Part shown: positions 1 through 64,000 of the stretch, piece by piece
How positions within the stretch are numbered: position 1 is the stretch's first letter
Layout of the letters: every line of letters starts with the position of its first letter
Translations under genes and position numbers: made by a program
The notes under the pieces: generated by a model
Told to the model about the DNA's origin: nothing
What the model saw: the letters and a program-made list of their open reading frames with translations, nothing else
Databases searched by the model: none
Assembly (NCBI RefSeq): GCF_921293095.1
Contig: NC_060259.1
Span: 25,551,812-25,615,811, forward strand
DNA length: 64,000 bases
Source: Ischnura elegans
Lineage: Eukaryota > Arthropoda > Insecta > Odonata > Coenagrionidae
Direction of reading: 5' to 3'

Positions 1-353
1 TAAATGTAGGTTATAGGAATTCTAATCTCAATGTATGCGATGACTTAATACTAGCTTACTACCCTGGATACCACTCCTCAATAGAGTAAGGTGCTCGTTT
101 TCAGAGGGGCCTTATCAGATCAGAACTAAGATACAGTGGGATCACTATCGATATAGAGGAAAGGACGAGACATATGTGCATTGAAAAATAAAACCGAAAT
201 AAATTAGCACTAACATTTAATTTGATAGTATTGTTATCCGAGTATAATAGTATGAAAATCAATTATATATAATATTTTATTGAGTATAAAATATTTTAAG
301 TACAAAATAGTATTATTTTTAATATGAAAAATTTTAAAGAATCCATTCCAGTT

Positions 354-846
354 ATGAAAATATTACATCTTGAAAACTTCAATGAACGGCTAGTGCAGAT
401 ACAGATCATACACTTCATTTGCTCGTTCACTCACAGAAATTCGCTGATTTATCCCCACGCATAGTATTAAGTAGTTATTATTCGTCATCTCCAAAGTAAA
501 CTGAGTGGAAATGAGAACAGGTGTGATACTGAGAAGAAATTTGAGCATATGGAATTGAGGACTCTTCAACTTCAACTACCACGGGTAAGCGCCCAACAGT
601 GGGCTGAAGTCGAAAAAGGCAAACCAAACATGATTTTTTCCTATTTCATTTCGAATTAAATAGCACTATTTAATGAATACAATATTTTGAAAAATCATCT
701 TACGCCTGGTTTATTATGATCAAATTCATTGCACTGCTGAAAATATTGCGTCTTGAACACTGTTCAATGTACAGGAAAGTGTCGACACAGATCATATACT
801 TCATATGCTCGCTCACTTACCAAGATTCGTCGATTTATTCCCAAGC
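354..846 (+). repeat. Two direct repeat units of about 107 bp
   Basis: The stretch at about 354-460 recurs at about 735-846 in the same orientation. Both units contain a 'gaaaatatt-c-tcttgaa' start, then a shared 'acagatcata-acttcat-tgctcg' core, and end near 'gatttat-ccca-gc'. The units are roughly 380 bp apart and clearly diverged. No reading frame is shared between them, so this is probably an old non-coding duplication. No family is recognised. Confidence 0.55.
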
Positions 847-2204
847 AGTTTCAAAATAGGAAAAGTAAGATCACTTCTCTTGGAAAAGCTCGCACGTGAG
901 CCTCTCGAAAAATTCATCAGTTTTTCTAGCGAAATCGTTTTACAGTGTTTTAAGATAATTCTCTTCTTACTTCAACATAGACCAAAAAGGCTTCCGATAT
1001 CTGCTGCAATCATGTTTGACGACAGCATCGGATACTTTGCCACTCATTTTTACCGGACATGCAATCCATGAGAACCTACTGCAGAGGGTAGAACACACGT
1101 ACAGAGAAAGAGAAAACCTAAAAGAACCGCTTATATTCTCGTGACTCGCGCAACTAACGCCGCCACCGGCCTCTATTGGTACTCCGTCCGAGCGAGATAG
1201 TTATACCGCGACTTTCAAGTACAGATTGCATACAAGTAGTATTGAAAGTATGAATCAGGAATTTGTTCTGATAATACGAATTCACACGTCTTTATATTTA
1301 GCCAAAACGCACTATATCCTCACGTTTGTTAACTTATATTGAAATCATTAAAAACAGTTAATTATAAACAACTGCACAATACTTCTAAATGCCTAAATAT
1401 GAAGAGTGTATGAGATTCTTCAATATCAGCTCATTCGCCATACTGGGCTCGATGAATCATATCTTATCAGTGAAATCGAATTCGGCTATGAGGCAATTGA
1501 ATAGCTAAAGGAAAGCACACATAACACATTACATTTCTATGTAAAACAATATGATTAAACCGCGTGAATAATTAATACATGAATTCTTAGCCCACAAAAT
1601 TTACCGTACGATATATTAATTTAACTTTTCCTCAGAGATTGATGATCCACGGCGATGATCCAATCCCAAGTATATTTTAGGAAGAAAAGAAGAGACTCCA
1701 AGTACCTCAAGCCATTGGAAAAAGGCATTTGAGAACTCTCTTCTAAACATAAATCCGACGTTTGGGCAGTATTTTGTGAATATCATGAGATGGGGACAAA
1801 AAGGTAGTGACAACAATGCACCCCACCCAAGCGGAAAATTTGAGAAAAAATAGTGGAGGGGAGTAAACGATATAAAAAGACATGTCGCATTCTATTTCCG
1901 AAGATGTCTTTTCGTACTAGGCTCAGAATTATTTTAAGACCGACGAGCATATCGGGAAATCCGTATATTCTCAAGATACTGCAGCTCATAACAAGACACA
2001 ATGATTACAGCGAAATTTACACTTTTACAATCGGTTTCATCTATTTATTATAAATTTAAAAAAATTTGATTTGGGATTAAAATATGATGAAAAAGCGTTG
2101 ATTTTCATCCCTTTAATCGTATTGTGACTGCTCCATTAGAAATAGCGGGGAACATCGGCAAGGATAAAATTATCAGCCTTATAGACGACAGATATTGAGA
2201 ACAC
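847..2204. other. No recognisable gene or repeat
   Basis: AT-rich sequence with only short, chance-length reading frames and no domain signature on either strand. No terminal inverted repeats or target duplications are visible to me here. Confidence 0.4.
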
Positions 2205-2512
2205 CACTGACGCAACTATGCGGGGGATGAGAGGGATGGATTCCCCTCCCTCCTAAGCTTAAGGGAAATAAAAATATTTTTTAAAAATATTGTCTAGTTT
2301 TGACATATACTAGTGTATTGACTAATACATGAATCATCTGATTAAGATTCATGATCATTTATTAATACCATGGCAGTGAGATGAGTCACTGAATACAGGC
2401 CGGTGACTAACCCCCGGACTCCACGTTGCCTGGGGGGGTCGCTACCCTAGGCACCTCCATCTTTGGGTAAAGATCCCCCCCCCCCCAAAGCATATTAATA
2501 GTTACGCCACTG
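2205..2512. mobile_element. hAT-like MITE with near-perfect 8-bp TSD
   Basis: A 308-bp non-coding element. Its ends form imperfect terminal inverted repeats: CACTGACGCAACTAT at the left, and CAGTGGCGTAACTAT when the right end is read on the minus strand. It is flanked by GAGAACAC and GAGGACAC, an 8-bp target duplication with one mismatch. An 8-bp duplication and CAGTG-type ends are hAT hallmarks. A poly-C run lies near the right end. No transposase is encoded, so it is non-autonomous. Confidence 0.75.
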
Positions 2513-2649
2513 GAGGACACTGACATTCACTTACAGTCTCCTGGGCTTAGTTACATAATAAATATCTTATATTGACCCAACTGCTTATTATCTTCGAAAA
2601 AAAGAAACCAATTATTCGCAATATGAGTAGTGATTTCTGTTTTATCAAA

Positions 2650-3420
2650 ATGCGACGCGGAAAGCGTGCTGTAATGATTAAAAGAAATTAACAGAGAAAA
2701 ATATTTACGCAATAAGAACTTGCATAAATAATAGAAAATTAATGAATTATTGCGACCTCAGGAAATGAGATCGAAGTGTACGTGAAAATTGAAACTAATC
2801 CATAGCAGCGAGGAATCTAAGATCAGTTAGCGGCAGTTTTGTCCACTTTGATCTTTAAACGTTTTCATGCTCTACAACTCACCAATGTAACGTCCTTCAA
2901 TACTATGTATGATCGACCAATAATTCCCCGCAGAAATGGGGTAAGCGTAAAATTAGAATAGTTGTCGCCTAATTTCCATGAGTTAGTGATACTATCAGAG
3001 ATCTTTCTCACTAACTCGTTTACGGAGGAATGAGGGAAAAACATTTCTCACTAAAGTGTAAACGAAAATGATCTACGCGAGGTCGACGCCGAGGAGTATG
3101 TTAGTAACTTATCTGCGATTTCTGAATTTAACAATAACCTCATTACCGCGGGAAATTATCGGTCGATAATACATGTCTCTATATGAAGGACGTTTCATTG
3201 GTCAGTTTTAGTGAATGAAAATGTTTCAAGATCAAATTGGACAGAACCGCTGCTAATTAATCTTCGATTCCATGCTGCTATGGATGAGTTTTAATTTTCA
3301 CGTGCACTTCGATCTCAACTTCCTGAGGTCGCAGTCATTCATTGATTTCCTAATATTTATATCGTTTTTTTGCGAAAACATTAATATTTTTTATAAATTT
3401 CCGTCGATTTTTTGTCGCGC
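2650..3420. repeat. Large imperfect foldback (inverted repeat)
   Basis: The left arm, about 2650-2950, is matched in reverse complement by the right arm, about 3115-3420. Matched landmarks are 'ttgcgacctcagga' against 'tcctgaggtcgca', and 'gtccttcaatac' with 'gatcgaccaataattcc' against 'ggaaattatcggtcgat' with 'gaaggacgtt'. The central 160 bp is unique. The arms are diverged by many substitutions and small indels. It is probably an old foldback or long-TIR MITE; no target duplication was located. Confidence 0.65.
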
Positions 3421-4640
3421 ATTAGTGGCGCATACATATGGCGGGCGCGAGCCCTGCCCCCCTTGCGGGGCTGTCTGCATTGCCCAGCATTGCAGAACTA
3501 AAAATAGTAACTCCTTCATATCGTAAGATGGCATTACCTTGAATATGAGTAAAATCAGTTTAAACAAAACTTTCTTAAACTTTGCATGTGACTTCATTAT
3601 TTTATCATTACGATAAAAGTAAAGGTAGCTCAAGATATTTTTTGCCCATTCCCTTTTTTTGCCATCCGCTACTGCCGTGAATACTTAAAATAGGATTTAA
3701 ACCGGAATAATAGGGGTCTCAATAGTTCTCCAACTTTATCATAAAGGAAATAAAATGGGTGAACGAGCCCATTCATTCCTGTATGTCTTCATCCATTGCC
3801 GATACTGCTGTCCCTGAAGGTCGTTTTGTCTCTAACAAAATCCATTAAGCCTACCTCTTCTGCGACGCCGTTTTTTGACATTAAATATTTTCTCGTTAAC
3901 TTCTCAAAGGACTTGCTGGGTCCTTTTTGTCGCATTAATCTTCATAGCTCTTGTTCTGCCCTTTCTAATGCTTTTAATTTTCCCACCTCCCTCGAGGCTA
4001 TCGTCGAAATTTCGTCGAATATTTTCAGCATGTTCTCTGGCATTGGATTCTGAAGCGCTTAATTCATTCAAGCGAGAAATGCAGTAGCAAAAAGACTCTT
4101 CTTCAAATAAAAATTATGGGTTTGACCAATTTTAACAAATAGAGAAAAATAAGGAGATACAAAAATGTATAAATTTTGCTTAAAAGACAAAACGCGACAT
4201 AAGCATTAAAAACGCGGTCACATGATGATAAAAATATTTAAACTCCAAATTCTATTAAAAAAGGCATACATTTTCAAATATAACCCTTCTTAGTTAACTC
4301 AAACGGGAACGGGATGTTTTGCAGGAATAATTACTTTATTCCATTAGGCGACTTGAAGAGACATCGCCATTATAATATTCGACGCCTTGTCCAGTATTTA
4401 TCAACACAATAACGAGTACAACTTCTCTGAAACTCAGTAGCCAATGTGTTTTATCTTTATCTGATCAATAATTCTGTCTAAAATCGAGACGAACATAGCT
4501 AAGGTCTACATATTCTTAAAAATTCTTTTGACGTATGAAGATATGCCATATTTAGAGAATATTCTACCCCGTAACTCACGTATTTTCCTTTACTACGCTT
4601 CTCGCACGGCGTGCAAATACTTCTCCGCGTTCAGTTACTC
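3421..4640. other. No gene seen; short GC-rich patch
   Basis: Mostly AT-rich anonymous sequence. A GC-rich patch at about 3425-3490 contains CCTTGCGGGGC and looks like part of a repeat rather than a gene. The small reading frames at 3272-3633 and 3796-4087 resemble no known protein family. Confidence 0.35.
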
Positions 4641-4910
4641 CAGTGGCGTGACTAGGAATATGCTTTGGGGGGATGAAGGGGCTTTGGGGGAGGGGTTAGT
4701 GGGGGCTTTACCCCTAGAAAACGGGGAGTTCAGGAAATTTTTTGAAAAATAACATGCCTGAAAATGCATTTCACATCATTTTGGCACTTAAAATTTAACT
4801 TTAAGCAGATGCAGTTGTTAATCAAATCCAAACAAGATTTTTAAAAAATTTTGATTTCTCAGAGGCTTTGGGGTATACATCCCCTCATCCTCCCCATACT
4901 TACACCACTG
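4641..4910. mobile_element. hAT-like MITE with perfect 8-bp TSD
   Basis: A 270-bp element starting CAGTGGCGTGA and ending TTACACCACTG. It is flanked on both sides by exactly AGTTACTC (4633-4640 and 4911-4918). The perfect 8-bp duplication suggests a fairly recent insertion. The interior is G-rich and non-coding. The ends resemble those of the 2205-2512 element but the interior differs, so these may be separate MITE families using related end recognition. Confidence 0.85.
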
Positions 4911-4918
4911 AGTTACTC

Positions 4919-6415
4919 TAAAGCAGGGATGCCAATAGAAACTACACCAAAGTCAAAACCAGTAAAGTTTCAATTGTTTCGCTCCCAGGAGCGAAATGTA
5001 GAAACCGGACGAAATGGATTTAAACCCGGGGTCGAAACGAAATCGGAGTCAAAACTACTTCGGGTGGAAATTAAACTAAAGCTCTGGGACGTAACGAAAC
5101 GCAGATAATGTTTCGCACCGGAGGGATCACGTGCTTCACCTTCGAACGGTATAGTTTCGACCCACACTCCAAGCACGAAGTATGGTTGAATGGAGTAGAG
5201 GTTCGCCCTATCGCTATTGGATACATAGGGCAGATGATGCAGATTTTTGGTATTTTCCCATTCTAAAATTAAAAAATACATTTGTAAATTTACTTTTGGA
5301 ATAACTTTAATAACACTTCTGTAGTTTATAGTTCAGAGAGCACTTCGTTTTTGTAAGAATCGTTTTCTTTATGTTTGCAACTATCCATAGCGTGCCAATG
5401 CAAGTTATATTTTTTAAATATCTCTTAGTTTCCATACAAATGTATTTTATATTTTGCAAGATATTTAAAATATTATTTTTTAGGTTTTATTCAAATACTT
5501 AAGTTAAAGGTATTTTGCAGTTTTAATTTCAATTGCATTTGGAACTGTATTTTTTATTTCAGATACTCCTCGGCATGCATTTTGCCCAGCCCTGCGTGGG
5601 AGTGATAGGTCCCATTGACGAAGACTGCTAAGAGTTACGAGGTCAGTGGCTGTCTCCCTTAGACGACCTGAATACAAAGCATTTCGGGGAGGTGCAACAA
5701 AACTGTACCATTGATATAGAAAACAAGACAGCGTCACGGAGGCTGGGTCTCCCGATCCGTTCCACTGACGCCCGCTGGCACGGAGAGCAAAAACATGGAA
5801 TCGATTTTTTTTCCAAGATCCACGATGGCCATTCACCCGAGGAAAGTTTCTCTCCAGGCAAAAGGAAACTCCTCTTCTCTGAAAAGTAAAGGAGATTTTG
5901 GCCAGCAAGTCTTTAGAGAGCCCCTATGGGAACACAATGAGTCCGACCACCGATAAACGGCTGGTATCACTATCGTGACTCGATCTCACATTATTTATCG
6001 CTCCGCAAGCGCAATCCCTCTGTCCCGGTAAACCATGTTTACCACAACCAGCCGGTTTACAATATAATAATTACATTTGCGCATATACTTTTTCTGTACG
6101 GGCAGTGTGTTGCTTGTGTTAGCAGAAACTTAAATACTAAATGATAACGTTGGATTTCAAATACATTCATACAAAGAATAGGAAAATATTTGCAAATTGT
6201 CCCTTTTTATCCATTCCAGTAATAATATTTTTTGTGTTGCAAAAAGAATTTTTCTCAGCATAGTTATATCCATTTTTTCCTCTTCTCTATTCTCATTTTT
6301 AAACAGTTTTATTTTTTGACGTTTTACTACAGAAATACAAACACAATTGAAATTTATTAAAAATAGAAGAATAAAAGATATAGGACAGACTCATAGAAGA
6401 GTAACTTGATGAGGT
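4919..6415. other. Anonymous sequence, no gene supported
   Basis: Reading frames of 60-134 codons occur on both strands at 4970-5281 and 5504-5908. They overlap one another antisense and match no family I know. They look like chance frames inside a moderately GC-rich old repeat. Confidence 0.35.
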
Positions 6416-6423
6416 AGTATGTA

Positions 6424-6581
6424 CAGTGCTGTAGTTGGGCCGGCACGGCGTACCTCCTAAAATCCAAACTAGCCATAAGCGTACCGGTTAAACTACCTTT
6501 TTAAATCGGTATAGTACATGTTCAGCTGTTGGAAAATTTTGAGTGAGAACCGCCTAAATTCCTTTCCCAACTACACCACTG
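6424..6581. mobile_element. 158-bp hAT-like MITE, perfect TSD
   Basis: It starts CAGTGCTGTAGTTGGG and ends CCCAACTACACCACTG, terminal inverted repeats with one mismatch. Exactly AGTATGTA flanks both sides (6416-6423 and 6582-6589). It is non-coding. The perfect 8-bp duplication and short length mark it as a non-autonomous hAT-type element. Confidence 0.88.
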
Positions 6582-6724
6582 AGTATGTATGTAGTCGGAG
6601 TCATTGAATCATATTCGTAAAATCTCCACAATGATTTATGGAGGAGCTTCAGCAAAAGTAACACCATTATTTCCTTACATTATTCACTTTTACTCAGGCC
6701 AAGATTTATATGGACTACCGATTA

Positions 6725-6805
6725 CAGATATCTACATCTACATAATACCCCGCAAGCCGCCTAAAAGGCGTGTGGCAAGGGGTGTTAGGACACCAGCCGT
6801 TCTTA
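6725..6805 (-). mobile_element. L2-like LINE 3' tail fragment
   Basis: A reverse-oriented copy of the tail at 7345-7425, sharing 'ggctggtgtcctaacac' and 'gcggcttgcggggtatta' (read on the minus strand) and ending in a degenerate gatgtagatg-type simple repeat. It stands alone without upstream reverse-transcriptase sequence, as expected of a severely 5'-truncated LINE insertion. Confidence 0.65.
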
Positions 6806-6879
6806 GATAAAAAGGAACTGCTCTAAGGAACGCTATCTTAGCTGAATCCGTTTTCAGTTGCAATACTAGGACAATAATT

Positions 6880-7425
6880 AGGATTCGTCAAGCGTGTTGT
6901 GGGAAGATTTTCAGATGAGAAAGTAAGAGAAAGGTGCTATTTCACACTCATCCGACCACACCTTGAATATGCAGCGAGCGTATGGGATCCGGTGCAGGAC
7001 TTATCTGCTAACTGAACATAATACAAAGGAAGATTGCGTGGTTCGTCAAAAATCCCAACGAGGACAGCGTTACCCAGATGTTCAGCGAGTTAGACTGGGA
7101 GCCGCTGGAGACTCGGAGGCTGTGCGCTAGGCTTAGATTGCTTGAACAATTGAGAATGGATATCTTTAAGAGCCTCAAGGAGAACATAATATTAGAGCCG
7201 CACTATATTTCTAGGCGCGACAGAAGCGATAAATTAAGAAAGATGTTTTGCTGAACGGATAGATATGGAAATTCGTTTTCCCCCGAACCATAAAGGATTT
7301 CAATAAATGCTAGTCGCAATTTCGTTAAAGCACTTCCTTTTTATTTGTAAACGGCTGGTGTCCTAACACCCCCTGCCACACGCCTTTTAGGCGGCTTGCG
7401 GGGTATTATATGGATGCAGATGAAT
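6880..7425 (+). pseudogene. 3' end of an L2/CR1-like LINE reverse transcriptase
   Basis: On the plus strand the conceptual product carries YFTLIRPHLEYAASVWDP near the start and later fragments resembling 'SELGWEPLETRR' and 'LEPHYISRRD'. These are the conserved motifs downstream of the palm in CR1/L2-type LINE ORF2 proteins. Stops and frameshifts interrupt it from about 7015 onward. It is followed by a 3' UTR-like tail (7345-7425) that recurs at 6725-6805 and 49785-49866 and ends in GATGCAGATG. The endonuclease and catalytic palm are absent: this is a 5'-truncated dead copy. Confidence 0.7.
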
Positions 7426-7990
7426 ATTCCATTTTTCATCCGGGACGCCCGGACTGTGGAAGATAATTCCTGTAGTTTTTCATTGGTTGAGTTACGAAGT
7501 TCATGAAGTTGAAAATATAGATCAGCACTCAATGAAGTGAGTGCCATACAGCGCATTTTCTTTTGAACAGATGTTGTTACTGCGGTAAGTATATCAAACT
7601 GCCATTAGTTTATTACGCTAAGATAGATATGATGCTAAAACTAACCGAAAAAGGGAATTGCGAAGGAAATTATTCAGCCGTTTTTTTACAACAATCAGCG
7701 CCTTATACTGCTGATGGTAAAGAAAACTAAAAATAATATTTTTCAAAGGCAAAAATTTCAAAGGAATCAGTTGTTCGCAATACTCTTAAATCAATTGAAT
7801 ATTTGCAGCACAAATATTTCTATCTAAAAAACGAGACCTAATCATCATCATATGTTTTTCTGATTGTCATTCCCCAGGAGTACCTATACTAAAATTTGTA
7901 CTCCTCGTGTGGGCGCAACCGGAATATCCTCTGGTCTACTAAAACGTAGAGGGAGGAAAGGGAGTTTGCTTGTCTTTGTCTGATTAAATT
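7426..7990. other. No recognisable feature
   Basis: AT-rich sequence without a supported reading frame, RNA gene or repeat boundary. Confidence 0.35.
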
Positions 7991-8003
7991 TTCATGAAAA
8001 AAT

Positions 8004-8190
8004 TACCCTGAGCCGGGAATCGAACCACGGGCCTCTTTCATTTCCGAGGCATTGCAGGAACCATTACGCTTAACAGGTTTCTTAATTCCCATGGAAATTT
8101 ATAAGAGCCTAAATAGTTCAGAGGCCTACGAAGTGGCCCCGAAAGTCAAATGTCCGTGGTTCGATTCACGGTCCACAAGTGTTTTTTTTT
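8004..8190. repeat. Two tRNA-like sequences in opposite orientation
   Basis: On the minus strand, 8010-8030 reads CCGTGGTTCGATTCCCGGCTC, a good B box with T-arm and acceptor-like end. On the plus strand, 8153-8172 reads TCCGTGGTTCGATTCACGGT, another B box, followed by a T run at 8181-8190 that could end a Pol III transcript. Upstream A-box-like sequence is poor in both and no complete cloverleaf can be drawn. They look like tRNA-derived SINE heads or tRNA pseudogenes arranged tail-out around a short spacer. Confidence 0.5.
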
Positions 8191-8364
8191 CTATTGGCAG
8201 TTGATGCGAATTTCAATGGCGTATACGCGCCAGGTTTGAAATATATCACCCTGCCTCTGACGTCATTCAACTAATTTCTTAAGAAATATATCCACAAAAT
8301 CTGATGTTTTAAGGGCGCAACTGCTGCCTTCCGCCCATACCTGAGTATGGATATGACAACTCAT

Positions 8365-10351
8365 TATTATTAACCGTTGCATTCACTATTTATCAAAATA
8401 AACCAACAGGCCGGCTAGTTAGCCACTTGTAACCCACATTTTTAACATTTTTCGATCGACTTTTGAATCCTTAATTGAGCTCTTTACCGTCATTCTTCAG
8501 TGTTTTCCCATATTCCACAGTAATTTTACGACTTTTAAATTTAATTCTGTGAAGCGCCGACATTCTTTGGTATGGCCGCCGGCACTACTCGCTTTCCTTA
8601 CGCATACCTTCCAAAACCCTATCATTTGACACAGCAAAAACTGCTTACCTCTTCCGAGAGAAATAAATGTGAATTTTCCAAATAAGTCGATAGCACACTT
8701 TCTCTAAATTCTCTCTGATGATAGTTGACGACTACGATACTTAAGAGAGAGGATTGAACGCGAAATTCTTCGGTAACCTCAAGATAGATGTTTCTCCTTT
8801 AAATGACATTTGAAACTGATAAATTTAATAATCAAATTTGAATGCAATACACTTTTACTCACCTTCTGGGTATCCACTGAAGGACGCACTAAATTATGAT
8901 ATCCTCCACATATCATCACAGCGTCATTCAAGAGCTGCTAAGTAAAAATAAAATTCTAAACTTGGTATATGATACTTATCGCCAAATGAAAACCAATAGT
9001 GATAGGCTGTTTTGTATCAAAACTCCAATAGGCTTATAGATATACACAAAGCAATTCAGCAATTGGCAGTAGGCTTTACGAACCCCGATGGTGGAATTGT
9101 AAAAGACTACCAAACCAAATACTTGCACATTATTCATTGTTGGTAGACCCCAGCAAGTGAAATAAACACCGATGCCAGGCCGGATCCTAATCCGTACACT
9201 TTGAATTGTCATTCCGAGGGGCTATCAACCTAGCTACATGAACTAGCCAACTTGTAGAGACTCGAGAAGCGTAGTCTCTCGTAAAGTGTGGAATTGAAAA
9301 GCTCCAAAAGGCAAAACAGGTCGAGATTGATAAGTGCATTTATGGCGGTGCAGAATAGGATTTGACTATTCTTAATAGTTTGAAAGAAAATCCTGTTCTT
9401 TGCTTATAATGTATCTCTACGAGAGTTGAGAATAAGAGCTTAAAAGACCGGAGGGCGTAAAAATTAAGCGTGAAAACTTGATTTTAACGAGTTATGGAAC
9501 GGCACGCAACACTAAATTATAAAAAACACAAAACTGTAGATAATATGCAAGTAACAAATATAGAACATCAGAGAGTTGCATTCAAAAGGTGAATTTTTTC
9601 TAATGACCAATATAAAACACAACCTGAATACGACCATCTGATCGATCACCTGTTAATCAGTTTCTTTCTTGTTCCCTTTCATCTGCAGGCACATGAAATA
9701 CCTAAATAGCCTCTCCGTGATGATTAAAGTAGTAAGACATCAAAAGCAGCTTCTAAGTAGCCGTCACAATACTGAAAATCATGTACTTCTGCAATCAAAA
9801 TTTTCAAAGGAAATGTTGATCTCTAGTCATAGTGAATATAGCGAGCTAAGTATAAATGCAATACTTGTGCTGTATAAAAATTATTATAAACAGAATGTGC
9901 TCCTTTGCTGATAGTTTTTTCACTGCCAACATTTTCAAAACATTACATTAAACATAAGAACTATTGCCTAAAATTATAACACTAATTCAAGTGAGTAGAA
10001 CAAGTCTAGAGAGAAATATAAATACTAGTTATACAACAGGCCAGTAGAAAATAATATAAAATATGAAAGTCTTGCAAGAAGAGTTTACTACCATAAAAAG
10101 GTGCAAGTTATATATCGTCGTAAAGTATATTTTCATAACACTGAAATAATGCGATGAAATGGTATATCATTAAAAAGCAGTAGAAAGAGGACAATCGTTT
10201 GACTGTTACGAGAAACAAGAACAACAGTCGTTAAAGGGAGAAAGTAAGGAGTCGTTACATAAAACAGAATTGGCTCAAAGACTTAATTTTAACCTCTATT
10301 TCATGCAAGCAGCAAGCCAACGAAATAGCTAAAAGTAATACAATAAAATGA
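8365..10351 (+). repeat. Unclassified interspersed repeat, copy A (interrupted)
   Basis: 8365-8909 and 10043-10351 match 19378-20216 in reverse complement. Shared landmarks are 'aataaaccaacaggccggctag', the 'tctctctgatgatagttgacgac' region and 'agtcttgcaagaagagttta'. In copy B the two halves are contiguous, so about 1.13 kb (8910-10042) was inserted into copy A, or lost from B. No reading frame is conserved between the copies, which argues for a non-autonomous or non-coding element. The family is not recognised. Confidence 0.7.
8910..10042. mobile_element. 1.1-kb insertion inside repeat copy A
   Basis: Sequence present in copy A (8365-10351) but absent from copy B (19378-20216), where 'gatatcctca' runs directly into 'ggctagtagaaaa'. 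The ends are unremarkable and no clear terminal repeats or target duplication longer than 2 bp can be seen. The reading frames at 8976-9212 and 9669-9911 are not recognised. A deletion in copy B is the alternative. Confidence 0.4.
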
Positions 10352-12040
10352 AAACAACTAAATTTTAAAAAATTGAACTAATCACTTGAATAATTATTAG
10401 CGCATGTTAAAATGTGTAGCTCAAAATAAAAAACAAAAAACTAAGAAAACGCAATAAAACCCCAAGTTATCATCGATGTTTAAAAAAATAAAACGATATT
10501 TAAAAAAGCAAATCATAAAAATTAACTCAAGGGAAAATCAAAGGCCATGTATGCCGTAACATAATGGGTTGTCCTTTTGATTACATTTTTTTTTACTTGT
10601 ATACAAAAGAGTATGAAGGCATCCATTTTTTCACTCGGCATTAAAATTATTTTGTAATCAATGAGGGGAGGAACACAAACTACATCCACACTGATAATGC
10701 ATGCCACAAGTTCGCATTGGAAAAATTGCGGAATCACATCAAACTGGAAAGTGCTGCTCAAGTGGATAGCTAGCCAACGTAAATTGCATAGTGATGTGCT
10801 CGTGTATTTTTTCCATGAGACGGTTGTTTCTCTTATTTTTGTGATAACTGACCGTCAGGGCCCTCGAAGGACAGTGGTTCCATTTCTATTTAATTTTTAT
10901 AAGTGCTTCCACAAACAATAGGGGGCTAAGATTCTTTTTGATCAAATGCCTGAAGAAATAAATTTTCAATTATTTCTATCCATCTTCATTTGGCTTCATA
11001 CTCATCTCAATATCAGGTTTTCAGGATAAATATCTAATATTTATTTTTCTCTGAAATCAACAATAGAATTTATCCTTGACAGGTAGAGATAATAATACAT
11101 AGTATTAACAGCTATATTAGTAACTATATGACTTTTTAACTGCATGTGAATGACTTATAAAGGTAACATTATTTCCATTAATATTGCGTAGGGTGCAGGA
11201 ACGTCAACTTTAGAGGTTTCAGATCCCACCTTCCTCAGAATTTTTTTCCTTGCGGCGATGCCCTACTCGCGATGCATCTGCTAAGGAAAATGCCACTATC
11301 CCAGTGGCATATATCCTCTGACATTCCATTTTTTGATATAATTACATTTCATAATGTCAGCCAATAATCAAAGATTAATTTAATTGCCAGCATAATGCAA
11401 ATTCAATATGCAGCAGACCCAATAAAATTTATGGTTTTATCAATCCATGCGAAATGACAACTAAATACAGGCAACCCACATGCCTCCCAAGCAACCGCCG
11501 AAATAAATTTCAGGCCTTGTGCTTGGTTGAGAGCTAGGCTTTCATTTGAATACTGTTTCTAATAAATGTATTGTATTTTACATATTTATTGAGAGAAATT
11601 TGGCTGCAATGGTAGGTCCACGTCCGCTGGGTTAAGCTAAGATAAATAAATAAACAATCTGAAGTACTCAAAAGGAAATATGGATGAGAAAATACAAACA
11701 ATATGCGCCTTAAGGCAACTTATTTGCCACAGGCGTCGCAATATGCACACAATTTCGACTATTACTATGATGACCATACCCATCCACAAGGCCCTCCAGT
11801 AATACACCTTCTGAGAGTGGAAAACTTACGTACGCTCAACGGTTATCGAGCCTGTGCAAGTTTCCATCTCTCAGAAGAAGAGCGACGATGACAATCGTAC
11901 ATAATTTTTTTACAGCGACTCGTGACGTATAGGACGTTTCAGCTGACTGACAGCCTGGTTTATTTCTCTGAGAAAACGGTGACAGCCATCACCAGGAGTG
12001 AAAGCACACAATTTCCTTTCTCACGCCCTGCTATCCGGCA
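10352..12040. other. Upstream region of the secreted-protein gene
   Basis: AT-rich sequence with no recognised coding region. The 62-codon frame at 11703-11891 (His/Tyr-rich, ends in EEERR) and the 110-codon frame at 11922-12254, which overlaps the promoter and first exon, resemble no known protein. GC rises over the last 300 bp, consistent with a proximal promoter region. Confidence 0.35.
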
Positions 12041-12049
12041 GATTTGGAG

Positions 12050-12086
12050 TATAAAGAGGCGGGCAGAAGCTGAGGTCCGTCACAAG
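12050..12086 (+). promoter_or_regulatory. Core promoter: TATA box and probable initiator
   Basis: TATAAAG begins at 12050. About 30 bp downstream, 12080-12085 reads TCACAA, a plausible arthropod initiator. The start codon at 12142 would then follow a 5' UTR of about 60 bases. Spacing and sequence fit a TATA-driven RNA polymerase II promoter. This is inferred from sequence only. Confidence 0.6.
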
Positions 12087-12141
12087 TTCCTTGGCTCTCA
12101 AACAACTCTCTCGTGCGGAATAGACACACTCCTGACCAAAG

Positions 12142-12150
12142 ATGAAGACG
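12142..12150 (+). CDS. Exon 1 coding part (Met-Lys-Thr)
   Basis: ATGAAGACG is followed immediately by the consensus donor GTAAGT at 12151. Joined to GCT ATT GTT at 18602 it gives MKTAIVLC, which matches the usual n-region plus hydrophobic-core pattern of insect signal peptides. The codon context before the start (ACCAAAG) is acceptable. An exon contributing three codons is common in insect genes for small secreted proteins. Confidence 0.72.
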
Positions 12151-15100
12151 GTAAGTGTTCTCCTTCTTCACTCTCTACTTACGATTCCCATTATTGTGTC
12201 AGCACGCCCCTTCACACGATGCGTAACTCCCGCTCGTATCGTCTTCTAGCGTGACGCCATACTCGTTCAAAACTTACGCTATCAACATAAAATTTTTAGT
12301 ATTGACTACATTGAGCAGCTTCTAGTCAATATTTGCCTTTTTTCAAGTATAAAAATTTTATTCCTAAGAAAATACAAACAATGTGGTAAAATTTTCATAT
12401 TTTACGTCCCGGCAACTGTTGAAAAGGGTCAATTCTTTAATACGCGGAAAACAAAAAGATCGTAGCTTTTAGTTAATAGCCAGTTGAACAAAATGTCTGT
12501 AAAAATTCTTAAGCTTATTCCATAAACTTATCTAGGTCGATCGCAATGAACGGCACTTAAAGTTAATTTTATTCCAATGTAACTAACTCAATGTTAGACC
12601 TAATCGTTTGGATGTGACATAGATACGTAACAAATATTGCTATCGGTATACAAGGCAGCGAGAAACTTCACTATGGAGTCACACGTAGGTAATCCTTGAC
12701 ATGCCCGGTGATTCTAAGGTAGGTAGGCTACTGCGTAAAATACATTCACTACAAATATAGTGGACTGATGCACGTCTACCGTGGCACCGATCGCCTGAGA
12801 ATGAAAAGAAGGTATCTAATTTTCATTCCTTACATCAAGTGAACTTGACCCCACGATAAATATAAGACTCCGTTGGGATACCTACTTACATCTGGGTTGG
12901 GGGATTATTTATGTAAGTATTATACGACTTTTTTTACGTTTTTAAATGAAACCCGCATTTATATTTTACCATTCCAATACAGGAAAAATGGCGAAAAGAT
13001 ATTTTTTTAATGTCAACCGAAAAAATAGTCTAAGATTACCACAAATATCGTGTTAAAAAAGATCAGGTATATTCCAAATTGCATAGAACAGTGCACCATG
13101 GTAATAATGCGAAATTCAGTTCGATATCAACATTTTGAACTTCCTGGCTTGATGTAACCTGTTTAGGTACGTATATTCAAATATTTCACGCAAATATTAC
13201 CTGGACGATTACTGCAACAGAGTGACCAAGACCAGGCGAGTATTTATTAGGATATCGCAGGCTCGAGGATTGGAATCGGAAAAAATAGGATGGTTGAGTA
13301 GGTGCCTTCACCACATTGTGTTCGAGGTAGACACCGAAGGTACCGCTAGGGGGCAAGGAGGTAATAACTATAGATTCCGCCGGAGGCCTCGTAAGTCATT
13401 GACACTTCCCTGTGGATGAGAAGTTCTCGCGGAAAAAAACTCACAAGAACTATAAAAGCTGGCAATGCAGATGAAAAGGAGACGAGAAATAGCGTAAATA
13501 CGATAACTACGAATTTACGAATTACGAAAAACTACGAATGATTGTAACTAACTCAAAGTAGTATTTCAAGATCATTAAGATTGCAAAAGAAAACTCAGTT
13601 TAGTTATCACGCTATAAAGCCGATTGGACCACAGGCGTTGCGAAATAGGTCACAACTAAGATATTGTAAATTTCAAGAGCTAATTAGTCACTTAAATGCA
13701 AAATCTGAGACTCCAACCGGAGAAGGTTATTCATCTCGCTTATAATATAAGATGCCATGTTTATCCCCGGGTTTTCTAGAACACGACAATGGTTCGAGCA
13801 CTTGGGTCCTCATCAGGAACAGCAAATGGATCGCCAGAGGCGCATATAATCGGGCGCTAAGGGCCCAATCCCCATAAAAGAGAAAATATTGCAGCTTTTA
13901 AGCTGACTACCGCCCGTCACTTTAAGCTATCATAGTACTTCCTATCGATCAAATAGTATATCTTCCTTTATCCTTTCCGTAGGCGGATTTCGGAGGAGGG
14001 CACATGCCCCCCCCCCCTCCTAGACGCTTAAAAATACACTAACTTTTTATACGGTTATCATTACGTTCGCTTTGTTTTGTGCATTTAGGAGCACCGATCA
14101 TTTGATTTCATATCAAAATAAAGAGAATATTTCCTCCAGTAATTTTTGTATCTTGTTTTTAATCTCAAGTATGAGAAGATCGTATGCCTGTTAGACCCTT
14201 GTGCCCCCCAGAAAATTCCTGGATCCGCCCTTGATCCTTTCTGTCACATTTATTTTAAATTCAAAATATCGAGGGTTATTCTCACACTAACCTAACCTTA
14301 CATTGAACTTGTTTCCCCCTCCCAAAGAAATAATTTATTTCAGTTACTGAGGTCGCGTTCATTTCACTTATTCACAAAAAATGTGGATACGAAAGGTGAT
14401 GGAAGGATGAAAATAGAGTTGAGTTATTTTAGAGATTCTTGGGAGGGTTAGCGTGGCTTTGTTTTGGAAATAGATGGAGAGGATTTTAAAGAAAAGGAGG
14501 AATGGCAAACGTCAAGGTTGGAGGACTTAATGCTTACCTGTAAAACCGCCGGTATGGTATATGGAGTCGGAGAACAGAGGAGAAAGAGAAGATCATTTGG
14601 TCATCACATAGTTTATTATAATAGTCCTCATGACTTATACATCACTGCAAGAAGAGGCGGAGGTTGGAGCCTATACAAAATTTAGACCCCCTTTTCATCT
14701 GGGCTAGTCCAAAAAATAAATTCCGCGGCCCTGACCATAAGAAAGGCTGCTGCAGATAATTAATTCTACTAGTTACGGTATGAGGCTCTCTCGTTGAGTG
14801 TTTCAATGTTGGAAAAGTAATAGCGTCAGTTCTTGGTCTGGGCCTACCCTATAAATAAATGTGCCCGCGAGTGCAGATAATTAGCAAAAAAAATCCATAG
14901 GAGTTTAAAAAAATTCCGTGACCCGGATTTGAGTTTAGAGGTTGAGACCCGGACTTGGGAGTTTAGAGGTTTAGGGCACGGCAAAGCAGAGGCCAAAAAT
15001 TTTGCGGGGCGGTATTCTCCCGCATGCTACGCTTTAAAGGCCGCTTTTTTCTCGGGGCTCGTATTTGCACAATAATAGGTCGAGCAATTTTGTAAAATAA

Positions 15101-18100
15101 CTTTGTCATGTTAAGAGGTGAATTGCTAGAACGCATGCGAGAATGCATAGACGTGAGGTGGCAAAATATTTAAAATGAAATATTAAGAAACATTAACATG
15201 TATAAAAAACTATTAACAAACATTTAACAAAATATTAAGCTCTAATTTCGTTTATTCATTCGCGCAATTCCACGCCATTATGAGAAATTAATGCAGTAAT
15301 AACCCAAACAATTCCGTGCCCCGTGAAAAATGGCCTTGATACATGCTTCTTGATCCCTCGCCCTACCCGACACGGATCAAAACTAGGGGGGCGAGCCATG
15401 GTTGTTCAAGTTGTAGGTAAGCTTTAAGCATGGAAAAGGTTAATGAAATCAACATTTTAAGGAAACTGTAACAGCTCTATATTAGTTTTTAAAATTATTT
15501 ACTTGAAAAAATATTATTTTCCTTAAAGGCATTTGCAATTTTAGCTTAAAGGGGGGGCAGCTGCCCCCTCCTGCCCCTCGCTGGGTACACCCATGCTACC
15601 CGATGAGATCACCGCAAGGGGTCCTGCAAGGTGCTCAAAGTAGACACCCTGTTACACCAAAAAAGCGGTAAATCGCGGCCAAGCGAGAGGCCTATTAGCG
15701 GCTATGCAATGGTCCGACAAAAAATAATACTGTAGAACAAAAGCTATCGGGCACGTTAAGTCAAAGATAAACCAAAGAATGGAAAATTTTTAAAAACATT
15801 TGATGCACGCTTCATGGATAAATCGAGAAAATGCACGTATTATTTGCCTTCTCATGTTCCGTCCAAGAGAAAGGGCGATGGGTCCTGTTTCATGTCCAGA
15901 TCAAGGCAATAGGGTGGTTTCCTATTATTTTATATTGCCTAAATCGAAAGATTATTACTCCTGGAGTACGCATTTCACGCTTTTAGATTTTTAAATGACG
16001 ATATCCATTTTTCGCGATTAAATGAAGAGTGAAAATTTTCAAGCGCCCGAAAACGCGACGGCTAAGTATGAATGCTGGGAAAAGCCCATGTAACGTCATT
16101 CTTGTTCCCGCTGCCGCCGTGTGAGGTGACCTTGGGGCGAGGACATGAGCGCCACCACGACGTAGGCTGCTAGCAGGTAGGGCTTGGCTTAAATAAGGAT
16201 TATTAATACCCTATCAAACAAAGAAAACTTTCCGACCATAGGCAATTTTAATAGGTTGTTATTAAGAGATGTTTCTCTGAGCTCTGTGCCTCATGCATGC
16301 ATTGTTAATCTCAGACGATGTAAAACTCCTCTACTCGTATAGAATCTAGGTCCCTGTGACGTCACGTGGAGTGGCATCGCATGGGCGCCAATCTAGACTT
16401 TTTCAAATGAGGTTAAAATTGACCATTAACATTCGTCTAAACTGAGATTTCTAAAACCAAATAATACGTATATTATGAATTCACTAATGTTGGGTAACGA
16501 ATCGCAATCAATACCTTCCGTTTTCTTTGATGATGGAAACTACCCTATTGATGTTTCCACGATGGAATTTTTGTAATGCAGCGCACACGACAGCGTCATG
16601 CTACAGTTTTCATTCAATCAGAATTGTCTACTTCAAATACTAGAGCTTGGGCAGGAGAGCGTGAACCTCTTATTCAGCCGCAAAGTCTCTGCACAAAGTA
16701 TAAATTTCATAAGTGAGAGCAACGATCCAGACAAAATTACCAAAATATTTCGAGAAACGCTGTAGACTAGGTTATAACAGCGACGCAAATACGACAATGC
16801 TGGTTGCGCGTTCCGTGACTCGTGTGGTAAAACTAACATAGGGACAAAGTTTCAGAAGAAAAACAAAAAATACTACACAGCTGCCGTTGAGATTTTGTGT
16901 AGATGTAAGTAATGACTTTTTTCAATGGACCCATCGCTGCACATTCACACAATATGTTCGGTCCAGTGTTGATCAATCAAGTGTTTTAGCGAATGGTACG
17001 GAAAACGTTAAATTATGGTATTTTCTTTTTCCGTTATAAAGTTGACTCAGAAAATAGAAAAAAATTATTCCTTTGAAATGTTCAACGCAATCAAATGCAT
17101 GCACAACGTGGAATCTATCATTTAGGCCACTAGCGTACATATATAATATCTTAATGGGAGGGCAAAGATCATTATTGGGTTAGGGTATGCAATATTACAT
17201 ACGGACATTTTATGATAATTTATGCATAAAACAAGGGTGAAATCAAATATTAGGAAGTACGATAGTACCATTGCTTGGCAGGAATAATGACGACAGCACT
17301 CAGCTGTGGGTGGTGGACAGCTTCAATGCTAAATATATTCCTCACTTCGGAGGGAAACCAAGCCCTCAGCTTCCCCCTTATAGCCCCTGCTTTAGGTGCT
17401 GAAGCATCGTAGGATGGGAAAATGGTCTCTTAATTGCCAAATAGGAGCATAAGAGTTACAGTAAAATCCAAAATGTAAAGCAAATATTTCACAATATGCA
17501 TTTTTATTTCTATTTATTAAAAATTAATGTAACTCTATCTATCCCCAATAATGATAATCTTATTGTGAGGCCATGCATAGTGGCAATACCATACTCTATG
17601 ATTTCTTACATCCTCTGCACTTCTTTGACAACCACATAATTTTTCCCAATCCCTACTTGGCACCCACATGCGCTGCAGTCTCTACAATTAAACTTTCCAT
17701 TCATTCCATTGTTTTGCTGATGAGTTAGAAATGCTAACAGATGCATGTAGCTGCTATTTTACACTGAGCCAACTTGAACAAAGCGAAGCCCCCTACCCCA
17801 ATTACCCACTATAGGTTTATAAGCTATCCACTTCTTTTGATTCAAGATTCAGATTTGACAAAAAAAAGATTCTGATTCAGCTACATTTAGGATTTGACCC
17901 ATCACTACCAGATAAACCAGATTCATGATTTATAATAATAACATTAATGGAATTCATGCAGAGAAAGAGAGCACTTGAGGAAATGAACAAGGCAATATTA
18001 ATATCTATTCCCTTGCCTTGAGATAATATGTATGTTGACATATACTTTCCATTTAACATACTTTAAATCGTTGTACACAATTTTGTCTGTAATATTTAAA

Positions 18101-18964
18101 CAAGAGAAACTCATCAAAAAAGTATTAATTATTCACAATTCCAACTTAATACTTTCAGTAATAAGTTCTACTAATGAACTAATATACCCATAAAATTATA
18201 AAAAAAAACTCAAATCACAATACTCCATAAATCACCTACACCCACAATATAAATGTTTCAACCCATGGCAGATTTGGATTCGAGAGCTACCCCAGACACG
18301 AGATTTTAATTCATTCAGGATAAAGATCTAGTTCTTTTCTTCAGGCCACTGCACACTATGAGAATTTTCGCTGGGGATTATGCACAGGCAACCTTAAATT
18401 GGAGCCCTGGACCCAACAATAAGCTAAATTATTCTTTGATAATGCCAGATATTCTACCCATTAAGTTGCACTGCTCTGACAAACCACCTTACATTTATAA
18501 TACATAAATTTGTTGAACTAAAGAGAAAATTTCACATTACACTAATCATGACATCATCTTGACAACAGTGATAACATGTTCCTATCCTAAATATTTTGCA
18601 GGCTATTGTTCTGTGTCTGGTAGTATTTGCCGTAAGTCTGGAGGTGTCATTTGCACGGCCTCGTTTCCTGGCAATCCCACTGGAGGATGTGGAATTCTTA
18701 GAAGTTGAACAAGGCCAAGTGCGAGCACCCCTGATACGAATGGCACGCGCTGCAGTACCTAGGCCACAGCAGTTTGAAGAACGACGAGACGATCAGCAAT
18801 TTGTTGCCTCAGAGGATCAGAGCCGCTTCCAGCGTGGTATTCACGGAGGTGGCGGCGGCGGTGGTAATGGTGGTCACCACGACCATGTTGACTTTGGAGC
18901 CCACACAGGACATCATGGAGCTTTTGGATGGTATGCTGATTTCCCAGTCCACAAGGAACGTTAA
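12142..18964 (+). CDS. Small secreted Gly/His-rich protein (two exons)
   Basis: The coding sequence is join(12142..12150,18602..18964), giving 123 residues. Exon 1 supplies only Met-Lys-Thr. Exon 2 continues in phase 0 as AIVLCLVVFAVS, completing a textbook signal peptide with likely cleavage after Ala21 (SFA|RP). The mature chain of about 102 residues starts RPRFLAIPLEDVEF, passes through an Arg/Gln/Glu-rich middle with an RR dipeptide, then a Gly run at about 83-93, and ends in a His-rich, aromatic tail containing HTGHHGAFGWYADFP. No enzyme domain is visible. The compact ordered tail after a Gly linker suggests a secreted structural, cuticular or immune peptide; the function is not known to me. 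The exon 1 donor is GTAAGT and the acceptor TTTTGCAG. The start is chosen because it alone completes the signal peptide. Confidence 0.78.
13978..14233. mobile_element. 256-bp hAT-like MITE in the intron
   Basis: The left end CGTAGGCGGATTTCGG and the right end CTGGATCCGCCCTTG form imperfect terminal inverted repeats. Exactly ATCCTTTC lies on both sides (13970-13977 and 14234-14241), an 8-bp target duplication. It has C-rich and G-rich patches near the ends and no coding capacity. Confidence 0.82.
15371..15595. mobile_element. 225-bp hAT-like MITE in the intron
   Basis: Exactly CTACCCGA flanks both sides (15363-15370 and 15596-15603). The element runs from CACGGATC to GTACACCCATG. The terminal inverted repeats are weak, but the perfect 8-bp duplication and the C/G-rich subterminal block (GGGGGGGCAGCTGCCCCCTC) support a hAT-type MITE. 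Non-coding. Confidence 0.72.
15910..16547 (+). mobile_element. MITE family with TAGGGTRGTTTCC ends, copy A
   Basis: A 638-bp element bounded by TAGGGTGGTTTCC at the left and GGAAACTACCCTA at the right, 13-bp terminal inverted repeats with one mismatch. A second copy in reverse orientation lies at 50386-51047 and is alignable along its whole length. Neither encodes a conserved protein. The target duplication is unclear, possibly none or 2 bp. The superfamily is not assigned. Confidence 0.75.
16548..18595. other. Intron 3' third, no further feature
   Basis: AT-rich intronic sequence. Two very short reading frames (16633-16839 and 17877-18059, minus strand) have no recognisable similarity and are treated as chance. 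Confidence 0.35.
18602..18964 (+). CDS. Exon 2 of the secreted Gly/His-rich protein
   Basis: It is preceded by the acceptor TTTTGCAG (AG at 18600-18601) and encodes 120 residues from Ala4 to the C-terminal KER, then TAA at 18962-18964. A hydrophobic core opens it, with cleavage expected after the sequence VSFA. The upstream in-frame TTG at 18596 is intron sequence and is not a start. The Gly run and His-rich tail occupy the last 45 residues. The overlapping frame at 18774-18977 is a shadow. Confidence 0.82.
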   Translation, partial: AIVLCLVVFAVSLEVSFARPRFLAIPLEDVEFLEVEQGQVRAPLIRMARAAVPRPQQFEERRDDQQFVASEDQSRFQRGIHGGGGGGGNGGHHDHVDFGAHTGHHGAFGWYADFPVHKER

Positions 18965-19135
18965 GAGGATGACATGAGGAGCACTCATATTACTAGTGTG
19001 TGTTCTTGCAATGAGCTCTTAACTCATTCCTTTGTAACTTCCTATGCTTCCGCTATCCTGTAAAATTCTTTCACATTATTTTTCATAATTTGTTGTACTT
19101 CAGTTGAATAAATTGTTGTTGTTTGAATAAGAGAT
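18965..19135 (+). promoter_or_regulatory. 3' UTR with AATAAA polyadenylation signal
   Basis: AATAAA occurs at 19107-19112, about 145 bases after the stop codon, followed by GT/T-rich sequence (TTGTTGTTGTTTG) resembling a downstream element. This would give a 3' UTR of about 160-170 bases. Confidence 0.65.
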
Positions 19136-19377
19136 TTCAGAGCACTCATTTTTACACAAAAAGTTTAATATAATTGATATAATGGTCTTACAGATAGAAG
19201 TGTATAAAACCATAATCGAAAAGTTAGAAAATCGATATTCCATAAATTCAGCACCCAACAATGACATTGACATAAGAGTGGAACTTTCAGCAGTGGTACA
19301 GACACTGACAATTTGATACAATTAAAATGCCCTAAGGTCTCAGATGAAATAGAAAGCCTATCAGAAACTATTAAGAA

Positions 19378-20216
19378 CATTTTATTGAATAACTTCTAGT
19401 TACTTCGTTGGCTTGCTTGCCTGAAATTGAGGTCGAAAATTAAGTCTTTGAGCCAATTATGTTCTAAGTGATGACTCCCTACTTTCTCCCTTTAACAGCT
19501 GTTGTTCTTGTTACTCATAACACTCAAGTGATTGTACTCTTTCTACTGCTTTATAATGTGATACAATTTCATTGCATTATGTCAGTGTTATGAAAACATT
19601 TTAAGACTCAGTAACTTGCACCTTTTCATGGTGGTAAATTCTTCTTGCAAGACTTTCATATTTTATATTATTTTCTACTAGCCTGAGGATATCATAATTT
19701 AGTGAGTCCTTGAGTGGATATCCTGAAGGTGAGTTAAAATGTATTGCATTCAAATTTCATAATTACATTTATTAGTTTCAAATTTCATCTAAAGGAGAAA
19801 TACCAGGCTTGAGGTTACCAAAGAATTTCATGTTCAATTCTCTCAAGTATGTATAGTAGTCGTCAACTATCATCAGAGAGAATTTAGAGAGAGTATGCTA
19901 TCGACTTATTTGGAAAATTCACATTTATTTCTCTCGGAAGAGGTAAGCAGTCTTTGCTGTGTCAAATAATAGGGTTTTGGAAGGTATGCGTTAGGGAAAC
20001 GATTGGTGCTGGAGACCATACCAGTGTGCTGGCACTGCACAGAATTAAATTTAAGTCGTGAAATTACACTGGAATATGGGAAAACACTAAAATGGAGGTA
20101 AAGAGCTCAATTAAGGATTCAAAAGTCAGTCCAGAAATGTTTAAAATTGGGTTAGAAGTGGATAACTAGCCGGCCTGTTGGTTTATTGTGATAGTGAATG
20201 CTACGGTCAATAATAA
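19378..20216 (-). repeat. Unclassified interspersed repeat, copy B (uninterrupted)
   Basis: The reverse complement of 8365-8909 plus 10043-10351, contiguous here. It begins about 270 bp past the AATAAA signal and contains no conserved reading frame. Together with copy A it brackets the secreted-protein locus in inverted orientation. Confidence 0.7.
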
Positions 20217-20601
20217 TTTGATGATAATTCAAATTATTTATTACAGGTTGTTTTTGACATATTAAATCAACTGCATACGATTAATATACCATAATCAATT
20301 GATATGATATTGCTTAAATCAAAATGGTTAACGGATGTTTTTTTACCAATATTTTGTGATTGATAGTCACTTTATAAGAAGCAAATAAATGGGTCAACAC
20401 GTGGTTAATTAAAACAAAGTTCGCACAATGCACATCGTGATTTTCATTTTGTTTTTATGGCCTGATCCATCGCTGCACGTTTACTAACTTGATCAATTAA
20501 AATGCGAATTCTTCGTAGATATTTGCATTACATGCCTAAGAGACCTTTTTTCGTAAGGTCCAAAATTGACTGCAGGATGGTTGAATTGTGAATTTCTTGA
20601 T

Positions 20602-20842
20602 TGTTGCACATGTGCCAAAATGAAGTAAGTTTTGTGTTGGGTTTGCCACCGGCAAATAATTAAAACATGAATAAGAACAATGATGCTTGTATTTCTTTAG
20701 GATATACAGGAGGTTATCTCACATAGCGTCCTTTGCCCACACATGCTCACATCCAGTCACATCCATGCTCCTTACACATCACTTCCTGTCTCTAAGTCCA
20801 AAAACAAAACACTCACTAAAAATTTTAACATAAACATACACA
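20602..20842 (-). repeat. LTR-like end of a decayed retrotransposon
   Basis: Read on the minus strand it begins TGTGTATGTTTATG directly after a purine-rich tract (AAGAGGGGGGAGGATG), as a 3' LTR follows a polypurine tract. The same start-plus-tract arrangement occurs at 21225 (minus) and 44650 (plus). The inner limit at 20602 (TGTTGCACA) is tentative. Confidence 0.5.
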
Positions 20843-20845
20843 ACA

Positions 20846-22790
20846 TCCTCCCCCCTCTTAACACAATACATATCAAAGAATTGGCAATAATATAAAAAAG
20901 TAGTGAGGCATTCCCATCTAACAAAATCATTAAAATGCTTGGAAAAACCAAGCTCTCTTAATTAAAATCTACTGTTCTCTGATTTGATTTCCTTGCACTA
21001 ATGGATTTTGCTTTATCTTTTCAATCTGTAGGAGTCCCTCCACCCTCTCATCACGTGGCTCCCTGGATTCTTCAATGCTACTTCACCACTTTCGATAATT
21101 ATTTTAGTAATTGATGTCACTTATCCATTTGCTCACACCTGAGTACCCCCAGCCTTACACGTCACTTCCTGTCTCTATGTCCAAAAACAAAACGCTCACT
21201 AAAAATTTTAACATAAACATACACAACATCTACCCCTCTTCATAACACAATACATATTAAAGAATTGGCAATAACAAGGGATGGACAGATCCAGGATTTT
21301 TATTGGATCCGGATTTGGATCGGTTCCTTGATTTTGGAGCGGGATCTTTCCAATCGGATATTTTCCGATCCAAATGCATTTCCAAATTCCCGAGATTTCC
21401 CCAATGGTTGTTCAATCTCTTGGGAAGAGTCACACTATGTGCCAGCCACATTTTGCTATTTTTATTTTCCACAGCTGAAATTTTCCTACTTAACCTCTGC
21501 AAGTGCTTTCAAACAAAACGGTTCATGAGTAGGACAAGAATCGCATGCGACGGCGCATTCAAAGATAGAATCGGAACTCTTTCCACCCTTATTGCGCGTT
21601 GCATTCACTGAAGCTATTATTCAAAATTTCGGATCCAGATCCGATGTCTTCTGCAACTTTGGATCCGATGTATCCGATGAAGGGCAATATCCGCGGATAT
21701 TTGGATCAGAGGTATCTGATCATCCCTAGCAACAACATAAAAAAGTTGTAAGGCATTCCCAGGTTACGAAGTTATTAAAAATACTTGGATAAAACCAAGC
21801 TCTCTTATTTGAAATGTGTGAAATATACTCGTCTTTGTTTAGATTTCCTCGTACAAATGGATCTTTGCTTTATCTTTTTTAGTCTGCAGGAGTCCCTCTG
21901 CCCTCTTATCACATGGCTCCCTGGATTCTTTGATTCTATCTCGATTAATTCAATCATTAATTTTTTAAATAGACGTTACTTCTCCATTGACTTTGGAGGG
22001 GCCTACCCCAAAATTCCTTTCACTGGAGAAATCTCTGCTTGGAGGTTTTTGGTACCGCACAAATCTGCCGCCAGGTATGAGTGTGTAGCTATAGGAGGGA
22101 TTAGATCCAAAAGAAGATCCACACTGCTCAACTTCATCATCCAGGGTCACTACATCCCTCTCTCCCTTCACAACCATGCCAATTCCCGCTTCTCCATTAG
22201 TAGCTGCAGGCAGTTCTGGCATTCTATTTTCCTCAAGAACACCACTTACAAGCATGAAATCTTTTTTACAGATGTTCATCAAGTCATCAGATGAAATGTT
22301 CTGACTTCCTTCTTCAGCAGCACCATTTGCAGGGCTTGTGTAGATTTCTAATGTCTGTTTTTCTTCAGAAGAATCTGCCAGCATTATTTCTGGCTCAGTT
22401 AAGGATACATCTCCCAATTCAAAGAGACTATCTGAATTCACCATCTTGCGTTGTCTTCTGTGGCCACTTCGATCCCTTCACGAAACACCCCAAAGGTCCT
22501 CCGCGGTGTCAACGTCAAAAGCAGGCGCTCAGGGAAAGGGTGCCGCTACGCTCCAATTGGTCAACATGTCCACCCCTCCCCACCTGCCTGTTGCCTCCTG
22601 GCTCCTCTGCTTTGCTGCAATACTCTCGACCAACAATGACAAATTGGAGGGCTTGTGACAGGATAGGGTCCTTCCTTGTCCACTTGGAGATAGAGGCAGC
22701 AGTCAAGGGTACTTCCTCCAGCATAATGGCCACTGGATCAGGGAAGATTACCCTTCTGGAAACAAGATGTTATGTTAGAAAGTTAATATA
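20846..22790 (-). pseudogene. LTR-retrotransposon remnant, probably Ty3/gypsy-like
   Basis: On the minus strand, 22515-22733 encodes WTRKDPILSQALQFVIVG, which resembles the linker between RNase H and integrase in gypsy-type polyproteins. A 159-codon open frame (21965-22444) follows, acidic, with a basic end (RFVRYQKPPSR) like a pol C-terminus. The whole arrangement recurs on the plus strand at 43293-44210. Integrase and reverse transcriptase are missing. LTR-start sequence is duplicated (20842 and 21225), showing rearrangement. The family assignment is tentative; the homology between the two copies is certain. Confidence 0.5.
21276..21728. mobile_element. 453-bp hAT-like MITE nested in the LTR remnant
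   Basis: It runs from AAGGGATGG to CATCCCTA, with GCAATAAC on the left and GCAACAAC on the right, an 8-bp duplication with one mismatch. The related sequence at 20870 passes through this point uninterrupted ('ggcaataatataaaaaagt'), confirming an insertion. The interior is rich in GATCCGGAT / ATCCGAT motifs near both ends, probable transposase-binding subterminal repeats. Confidence 0.8.
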
Positions 22791-24711
22791 AAGAGATGAG
22801 CTCTCACACTGTCTGTACCTATTGTTGGTAATTATCTACACTGGTACCAACAAATAGACAGCAGGTGAAAATTAAAAATTCTAAACTTCCAAAGAAGCAA
22901 TCAAGATCATCATTGTAATGGCTTATACTGAAATCATAATAGCTATCGACACGAGCTATTTTCCAAATCAAATGAGCATGGCTGCTGAAGCTGATGAGTG
23001 TAGAACATATCGGTCACATACTACAATCATGACATTTTATTTGAGATTAAATAATGTGTACGAGGATACCTATTTGTATGAACACTAGTTATTCCATTAC
23101 ATATCTTAAATAATTATTTTCATATCTTTTCCATACCCAATAAGATTTAACTCTAAAATACAACCTAATTCCTTGGACATTATTTAACTTTCAAATTAAT
23201 TTGACTCATTTTAACATATCTACTCAACCTTAATAGAAAGAAATTTTCATGTAGACTGATGCTCTCCCAATTGATCCAGCAAATAATGATTGAAGTATAA
23301 CTTCTTTGAACAATGTGCTGATTTTCATCGCTGATAAATCCAGTGATAGGCCCCAAAACCATGTCAAGCGAAGTCGCTGGAGCATAAAAACAAGTGAATA
23401 GAGTTCTACAGTAAAGCTAGTGGGAAAATTTTTGTCATCAGTCACTGAGTCAACTTGTTCAACTCCTAATGATGTTTCACATGGTAGTGTATACATATTG
23501 AAATTAAGACATCCATAATTCCAGGCTTCTATATAATGATGGATTAAGCTATCACTAGTAGCTTAACATTTCCTGCCTGAATAAAAAAAAACCTTTAACA
23601 GTTAACGAACGCATTTTTAATCCAATATTCTTAAAATTACCTCATATTTACTCCAACTTGACCAAAGCACAAACAAACCAATATAGCATAAATTATTTCC
23701 TCCTCATAAACTCAATTACATCCCCCACTTCCCTCTAAATCTTGCAATATCCTGATTTGCATGAACATATTATTATATTAACTTACACAAAAAGAAAGAC
23801 AAATTACCATGCAATAACTGCAGAGGAATAGCCCTGCCTGACATAGCACAGAGTGTGCTTCCTAGCAATGGCTGGCGGTGATGAGGAGCCTTGAATAAGC
23901 TACAACCTCTAAGGTAGTTACGCATCCCACAAAAAACAGATAATTTTGAATTCGAAATTGAATTCGTTTAAACTCAAAGGGCATATCGGTTAGGATTATG
24001 GAAATCTTCAGAATGAGAACTTCAACATCTTTGTATTTTCCCTCTACTAAAGTTGCCTTAATCACATTGATCATTTTTTTTTATAACCAAACGCATTCCA
24101 TTGCATAGTTATGGTTGGTTTTGGTTTCGAAGCATCATGACCACTGAGCCAACATTCAGCTGTTTATTGTGCGGTGGTAAGCCAGGCACATACAAGAAGT
24201 TGAAAAATTTAGATGGATAGTTGGCGACTTCCCCTTAGTTTGTTACACAGGCAAAAGATTTGAGTGAATGCAGAGTACCAACAATCTGATTCTGAATGGC
24301 GAAGTTTAAGTCATCCACATCTTGGTTCTTAGCCGCAATAATTGCTCACTCACCCAATTATTTGTTATTTTTGTAGTTATCAATCATGTTTGGGAAAACT
24401 TTGTTGATGAGATCATTTTTCGATTAAACTAAATTACAAAAATTCAGAGGTAGTGAAATCAATTTGGTCGATTCGTCGACAGGAACACCACCATTACTGA
24501 TAGTAAACAATTGCTTGGAGATTTGTTAACATAAACTGAAGTGACATGCTTGTTGGCAACTCAACTCGAGCTGGGCATAGCTCAAATTACATGATTTTAA
24601 CATTATTTTAATATTTATAATATGTTTTAACTATATAAAATGTCTCTAATACTGTTACGACGCATTAAATTGGTAAAAAAACAAATCATCTTGTCCGGTA
24701 GTGTCCGAATC
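22791..24711. other. No recognisable gene or element
   Basis: AT-rich sequence. Frames at 23180-23496 and 23862-24074 (minus) do not resemble any family I know and lack splice context I can defend. Confidence 0.35.
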
Positions 24712-24947
24712 CACGGTAAAAACACAAATGATAATTTCCACACTTTTAATTCAATCCTGAACTACCAACCATGGTTTCAACATATTATGTCATTATCAAG
24801 GTAAAATGAAATGATATGGCAAAATGAAAATAACTAGTCAGAATGAATGACAAAACCTTGAAAATGACATAATATGTTGAAACCTTGGTTGGTAGTAGAG
24901 TTTTGAATTCAAAGTGCGGAAATTACCATCAGCGTTTTTATCATGGT
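24712..24947. repeat. Foldback MITE of about 236 bp
   Basis: The left arm contains 'aatttccacactttt' and 'aaccatggtttcaacatatt'. The right arm carries the reverse complements 'aatatgttgaaaccttggtt' and 'aaagtgcggaaatt'. The arms are about 90 bp each with roughly 10-15% difference and a short central spacer. No coding capacity; target duplication not resolved. Confidence 0.7.
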
Positions 24948-27167
24948 TTCATCCTACTTCCACAAAATCAAGCCTGAAATGATTTTACACGTGAGTATTC
25001 AAAGGTACAGACTGATGCTGATAATTTATTTTGTGGGCTGAGAGTAATCTTCTTCATTTTAATGATAATAAAATTTTCCGTCATAACATACCATACCTAA
25101 GACAACCAAAATGGAAGATCTTAAGAGTATATTTTGGTAAAAAATTACTTTTATCAGTCATATAATGGGTAACTGAATATACATTACAGTATGACTAATG
25201 CCAACAGAGGGATTCTTTCAACCATTCCCTCCCTACCCTTACCTCATGGTGCAAATGACCTCAGCAGTCATCACAGCTTCCACAGTTACAGTAACAGCAG
25301 CAGTTATCTCCTCAAAATACCATACCAAGGATTATTCGGAAAACACGAGACTCGGAATATCCTGAAATTAAGATTTTTCTAGTGTTTACATCACTTTTTT
25401 AAAGTGAGCATTTATCTAACCGCACAACTGCCATTACAACCGTGAATGATGAATGAACAAAAATAGCTTAAGAACCTAGAAGAATCTCCCCTCTTTGTAC
25501 ATCTGCTCGTTAAAAAAATAATATTCAGATAAAATTTTAGCAAGAGTTGATGGAATCAACGGGTTAGTGCTTCTCTTTTGGCATTCTTCTGCATACACAG
25601 CACCGGGACCCACAAGCCGCATGATTTGTCTTGACGTAATGTTTTGCTTTCCCATTACTTACAACAACACCGGATCATTTTTGTATTAAATTCAATATAA
25701 TGGTGCTAAGACATTCCTGAGTCAAAAGGAACTCTCGTATCTTTCACGTCTTAAATTTGATTTCAATGATTACGTGACGATTGACGACGTGAGCTATTCT
25801 CCAAGGACATTCACTTTAAATCCCATTCCGTTAAAAATAAAATCTTTCCACCTTGCAGAGTTAAGTTAATAGCTATTGAAGGTCTGACCATGTTTCATTT
25901 AAACCCACTAAGATAAAAGTTGAGTCAGTTTTGATCAGCGCACCACGTAAGCAGCTTTCCCCAGCTCCATTCGTCCTGCGGAGGTGGGGTTAGCCAGCAG
26001 AATGAGACAACAAATGCTGCTTGTACCGTCGTGTTCATTCATCATCAACTTTCGTGCACGTTAAAAATCAATATACTTACTTGGCTGACCTTGGAAGCTC
26101 AAATTTTGGAGCAGGGAACATTTAACAGCTCATTTGGGCGTTATTTCGCGTGGGTGACATAATTTTACATTGACAAAATTCCAGAAAATCTTCTGTAAGA
26201 GAAAGATATTCCATAATAACGATCATCACAATACTTTAATCACAATTAATATCTAATAAACAGCATCGCTAATAATTGATAACTTATTATTCTTTATTAT
26301 AATCTCCGTATAACATGTGCACAGCACGCTCGCTTGTGTGACTAAAATCAGCACACGTGCTGCAATCTTCTCATAGAACAGTTTTCTGACAAGTCACAAA
26401 GTGAGGTATTTCTTCCAATGGGACAGAAAAAATACATTTCGTACCAGAGATTGTCTTTTAAGTGAAAAGTTTCACAGCCAAGGCTGGAAATACATGGGTT
26501 CATATGGGGTTATTCATGGGACCAAAAAAAATCCATGCATAAGTGAGGTAATCATATAACCGAGGGTCATTTATCTGAGGTTCTACTGTATTATATTTTC
26601 TATAGTATTATTTATAGTATCTAAATATTTCCCTGATGCACACTGTAAAAATATGACCCAAGTTTCATACTATTTAGGTGTGCAATTGCAATGATTGAAA
26701 TGATTGCCAGTAAATACACCACCCCATGACACCACTTTTGAAATCAGCAGCTGGAAACATGAGGAAGGAAGAGAATTAAGTCACTCAAAGATAGAACAAA
26801 TATTTTTCATTTTTAAATTTCATTTCAGAGACAACGTTACATTCCAGAGGGGGGAAATGTTGGGGAAAATAGGTACTGCGGTTGTCAACGACTAGGGGGG
26901 GAGGTGTAGTAAGGATGTCACAGAAGATATAATACTTTACAAATGAGCCCATATTGAGGGCAAAATGGCTCCTCCATTGCCAATTTGAGCGGGGACTTGA
27001 CGATTCAGTGCATTAAGTTCTCACGTAATTACCTTTCTATCTATCCATGAGGGAGGCGGTGTCTGGCTGTCTTTCGTCCTGGAAGTGCTGAATCGTAAGG
27101 TATGGGCTTGAACTAAATTCATGAAAGAATTTGTAAAGGGCTTCAGTCAATGCTTAGCGAGTGTCTA
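24948..27167. other. Mostly anonymous; one pogo-type end at 26589
   Basis: CTGAGGTTCTACTGTA at about 26574-26589 matches the end sequence of Tigger/pogo elements (CAGTAGAACCTC reversed), but no matching left end was found. The 63-codon Ser-rich frame at 25191-25382 follows a possible acceptor (ACATTACAG), without other exon support. The rest is unassigned. Confidence 0.35.
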
Positions 27168-27942
27168 AGCTGCAAACAGTGGAGAAGAAGCAGCGACCGA
27201 GACTAGACATGACAGCATTGACAACGAAGATGGAAGTGAGAAGTATCTTAAATATTGGGCTATATTTACCACCATTTAATTTTGCAGGCCACACGTAATG
27301 AAGGGGCACTTCCTACTCTGACCATGAACTTTCTTGTAGCACTCCTACCCATTCCATCATTCAGTTAGACATTTCTTTCCAAAACCCTTGTTTTCTCTCT
27401 CCTACAGCCTTTTGCTGATCTTCCTGGCACCCAACTTATGCATCCCGAACCCCCCACCACTAGCATTTGTCCCCTTCCCTAGCATTTCCCACCCCTCTAC
27501 GGTAACGGAGCTTGTGTGCGTCATAAAAAAACACGGCCCCCAAACATAGTCTCATGCCCCGTTCACACTACCATCATTCTCAACCAGTGTAAAGATGACG
27601 TCAGAACCAGCATGCGTTCACACATACCATGGGTAGACACTGGCGACATTTGATGAATGGCAAAGTAAGGCCAAGTGAAAAAATGAATTGACGAGAGCGA
27701 ATAACCTGTTGGAAGGAAATAAAGAGGATCTGCAGGAAAAAATTCCTGTGCTAATTAAATGATTTTCGATGTATACGCATATTATTAGCTGATTAGGAAT
27801 GAAATAATTGCATTCCAGCATTGTTCCTTGCAACATTTTTGCCACATATAAGTTAATTCAGATATGTTAGTCCAACTAATCATTTTGTAGATAGTGTGGT
27901 TTTCATTTTTCTACTGTTCTATTGAATCCGAATAAAAGTAAG

Positions 27943-28464
27943 TACATCACACTCGCGATTATCCGCGGTAATGATGGGGAGAGACAGCATGAACAATTGG
28001 AAAACACGGATAATCCAAACTTAACTTTTATTATTTTAATGTTCATATCATGGTAAATCAAACAATTTATTATTATTTACAGACATTTTCTGTTACTTAA
28101 GATTGCTTTCTGGGTGCACTAAGAGCTTTCTGCGAGAGACCGCTATTTTTTTTAGCAATGATAACATGATCCCACTCGTATTCCTACTGCTCCATATAAG
28201 ACCTAGAAATATGAGGCTTGGAAAAGGGAACACGGAGCTTCCGTGAATGCAGCTAGCACACGATCACATCCGTTTTACGAAGGGGATTCTAATGGAAATA
28301 ATAAGCCCGGTGTATCCTAACATTAAATGCAGACATTCTGGTGATTTTGCATCCGATTTTATTTTCTATGAAGATTGCGAAAAACATTGAACGAGAGTGA
28401 AAATCAAGCATGCATAATCCGCCACACGGATATGCTGCAGCTGGATGATCGGGAGCCTGCTGTA
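27943..28464. mobile_element. pogo-type MITE, copy 1
   Basis: The left end TACATCACACTCGCGATTAT and the right end GGGAGCCTGCTGTA resemble Tigger/pogo termini. Its reverse complement aligns to 29075-29791 over most of its length (shared 'taatgatggggagagac', 'ggaaaacacggataa', 'gcatccgattttatt'). Non-coding. Confidence 0.7.
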
Positions 28465-29074
28465 TTAGTAATAATTTGGTTGGTATCAACAAATAAAGAC
28501 TACTACTTCCCCTAGAATCGGATGTGTTGACACATCATTGATGTAGGTGATGAAAAGAGGACCTAATAATCTTGAGCCTTAAGCCTCAATTAAGCCACCC
28601 TTGTGGTGATTTGGGATTGAGATGCGCTTGTCACTGCATTGCAGACCTAGTAGTTATTGTTTTCTGATTTTGAAAAAGGACATGATCCAATCTGAAGCTA
28701 TACCATAAATTAAAACTTTATTTTACTTCAATTCCATAGGAGTAGTAGTGGTAGCATTCAATAGTTGACAAATTAACTTGTAGAAATGAGACTTGAATAT
28801 GCTAGAAATTAATCTTATGAAATGAGAGAGAGAACATGGTAATTTTTTTGTATTATTTAATGTCAACTGACATTTCTAATTTTATTTTCTAGAGTTAAGT
28901 GACTAGCAGTTAGCCTGATATTTTATATTGGTATGGGAGGAAATTTTGTTCACGGATGAACATAAGAAATCTTTTATGAACTGGGCCAAAGAACACTTAC
29001 CAAAATATTTAAATAATTTTGACATAAGATTCTTAATATAGTAGTTTCCACATTTTACATTATTTCTAGCAAAA

Positions 29075-29791
29075 TACAGCAGACTCTCGATTATCTGGCT
29101 GCGGTTCATCCGGGTTGCGGATTATCCGTGCATGATTTTCACTCTCGCTCAGTTTTTTCCGCGATCTTTACAAAACAAATAAAATCGGACGCAAAATCAT
29201 CAGAATTACTACATTAATGCTAAGATACACCGGGCTTATTATTTTCACTGGAATCCCCTTCTTAAAACGTTAGCAATCGCGTGCTAGCTGCATTCACGGG
29301 AGCACTGTGTTCCTGTTTTCCAAGCCTTGCAGCGTGCTACTGCGTTCCGTGATCACGGATACACATCCTGCAGCTGTTGCAACCCAGGCAACTTGTGCAA
29401 GACGCAACTACGTGGTGTAGTGCCTGATAGTGTAGTTTCCGACGTCGCACAGTGGTTTTGAAGCATTCGTACAAACCACTTTTCTGTATCCATGATCACA
29501 CAGCCACAGATGTATGGTTTTGAAACCAGGCCTTACAAGGAGCATTAATAATACGAGTACAGCAATGTTATCACCGTGAAAAAGATCGCGAACAGGCGAA
29601 GAAATCTCTCATTGAGTCTGGGAAGCACTATAAAATAACAGAATAACTGCATAAATAATAATATATTTTTTGTTTTAGGTAAATTATGGACATTGCAAGA
29701 CATTTAAGTGAAAGTTTGGGTTATCCGTGTTTTCCGATTATTCGTGCCGTCTCTCCCCATCATTAGCCCAAGTAATTGGGAGTGTGCTGTA
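29075..29791. mobile_element. pogo-type MITE, copy 2 (inverted)
   Basis: It begins TACAGCAGACTCTCGATTAT and ends GGGAGTGTGCTGTA, with TA at both edges. It is the inverted relative of 27943-28464 and contains about 200 bp (29330-29640) that copy 1 lacks. Non-coding. Confidence 0.72.
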
Positions 29792-31179
29792 TTTATAGGG
29801 AAAATTCAATATGTCCGTAAAAATACAAGGTGAGCAAATGTCTAATTCCCTATGATCTATAGCATATCACATATATTACATCACGTGTAAAACTAAAAAT
29901 ATTCAACAAATTACAGCATGTATCTAGAGCACTTTCATTTTCATTAATTCCTACGAATACAGTTCAATTAAAATGGCCATCTCCTCTTCAAATGCTTTCT
30001 TTCAGTTTTCTCTCCCCTTCTCCCACCACGATGCTGCTTCGCCTTCTTTTTCCAACCAGCTTTTAACCAACTTGCGTTCACGCACGCATGAACTACAGCC
30101 AACCATGGTTGGGGAACAGCGGTCAGAATCGCAACCACGGTTAACGGTAACTCACGTTCATACCTCGTTTTGTAACCATGGTCGGGCTTAACCACGGTGA
30201 AAAGAGCAGTGTGAAAGCAGCATTAGGCAAGTCTGAAGGCCCTTTATGCACCCTTCCTCCTCCCACCCACTGCACCTCTCTTAATCCTGCCGCCACTTCC
30301 TCAACCAGGCAGCACCCATCCCACTCTTATTTACTCCACCCACTCCAAATGTTCTCAGTAAAGAAGTGCATGTTCATCTCTACTGGCAACGGGGGCAAGT
30401 TTCCAACTGTGGAGAGGCTGGAGAAGTATTTTTCATTACCAGGGAAACAAAGAGGAAAATGTTTCGTCATTTCTTTACATAGTTTTAGTCTGTCCTTGAC
30501 CCTGTGAGACTTGGCGGATTAGCATGCCCTCTCATTCCATTTACACAAAGATACGGCTGGGCTACCTGCCAATTCCGTGATTGAACCTAATCACTTTAGC
30601 CAAGTTAGGAAGCAGGAGCCGCATATTGGGAAAAACTAAATGAAAAACCAACTTTTTTAAATTAATTTTTTATGTTCATGGGATTAAATATTAAACAATG
30701 TGCTTCATATTTGAAAAGATTGAGCCAAAACCTGGCGTCAATCTGAAATCATGAGCTTATTTTTTTATTTTGTTAACCTACTATAAACATGATCAACAAA
30801 CTTAAATGATACCAGAACTATCATGTTTTGGGCTGATTATTTTCTAAGCATCGTGTAGATTTAAAACATTGCTATGATGGTTTAGTTTCGTGAACTCTCA
30901 AAAATTATACCTCGGTAAGTTGCCCCTCTTTAGTTTTCTGGTTTTATTCTTCACCGTACTTAAAATGATGCATTGAAAAATTTTTTATCGTGTAAGCCAT
31001 AAATGGAAATAAACTCTTCACAGGTTTCTGTCCGGATAAGGTGCTCCTACCGTTCTGCCGATGATTCAATCGAAAACTTTTCCATCGTCATCAATGCCGT
31101 TAATACCTACATAGTGTGAGATGCTGCACTTATAAAATGGTCTCTCTTCTTCTCTCAGACTTTCAATAGAAATTAGTTA

Positions 31180-32912
31180 CAGTGAAACCTCGTTAAAGCG
31201 AGTATGGGCTATAGCGAGACACCCGCTAGTACGAGAGATAGCCAATTCACCGTCAATTGACCCTATAGTAGGCATGTTAAAAAATTCGTTTTTACGAGGC
31301 CCTTTTGGTGTTGGCTCTCGCCATAGCGAGGGTTTCACCTCCGGAAAAACTTACGTCAAGACCCCTTAATCTCTGTAATTGCTAGCGATCTGTTAGAAAT
31401 GAAGTTAATGGAGTGATCAGTCTCAAATTTATGTGGTAAACTGTCGTTCAATAAATAAGTAATTAATTTTGGTGAAAATATTGTGGCATTAGCATTCGCG
31501 AATGCTTGATCTTCTTTTGTTCCTCGGGCAACAGAAAGCAGTCAGCAGCATACCTGCACGTCCGTGAGTTGCGTGAATAGAAAGCTCTTCACATTAAAAA
31601 AAAAACAGAAGCGCCCAAGGAATGCAGACTATGTAGAGTTATAAGGAGCTTTGTTCGGGTAGTTTTGCCCACTCCAATCTGAGGGAACTTCTGAGAAAAG
31701 GGCTACGCCTAAGCCTAGAGCAGAGTATTTCAGGGATATATTGCGAATAGAGAATTTCAAGAGTGCGGAAGGTTGATTATACTACAGCAAAGCACCAAAT
31801 CGTTGTATCCCCTCATAATTGCTGGTGATGCTTGCGGTGTAAACCCGAATTCGTGGAAGAAAGGACTCCGATCATAAGTATCTTAAGAAGTATTCCCCGC
31901 GTGATATAACATAGACGAAACGGAACTTTTGTACATCCTATTCCCCAACAAAACCCTTGCAATACGAGATATTTCTTGCAATGATGCCTCTAAAGGTATG
32001 TAGTGCACCTTAGCGATGATGTACGATGTAATAATACTGAGCGTGAATTGTCCGGATGGACGTATTTATTCTCCGTTGCCGATTCACAAGGGTGAACTAT
32101 TCGCGTCAGTGGTCGGAGCCGTACTGGCGCTCTTCTGTCATGTGGGTAGCCGAGCATCCCCTGGTGGCCACTGGAAGAACACACAGAACAACCGACTCTC
32201 GTTTGCAGTGCCATGGTAAACTCTGTGTATTTCAAATACGTCGCGAGCGTAACACTCAAAAAGGAACTTTTTTTAACAACGGCAATTTTGATCACATCAC
32301 TTTTCAAGCTTAGCAAACTTTTTACCATAGATAATGAAGATATTAAATTATCTGATAGAAAGAGTACAACCTTCCACCGTTTTCGACTGCAGAAACAAAT
32401 GCAATATGTTATTTCACTTCACTGCCGCTTCGTGTACAGGAACAATAAACATACACCAATGGAAACATTTGGGGCATTAAATAACCGCAATACAGTTTTA
32501 TCAGTTAATTTTTGAATTTTCAGGAGAAATACCAAAATAATAGAATGATTACATAAATGCACTAATTGAGTGCATAGAAAAATGGCTTCGTCGGTTGTGC
32601 ATTGGCATAATGATTGAAAAAACAATGCTTTGCATAATTTTTATTCAGTGCGGCGCTTATATATTGTTTGAATAGTTAGTCGTTGTTAGAGTAAGGAAAT
32701 TTAGTGATGCAAAAAACATCACCTTTCGTCTGGATTTATGCTTACGTTTATCAGATAGAAATTTATCTGTCGCCGCACCACTTCTGTTCCTGTATAACTG
32801 TTCGCAACAAGTATATTAGCTATCATTTGCTCCACCTACGGTTAAGCGACAATTCGCTATAGCGAGTGTTTATTGGTGCACCGTGGGGTGTCGTTTTATT
32901 GAGGATGCACTG
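31180..32912. mobile_element. 1.7-kb pogo-type element in Tigger copy 1
   Basis: It starts CAGTGAAACCTCGTTAAAGC and ends TTGAGGATGCACTG, flanked by TA on both sides (31178-31179, 32913-32914). The same site in copy 2 (about 38880) is uninterrupted, confirming the insertion. Frames inside (31990-32328 and 32419-32625, minus) are unrecognised. It is either a gutted autonomous element or a long MITE. Confidence 0.75.
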
Positions 32913-33989
32913 TACTTGCTTTGTCCTTTCCATGCTACTATTTATTTTACAATAATCGCGCGACTAATTTTTAGTCCAAACAGAGAGAAAATCTTTTCTC
33001 TACACAACTGATGCTTTGCATAATTTTCAATATGACAGAGAAAGAAACATGAAAACTAAATGAGGTTAAGGTACACATTCTGGGGTATCATTTTTGGGAA
33101 TTCATGCAAGTGAACCGATACTTCACTTAAATATCTTGAGAAATGATAACACAAATGTTTTTGAAAAAAAAAATGAATGTGGATACTATAGATGTAAACT
33201 CTCGATTGTACGAAGCAGGATTTTACGAAGTTTTCGATTATACGAAGTGATATTGTGGTCCCGGCGAAAAGCCTATGCTAAATACATGGCACTATTCGAT
33301 TATACCGAATGCTTTGAAATTAAGAACCTCGGCTCGGTCCCCAGGAGCAAATGGCATTCGTTTATACGAACTACGGCAAAATATTTGTCAATAAAACTAG
33401 TTACGCCGGCGTAAGTAGATAAAAAAAACAGCGCTTCCGACTGTAGTCCATCAAAAGTGTGAAATCCTAAATGATAGTATAACTTTGGAGAGAAAGGAGC
33501 ACCTCACGGAGGGAATTTAAGGGAAGTAGGAGTTCAGTAAAAAAATCGCAACTGACAAATCGCAAATAATGCCCCTATTTACGTGCCTATTCGTAAAAAT
33601 CGCATCGACAATACTGTGTAGATTAACATGTCAGGAATGTCATGCGGGGTATTTCGTCCACTCCTACTTAACCCTTCGCAATTCTGTGAACGTACCTGGT
33701 ACGTTCGCAAGGCAGGCTGCTGTGAACGTACTTCGATGACTACTCGACTACTTTTCGCCGAAGCACTTCGAAGGGTCCCTAAGCCGGGATCCTTTCCTCG
33801 ACGAGCTCACCCTCGCTGGCCCCTCTCTTCGACCCTCCGAGCCTTTCTCCCCTAAGTGACTGCTCTGACTGCATTTTGAAAATCTATCAATCAATGCCAT
33901 CATCAAAAAATGATTGTCTGCATCGCACTCCTGCCAATCAGGCATTCAAGTACGTCTCTGAGCCGTGTTTCTGTGATGAGAAATAACGA

Positions 33990-34317
33990 ATTTGTTAACT
34001 TTGCTAGAATGGCCAAGTTAATAAAATTGTTATTTTTCATCGCAGAAATACGGTTCAAAGACGTACTTGATTTCCTCCACTACAATCGCAAATTTCTAGA
34101 AATCCGACGGATTCCCTTTGATAGCGAATCATGAGGATGTTCTCGAGGTTGGTAATTGATACAACTAGCCTACTAGAAATTCTACTGCTACAATATCACG
34201 GCTATGGTTGATTCGTTACATAATACCTTCAGGAAGCTGCAGTGGATGAAATCACAGAGGAGATTAGAGGCTCGAAAGATGATTTTGAAAAATACTTGGA
34301 AAAAGCTGGAACACAGC
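33990..34317 (+). pseudogene. Tigger-like transposase C-terminal remnant, 5' part
   Basis: The plus-strand frame at 34242-34317 reads DEITEEIRGSKDDFEKYLEKAG, preceded in another frame by 'NTFRKL'. It continues after the hAT-like insertion at 37927 with 'ATSNDYIALDNDLQA' and an acidic Ser/Asp/Glu tail (about 38020-38065). A helical acidic region after an 'NCFRKAG'-like motif is usual near the C-terminus of Tigger/jerky-type transposases. The DDE core and DNA-binding region are not recognisable. Broken by frameshift, stop codon and insertion. Confidence 0.5.
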
Positions 34318-36659
34318 CAGGGTTCCCACTCTACCTGAACAATGAAATTCACGGCTTTTTCCAGGTTTTCACGGTTATTTTTCACGTTTTCACGGTTTTT
34401 TTAAAGGTTTTCACGGTCTCAATTTTGCTAAATTCACGGTCCGTTAATAAGCCAACAATAAGAAAATCACTGGCCGTATATTAACAGAAAATTAACGTAC
34501 GCGAAAAACGCCGTGAATGTTAACGCCGCAATGAAAAGTGATATCTGTTATGACGTGATCTATCGTTTGCAAAATTCAGGGCCGACTAAAGGACCAGCCC
34601 AACCGCGCTCTTGCCCGGACGCCGAATACCCTTCGGACCTTCTTCCGTCCGGACACTCGAGGTCCTTTTTTAATTCCTCGCTGAGAGATTGTTTTTTGCG
34701 CACGTTGTTATTACTGCACAGCAACCGAATTTCCCCCACCCCAATATTCCTTATTTAACGGAAAATATTTTATTTAAATTGTTTATAGAATATAATAAAT
34801 TGATTCTTTCTTACTCAGCGGAAAATATTTTATGAAAATTGTTAATAGAACATAATAAATCGAAAAACAATTTCATACAACGTATTAGCACGAATCTAAG
34901 ACGATCACGATACTAAGACTACCCTCCTTTTTTGGAACTCCTCTAGGGGACAATTTTTCTTTATTAATAACGATACGATTATAAAATGAATGCGGAAAAA
35001 CGATCAATGCTTAATTTTTTTGCTAGATTGCCTATGTCCCAGGAAACGCAGGATTTTGGCGAGTAATTAAGAAATTCATTAAAGGTTTCAAAACAATATT
35101 TTAGATAATAACAGGAATAGTAGTACTTTATCAAGACACATACGTCATATTGTTGATTCGACCCATATCTCTTTCAAAATTATGAATGTTTGCTCTCCAC
35201 TCGGCATTTACACTGCTATTATGGATTTCAGTCAGATGTAAAAATTCTTATCCATCAAACACCATTTCCAGTATGTACACGTATTCACGAGAGCAATGTG
35301 CATGTTGTGCCTAAAACAACCGCATTCGCCGGTGCAGTGACTGGTTGTGAGATGGATCACGAAGGCCAAAAATAGTCAATTACTTGAATTGTTCTTGTCT
35401 AATGAATATATTTTTAATACAATTGAGGTAGTGTGTAAAGCGTGAACAATGTTGCGTTAATCGTCAGCGGCACGCCCACCTGGATCTTCGCCTTCATATC
35501 TCTACTTGTTTTCTCCAGGTAGCTCACTCTACCCCCACCCCTAACGTCATGTGCTAGCGGACAACCCAAGGCGCTCTGCAATATTCACGCGCATCTAGCC
35601 CGGATTCTTTTCTTCATGTTCAATTATTTTCAGTCCATCTCTTAAAGTTCTCAATAGTTTCTTCGGAGGGGCCATGGTCGGAAGACGACTAAAATTAAAC
35701 TAGTGAAAATGACTTTATTAAACCCACATGGAAAACACTCGGTGGTTCGAAGTCCAGCCACCCCGGAAAGTAGGGAACCACTCGTACGAGGTGAAGTTCG
35801 GAACTGATGCTATCGCGTACGGGGGTACGCAGAGCACACTGCAGAGGGCGAAGCGTGACCATATGACTGCGCCATGAAATTTTTTACCCTAAAGATGCCC
35901 ATTCTTTTCTAATTAGCGTAGCGCCAGATGATCAGATGAATTCGGATTGTTAGTAGGGAGAAACAAAAATCCCGAGAAGATATCCCTTCGTCAGTAACTC
36001 TGACAAGTGAGACTACTAGTAGTAGTATAGCTCGTAAGTTGATAACTGATAACAACCTGGTATCATGTTTTCGGAACAAAATGCCGAATTAACTGCCGTA
36101 AGCTCAGCTACGAGGATATCGCGTTTCGCCAAAAATCACCATCGTATTTTTCCATCTATTTCCTTGCTTAAAATACGTCATGTGTGGTCTCGTTTTTTTT
36201 AACGTGCAAATTACTAACATTTCAATCTAATAAAAGCATAATAGCAATTACTGAATATCATTGTTAGATACCTTTTGGGCTAATAGGTGATTCATGCAGC
36301 AGTTGACCTCCATAAACTGGGAACTTCGAAGCAGTTAGGCTGAAAAAGGTCAGTTGGTGAGAAGAGGGGTTTCTATTGTTCTCGTGTAACTCGATATTTT
36401 TTTCGAAGCTAAGGTCTTCGTAATAAGATCCCTGCGCGAGCTGGGACCTGTTTTTATTTTGAAGAAGAGGAAAGCGTCAGAAGGGGGGAGGAGAATGGTG
36501 AATGGAGGGGGATAAAGGTTCTTGGGAAAGGCGCTAATGTTACTTTCCCACGGCACTGAGCTTCTCCCAATGGTAGTTCCATCTCTTGGGGAGGATTCCA
36601 ACTACGTGCTTGTCGTTATTAGCCATAAATGACACATTGTATTTATTTCGTCTCATTTT

Positions 36660-36845
36660 CGTCAAACGATGGATGCGGGAAAATTCTGCGTCGGAACCGC
36701 GATCTTCAAACGATCAATGCGAGAAACGATACTTCGGGGAACGATAGATGCGGGAAAAAGATTAAATTGTCTATAAGGAGCTTTATTTGGGACCAGAAAC
36801 GGCAAACGATCAATGCGGGAACGATAGATCGAGGTTCCACCGTAT
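36660..36845. repeat. Short tandem-like motifs beside a pogo-type end
   Basis: The motif CGAT(C/A)(A/G)ATGCGGGA recurs about four times between 36667 and 36818, followed by CGATAGATCGAGGTTCCACCG at 36821-36841, which resembles a Tigger/pogo terminus. Probably subterminal repeats of a truncated pogo-type MITE; its left end was not found. Confidence 0.45.
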
Positions 36846-37036
36846 AACTTTCTTTTGAAAGCGGCAGTGTAATGACTTCTTTTCTCTGCTATCGTAATAC
36901 TCTGAAACCAAAACTGAATCGATCTCTCTAATCAGAGGCAAATCATGTTCCCTTCTTACCGTTGCTCTGGGAAAAATGGAACGACTATGTAGCATAATTA
37001 ATCGTAGAGGGCGTAACTTGGTGGAAAACCATAATA

Positions 37037-37090
37037 TCACGAATACAAGGATCAAGGAAATAGCAAAGTTCTTGATCCTTGTATTCGTGA
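37037..37090. repeat. Perfect 20-bp hairpin
   Basis: The arm TCACGAATACAAGGATCAAG (37037-37056) is matched exactly by its reverse complement at 37071-37090 across a 14-base loop. It lies inside the hAT-like element. Because of the palindrome both strands show short frames with the same 'TNTRIK' motif, which are artefacts. Confidence 0.85.
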
Positions 37091-39539
37091 GACTATGTAG
37101 CAGTTTATATCGCGACGGCATTGAGGCTTTAACGACACAAACAAACAGCATTACCTTAGATAGCACAAAGAGGAGGAACTGGATCACCACCGACAGTAAA
37201 TAACTCCACACAAGCTTTCCGGTTGCGACGTAAAACTGGCAAGTTCCAGGTCGACGCATGCGACAATCGTGTAATGCTGTGTTGCCATAAGCGGAAATCT
37301 TCTCTCGTTTTCAGGGCCGCAATGCGCGAGAATTAGTAACGTCACGCCGAAAGCTCGCTGTCACCCGGTTCAAACGCAGGGAGCGTAGTGTCCACAGCGC
37401 ATGGCAGGTTGTCAAGGCTAGCGGTCTTCCAGTCATAGGATTGAGGGTGTTGAATAAACGTTCAAATTTTTCGACACAATGGCCATCTAGATTTAGTTTC
37501 GAAAGTGGTCGTTGCAGCCAGTGGGAAGGCTAATTGGGTGGAAGGGGGACTAAGCAGTGACCGAGGGAGGGGAAACCAAGCCATTTGAGGAAAGCAAACA
37601 AGCTGATGAGAAGTGGTGTCATATTTCAGGAGGGGGAGAGAAAAGGCCTGCGCTGGGGAAAGATGTTTTTTTCTTCAGGCAACATTCGTTCCCACGCTTT
37701 TCTGACCCATGCGACCGCATGCGACGATGCTCGCCACAATGAATAGAAGTGCGCTAGCTACGAACGAAGATGAAAATTTCTGGGAAGGTATTATAATCAA
37801 GATTGAGAGATTTTTAAGGTTTTAAGACGAAATTCACGGCTATTTCCCGGTTTTTTCACGGTAGAGGAAATTCACGGCTAATTCACGGTTTTAAGGTTTT
37901 CACGGTTGAGTGGGAACCCTGACAGCATGCAACATCGAACGATTATATTGCCCTAGACAATGATCTACAGGCTTGAGACAATGCGACGCCGGGAATTACG
38001 GCGGAAGAAGCAGCGGCCGGGACTAGTCATAATAGCAGTGACGACGAAGATGAAAGTGAGGAAGTAATTTCATCTAATAAAAAAAGAAGTATACGCTGCC
38101 CTCCAAACCTCCTTAATATATTTTGATCTGGCTAACGATTTAGATCCCCAATTTAATTCCCATTTATGCAAGTGAGAAACCATGGTGGAAGCGTCAATGG
38201 AGAAGGGCAAAAAGCAAAAAAAATAACAGATTTTTTTGGGCAATATCTATTGGTGTATATATTAGCCTTCCTGAATAATAAACAACTTAAATATCTCAAG
38301 TATTGGGCTCTATTTACCACCAACTTATTTTTCAGGCTAATCGTAATGGAGACTCACTTCTAACTCTAACCATGAACTTTCTTCTCGCACGCCTCCCCGT
38401 TCTCCCATGCCGAGAGATCTTTCTTTGCAAAGTCTTTGTTTACTCCCTCATGCAGCCTTCTGCTGATCTTGCTGACACCCACCTTACACATCACAAACCC
38501 CTCCTTCCCCAGCATTTCCCATTCACTCCCTCCCCAAGGTGACAGGACCTTGAGTGCGTCGTAAAAAAATACGGCCCCCAAACGTAGACTGAGGTAGAGC
38601 TGAAGGCCCTTTCCTCACCCTTCTTTCTCCTGCCCCCTTCACCACTCATTATGCTGACCACACTTCTTTCCTCAGGCAATCCCCATCCCACTCTTATTCA
38701 CCCCACTCACTAGGAACATTCTCCAAACTGTGGAGAAGGACATGGTTCATCTTTACCGGCAACGGTGGTAAGTTTTTAACTGAAGAGAGGCTGAAGAAGT
38801 ATCTTCCACTATCGGGGAAATGGTGCCATGCTTATAATTGTCTCTCTTCTTTTCTGCTGACTTTTCAATTTAAATTATTTTCTTTGCTTTTTCCTAACAA
38901 TATTTATTTATGATTATAGCGCGCCAATTTTTTAGTGCTAAAACTAAGAAAATCTCTCCTCTATGCCAATGATCCTTTGCATAACTTTCAATACGGCGGA
39001 GAAAGGAACACGAAAACTAAATGAGGTGAAGGTACAGGTTTTTGTGTCATTTTTGGTAATTAATGAACGTGAACCAATACCTCACACACGTTGAGTAATG
39101 ATGAAACGACTCTTGTAGGAAAACATGATGGAAAACATGTGGATAATAACGTTTCTCTCTTTATTTCTCAGATAATGGAAGATGTTTCTCCTGTCGTTTT
39201 CCGGTTGGAACCTTGCTCCTGTAAGCATAAAAGAAGAGAGACATACTACATGAACATAGCACCTCACACGCGGTATGAAGAATATGGTCCTGATGAAGAA
39301 TCAAGTCTTTCATAGCAACATCTGCAAAGATGATTGAGCACATTAGCCGGACAGAGAACTCAAACAGAAATTACTTCAAATATTCGCCAGAAGATAATCA
39401 TATCCTACGGAATTTATGATCGTAACTGAATCTCAATGAAAATAACTAATTGAAAAGATAGCACATTCAGCTGAAAATACGGAGTAACTCAAAATATTAA
39501 CTTACAAAGGTTATTTTGGAAATGGGTTAAGGCCCTCGT

Positions 39540-39885
39540 TTTTCTTTTTTTCTCGTCACTGAGTGATAGAGGGCAACATAAATGGCGGTTAGGCCCTTAC
39601 AGTATGGTTAGGCCGGCTGGCGCTAAAATTTCATGGGTGTTGGAAACAAATATCTATCTTACGCCTACTTAATAGTCGCTATTCGCTCCCAACCACAAAT
39701 TTATAACATTAAATTAGTTCTCTAACTAAGAAATTCCTGACCAGTTCTCTAAACTGGTCAGGAATTTCTTAAGCGATCGTTGATATTGAAGTATGTACAA
39801 GAAATAGGAATTTTATGGCGGTATAGTTATTTAACAATATTTCACAGCATAAATCGATAACAAAAAGCCTTTTCCAAGAATTCTA
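39540..39885. mobile_element. About 340-bp insert in Tigger copy 2 with a hairpin
   Basis: Copy 1 (about 42610-42660) lacks this stretch, while sequences on both sides align. Within it, 39726-39745 and 39751-39770 form perfect 20-bp arms (AAGAAATTCCTGACCAGTT core) with a 5-base loop. Likely a small MITE; its ends are not defined. Confidence 0.5.
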
Positions 39886-40027
39886 CCGTGAATAACCACC
39901 GAACATTTAAATAAGGCCACTAAAGACAAAAAAGGTCGGAGGAAACAAAAGCTAGCATTTTTTTATGACTTCTGAAAAAGGTTTGAAATTACGAAACTCG
40001 ATTTTAAGAAGTGCTGACTTCATATAA

Positions 40028-42213
40028 CACTGGACGGCATGAAAATCGGCCCTGACACTATTCCTGCTGATTCTCATGTAAAATGACCTCCTAAATCCGA
40101 ATGTGAACTCCGTTTTTCCCCATCACCCACCATTTTTGGGGGAGCTCCCCCCCTCCAATTTTTATGACTTTTCGGTCATTTGGAGTAATTAAGAGGATAA
40201 TTTTAACATTTAAAATTTTTCTAGGGGTTTTGAGGGATGCAAAATTCTAAAAAATTAATATTTATGGTAAAGAGGTATTTTGGGGGGAATTTGTCTCCCC
40301 AAATTGTGTAAAAACGCATTAAAAATGATCACTTTTTTCATTTTTTGCGAATTTTCACGTATTTTTAAAAACTTCCATCTTCCATTTCACATCATCCTCC
40401 CCCGAATGATAAAAATATACGACAACAAGAAACAGCAGTAACAATAAAAATACTTTGTTGCATAGCATAACAACAATAATTAAAATATTTCGCAATAGCT
40501 CGGAAGATTCAATTTACTACGCTGGCCCTCGCAGTGCCTCTCCCACTCCAGCTTGGATGGCAATTCTCTTGCTTTTGCATCTAAAAAAGGAAAATTAATA
40601 CTTTCTAATTCAATGAAAAATATAGGATTGAGGTTATATTGTCACTGGAGTTAAAAAGTATTCTTTCTCCTTAATCATTGAGTTCCACAAAGTATCAGCC
40701 TCTCAAAGCAATTATGTATAATGAAGTTGTCATCATCTTCCCTTGGTGTACCTCTAGCAATCCCAGAGTCAACTCTTTTGGCCAATGGGAATGAGTTACC
40801 TTCTGTCCTATCTATATACTCTACCGATATGATGGATACGTACGGAGATATCAGCCGAATCCTTGAAAATATTAATTATCGTGATTATAACTGCGCTGAT
40901 CTGAACTTTGTCGCTCTACTCACCGGACTGCAATCAGACTTCACGAAATACTACTGCTTCCTTTGTGAAAACAGCAGCTGCACCTGAGAAAAACATTACA
41001 TCTTACGGGACTGGTCTCTGCGCGAAAGCTTCACTCATGGTCATAAAAATTTCTCTCATGTTTCCCTGGTTCCGACAGAAAATATTCACTTGCCACCATT
41101 GCTCATCAAACCACGACAGATGAAATATTTTGAAAGCAATCGGCAAGACAGGACCTGAATTTCAATTTTTAACTTAAAGTCCTCGTCTTAGTGAGTCTAA
41201 AACTAAGGAAGAAATTCGTGGTCCCCCAGATTAGGAAACTTTTCCAAGATTCAACGTTTATTAAACACCTGAATCATTAAGAAAATCGAGCTTGGCTTGG
41301 ATTTTGAAAAGTGTGTTGGAACTTTTTGGGTGACAAAGAAGTGATGACTATTTCGCCCATGTCGAGGAATTTCTGTCAGCGTATTAGGCCATTAGGTGTA
41401 ACATATCACTAAAATGCATTTCTTTCATTCACACCTAGACCTTTTCATAGAATATTTTGGAGCAGTTTCAGATTAACATTGGGGATAGTTCCATGAAGAT
41501 AACAACAACTTCTAAAGGAGATTTTCAGATAAGTTGAATGCGGGCAATTTGGTGTGTATATTAGGCCTGCTGTTTTTGTACGAGAAACTTCTACCTCAGT
41601 GTATAAAGGGTAATCAAATACCAAATTACTTATGTTATTCATCATCTTCACAAGTTATTTTTCTCTTTCTTGATGTGCGGGTGGTATTGAGAGCGCCAGC
41701 GTGGTAGCGTACCTTCTGAACCATTGGCACACATTTTCATTATTTTTCTATGCCGTGTTCTTAAATATTTTTATTATTGCCTACATAAGCTGTTGATATA
41801 TTTTTCCGTTATTCTGGGATATTTCGGGTATGGAAAGATGAAATGGGAGATGAAATATGAAGAAAATAGGTGAAAAAATAGCGAAAAAAGAAAAGGTTGA
41901 TAATTTTTAATGTGCTTTTTTAATCAGTAATGGAAACTAATCCCCCCAAATCTACATCCTTACCATTTATTATCATGTTTTAGAACTTTTCACCTATCAA
42001 AAACCCAATAAGAAATATAAATGTTAATATAATCCTTTTCATTCATCCAAATTATTGCAAAAGTAATGAAAATTGGAGGAGGGGCTTCCCCCCGAAAGTG
42101 GTGGGTGATGAAGGAAAACGGGTGTCCTATTAGGATTCAGGAGGTCATTTTACATAAGAATCAGTAGGAATGGTATCGGGGCTAGAGAATAAATTATTTT
42201 TTGCCGTCCAGTG
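40028..42213 (+). mobile_element. CACTG-ended (CACTA-like) DNA transposon
   Basis: It starts CACTGGACGGCA and ends TGCCGTCCAGTG. The inverted ends extend well over 100 bp (shared 'aggaggtcattttaca', 'caccca-cattttt'). TAA flanks both sides (40025-40027, 42214-42216). Removing it restores the right end of Tigger copy 2. CACTG termini with a 3-bp duplication fit the EnSpm/CACTA superfamily; Chapaev (4 bp) and Transib (5 bp) fit less well. Confidence 0.72.
40721..41910 (+). pseudogene. Broken transposase-like gene of the CACTG element
   Basis: The open frame at 40721-40987 contains LNFVALLTGLQSDFTKYYCFLCE. Downstream, across several stops and frameshifts, come 'AIGKTGPEFQFL' and 'ISLKCISFIH'. 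From memory these resemble a protein family repeatedly annotated as 'uncharacterized' in arthropods and cnidarians (pattern VALLTGLQ-GFTKYCCFLC, LDKTGPAFKFL, MSLKIHFLHSHL). I cannot name a curated domain. Its position between the inverted ends supports a role as the element's transposase or accessory protein. Confidence 0.5.
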
Positions 42214-42230
42214 TAATCTAGAGTTTACTG

Positions 42231-42820
42231 TAATAACATTTCTCTCTTTACTTCCCCGAAAATAGAAGATGCTCCTCCAGCTTTTCTCTGGTAGGAACCT
42301 TGCACCTGTCGGCATAAAAGAAGAGAGACTATTATATCAACATGGCACCTCACTCCTGGCATCAATGGCCTCGTTGACGAATAAAAAGTCTTCCATTTTA
42401 ACATCCGCAAAGATGATGGAGCATGGCAGGCCAGACGTAGAGCCCAAAAAGAATTTACTTAAAATATCCCCAGTAGAAAATAATTTCCAGCATAATTCAT
42501 GATCATAACTAAATCATAATGAAAATAACTAATTAAAGAGATCGTACATTAAAATGACAATATGGAAGGAACTACAAATATTCACATATGAAGGTAATTC
42601 TGGAAACGGGCTATGACCCTATGAAGAAAGAGCATTTTTTTAAATCCTCTCTTAAATAGCCAGCGAAAACTTTAAACAAGGCCACTAATGACAGAAAAAG
42701 GGCGGTGGGAACAAAAGCAAACATTTTATCATGACTTATTCAAAAGGTTTGAAATTACTAAACTTGATTTTACGAAATGCCTATTTTCCAGTCCCGCAGA
42801 CTTCATACAATTGAGTTTAC
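42231..42820 (+). mobile_element. Right end of Tigger copy 1
   Basis: Begins ATAACATTTCTCTC immediately after the TA that closes copy 2, and aligns to copy 2 positions about 39143-40022 minus the 39.54-39.89 kb insert. Ends GAGTTTACTG then TA. It first looks like a tandem partial copy, but it is the displaced 3' part of the element that copy 2 entered. Confidence 0.78.
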
Positions 42821-42822
42821 TG

Positions 42823-43290
42823 TACTCCTAACGACTACTGCCACGACACACCGTTGCCCTGGATTACAGGAGTCCTCCCAATGTTGCGTGAACGCAACAC
42901 TTCATTTAATCTTAAATAATTTGAAAACCACTTCGTCAAATTCACCCAATTTGTTGCAATGGCCTAGAATACAAATGCTTCATTGCATTGGCAAAGAGAT
43001 AAAATAATAGAGTGCCTCAGACTTAACATAATATTTAAAATTTGAAGATAACCTAAAATACCGACTACCCAATAAATGAAAAGGTCATTGTAAAAACAAA
43101 ATCTATCAAATTTCTTAGGTAGAAAAATTCAAAACATTTAAATAACCATTGAACTACCTATGCTAAAAAAAACTTGGTATCAACAACAAATACAAAGAAA
43201 ATAATCCCTAAGTTTGCATTGCATTCATGCAACATTAGGAAGAAATGGGTTAATTCAGCATTCAGTATAAGCCAGGGCCAATTCATCTAA
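42823..43290. other. Flank of the nest, nothing recognised
   Basis: AT-rich sequence between the Tigger nest and the second LTR-element remnant. One 76-codon frame (42777-43007) overlaps the Tigger end and is not supported. Confidence 0.35.
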
Positions 43291-43292
43291 AT

Positions 43293-44760
43293 GTGGATTT
43301 CTGTAGCAGAATACCTTTGGTTGGCGTAGCAGAGGATTTCTTCCCAGATCCAGTGGGCGTACCGATGCTGAAGGAAGCACTCTTGTCTTCCCCCTTGACT
43401 GCTGTCTCTGCCTGGATTCTTCAACGCTACTTCACCACTTTCAATGGTTATTTGAATAAAAGATGTCATAGGGGACCAAGTGGACAAGGAAGGACCCTAT
43501 CATGTCACAAGTCCTCCAATCTGTCCTTGTTGGTCGAGTACATTCCAGTGATGCAGAGGAGCCACGATGCAACAGACGAGTGGGGAGGCGTGGACATGTT
43601 GACCAAGGAGACAACTATTGGAGTGAAGCGGCACTCTTTACTTCAGCACCTGCTTTTGACGTTGACACCTCGGAGGACCTTCGGAGTGTTATGTGAAGGG
43701 ATCAAAGTTGCCACAGAAGACAGAGCAACATGATGAATTCAGATGGTCTCTTCGAATTGGGACATGAGTCCTTAGATGAGCCAGAAATAATGCTGGCAGA
43801 TTCTCCTGAAGAAAAACAGTGAATAGAAATCTACACAACCCCAGCAAATGGTGCTGCTGAGGAAGGAAGTCAGAACATTTCATCTGACGACTTGATGAAC
43901 ATCTGCACAAAAGATTTCATGCTTCTGAGTGGTGTTCTCGAGGAAAATAGAATGCCATAACTACCTGCAGCTACTAATGGAGAAGCAGGAATTGGCGTGG
44001 TTGTGAAGGAAGAGAGGGATGTAGTGACCCTCGATGATGAAGTTGAGCAGTGTGGATCTTCTTTTGGATCTAATCCCTCCTGTAGCTACACACCCTTACC
44101 TGGCAGCAGATTTGTACGATACCAAAAACCTCCCAGCAGAGATTTATCCAACAAAAGAAATTTTGGGGAAGGCCCCTCCCAAGTCAATGGAGAAGTAACG
44201 TCTATTTAAAAAATTATGATTGAATGAATCGAGATAGAAATAAAGAATCCAGGGAGCCAATCATAAGAGGGTGGATGGACTCCTACGGATTAAAGAATAG
44301 GAAAAGATGATTTGTATGAGGAAATCTATAACAAGATGAATAATTCACCTAATGGAGAAGTGACATCAATTACGCAAATAATTATGGAAGTGGTGAAGTA
44401 TCATTGAAGAATCCAGGGATCAGGGATCCGGGGATGGGGATGAGAGGGTGGAGGGACTCCTACAGATTGAAAAGATAAAGCAAAATCCATTAGTACAAGG
44501 AAATCAAATCAGAGAACAGTAGATTTCAAATAAGAGAGCTTGATGTTTCCAAGCCTATTAATAATTTTGTAACCTGGGAATGCCTTTCAATTTTTTTATG
44601 TTATTCCCAATTCTTTAATATGCATTATGTTATTAAGAGGGGGAGGATCTGGTGTATGTTCAAACGTTTAGTGAGTGTTTTGTTTTTGGACTTAGAGACA
44701 GGAAGTGATGTGTAAGGCTGGGGACATCGGATGTGAGCACGTATGGGCAAAGGATGCTAC
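43293..44760 (+). pseudogene. Second LTR-retrotransposon remnant (plus strand)
   Basis: Homologous to 20602-22790 on the opposite strand. The shared acidic region at 43740-44209 (EPEIMLADS, AAEEGSQNISSDDLMNIC, FVRYQKPPSRD) contains stop codons at about 43822 and 43960 that the other copy lacks. A polypurine tract (AAGAGGGGGAGGAT) at about 44635-44648 precedes the LTR-like start TGGTGTATG at 44650. The sequence 'ctggattcttcaacgctacttcaccac' near 43410 sits in opposite relative orientation in the two copies, indicating rearrangement. No intact protein. Confidence 0.55.
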
Positions 44761-45356
44761 CCAGATAGCACAAAATATCTTTAGATATTTAGAAAATATC
44801 TCAAATGTCTTTGATATCTTCTAGATTATGAAAATATCTTCAATATGTTGGATATTTTAAGTATCTACTTGAATTCCAGAAAATGTCTTCAGTATCTTGG
44901 ATATTTTAAAATTCTACTAGATGTCTAGTGTATGTCTTTCTGAGTGGAGACTTTTTGCATGTGTACAGTGAAATTGGCCAAAAAGCACCCAAATCTTGGA
45001 ATAAAACTAACTGCTATGCTTTTTGGTGGATGGATAGATAGTCGTCGTACACACATGCACTAAAAAAGCAAAGGCAACCCTTCTAGCAAATGCTTATTAA
45101 AGCAATTTAAAGCTATTGTAGCTTCCTTTTTAAATTTCTACTAGATGTCAGGAATATAATAATAATAATAGTAATATTTATTGTTCTTGGACAAAATTGT
45201 CCATTAAGAACATAAAAGATATTACAAAATAAACTTGTACAAAATATATGAGATATTTCCGAATGGAATTTAGCACAACTAACACATCAGGGCTTAGAAA
45301 TGAAATCTTGAAGTTAACTTAAACAATCATATCAAAAAATACCTAAGAATGCACAT
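44761..45356. repeat. Short tandem and simple repeats
   Basis: A unit of about 51 bp is repeated imperfectly around 44827-44930 (landmarks 'gaaaatatcttcaatatgttggatatttt' split over two copies). An (AAT)n-like run lies at about 45157-45180. The remainder is unassigned AT-rich sequence. Confidence 0.5.
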
Positions 45357-45958
45357 TAGGGTGGGCCGAAAGAAGGTTTTTTTTCCTGATCAAATTTGCC
45401 CTGTGCGGGAAAGTTGCGAAATGATATAAGGATCTCGCACACAAAATATTTTTAAAATCGGATAATATTAACCACTGCCGCCCGAGCTCTAAAGTTTAAA
45501 ATTTTGCGAAAAATCAGGCTGATTTCAGAACCAAACGGCTATGAAGGCGAATGTTATGAAAATATGGGATAATGGATAATAACAAAGAGTGGATACATGT
45601 TTATAGTTTATGAGAATGAAATTTGAAGTTTTTTTGACAAAATCTATGGTTAAAAAAATGTCTATGAATTAACAACAAAATTAGAGTATAGACCACCCGC
45701 ACAACACAACTCATTTTTGCCTACATTTACTGTTAAACTGCAAGCTCTTTACTTCGACGAGAGGAAAGACTCTGCTTTCGTTTATAGTCAATCAAAGTGA
45801 AAAACAATAGGTGAGGAGCATGTAACTCTCGTTCAAGAGCCCGGTTCACGCTACTTATGGCATGTCACCCCATGTGTCAGCAAAGCTATTGGCCTCTAAG
45901 ATTCCATAACGAATCATAACATCATCATTCGAAGATAACGAATTTTCTAGGGGAGGAA

Positions 45959-46880
45959 ATGATCATTATCGATGGACTCCAAGCAATTGTGTGCGATCTA
46001 ACTGAGGTTAACACCGGAAGCCATGCTGGAGTAATCAAGGATATGGCCCTAAGAAGACCTTTGCATTGGTTTGTTTGCCTGCTTCATTGCAATGAACTAT
46101 CATTCAGAACCGTCAAAAGAACTGATGACCCTGGCAAAATTTGTTATCGAAGTTTACGCTCCAATGCGGTTTTCAATAAAATTGAGACAATATTGAACAG
46201 AAGTCCCGAAGTATATTATGAACATGATTCTTATGAAATATATATATAGAGACATCAAATTACGCCGCCACTCTATGATTCAGGGAAATGTAATTTTGCT
46301 CACCCAGAGAATATTCCGCTTGCAATGTTAGCCGATGAACGCAGACAAATTCGTGCAATGGCCATCACAAATACATTGAAATCGAGAGAAACTCAGCAGG
46401 AGGAATTGAGGAAATTCGAATTCTCCAAAGCTAACCTTCGATGGAGTGAAGAGTTCTCGGGATCGCCACCGGGTGAGAAACTCCATATCTGCCGACGTTT
46501 CGATGTCCGGCACGGTCATCGTCCTCAGGGCTATGAATGAACACTTCGGCAGATATGGAGTTCCTGACCCGGTGGCGATCCCGAGAACTCTTCACTCAGT
46601 CCATTCAACGGGAAAGTACAAAATCTTTCTAAACTTCGATGCTCAAAATTAAATTGACTCGGTTGACTGTGAACCAATTGAGGTAAATCAACCACCAATA
46701 GTAGCTGGGATGACAAACAAAAACTTGGAAGACCTTGTTACGGAAAGATCTGTATTTGAAGTACCTTTTCCCTGCCATACACAAGCAGTTGAAAGGATGG
46801 TACAAATGAGAATGTTAGCATCAAAATCCGTGTGCAGTATAGAACGCAGGCATGGATGGGAATTATCGTGCATAAGAGAC
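45959..46880 (+). pseudogene. Decayed transposase-like gene of the long-TIR element
   Basis: The open frame at 45959-46249 includes TGSHAGVIKDMALRRPLHWFVCLLH and NELSF. After a stop it continues with 'MLADERRQIRAMAITNTLKSRE' (46325), and beyond the nested foldback with 'PCHTQAVERMVQMRMLASKSVC' in 46720-46850. I recall a recurrent invertebrate transposon protein with the motifs 'NTG-GVIR-E--L-RPLQW--CLLH-NELPLR' and 'PCHSQAVER-VKLV-EAS', but cannot name its superfamily. Stops, a frameshift and the foldback show it is dead. Confidence 0.5.
46443..46605. mobile_element. 163-bp foldback MITE inside the transposase gene
   Basis: The left arm GGAGTGAAGAGTTCTCGGGA continues through GATCGCCACCGGGT and AACTCCATATCTGCCGA; the right arm is the reverse complement at 46548-46605. 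The arms are about 55 bp and nearly identical, around a central GC-rich 50-bp spacer. It interrupts the recognisable protein similarity, so it entered after the element was fixed. Confidence 0.75.
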
Positions 46881-49309
46881 GGATAATAATTATAATCATA
46901 GAATAGAATAATTTTCTCAGAGTCATTGATGTGCTTTCACAATCGTGTCCTTCGGAAGGTTGGCTGGGGGGACACGGGTGGAACTCATTGGTAGCCTCTT
47001 CCTCGTGGAGAGTTCTGGGCAGTTTCTTTACGAAACTAGCAGAGAGCTACTTAATGAAATGCTTGGTGTTCAGGTTCTGTTTTTTCTCAGCCTTGGCTGA
47101 ATTTCTTATTGAAAATAGCTCCACAGGTACGTTATTCGTCATTATGATCGATGTTAATTTCAAATAATTTATCTTATTATTACTTTTTGTGGGATTATTT
47201 ACTACCATATGATGACTTATTTCATAAGAAATGAAATTCAATCGAAATAAATATTATTTTACCTGCAATTAAGCCCCCAAAATGGAGTTTTAGAAATGTA
47301 GGCAAAAATGAGTTGTGTTGTGCAGGTGGTCTATACTCTAATTTTGTTGTTAATTCATAGACATTTTTTTAACCATAGATTTTGTCAAAAAAACTTCAAA
47401 TTTCATTCTCATAAACTACAAACATGTATCCACTCTTTGTTATTATCCATTATCCCATATTTTCATAACATTCGCCTTCATAGCCGTTTGGTTCTGAAAT
47501 CAGCCTGATTTTTCGCAAAATTTTAAACTTTAGAGCTCGGGCGGCAGTGGTTAATATTATCCGATTTTAAAAATATTTTGTGTGCGAGATCCTTATATCA
47601 TTTCGCAACTTTCCCGCACAGGGCAATTTTGATCAGAAAAAAAAACCTTTTTTCGGCCCACCCTACTGCACATATACCCATCGTAACATTCAGGGTAGAA
47701 CATGAAAAAATAAATAAATAACTAAATAGATAGAACATGAATAATGATAAATCATTTACTCCAGTAAATATGGCATTCGATTTCAAGCAGACCTGAGGTA
47801 AATATTATAAAACATTAACACTAGAAGGACGGCAGGGGTCATTTGACCCATTTTCAGAATTCAAATTTATTTTTCTCTTATTAAAATATTTTTTTAAATT
47901 TTGAAACTCTTTGACTTTGTTCATTGTGGTCAATATTTTGATAAATTAGTGAAAATTCAACAATAATGTTTTGTTTTAAATTTTTATGACGTGTTATACC
48001 TAGAAGGACGGCTAGGGGTCATTTGACCCACAACTGGTTTTCGCGCTATTTTCTTGCCCGTGGGCACTTTAGTGTCATGTATATCATATAATGAGCAAGA
48101 GGCTAGTGTGGTAGATGATTTGCTTCAATTTTAACCTGGAAGTACCCGGTTCAATGCCAGTTTGGTCCCAAGGGCTCATATCTATATTCGAAAACCTAGG
48201 CATAGCGACTTGTTGTGCTCAATCTTTCGATATTTTTCGGGCAGCAAAGGGAAATAAAACCTTTTCAATCCTTGATTTGCGTAAATTCATGTAATTATGA
48301 TATTTTAATTTTGTTTTATTTATTTGTCAATGGTTATTGTATTACCCACACCGGAAAATCGTCACGTATATCCCAATAATTGTTTTCCGTCGTCCAAGAT
48401 TCAGAGCTCTTAGAGACATTATTTTCAATATCGACTCATCAGGTTTACGAATAACTTTAATTTTTCTGGCCTGACGGCACTGTCACTTGACCTAGCCCCT
48501 TTGCCGTGTGTCCAGCATTAGTGCCGCCTGACCCCGAAGGGGTTTGGGCGGGTCGACTGCACGCTGCATCCTGGGGAAAAATCCTGTCTCATTTTGAGAG
48601 AGCGGAGGAATTGGGTGGACTGTAAAATTCTACTGTAAATCCTACCCTTGGAATCCGCACGTAGGTCGGAGAAGAAGCATTACTGCAAGTTCCTGGAAGA
48701 TACGAATCAGGACACGGTTGGCGGTTGAGTCCCTGTCTTTCGAACGGCAATTAGCGTTACTTCTGAAAACTTTGTCCTTTTGTATGAATATCTAATGCTC
48801 TCCAGCTCTTTATACCACCAATGCAACTAGAGAAGATTCTACCATAATGCGCTTTCGTGTGTAGATATTTTTTTGCATGCATATCAGTAGCGAGTTAAGG
48901 AAGAAAGAAAGAAGTCGAGAAATGTATCAAGAGAAGTGAATCGTCGCGATTCAAATAGCTGTAGGGAATATTGAAGATCAGTCTGGAAGTGATTCGTAAA
49001 CCAGTTCAAGGACATTTTGACCAATCCATCAACGTCTGCGTGTGATGGAAGCGACGAAGTCCAAGATAGTGAATCCGATGACGACTTTGGCGTGATAGCA
49101 AATGCACAGCTCTATCCAACAAAATGCAGCTGTCCTTTTCTGAGGTAAATTCCAAATAAACCAGACAAATTTGGAGTACTGGGTTTTGACAGATGTGAAA
49201 TGAAAATACAGCCTAAATGAATTTCCATATTGTTGCAAAGATGATGATTGGCCATCAAATCAAGCGTTGGGGAAATAAATAGTTACTAAAGTGACCGTAA
49301 AATACAAGA

Positions 49310-49741
49310 ATTCAGGAATAAATGTAACTTGTAACAATTATTTTCCATCCATCCACCTAGCAGGAAGTCATAAAAAAATGGAAAACTTCTCTTGCATGGA
49401 CGATCTGAAAAAAACATGCGTGACGCACAAATATCCATGACCCCTAAAATAGCCATGTATTCCATTCAACGCGAGTGTTCAAAAATACCTTAGGCCATAC
49501 TCTTACGTAGAATGAGGCAAATTGGAACAATAATGTACTTTCACTCAGAAGTATGATCTCAGACGACACTATTTCCGAAACGAATAAAAGAATACCAGAG
49601 ACCGTCCTATTTCATAATAAAAACAAAGCGGGAGTAGATATGATGGATAGCATGTATCAATTTATTTACACGTCTCCAAATCCAACAGCCATATCTCCAC
49701 AGGCACAAAAAAGAAAAAGGTGCCAAATACCGTCAAATTGA
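49310..49741 (+). pseudogene. piggyBac transposase (DDE_Tnp_1_7) remnant
   Basis: Plus-strand frames give GINVTCNNYFPSIHLAGS (about 49315-49368) and, in the open frame at 49553-49741, ETVLFHNKNKAGVDMMDSMY. In piggyBac these align with 'TCDNFFTS-PLA' and 'NKTKGGVD-LDQM', each carrying one catalytic aspartate. Here the first is Asn (TCNN) while the second (GVD) is kept. Stops separate the two pieces. The N-terminal acidic region near 48950-49080 is also shredded. An inactivated gene. Confidence 0.7.
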
Positions 49742-49784
49742 ATCATTGCACCAATTTCCTTTCCATTTTCCAAATTCCTTTTCA

Positions 49785-49866
49785 TGTGCAAATGGCTGGT
49801 GTCCTAACAGCCCCTGCCTCACGCTTTTAAGCAGCTTGCGGGTTAGTGTGTAAACTTAGATGTAGA
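49785..49866 (+). mobile_element. L2-like LINE 3' tail, third copy
   Basis: Matches the tails at 6725-6805 and 7345-7425 ('ggctggtgtcctaaca', 'cagcttgcggg', terminal GATGTAGATG). It sits inside the piggyBac-like element with no LINE coding sequence upstream. Confidence 0.6.
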
Positions 49867-50385
49867 TGAATAAATCGTCCAATGACCGCATTCAGCACAA
49901 AAAAATATATTGTGGAAACAGCGCTGAAAAAATAGTCTGTCTGAGATTTACAACAAAGTAATAAGTTTAAAAAAACTTAATGCAAATTTTGTAAACCCAG
50001 TACCCCTATTGTTTAAACATGTAACACAACTTTTGTATTGAATGTATTTTCATTATTTGATTTGCAATCGACTACTACACACGGTTTAATTCATGATTCT
50101 TTAAAATAATTGTTATTAACTTTTGACGATGGAAATAATATTTAATAATGTTAAATAGTGTTTTTTATGAACTGATTCAACAATTAATACGATTCAACTG
50201 AATATTGGTTGAAAATTAGGCGTTTTATTCCAAAATACATTTTAGGGGTCAAATGACCCCTAGCCGTCCTTCTAGGTAGCGCGAAACTCCCGTCCTCCTA
50301 GTGTTAATTATGAATAGTTTAAATCTCAATGACGAACAAATAAATGCATACTTAACAAGTTAGAAAATCAGTAAATACATTCCAA

Positions 50386-51047
50386 TAGGGTAGTTTCCTT
50401 CATCGAAGAAAACGAAAGGCATTGATTGTGATTCGTTACCCACCATTAGTGCATTCATAATACACAAATTATTTGGTTTTTGAAATACCCGTTTAGACGA
50501 ATGGCAAGGGCCAAATTTTATCCTCATTTGAAAAAAGGCCAGATTGGCGCCCATGCGATGCCACTCCACTTGACGTCACAGGGACCTAGTTTCTACACGA
50601 GAGGATAGGAGTTATACATCGTCTGAGGTTACCAATGTATGCAAGAGGCACAGAGCTCAGGGAAACATGTCTTAATAATAACCTATTAAAACTGGCTAAG
50701 GTCGGAAAGTTTTCTTCGTTTGATAAGGTATTAATAAACCTTTTTTAAGCCAAGCGCTACAAGCATGGTACTCAGCTAGCCGCTAGCATCCTGCGTCGTA
50801 TCAGCGCTCAGAGCCTCTCCAAGGTCACCTCACAAGGCGGGAGGGGGAACCAGAAATGCGTCACACGGACTTTTTTCCCATCATTCCTACTTACGCGTCG
50901 AATTTTTGCGAGCTTGAAAATTTTCACTTTTCATTTAATCGCGAAAAATAGATATCGTCATTTAAAAATCTAAAAGCGTGAAATACGTACTCCAGGAGTA
51001 ATAATCTTTCGATTTAGGCAATAAAAAAATAATAGGAAACCACCCTA
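50386..51047 (-). mobile_element. MITE family with TAGGGTRGTTTCC ends, copy B
   Basis: The reverse complement aligns along its length to 15910-16547 inside the secreted-protein intron. Ends are TAGGGTAGTTTCC and GGAAACCACCCTA. 662 bp; no conserved coding frame. Confidence 0.75.
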
Positions 51048-51263
51048 TAGCATGAACATGAGTTTAAAAAAATACAAATAGCATTGAAACTGCGATATAT
51101 TATGTATTACACATTATGCAAGAGTTTGCAGGTGTTTTTTTTAGCACCATCACTTATTGCTATCAAATTCACATCTATACAAACTAAAACGATTTATAAA
51201 TGGTAACAACAGGAATAGGCAGACACATAACAATGAAAAACAATACAAAAGCACAAAACGAGA

Positions 51264-52104
51264 TCATACATTTTCGAGGGTTTTGATGAATTGGAGAAAT
51301 CTTTGCTTGAAAGAAGACCGAGACATAGAGTCTTTTACATTTTTTGGAATGCTGTTCCACAGACGTGCTCCAACAACAGAAAATGATTTTTCATAGGTGG
51401 TGGTTCTGTGTCGGGGGATGATGAGAAAATCAGGAGCCATTCTAGTCAAGATTTGAGATTTTTTATCTCTGACCAAAAAAAATAGCTTTAGGTAGCTTGG
51501 CTGATCAGTATTGAAAAGAGAGAAGAGGTATATACCAAGCAGGTACTTTCTTTTGGCTTTTGCTTTCAGCCAACCAAGACGGTTGAAGTAGGGGGAAATG
51601 TGATCATCCTTTTTTATATTAAAGATACCTAACGCACATATTTAATGAGCGTTGAATCTTAGCATTGTTCTCTTCAGTTAGATCCTGATAGACCAAACAG
51701 CAATAATCGATATGAGGGAATATTAGAGAGGACACTAACTGCTTCCGAGTGTGGGGTGGCAGAAGGTCTTTTTGGATTTTAAGCTGGTAGAGGATCACGT
51801 TAACCCTATTGCACACGGATTGCACGTGATTTTGCCACGACAAGTTACACATCAACGTGACACCCAAATTTTTAACACAATTTGAATACTGTATTTCGGT
51901 GTCACCAACTGTTATCTTCGGTATAGCGTTTACATTCAAATCTCTGAGTAGATTTGAGGTACCAAGTATAATTGATTTGGTTTTGTTACAGTTTAGAACA
52001 AAGTTGTTACCAACAGCCCATGAGCTGATGGCTGTAATATCTTGATTTACTTTCTCAATTGCATCATTCAACTCATTCTTATGACAATGGTAGTAGATCT
52101 GCAC
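51264..52104 (-). pseudogene. LINE ORF2 C-terminal region
   Basis: 51619-52104 encodes the post-catalytic palm and thumb: AIEKVNQDITAISSW, NCNKTKSIILG, VKNLGVTL, LIFPHIDYCCLVY. 51264-51476 carries the terminal motif FSVVGARLWNSIPKNVKDS, typical of L2/CR1/RTE-like ORF2 ends. A frameshift near 51640 separates the two. Its first residues (QIYYHC) are what normally follows the catalytic YADD box, which is missing. Confidence 0.75.
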
Positions 52105-53465
52105 CAGTAGTGGAACCAGTTTAGTGTTGAGCAGGAAAAATTAAGGTTTTTCATTTTTTGGAGAAGTTGGGCATGATTCACAAGACCGAAAGCATATGTA
52201 AAGTCAAATAGAACAAGAATAGTGATCATTTTTTGATCAATTGCATGACGGATGTCGTCCGTGACTTTTAGTAGCGCTGACTGCGTGGAGAAATTTTTCC
52301 GAAAACCAGATTGGTAAGGGTCAAATAAGTTATTCCGGTTTAGGTAATCAGTGACCTGCTTGGAGACAATTCTTTCAAGGCATTTAGAGAGGGCACACAG
52401 ATTAGAGATTGGGCGGTAATCTTGAGGAGTGACAGGATTTTTTACCTTTTTAATTGGTGTGACGAGAGTTGATTTCCATACCTCCGGAAATTCAGATGAC
52501 ATTAAGGAGAAGTTAAAAATATCAAGAATATGAGGGAAAATTGCTGTTAAAGAGGACTTTATAAATTTAGCTGAAATGCCATCAATGCCAACAGAATTGG
52601 TAGCAGATATGGAAAATGTTGTTCGTAGAGCTTCAGGCGTGACGTATTGGAAATAGAAATTATTTTCTTTATATGGTACAAGTGGTACTACATCAAGGAT
52701 ATTAAATGTATTTAAGGCAGTGTTTACCTCAGAGGTAGCAGTTTGCGCAAAATATTTGTTTAGTTCGTTTATTGAGAATTTATGTGTAGGTTCGTTTTTA
52801 GGTCTGTGCACAAGGCCAAGGTTTCTAAGTTCTTTCCAAATCTGGTTTGGCTGAGTCAAGTTAGATAATGTGGCTGCGTAGTGTTTTCTCTTGGCTACTG
52901 TGACAAAGCGTTTTACCTCATTGCGTAATCTAATAAACTCAGCGTAGGCAGTTGAGCTTCTTGTACGAATAAAGATCCTACGTGATTTATCTCTTTCCTT
53001 CATTTTTTGTCTAAGGTCATTTGTTATCCATGGGGATGAGAATCGTCGAGGTTTACAAGACCGCCAAGGGGCATGACGATTTAAACAGTCCAAGAAGTTA
53101 GAATTAAAGCATTCCAATTTGGAATCAACAGAGGTAAACTCTGGAAAGTGTTGCCATTCGCTAGAGATCAAGTCTTCCCGAAATCGGACTACATCAAATT
53201 TTTTTAGATCGCGGTAAACAATTTTAGGCGGAAGCGGACAAGGTGTATTGAATTTGTAAGAAAATGCAACTTTGTCGTGAGCGGAGAGAAAGGGGACCGG
53301 GGATTGTGAAAAAGATGAGACTTTGCATGCGGAATCAACGATGCAGAGATCCAAAAGAATATGAATATACTCAGTATGATGGGTTGGTTGCGTAGAAACA
53401 AGATGAAGATTATAACTATACATGAAATTCTTCAAAAAAGAGGAAGAGTAGCTATCTCGTAACAT
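52068..53465 (-). pseudogene. LINE ORF2 reverse-transcriptase domain, internally deleted
   Basis: A 465-codon frame covering the endonuclease-RT linker and the RT fingers and early palm. Visible motifs: WKSTLVTPIKK, DYRPISNL, KCLERIVSKQ, FDPYQSGFRKNFSTQSALL and LFDFTYAFGLVNH. In active relatives that last motif is usually D-F-x-K-A-F-D: the first Asp is present but the second is Gly. The frame then stops making sense after LNFSCSTLNWF. The following segment up to and including YADD is missing. Translation starts at an internal Met; the frame is continuous with the endonuclease apart from one stop. Confidence 0.82.
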
Positions 53466-53549
53466 ATCAGCATTAAAATCGCCAACAAGTACGATATTTT
53501 TATAATTAGGACTAAATGTAGTGTAAATATGTTCAATATCAGTAAGATA

Positions 53550-53948
53550 TCAGACTTTTGGTGGTCTATAAACAATGATTATTAGAAGTTTGGAGAAATT
53601 TAAACCATAAACTTCGAGAACGATGAACTCCGGGCGTCCTTCGTAAGTGGGAGAGGAAGTCGCCACCACAGATGAATAGAGACGATGGTGAATGTAAGCT
53701 CCGACGCCACCGCCACCTTTTCCAGTCCGATCATGTCTGAGTAAGCGGTAGTCAGCGAGTTCCACCATGTTGTCAGGGATGCTAGGTTTAAGCCAAGTTT
53801 CAGTCATACAGATAACATCATAGGAGCTCAGCGCAAAATGGTCTTTAAATTCGTCAAAATGAGGTAGTAGTGACTGACAGTTCACAAGGGATAAATGAAG
53901 AGATTGAGCAGACGAAGCTTTCACAAGTTTAGGAGCACTTGTCCCCAT
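53550..53948 (-). pseudogene. LINE ORF2 endonuclease (APE-like) N-terminal part
   Basis: 132 residues with LHLSLVNCQSLLPHFDEF, YDVICMTETWLKPSIPD and YRLLRHDRTGKGGGGVGAY, the N-terminal motifs of apurinic/apyrimidinic-type LINE endonucleases (Asn and Glu of the active site visible in VNCQS and TETWL). A TGA at about 53547-53549 ends it; in the same frame the next codons lead to VLVGDFNADMLRD, the GDFN motif with catalytic Asp and Asn. One nonsense mutation therefore separates this from the RT frame. Confidence 0.82.
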
Positions 53949-54000
53949 ATCACCGTTGAAATTATCGGCTTCGTTGCCAACCTCATATCATAAGGTCTCG

Positions 54001-54470
54001 AGGTCGGCTTCACAGCGTATAGTGATACGCCGTCCACCGTCCTCTTTCCTAACAAAGTGTCTATTCTATGAAAGTCTATTCTATGAAAGTATGGCTACTG
54101 CTTAGCCTTAAAAAATACCGGAATTTTAGATACTGAAAGTAATTAAACAAAACTATTTAAAGAAATGATGCATATTTAAAAATAACATTTGTCATGAAAG
54201 AACAGACACTGACGATTCAAATAAATTTATTATTTAATAAATCAAAATTGACAGGTAATTATGAACTGTCTCAGCTTACTTACCACCATTAAACAAATCC
54301 AATTCAATGGAATAAAAGGCGTAATAAAATTCTAGTCCCTGCTTTTTTATAATTAATTTCCAACTAAATGTTTTACTATCGTAACAAATATAGCCATAAC
54401 CTTTTACTTATCACAGTTATGTACTCATTCATACAAATATCATTCATACATAGCCCTGATGTAGTAGTTT
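54001..54470. other. Spacer between the LINE and the BEL element
   Basis: Contains a perfect tandem pair 'tctattctatgaaag' at about 54060-54090; otherwise AT-rich sequence without recognised features. Confidence 0.4.
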
Positions 54471-54475
54471 AAATA

Positions 54476-54868
54476 TGTTCGCGCAATCCGGCCCGAAGGT
54501 GGCACAGAAGAAGTGCGCGCGGGGACGTGTGCCCCGGGTTATGATGAAATGAAAGGCGAGGACACCTTCAATCGAATTTGGTTTATTCGCGTGCAACTTG
54601 CGGGGAAGCGCACGCCGAAAACTCTACGTCCACACGCTCCCAGAATTTGTGAAACACTGACAAACACCCACGCCGTCGGCGAGGGCGTCGATGTTGGGGT
54701 GTGAGGGTTACTGACCCTAAGTAACGGCACTCCCTCACTCCAAAAGGGTGTGAGTCGAGTCCCCTTGGCGGAGACCAAGAGAAAGGGGCCGAAAGGGACT
54801 TCGCTGGGCCTTGGAAAATCCCATGGGCGATGACACTCGCCGCAGGGGAGGGGGGGAAATACCCAACA
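54476..54868 (-). repeat. 3' LTR of the BEL/Pao element (393 bp)
   Basis: In element orientation it begins TGTTGGGTATTTCC and ends GCGCGAACA, adjacent to the AAATA duplication (TATTT in this reading). GAATAAACC near 54590 could be the polyadenylation signal. 54754-54868 matches the 5' LTR; 54478-54753 has no counterpart there. The outer end includes a primer-site-like CCTTCGGGCCGGAT (54486-54499). Confidence 0.78.
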
Positions 54869-55232
54869 TTCCGCCCGCCTTGAAAAGCTGTGATTTTCAA
54901 TAAAGAGCGTGGAGCGTGTGGGGGAGTGCAAAACAAACAAATACGTACATCATATACACATACATGGAAGAAACACATGAAGAGGCAACTGCCAAACATA
55001 GTGAGAGCCTTTTGAAATGAAATCTCTGTGTCCGTGATGAAGGCTCACTTTCATTGCATGTGGCATGTTCCACATAAATACAAGTAATGAAAAAAAGAAA
55101 CTGAAATATCACCCGATATTTACACAAACAACACTTGATGAAATCACTGACACTCTCACTAATAAATTTGCCTTGCTGCATGCTGGGTGCCTCTCTGGTC
55201 CACTTGGGTCTAACCTGGAGGCTGGACAGGAA
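54869..55232 (-). pseudogene. BEL integrase C-terminus and 3' region
   Basis: On the minus strand, FLSSLQVRPKWTREAPS (about 55180-55230) continues the integrase interrupted at 58895, matching the 'YL-LQ-RPKW' motif that follows the catalytic core in BEL integrases. After about 25 residues the similarity is lost, so the rest of the C-terminal domain is deleted or unrecognisable before the LTR. Confidence 0.7.
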
Positions 55233-55576
55233 GGGGAGACTGGGGCACAGTGGGACAATTGATTTATTTAAACAATTTACTCGGTCAAAGGGCAAATGCA
55301 TTAAAATTAAGGAAGTCATATCACGAGGAATAATGCACAAAAATCTTATTTCCTAATCTTATGTAGCTTCGTGTAAATGTTATAAAATATGTTTTTTGCT
55401 ATAATTTTCGTAACTTTCATGTTATGAATATTTATGCAATTCTCTTAATTATAGCAAGTTTCATAAGGAATGGCATGGTGAATACATTATTTAGAGACTT
55501 AGTAATATTTTTCTAAACATATTTTTCGAAAGTAACATGTTTAAAATTTTTGCTGACAAATACAAGACTTCAGGAC

Positions 55577-55690
55577 ATGCGGGGCACAGTGGGACAGCTG
55601 AAATTGGGGCACAGTGGGACAACTTGGATTGGGGCACAGTGGGACAACTCCGATTGGGGCACAGTGGGACAACTCGGATTGGGGCACAGT
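55577..55690 (+). repeat. Subterminal direct repeats of the pogo-like element
   Basis: Five copies of GGGGCACAGTGGGACA (the last truncated after GGGGCACAGT) separated by short linkers such as ACTCGGATT. The same core is in the terminal repeats, so these are probably additional transposase-binding sites. They create repetitive frames such as 'LGHSGTT' that are not genes. Confidence 0.85.
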
Positions 55691-56399
55691 TTGATGCCGA
55701 ATTACAGCCCAGGAGCTTCATACTATCAATATCCGTTACCTAAACGCACTCAAATTTCATTTCATGCTTACTTTATAATGTTTTGGCTCCATATTGATGC
55801 TTTAGGATTTGAAGCAGTACATTTCAGTTAGTGAATGTGAGGACAAAACTAAAGAATGGCAACAGCAATGAACATGAGAAAAGTAATGCCGAAGTAAATA
55901 ATTAGTGTGAACCCCGATCGTATGCGACAATTTTTCTACATTTCCTGAATCCCACATCTGTTACATAGATGTGCTCTTTGTAAGGAACAGTTCAGTCTTG
56001 GCCAGAAGCGAGGTTGAGGCAGTGAGAAGAGAGAGTCTCATAAACATTAGTTGCTGCCACATTCCTCCTTTCTACAAGCCTGCTCTGGGAACATTCAGTG
56101 ATTTGCGTGAAAGGAAGAAAAACAGGCAATAAAACTTGATTTTTAAAGAGAATTGAGGCAAGATTGTTTATTACGTATTATCTATTAAAATCAAATTTTT
56201 TATAATTTGAATTTTTAGATTCATAGCTTATAAAATAAATTACCACCATAGTAAACTGTGACTTAAAACTGCAGCACGACAGCACCACAGACTGTCTCCT
56301 CTGCGCACGAAAAAATTAGTATATGAGTTAGCTCAGAGAAATAGAAAGAAATACCCGCCATCTTGCGATCAGAAAGACATCGCTGATGTTAGTTTATTT

Positions 56400-57240
56400 T
56401 ACTTTTTTTGAAGCGGAATCCTTCGATTAGCCTTCGAAAACCAGAAGCAACCTCACTGGCCAGAGACGTGGGCTTCTATAGGACGGTTGTGAGTGCATTT
56501 TTTCCGATCTATCAGCTCTTTATGTCAACATGTATTTTCTGCTGGAGGTGTAATCATGATGAAAGTGGTTCCACTACCGTTCAACTCCAGGAAAAGTGAT
56601 AGCCCTCTAAGGTGAAAACAAGTAGGTGAAGTTACCTCCTCTGAAAGAGGCTCCTCGATGTCATTGTGCTATATTATAAAGGTTCAGGTTAATACAATTC
56701 CTCCATTTCTTGTGTTGTCTAGAGTGAAATTCCTCCAAAAAATACTGTTGAAGTGTCCCATAGGATCAGTAGGTGCCGCATGTCCTTCTGAATGGATGGC
56801 TATCAATTTATTTTTACTGGTTTTAAAATATTTCATCGATCACGCAAATATTTTAAAGAAAACCCTGCATTGCTAGTTTTACATAACCACGAATCATATA
56901 TTTCTGCCGATACTATTGAGTTAGTAAAAATGAATGGATGGTACTTTTTACTTTGTCACCTCACTGCAATCAATTAGATAACTGTTTGTTTGGCCTTTTG
57001 AAAAAATATTGAAATGACCGCAAATGGCCTATAAACCACCCAGGAGAGAGAATAACAATTTGCAACTTGGTTGAATACAGCACATAAAAAAGCATTTACA
57101 TCTAGTAATACATATTATTTTTACTTTCGGTTCAACCAGGATATGCCCTGTTAACCCAAGTATTTTTAATGACAAAGACCTTGCCCAAGAAACTGTCAAA
57201 GATCAGTTTGTTGGACCTTTAGAATTTCACTTAGAAACAG
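56400..57240 (+). pseudogene. pogo/Tigger-type transposase remnant
   Basis: Three frames carry recognisable pieces. 56408-56599: KRNPSISLRKPEATSLARDV, then NHDESGSTTVQ, corresponding to the 'NVDETG' box with the first catalytic Asp. 56792-56977: ENPALLVLHNHESYISADTI, the 'MDNH-SH' box in which the second Asp has become His. About 56985-57060: LFGLLKKY and NHPGERITI, then a 'FNQDMPC' end at about 57130. Frameshifts and stops separate them. The N-terminal helix-turn-helix half was not recognised in 55.8-56.4 kb. Dead transposase; family assignment from these motifs is firm. Confidence 0.78.
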
Positions 57241-57690
57241 AGTAAAATCTCGAAAGCCCAGGACAACCCGGGTTGAAACTTCGTTTTAGAGAGCATAGTT
57301 TTCCCCCCAGAGGAATAACGTCCAAAATCTAGCAGGCTAATATCTAAACATGCTAGACAAAAGAAAAGATAGGAGATACCTACGGACACACCAGTTAAAA
57401 AGAGACTGGAAAATATCATCAATAATAAATAAAATAATATTATCAAAGGAAAGAGAGAAAAAACAGCCTGGTCATAAGAAAATGTTGAAAAATGAGCGAT
57501 AAAATGTCAAGAAAATTTAAGATTTTCACATTAAAGAACTAAAAAAAAGATTGGTAATGGAAGATATAGCTACAGTTTCAGAATAAAGTGACTAAATTTA
57601 CCACCAAGGACAGTTGGCAGAATTTCAGCCATTAGCGTAATTAAATGTTGATGAAAAACATTGCATGCAGTTTATAATTACATGACTTAA

Positions 57691-58524
57691 CCTTTTCCCT
57701 ACCGTACACGTATATATACGTGTGGACGTTTCCTGACCCGGGAGACCACGAACGTATATATACGTGTGAGAGCTTCCCGGTCAAGAATACGAAACCCGTT
57801 TATATACGTTTTCTAGCTCTCCCCCTTTCAGGACTGTCGTGGGTTTGGGTCGCCTTTGTCTCGGGACCCAACGCTTCGGGATTTAGGATTGACCCTCCGA
57901 ATCCGGGAGCAGGTACCCGGACCCTTCGTCTTTTATAACCCCTCTCAGCGGTAAGAGACAGCGGTCATACAATTGTTTATAAAGTCAATTTTCGAAATAA
58001 ATATTTGTTCATTTCTCAAGAAATATAAACTAAGAATTGAATTGTTTGTCTTTTGAGCCACGTTTAGAATTTTTAAACGAAATTCTACGACAAATATTAA
58101 CTTATATCTCGAGTTATGTATAAACATCAACATGGAAATTGTTGCTGCGTTAAATGCTTTGATAATGGCCTTAGAACTTCGTTTAAAATTTGACAATGCT
58201 CAGATAAAAATGAGGAATTATATTCTATGTCTGTAATTTACGTGCAAGCAACAATTATTCATTTGCTAAATACATATAAGCAATACATAAGTTGACCGCG
58301 AACCAATGCCGCAGGTATGGTCGTAAACCCGGAAAGGAGGGAGCACAACTACTCTCGGAGTCCGAGATAATGCGGAGTCCCACCGTGGAGGGGTCGAAAA
58401 AGGTTCAGCGAGACCCTTCTTAACGAATGCCCTCCAAAAATGCTCCGTACCACGAGAAAGAAGAGTCTCTTGGGGCTCGGTACAGCAGTCAAGCTAAGAC
58501 GAAAACTCCGCGGTCTCGAAAGGG
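57691..58524. mobile_element. piggyBac-type MITE in the pogo-like element
   Basis: It lies between TTAA sites (57687-57690, 58525-58528), starting CCTTTTCCCTACCG and ending CGGTCTCGAAAGGG, imperfect inverted ends. 834 bp, non-coding and GC-richer than its surroundings. The left arm carries three palindromic motifs of the type ACGTATATATACGTG. Confidence 0.78.
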
Positions 58525-58673
58525 TTAATATTTTTTATCAGCACATGTATCTTGAATAAAAATTTCTTGATTAAAATGTTCGCTTGCATGTATATTTCAC
58601 CTATTAATGTTAATTAATTCATTTGTACCCTCAATTAATTTAAACTTTGTATTTTATTGAGTAATGCAAGCCT

Positions 58674-58708
58674 GTCCCACTCTGCCCCAGCCTGGGGCAG
58701 AGTGGGAC
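58674..58708. repeat. Palindromic subterminal site of the pogo-like element
   Basis: GTCCCACTCTGCCCCAGC and its reverse complement meet with almost no loop. It repeats the terminal-repeat core (one base changed, CTCTG for CTGTG). Confidence 0.8.
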
Positions 58709-58893
58709 ACTTTTCAACAAAGAAGAAACTTGAGTATTTCAACTACTTTAAGTTAGTTGCATTACTTGCGAGTTTTTTAATAAGTCGAGGAATATACTCT
58801 TTAAGCAATGGCACCAAAATCTTCCATTTTCCAATAATTATGTGGGAAATAAAAATGAAATGCTAAAACTGTCCCACTGTGCCCCAGTCTCCC

Positions 58894-59997
58894 CTACTCC
58901 TTGTGCCAACGAGACCAGAAATGCTGTTGCATCCTGGTCACGTGCTGCCATCTGGATAGACGATTGACGGGGATATCAATCATATTTGGGTCAGGGATGG
59001 CAGTGAGTGCGTCGCCAATTAAGAAATGGCAAGGAGTCAATGGATTGAGGTCATTAGGATCTGATGACATTTGGGTAATTGGTCGGGAGTTAAGGCACGC
59101 CTCTATCATAGTTAAATAAGTATATGTCTCCTCATACGTGAGGGATGCGTTCCCAACAAATCTCCTGAGATGATATTTGAGTGAACGGACAGCCGCTTCC
59201 CAAAGGCCTCCAAAGTGGGGTGAACGAGGGGGGATGAAATGCCAATTGATGCCTTGTGAGGATGAGTAGTGATGAAGTCTTTCCTGGTGTGACTTCGATG
59301 AGAATACTTTCTTGAGATCCTTCAATTCCCGATTCGCTCCCACAAAATTTGTGCCATTGTCTGAATAAATGTCGCTGCACTTTCCTCGTCGAGATGTGAA
59401 GCGCTTCAAAGCTCCCAAAAATGCTTCTGTCCTCAAATCCCCCACTAATTCAAGATGCACTGCCTTGGTGGAGAAACAAACAAATACAGATATATAAGCC
59501 TTGATTGGCTGAGATCCTCGACGACGACTAGTTTTGACATAAATGGGGCCGCAATAATCAACCCCGCACCTTAAAAAGGGGCGAGTTGGTTCAAGTCTCT
59601 GTCTGGGTAAATTACCATTAACTGTGGTAGTCTTAGGGTTACTGCAAAAGCATCTCGTGCATTGATGTATGATCTGACGGTAGAGATTTCTTCCACTTAA
59701 AGGCCAGAAACGTTGCCGTATTGACGAAAGAAGCAGTTGCGGTCCAGGGTGATGTTGCCTGATGTGTTCTTGCATCACGATCAATTTTGTAAGATGATGT
59801 TTCGGGGGCAAGACAATTGGATGCTTCTGGCTATAGGAAATGTTAGAGGAACTTATTCTTCCTCCCACCCGGATCACGTTGTTTTCATCCAGAAATGCAT
59901 GCAGCATTTTCAAGCTTGATTTCCTGCTAACTTGATTTTTCCGCTGAAGGTCATGAACCTCATTAAAAAACACTTCGCTTTGAGCTGCTTTAATCAA
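58894..59997 (-). pseudogene. BEL/Pao integrase, N-terminal and catalytic core
   Basis: A 367-codon frame. HPIVLPPKHHLTKLI and EHIRQHHPGPQ are followed by HQCTRCF, the HHCC zinc-binding region. The catalytic triad is in place: CGVDYCGP, IYSDNGTNF and SPHFGGLWEAAV (D, D, E). It breaks off after QQHFWSRWHKE where the pogo-like element enters; the following residues are found at 55180-55230. A stop at about 60025 separates it from the upstream RNase H region in the same overall order. Confidence 0.85.
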
Positions 59998-60021
59998 CTG
60001 CGTAAGTGCCGCCTTGATTTC

Positions 60022-60575
60022 TCAAGCCATGAGCTCTCCCGTTTTCCTCTCAGTGCGTGATTTTGAGGCGTTGTGTCTGAATCGCAGGCATAAAGCCGTT
60101 ACCCTCTGCAATTTGGATAATGACGAATAGTGCTGGATCAATTGGTTCACCTCCACTGCAATCAAAGCGGTGGCCATTGGTCGTTTCTCGGGGAGCTCTA
60201 GCATCTCAATTTCTGGCGGCCATTCATTTTCATGTCCATTCATCCAAGGCAGCCCTTACCACCATGATGCCATCTCGTGCAATTGTTGTGGGGTAAGCCC
60301 CCTGGAAATGTGATCCGCTGGATTGTCCACTCCACTGATATGCCTCCATTTGCATTTACTTGTGAGCTCGTGGATCTCGGCAATCCTGTTGGCGACGAAA
60401 GTCTTCCAATTGGATGATGGTGCCTTCAGCCATGAGAGTACAACTGTAGAGTCTGACCATAGAATAGGGCTTCCCGAAAACGAGAGTGATGATGAGACCT
60501 TTTGAATGAGGTTGGCGAGGAGTACTGCTGCGCAGAGTTCTAGCCTGGGAAGTGGTTTTCTTCAGCGGCGCCACT
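60022..60575 (-). pseudogene. BEL/Pao RNase H region
   Basis: Readable in a frame shifted from the RT. Pieces include LPRLELCAAVLLANL, WSDSTVVLSWL, EIHELT, DNPADHISRG and a post-RNase H linker to about 60025. The order matches BEL polyproteins. Stops occur near 60257 and 60025. Confidence 0.7.
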
Positions 60576-61549
60576 CGCGACTTGGAGCATGGAAGACGCA
60601 TCATGAATTTTCCATCTGATTTGATGGACCTGACGTATACAAATGCACCATAAGCGGATTCTGAGGCATCACAAAAGCCGTGAATCTCATAAACACTGCA
60701 ATTCTTCGCAATAACGCGCCGGGGAAGTCGCAAATCATTTAGGCATCTGAATGATTCACGGAAATCAAGCCATTTTGAATGGAGCTCCGCAGGAAGTGAT
60801 TCATCCCATTCCAATCTGAGTTCCCACAGTCGCTGAAGGAATATTTTTGCCTTTTGAATGATTGGTCCTATAAGACCCAGAGGATCAAATATCCTTGCAA
60901 GATCAAAAAGAACTGATCGTTTAGTTACTCGGGCTTTACAATCGAAGTTCTTCGTGTCGCAATGGAAGACGTCCGCGTTTGGATTCCAAAGAATTCCCAG
61001 GCTCCTGATGGTGTTGTCTCCTTCCGGGCGAATCTGATAAGATGCCTCCCTGTGGTTCAATGGAATTTTCTTCAGCAATGCGGGATGATTAGAGGACAAT
61101 TTTCGAAGCCTAAAACCTCCACTTTCTAGCAATGTGATAATTCCTTCTTGAATTTTCTCAGCCTCCTCGATCGAGTTGCTGCCTGTGAAGAGATCATCAA
61201 CATAGAAATCTTTCATCACCACTGCTGCAGCGCGAGGATCATGATGCGATTCTTCCAGGGCCAATTGCTGAAGACATCTTGTCGCTAAAAACGACGCTGA
61301 GGCCGTGCCATACGTCACTGTGTTTAACCTGTAGGTTTCAATTGGCGCGCCTTTGTCTCTCCGTAATATACATTGCAAATTGGTGTCAGATGGATGAACT
61401 TGGATGTCAGCAGTCATTGCATACTCATGTATCCTAAATCTAATAATGATGCTGAGCAGATCATCTTGAATGGTGGGCCCTACCATTAATATATCATTTA
61501 ATTGAGTTAATAATATCAGTTGAGCTCTTGCTTGACGCATCAAACACAA
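60563..61549 (-). pseudogene. BEL/Pao reverse transcriptase, main part
   Basis: Starts with NDILMVGPTIQDDLL, then YGTASASFLATRCLQQLA and KDFYVDDLFTGSNS, where YVDD is the catalytic pair. The connection domain follows (DLARIFDPLGLIGPI, LPRRV, HGFCDASESAYGA, the last being the start of RNase H with its Asp). After KSRVAPLKKTT a one-base shift moves the protein into another frame, although the open frame runs on meaninglessly to 60356. A frameshift near 61520 separates it from the N-terminal RT piece. Confidence 0.85.
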
Positions 61550-61760
61550 CTCTCAATTTCGTCGTTGAACTGGTGTCCTTCGTGATTGAGTGATGAGGAA
61601 TGTAGAAAGCAACGCCCCTTGGTGGATGGTCCTCTTCCTCTGCGACTAACTCCATGTGCCCAAGCTCTCCATATTCCTTCATGAATGAAGAATATGCTAA
61701 TTTCCTCTCATCATCCCTTAGAAGTCGCTTCTCAATCATCATATATCTGCGATTGGCGAT
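61494..61760 (-). pseudogene. BEL/Pao reverse transcriptase, N-terminal part
   Basis: EKRLLRDDERKLAYSSFMKE, ELGHMELV, YIPHHSITK and TTKLRVVFDASSKSS are the conserved N-terminal motifs of BEL RT, including the VFDAS Asp. A stop codon (TAA, about 61763) precedes it in this frame and a frameshift follows near 61520. Confidence 0.8.
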
Positions 61761-61806
61761 TTACTCAGAATCTCCAAGATGACTGATGTCTCCTTTGATG
61801 GGTAGT

Positions 61807-62406
61807 CTAACGATGAAGTGCCACTCTTGTGGTGTTTTTCTTGAAATGTTCTTCACATTTCGTCTCTTCTGCTGAGAATTTTGAAGCAGGTTTGCACTCC
61901 TCTAATTTCCAGAAGTTTTTTACCTGGTCTTCCAAGTTTGTCTCCACACTAAAATGGCATGATGATGACGACGCTGTTGACGCCTCCCCCTGGCATGGAA
62001 GACTTGCTGTAATGGACTGTATTTGTGTCGAAGACGGAATGAATGGTGTTGAATTTGCTGGTAGATTTATTTGCGGGAGCTTCACGGGAGCAACATTGTG
62101 GCCCTTTTCTTTTGAATTACTAGTGTGATTGGTGGGTGATTGTATTATTTGTTCGGCCTTTGAGACGGCATAAAAATACGCGTCTTCAAATTCCTCCCAC
62201 TCTCCGTCGCCTCCCGCATTCAATAATTCGATTTCTGATTGTACATCTTCAAAGGCCTGCCATAAATCCTTAAATTTCTCCAGGCGGAGACGCAATTGAT
62301 GGATTCCATCAGGAATCTTAACATTTTCCACAAAATTCTTAAATCTAGTGACTCTAGCCTTGATATGCCCGCGTTTTATAATTAATTCTTTAATTTTCTT
62401 TGCCAC
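61807..62406 (-). pseudogene. BEL/Pao gag start fused to pol by deletion
   Basis: The first 140 residues (KKIKELIIKRGHIKARVTRF, a DUF1759-type N-terminus, then a linker) are gag. Residues from about 165 (VKNFWKLEECKP, EETKCEEHFKK) are the segment that normally lies just upstream of the RT. The gag core, zinc knuckles and aspartic protease that should lie between are absent. Start at 62406 matches the conserved 'M---I--RG-IKARLTRF' opening. A frameshift near 61830 then leads to the RT N-terminus. Confidence 0.75.
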
Positions 62407-62697
62407 CGCTGAGAAACGTGCCTTAATGGGTTAATTAGGAGTGGGGAAATGACAGGAAAGGATATGCACTCACTGCCTACCTTGTGCTGCGATGGCTGCA
62501 TAGTAATGCTGCGCTGCTGGTGCGCCGATGCCGCTGCGGTGACTGATGTGTCCTCCACTGGTTGGATGGCACCTCTCTGGAGATGCTGATTGATGAATAG
62601 TGCTGATGGTCCTCTGCTTGAAGACAGCTGGGAGATGCCTCACGATGAAATAATCTTGCGCCGATGCACAAAGATTCCAATTATGATTTGCAGATCA
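62407..62697 (-). other. BEL 5' untranslated leader
   Basis: Non-coding sequence between the primer-binding site and the gag start. Small frames here are not conserved. Confidence 0.55.
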
Positions 62698-62723
62698 CTG
62701 GTGCGATCCGGCCCGAAGGACCA
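62698..62723 (-). promoter_or_regulatory. BEL primer-binding site (tRNA-Tyr-like)
   Basis: Read on the minus strand it begins TGGTCCTTCGGGCCGGAT, the complement of a tRNA 3' end (ATCCGGCCCGAAGGA plus CCA). That T-arm/acceptor sequence closely resembles insect tRNA-Tyr. It starts 4 bases after the 5' LTR, as expected. Confidence 0.7.
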
Positions 62724-62727
62724 AAAA

Positions 62728-62844
62728 TGTCGAGTCCCCTTGGCGGAGACCAAGAGAAAGGGGGCCGAAAGGGACTTTGCCGGGCCTTGGGAAATCCAAA
62801 GGGCGACGACACTCGCTGCAGGGGAGGGGGGGAAATACCCAACA
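62728..62844 (-). repeat. Truncated 5' LTR of the BEL/Pao element (117 bp)
   Basis: Begins TGTTGGGTATTTCC like the 3' LTR and matches it over 115 bp with several substitutions. The remaining ~277 bp of the 3' LTR, including its polyadenylation-like site, are deleted here between the terminal TG and TCGAG (plus-strand reading). Adjacent to AAATA at 62845. Confidence 0.78.
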
Positions 62845-62849
62845 AAATA

Positions 62850-63560
62850 CGTTGGTGAAAACTTGCATAAAAAATTCTTCACGACCTATATTGCATGACA
62901 CTGAACCAACATTCATTGATAATGTAGCAGACTCCTTTGAAAACATTACAAGGACATTGCTTGCTGCCCTCGTAACTTCAAATTTGGAATCGGAGGAGTA
63001 AACCCACAGGCCGTATTCTGTATTTCGTCGGTACTACACCGATCGGTTTCCCTTTCAAGCCCACCGACTGGACATCATTCCGTACCGACGACAGCACTTT
63101 CAGCGATTCTGTAAGGTCGTCGGTTTCAAACCAGTCGGTATGGTTCCCCCTCATTCCCAAACAGGGAAAATCCGAATATATCCGAAGTTAGAAGTCATCT
63201 AACACGTGTCCCCACCAATGAAAGAGGGGTAAAAACAAGTGAAGACTCATTAGCAGAGTTTTTCGTCGTTTTAAATCTTTTTATTTGCGGAAATTACGAC
63301 TTATTGTTAGATTAAGATAATCGATATTAGATAAGTTGTTAACAATGCTTATATAGTGTGTGTTATTAATGCTGTACCTACAGAATCGAAGGAAACAATA
63401 TTACAAAATCAGAATATAATTTGTATGTGATGGAGATTGTTGTTGCTGGAATGAATAGTTGAAACTATCCTTGAGATCGTAGTTTCTTTTTTTATGTATT
63501 GGTTCCGTCTAAATGTTATCAACGGAAGGTTATGCCATTGGCACCCTAGCAGACGAAAAT
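62850..63560. other. Right flank of the BEL element
   Basis: Low-complexity AT-rich sequence. 63010-63150 contains several copies of short 'ccgac/gtcgg' motifs (e.g. CGTCGGTACTACACCGAT), perhaps a small inverted-repeat element. No coding region supported. Confidence 0.35.
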
Positions 63561-63569
63561 CACATACCA

Positions 63570-64000
63570 TGGAACGTGAACGTAGGATTCAAAAGCAAAT
63601 GTTATATTAGATGGACAAGTGAGGAAATTGTTATAAAAATATGGAGCTGGGTGCAATAAAAAGAAGTGTAATGACGAGGAAGTAAAGAAATTGTGATTGG
63701 GTGAAATACATATGTATAAGTTGCTCATTCCAAGTGAGAGAAAATGATAATATAGCGGAAAACCTCATACTTATTAACAAATATCTTCTTTTATCGTCAA
63801 GGGAATTAATGGCTGACGATAAAATGAAATATAGTTGCCTATTACAAACGAAAGAAACTGATACCGTTGCAGCAAACTTCATATTTAAATAAAAAGATCT
63901 TATTGCTATGTCGAGAGAAACGCCAAATGATGATTTAGTGAAATAATAGTTGCCTATTCAGAGTGAGATAAAGTGATAACATTGCGGCAAAACTAATATT
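63570..64000 (+). repeat. Diverged tandem repeat, period about 120 bp
   Basis: Units start near 63695 (GTGAAATACATATG), 63822 (AATGAAATATAGTTGCC) and 63937 (GTGAAATAATAGTTGCC). Each contains a 'ttgc(t/c)-att-caa-(t/c)ga-aga-aa-tgataa' core and a 'gaa-c-aa-tgatgat' end. A fainter unit precedes at about 63570. It runs out of the window. Confidence 0.6.

Follow-up and report, generated by a model that had tools for sequence, protein, structure and literature searches.

The question raised by this locus is whether one Tigger-like transposon lies inside a relative of its own, and how far such interruptions put the insertions in order. Within the window, by which we mean the whole 64,000-nucleotide stretch of DNA that was analysed, positions 26500-44500 were read on the + strand, and the window was compared with itself on both strands; searches of the 1.72 Gb genome used element ends as queries, with the best ~40 candidates scored per search. 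The open frames of the window suggest an animal, probably an arthropod. The comparison confirmed that a decayed DNA transposon (copy 2) lies exactly within an older relative (copy 1) and is itself the target of two other transposons, and the original prediction of a nested Tigger was correct to within 2 bases. We propose that copy 1, a remnant of an older subfamily of Tigger-like (pogo group) elements, would have been the target, and that copy 2, non-autonomous and from a related but younger subfamily, would have entered it at a TA, cut and pasted by a transposase supplied from another copy. A CACTG-ended transposon would later have entered the right terminal repeat of copy 2, and a hAT-like transposon its transposase remnant. 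For this whole explanation, with copy 1 as host of the younger related copy 2 at a TA and the CACTG and hAT-like inserts within copy 2, we estimate a probability of about 0.96. Its demonstrated parts are the precise junctions, the target duplications, the uninterrupted sites in relatives, the subfamily membership and the order from copy 1 to copy 2 to both of the others.

Copy 2, a member of subfamily I, occupies 33186..42230 on the + strand, as delimited by relatives and alignment, and measures 9045 bp with its inserts and 3247 bp without them. It is flanked on both sides by TA, the target in copy 1 being the TA at 33184-33185, and the two copies share the same orientation. The first 8 nt of copy 2 (33186-33193) read CTATAGAT at a point where the family has CA; a small local change is the only explanation that we offer for this terminus, and one relative (L030) is changed there in another way. 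A sequence corresponding to the empty site had been predicted to survive inside copy 2 itself, and GTGGATAATAAC is indeed present at 39139-39150. Failure of the two copies to align collinearly had been set beforehand as the refuting outcome; 32914-33185 joined to 42233-42822 does align collinearly with 38860-39560, at a local score of 316. Among the controls, 100 dinucleotide shuffles gave 27 at the most, and 100 pieces taken from the first ~26.9 kb of the window gave 28. The end part of this alignment is misaligned because the copies differ by 322 bp in length; in the self-comparison of the window their right ends match at 42624-42780 and 39859-40014 with 79% identity.

The same join can be followed in relatives elsewhere in the genome. 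At the site GTGGATA/ATAAC, 54 loci were considered, of which 17 were unscorable and 37 gave rows with both block ends aligned; four of these rows repeat a place already counted, leaving 33 distinct places. No gap was seen in 25 of the 33, a gap of 1-5 bases in eight, and an insertion in none; the loci were picked by similarity to the window copies, and gaps of up to 3000 bases would have been displayed. Two of the scored loci (L038 and L044) have a common outer flank and may represent one event. No allele or close duplicate lacking copy 2 was found among the 66 listed matches to 42233-42830, one of which is the window itself while the remainder are at most 87% identical. The junctions and the uninterrupted sites of relatives thus bear out the placement of copy 2 at a TA inside copy 1. 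That an element should have landed in its own relative might be taken to mean that the younger subfamily targets such relatives and that the self-nesting is not a matter of chance. This one case is what speaks for targeting, the other copies having been viewed with 10-14 flanking bases, and we regard targeting as very improbable; in our proposal the self-nesting would instead be chance in a genome rich in such elements.

The relationship between the two copies was examined in a midpoint-rooted tree built from a ~660-base block of 31 sequences, consisting of copy 1, copy 2 and those 29 of the 40 loci L025-L064 in which 560 or more query bases were aligned. Copy 1 and copy 2 fall on opposite sides of a split with support of 100/100. 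The two are 23.8% apart, and copy 1 is 14-18% from the members of its own group and copy 2 8-12.5% from those of its own. These values bear on another reading of the locus, in which one element was duplicated in tandem or segmentally and then altered by indels, with no insertion at all. The two copies do lie side by side in the same orientation, as a duplication would leave them, but a duplication predicts sister copies, whereas the tree places them across a fully supported split, in different subfamilies and each nearer to copies elsewhere than to the other. Moreover, the point of interruption is a TA between two family ends, and all 33 scorable distinct relatives have the join. On the alignment, the joined sites of relatives and the tree we reject tandem duplication as very improbable. 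Least credible of all is an assembly artefact in which two loci were wrongly joined, which we reject because both junctions carry family ends and a TA (the left end slightly changed) and the joined flanks rebuild known family sequence, as would not be expected of a misjoin.

With insertion of copy 2 into copy 1 as the preferred reading, the tree also bears on the relative age of host and insert. End branches are 0.05-0.11 in the group of copy 1 (0.10 for copy 1) and 0.03-0.058 in copy 2 and its five nearest mates; the branch of copy 2 itself (0.058) is longer than those of these mates (0.030-0.038). From these divergences the host belongs to the more diverged of the two subfamilies and the insert to the less diverged, as the nesting requires. 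A third Tigger-like subgroup of eight members was recently active, with end branches of 0.005-0.013 in seven of them and 0.032 in the eighth (L041). The seven (L031, L032, L037, L038, L040, L042 and L044) are ~3.0 kb long, and L038 and L044, identical in the tree, have flank in common.

Copy 1, on the + strand, belongs to subfamily II and survives in four segments, whose order, together with the leftward extension of the element to ~26684, is given by four relatives (L045, L047, L056 and L059). These match the first segment (26684..27555) from 26684-26710 to 27557 at 80-84%. The second segment lies at 30223..31177, where 1449-2533 of L056 matches 30214-31179 at 71%. The third (32915..33185) ends at the TA entered by copy 2. 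The last segment (42233..42822) carries the right terminal repeat; the original prediction had the end of copy 1 in the right location, at 42820, but the exact end is 42822, followed by a TA at 42823-42824. Inverted matches at ~30374-31151 were considered as a separate inserted element and rejected, as the same four relatives show like inverted matches and these arms therefore belong to the old subfamily. The left ~530 bp of copy 1, including its left terminal repeat, are missing, the only such sequence found in the window being that of copy 2, and the left ~500 bp of the four relatives have their window match solely in copy 2 (E 1e-4); because copy 1 lacks its left end, its own insertion is not demonstrable. 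Copy 1 also lacks, at 42620-42624, a stretch of ~320 bp that is found in relatives and that copy 2 retains at 39537-39858. The blocks flanking this stretch are 299-612 bases apart in 25 of 26 listed relatives and 54 in one. From this spacing the difference is most likely a loss from copy 1, and the alternative, that the 322 bp are an insert in copy 2, was rejected.

Between the segments of copy 1 lie two further inserts that were absent from the original prediction. The composite insert at 27556..30222 (2.7 kb) has ends TGCCCCGTTCACACT and AGTGTGAAAGCAGCA, a boundary placed to within 3 nt and perhaps a TCA/TTA duplication, and within it lie two elements of Tigger type, 27945-28462 and 29077-29789, which are oppositely oriented and each adjoin a TA. 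The insert at 31180..32912 runs from CAGTGAAACCTCG to GAGGATGCACTG and is flanked by TA at 31178-31179 and 32913-32914; pieces of another copy of this element occur in locus L058 at 91-92% identity.

Copy 2 was reconstructed by removing its two inserts at one copy of their duplications. This in-silico excision, which had been suggested as a check, gives an element of 3247 bp, to be compared with 3248, 3261 and 3252 bp in three relatives (L025, L027 and L033), to which its identity is 90.5-90.8% (90.8% for L025) over 3197-3209 aligned bases, the alignments having 90-101 gap columns. Both insert junctions fit the relatives on a single copy of the duplication: at the hAT-like junction relatives have AGCACAGCGCGCAAC and copy 2 has AACACAGC joined to ATGCAAC, and at the CACTG junction TATAATC is found in the relatives and in copy 2. 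A 137-bp palindrome at 33940-34076 of copy 2 is present in several relatives too.

The CACTG insert lies in the right terminal repeat of copy 2 at 40028..42213 on the + strand, with ends CACTGGACGGCA and GCCGTCCAGTG and TAA at 40025-40027 and 42214-42216, so that the element and the TAA duplication expected for it are both established by the junctions and by comparison with relatives. Ten other copies of the family could be read at both ends; in eight an identical 3-bp TNA flanks the element left and right (in two of these it was read by eye beyond a terminus that had changed), one has TAAT on both sides and one has no matching duplication. Identity in the best-scoring listed relatives is 88-95% at the left end (41 other rows, two at 75-76% that partly match the opposite arm being left out of the range) and 89-92% at the right end (39 others). 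The CAC...GTG ends and the 3-bp duplication are shared with CACTA/EnSpm-Mirage-Chapaev elements, and the available part of PMC12730594 treats such termini and duplications as consistent with EnSpm. The present insert differs in having imperfect inverted arms of ~520-540 bp (69%), and the one frame of the window copy that was scanned gave neither a transposase nor any other Pfam family.

The hAT-like insert lies at 34318..37921 on the + strand, with ends CAGGGTTCCCACTC and GAGTGGGAACCCTG and ACAGC at 34313-34317 and 37922-37926. The insert and its ACAGC duplication are as predicted, but the name hAT is unproven and serves here as a label only, the duplications being of 5 or 6 bp and not 8 and the transposase not being found in the parts scanned. 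Among the listed matches, 16 other copies have both ends (located by an exact 12-base match; loci L085-L104 and L106-L117), and the duplication is exactly 5 bp in 11 of them, exactly 6 bp in five and 8 bp in none, whereas 240 mismatched pairings reached a maximum of 4. The CAGGG-type terminus of hAT5 and hAT6 elements resembles that of this insert. The available part of PMC12730594 gives 8 bp as the usual duplication of hAT elements and names, after Kapitonov and Jurka, the groups hAT5 and hAT6. Duplications of 5 or 6 bp are shared with those groups, with the difference that a single family here yields both lengths. In the single frame scanned of the window copy the best E was 0.0035, to an unrelated family and below the cut-off. 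The best-scoring listed matches are 98-99% identical at the left end and 97-100% at the right end (39 others in each case), and a comparison of one copy (L105) over a greater length gives 97.7-98.1%. This 9-kb copy was considered as a full autonomous member and rejected, its extra length being another nested insert; the interruption of ~4.9 kb (L105:1349-6226) matches, on its minus strand, a Mutator-like transposase and YqaJ. Within the window copy, 36645-36845 holds four direct repeats around AACGATNNATGCGGGAA and an end close to CGAGGTTCCACCGTA that looks like one more Tigger-type end. On the duplication counts we see an even chance that this very young family makes 5- or 6-bp duplications from the same ends through flexible cut spacing of its transposase, in which case the split between hAT5 and hAT6 may not reflect separate lineages.

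The assignment of the two nested copies to the Tigger type comes through their relatives. Tigger/pogo transposases have an N-terminal CENP-B-like DNA-binding domain and DDxD spacing. In L032, a third-subgroup member whose ends are the same, an open stretch at 999-1520 matches DDE_1 (PF03184) with E 3.8e-26, and it is by way of this transposase piece between the same ends that the predicted name stands; no such piece was seen in the window copies themselves, where three proteins scanned from the remnants of copy 1 and copy 2 had no Pfam match over the cut-off. Such transposases are numerous in the genome: 150 out of 3004 candidates were scored, every one of them over the family cut-off, whereas none of 14 control genomes yielded any. 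A PDB search with the L032 DDE piece returned three chance matches only (best E 0.42). The terminal inverted repeats of relatives are CAGTAAACTCTCGATTATACGAAG (the left terminus being altered in copy 2); among 40 loci examined at each end, TACA precedes GTAAACTC in 27 of 29 aligned at the left end, and CTGTA is found in 29 of 33 aligned at the right. The DDE_1 transposases together with the TA duplications, the target-site duplication of Tigger/pogo (Tc1/mariner), point to a pogo/Tigger-type element. The likeness to this group extends to the CAG...CTG terminal repeats; both window copies differ from it in being non-autonomous remnants. Copy 2 retains an acidic C-terminal remnant followed by KAKKITDFF, and L027 has KKQKITDFF, which we take to be a PCNA-binding type motif. 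It should be noted that 'Tigger' is polyphyletic according to the available part of PMC7325037.

Other elements occur in the window. At 45349-47673 an element with 380-bp inverted ends (TTAGGGTGGGCCGAAA) that are 97.9% identical is probably among the youngest in the window. A further repeat is present in two inverted copies, at 20724-22687 and 43408-44759, which are 83-87% identical over the longest stretches and have open frames; one frame scanned in each gave no Pfam match over the cut-off. Long open frames on the minus strand at 51267-53987 and 58897-62430 presumably represent a LINE reverse transcriptase and a BEL/Pao-type retrotransposon polyprotein; one reverse-transcriptase fragment from them matched RVT_1 with E 0.006, below the cut-off.

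The original prediction read the locus as a TA insertion into a relative followed by two later inserts, and this stands; the relative ages of four families, which it also drew from the nest, hold only in part. The order of copy 1, copy 2 and then the hAT-like and CACTG elements is secure, but the last two are left unordered, and nesting orders insertion events, not families, evidence for the age of which comes from other copies in the genome. Since its nearest relatives are more identical, the hAT-like insertion is suggested to be more recent than the CACTG one, on divergence and not on nesting. The searches returned best-scoring matches, so the family ages lean young: close relatives exist, and a mean age is not thereby given.

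Nested transposons, and their ordering by interruption, have been known for long. Interruption analysis and defragmentation, as presented in the available parts of PMC2517846 and PMC2672092, take the pattern of interruptions among elements as the means of ordering or rebuilding nested insertions; the logic is the same as ours, applied here to one locus. The nest is unexceptional for an animal genome with many mobile elements, and there is nothing new in principle at this single locus, the mixed 5/6-bp duplication being the only mildly unusual point. The locus is a clean, checked case of transposon stratigraphy for which no new mechanism is needed: one place puts two Tigger-like subfamilies and two later families in order, in agreement with the divergences of copies elsewhere in the genome. 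The mixed 5- and 6-bp duplications of one family, for their part, could inform the limits of duplication length as a guide in hAT classification.
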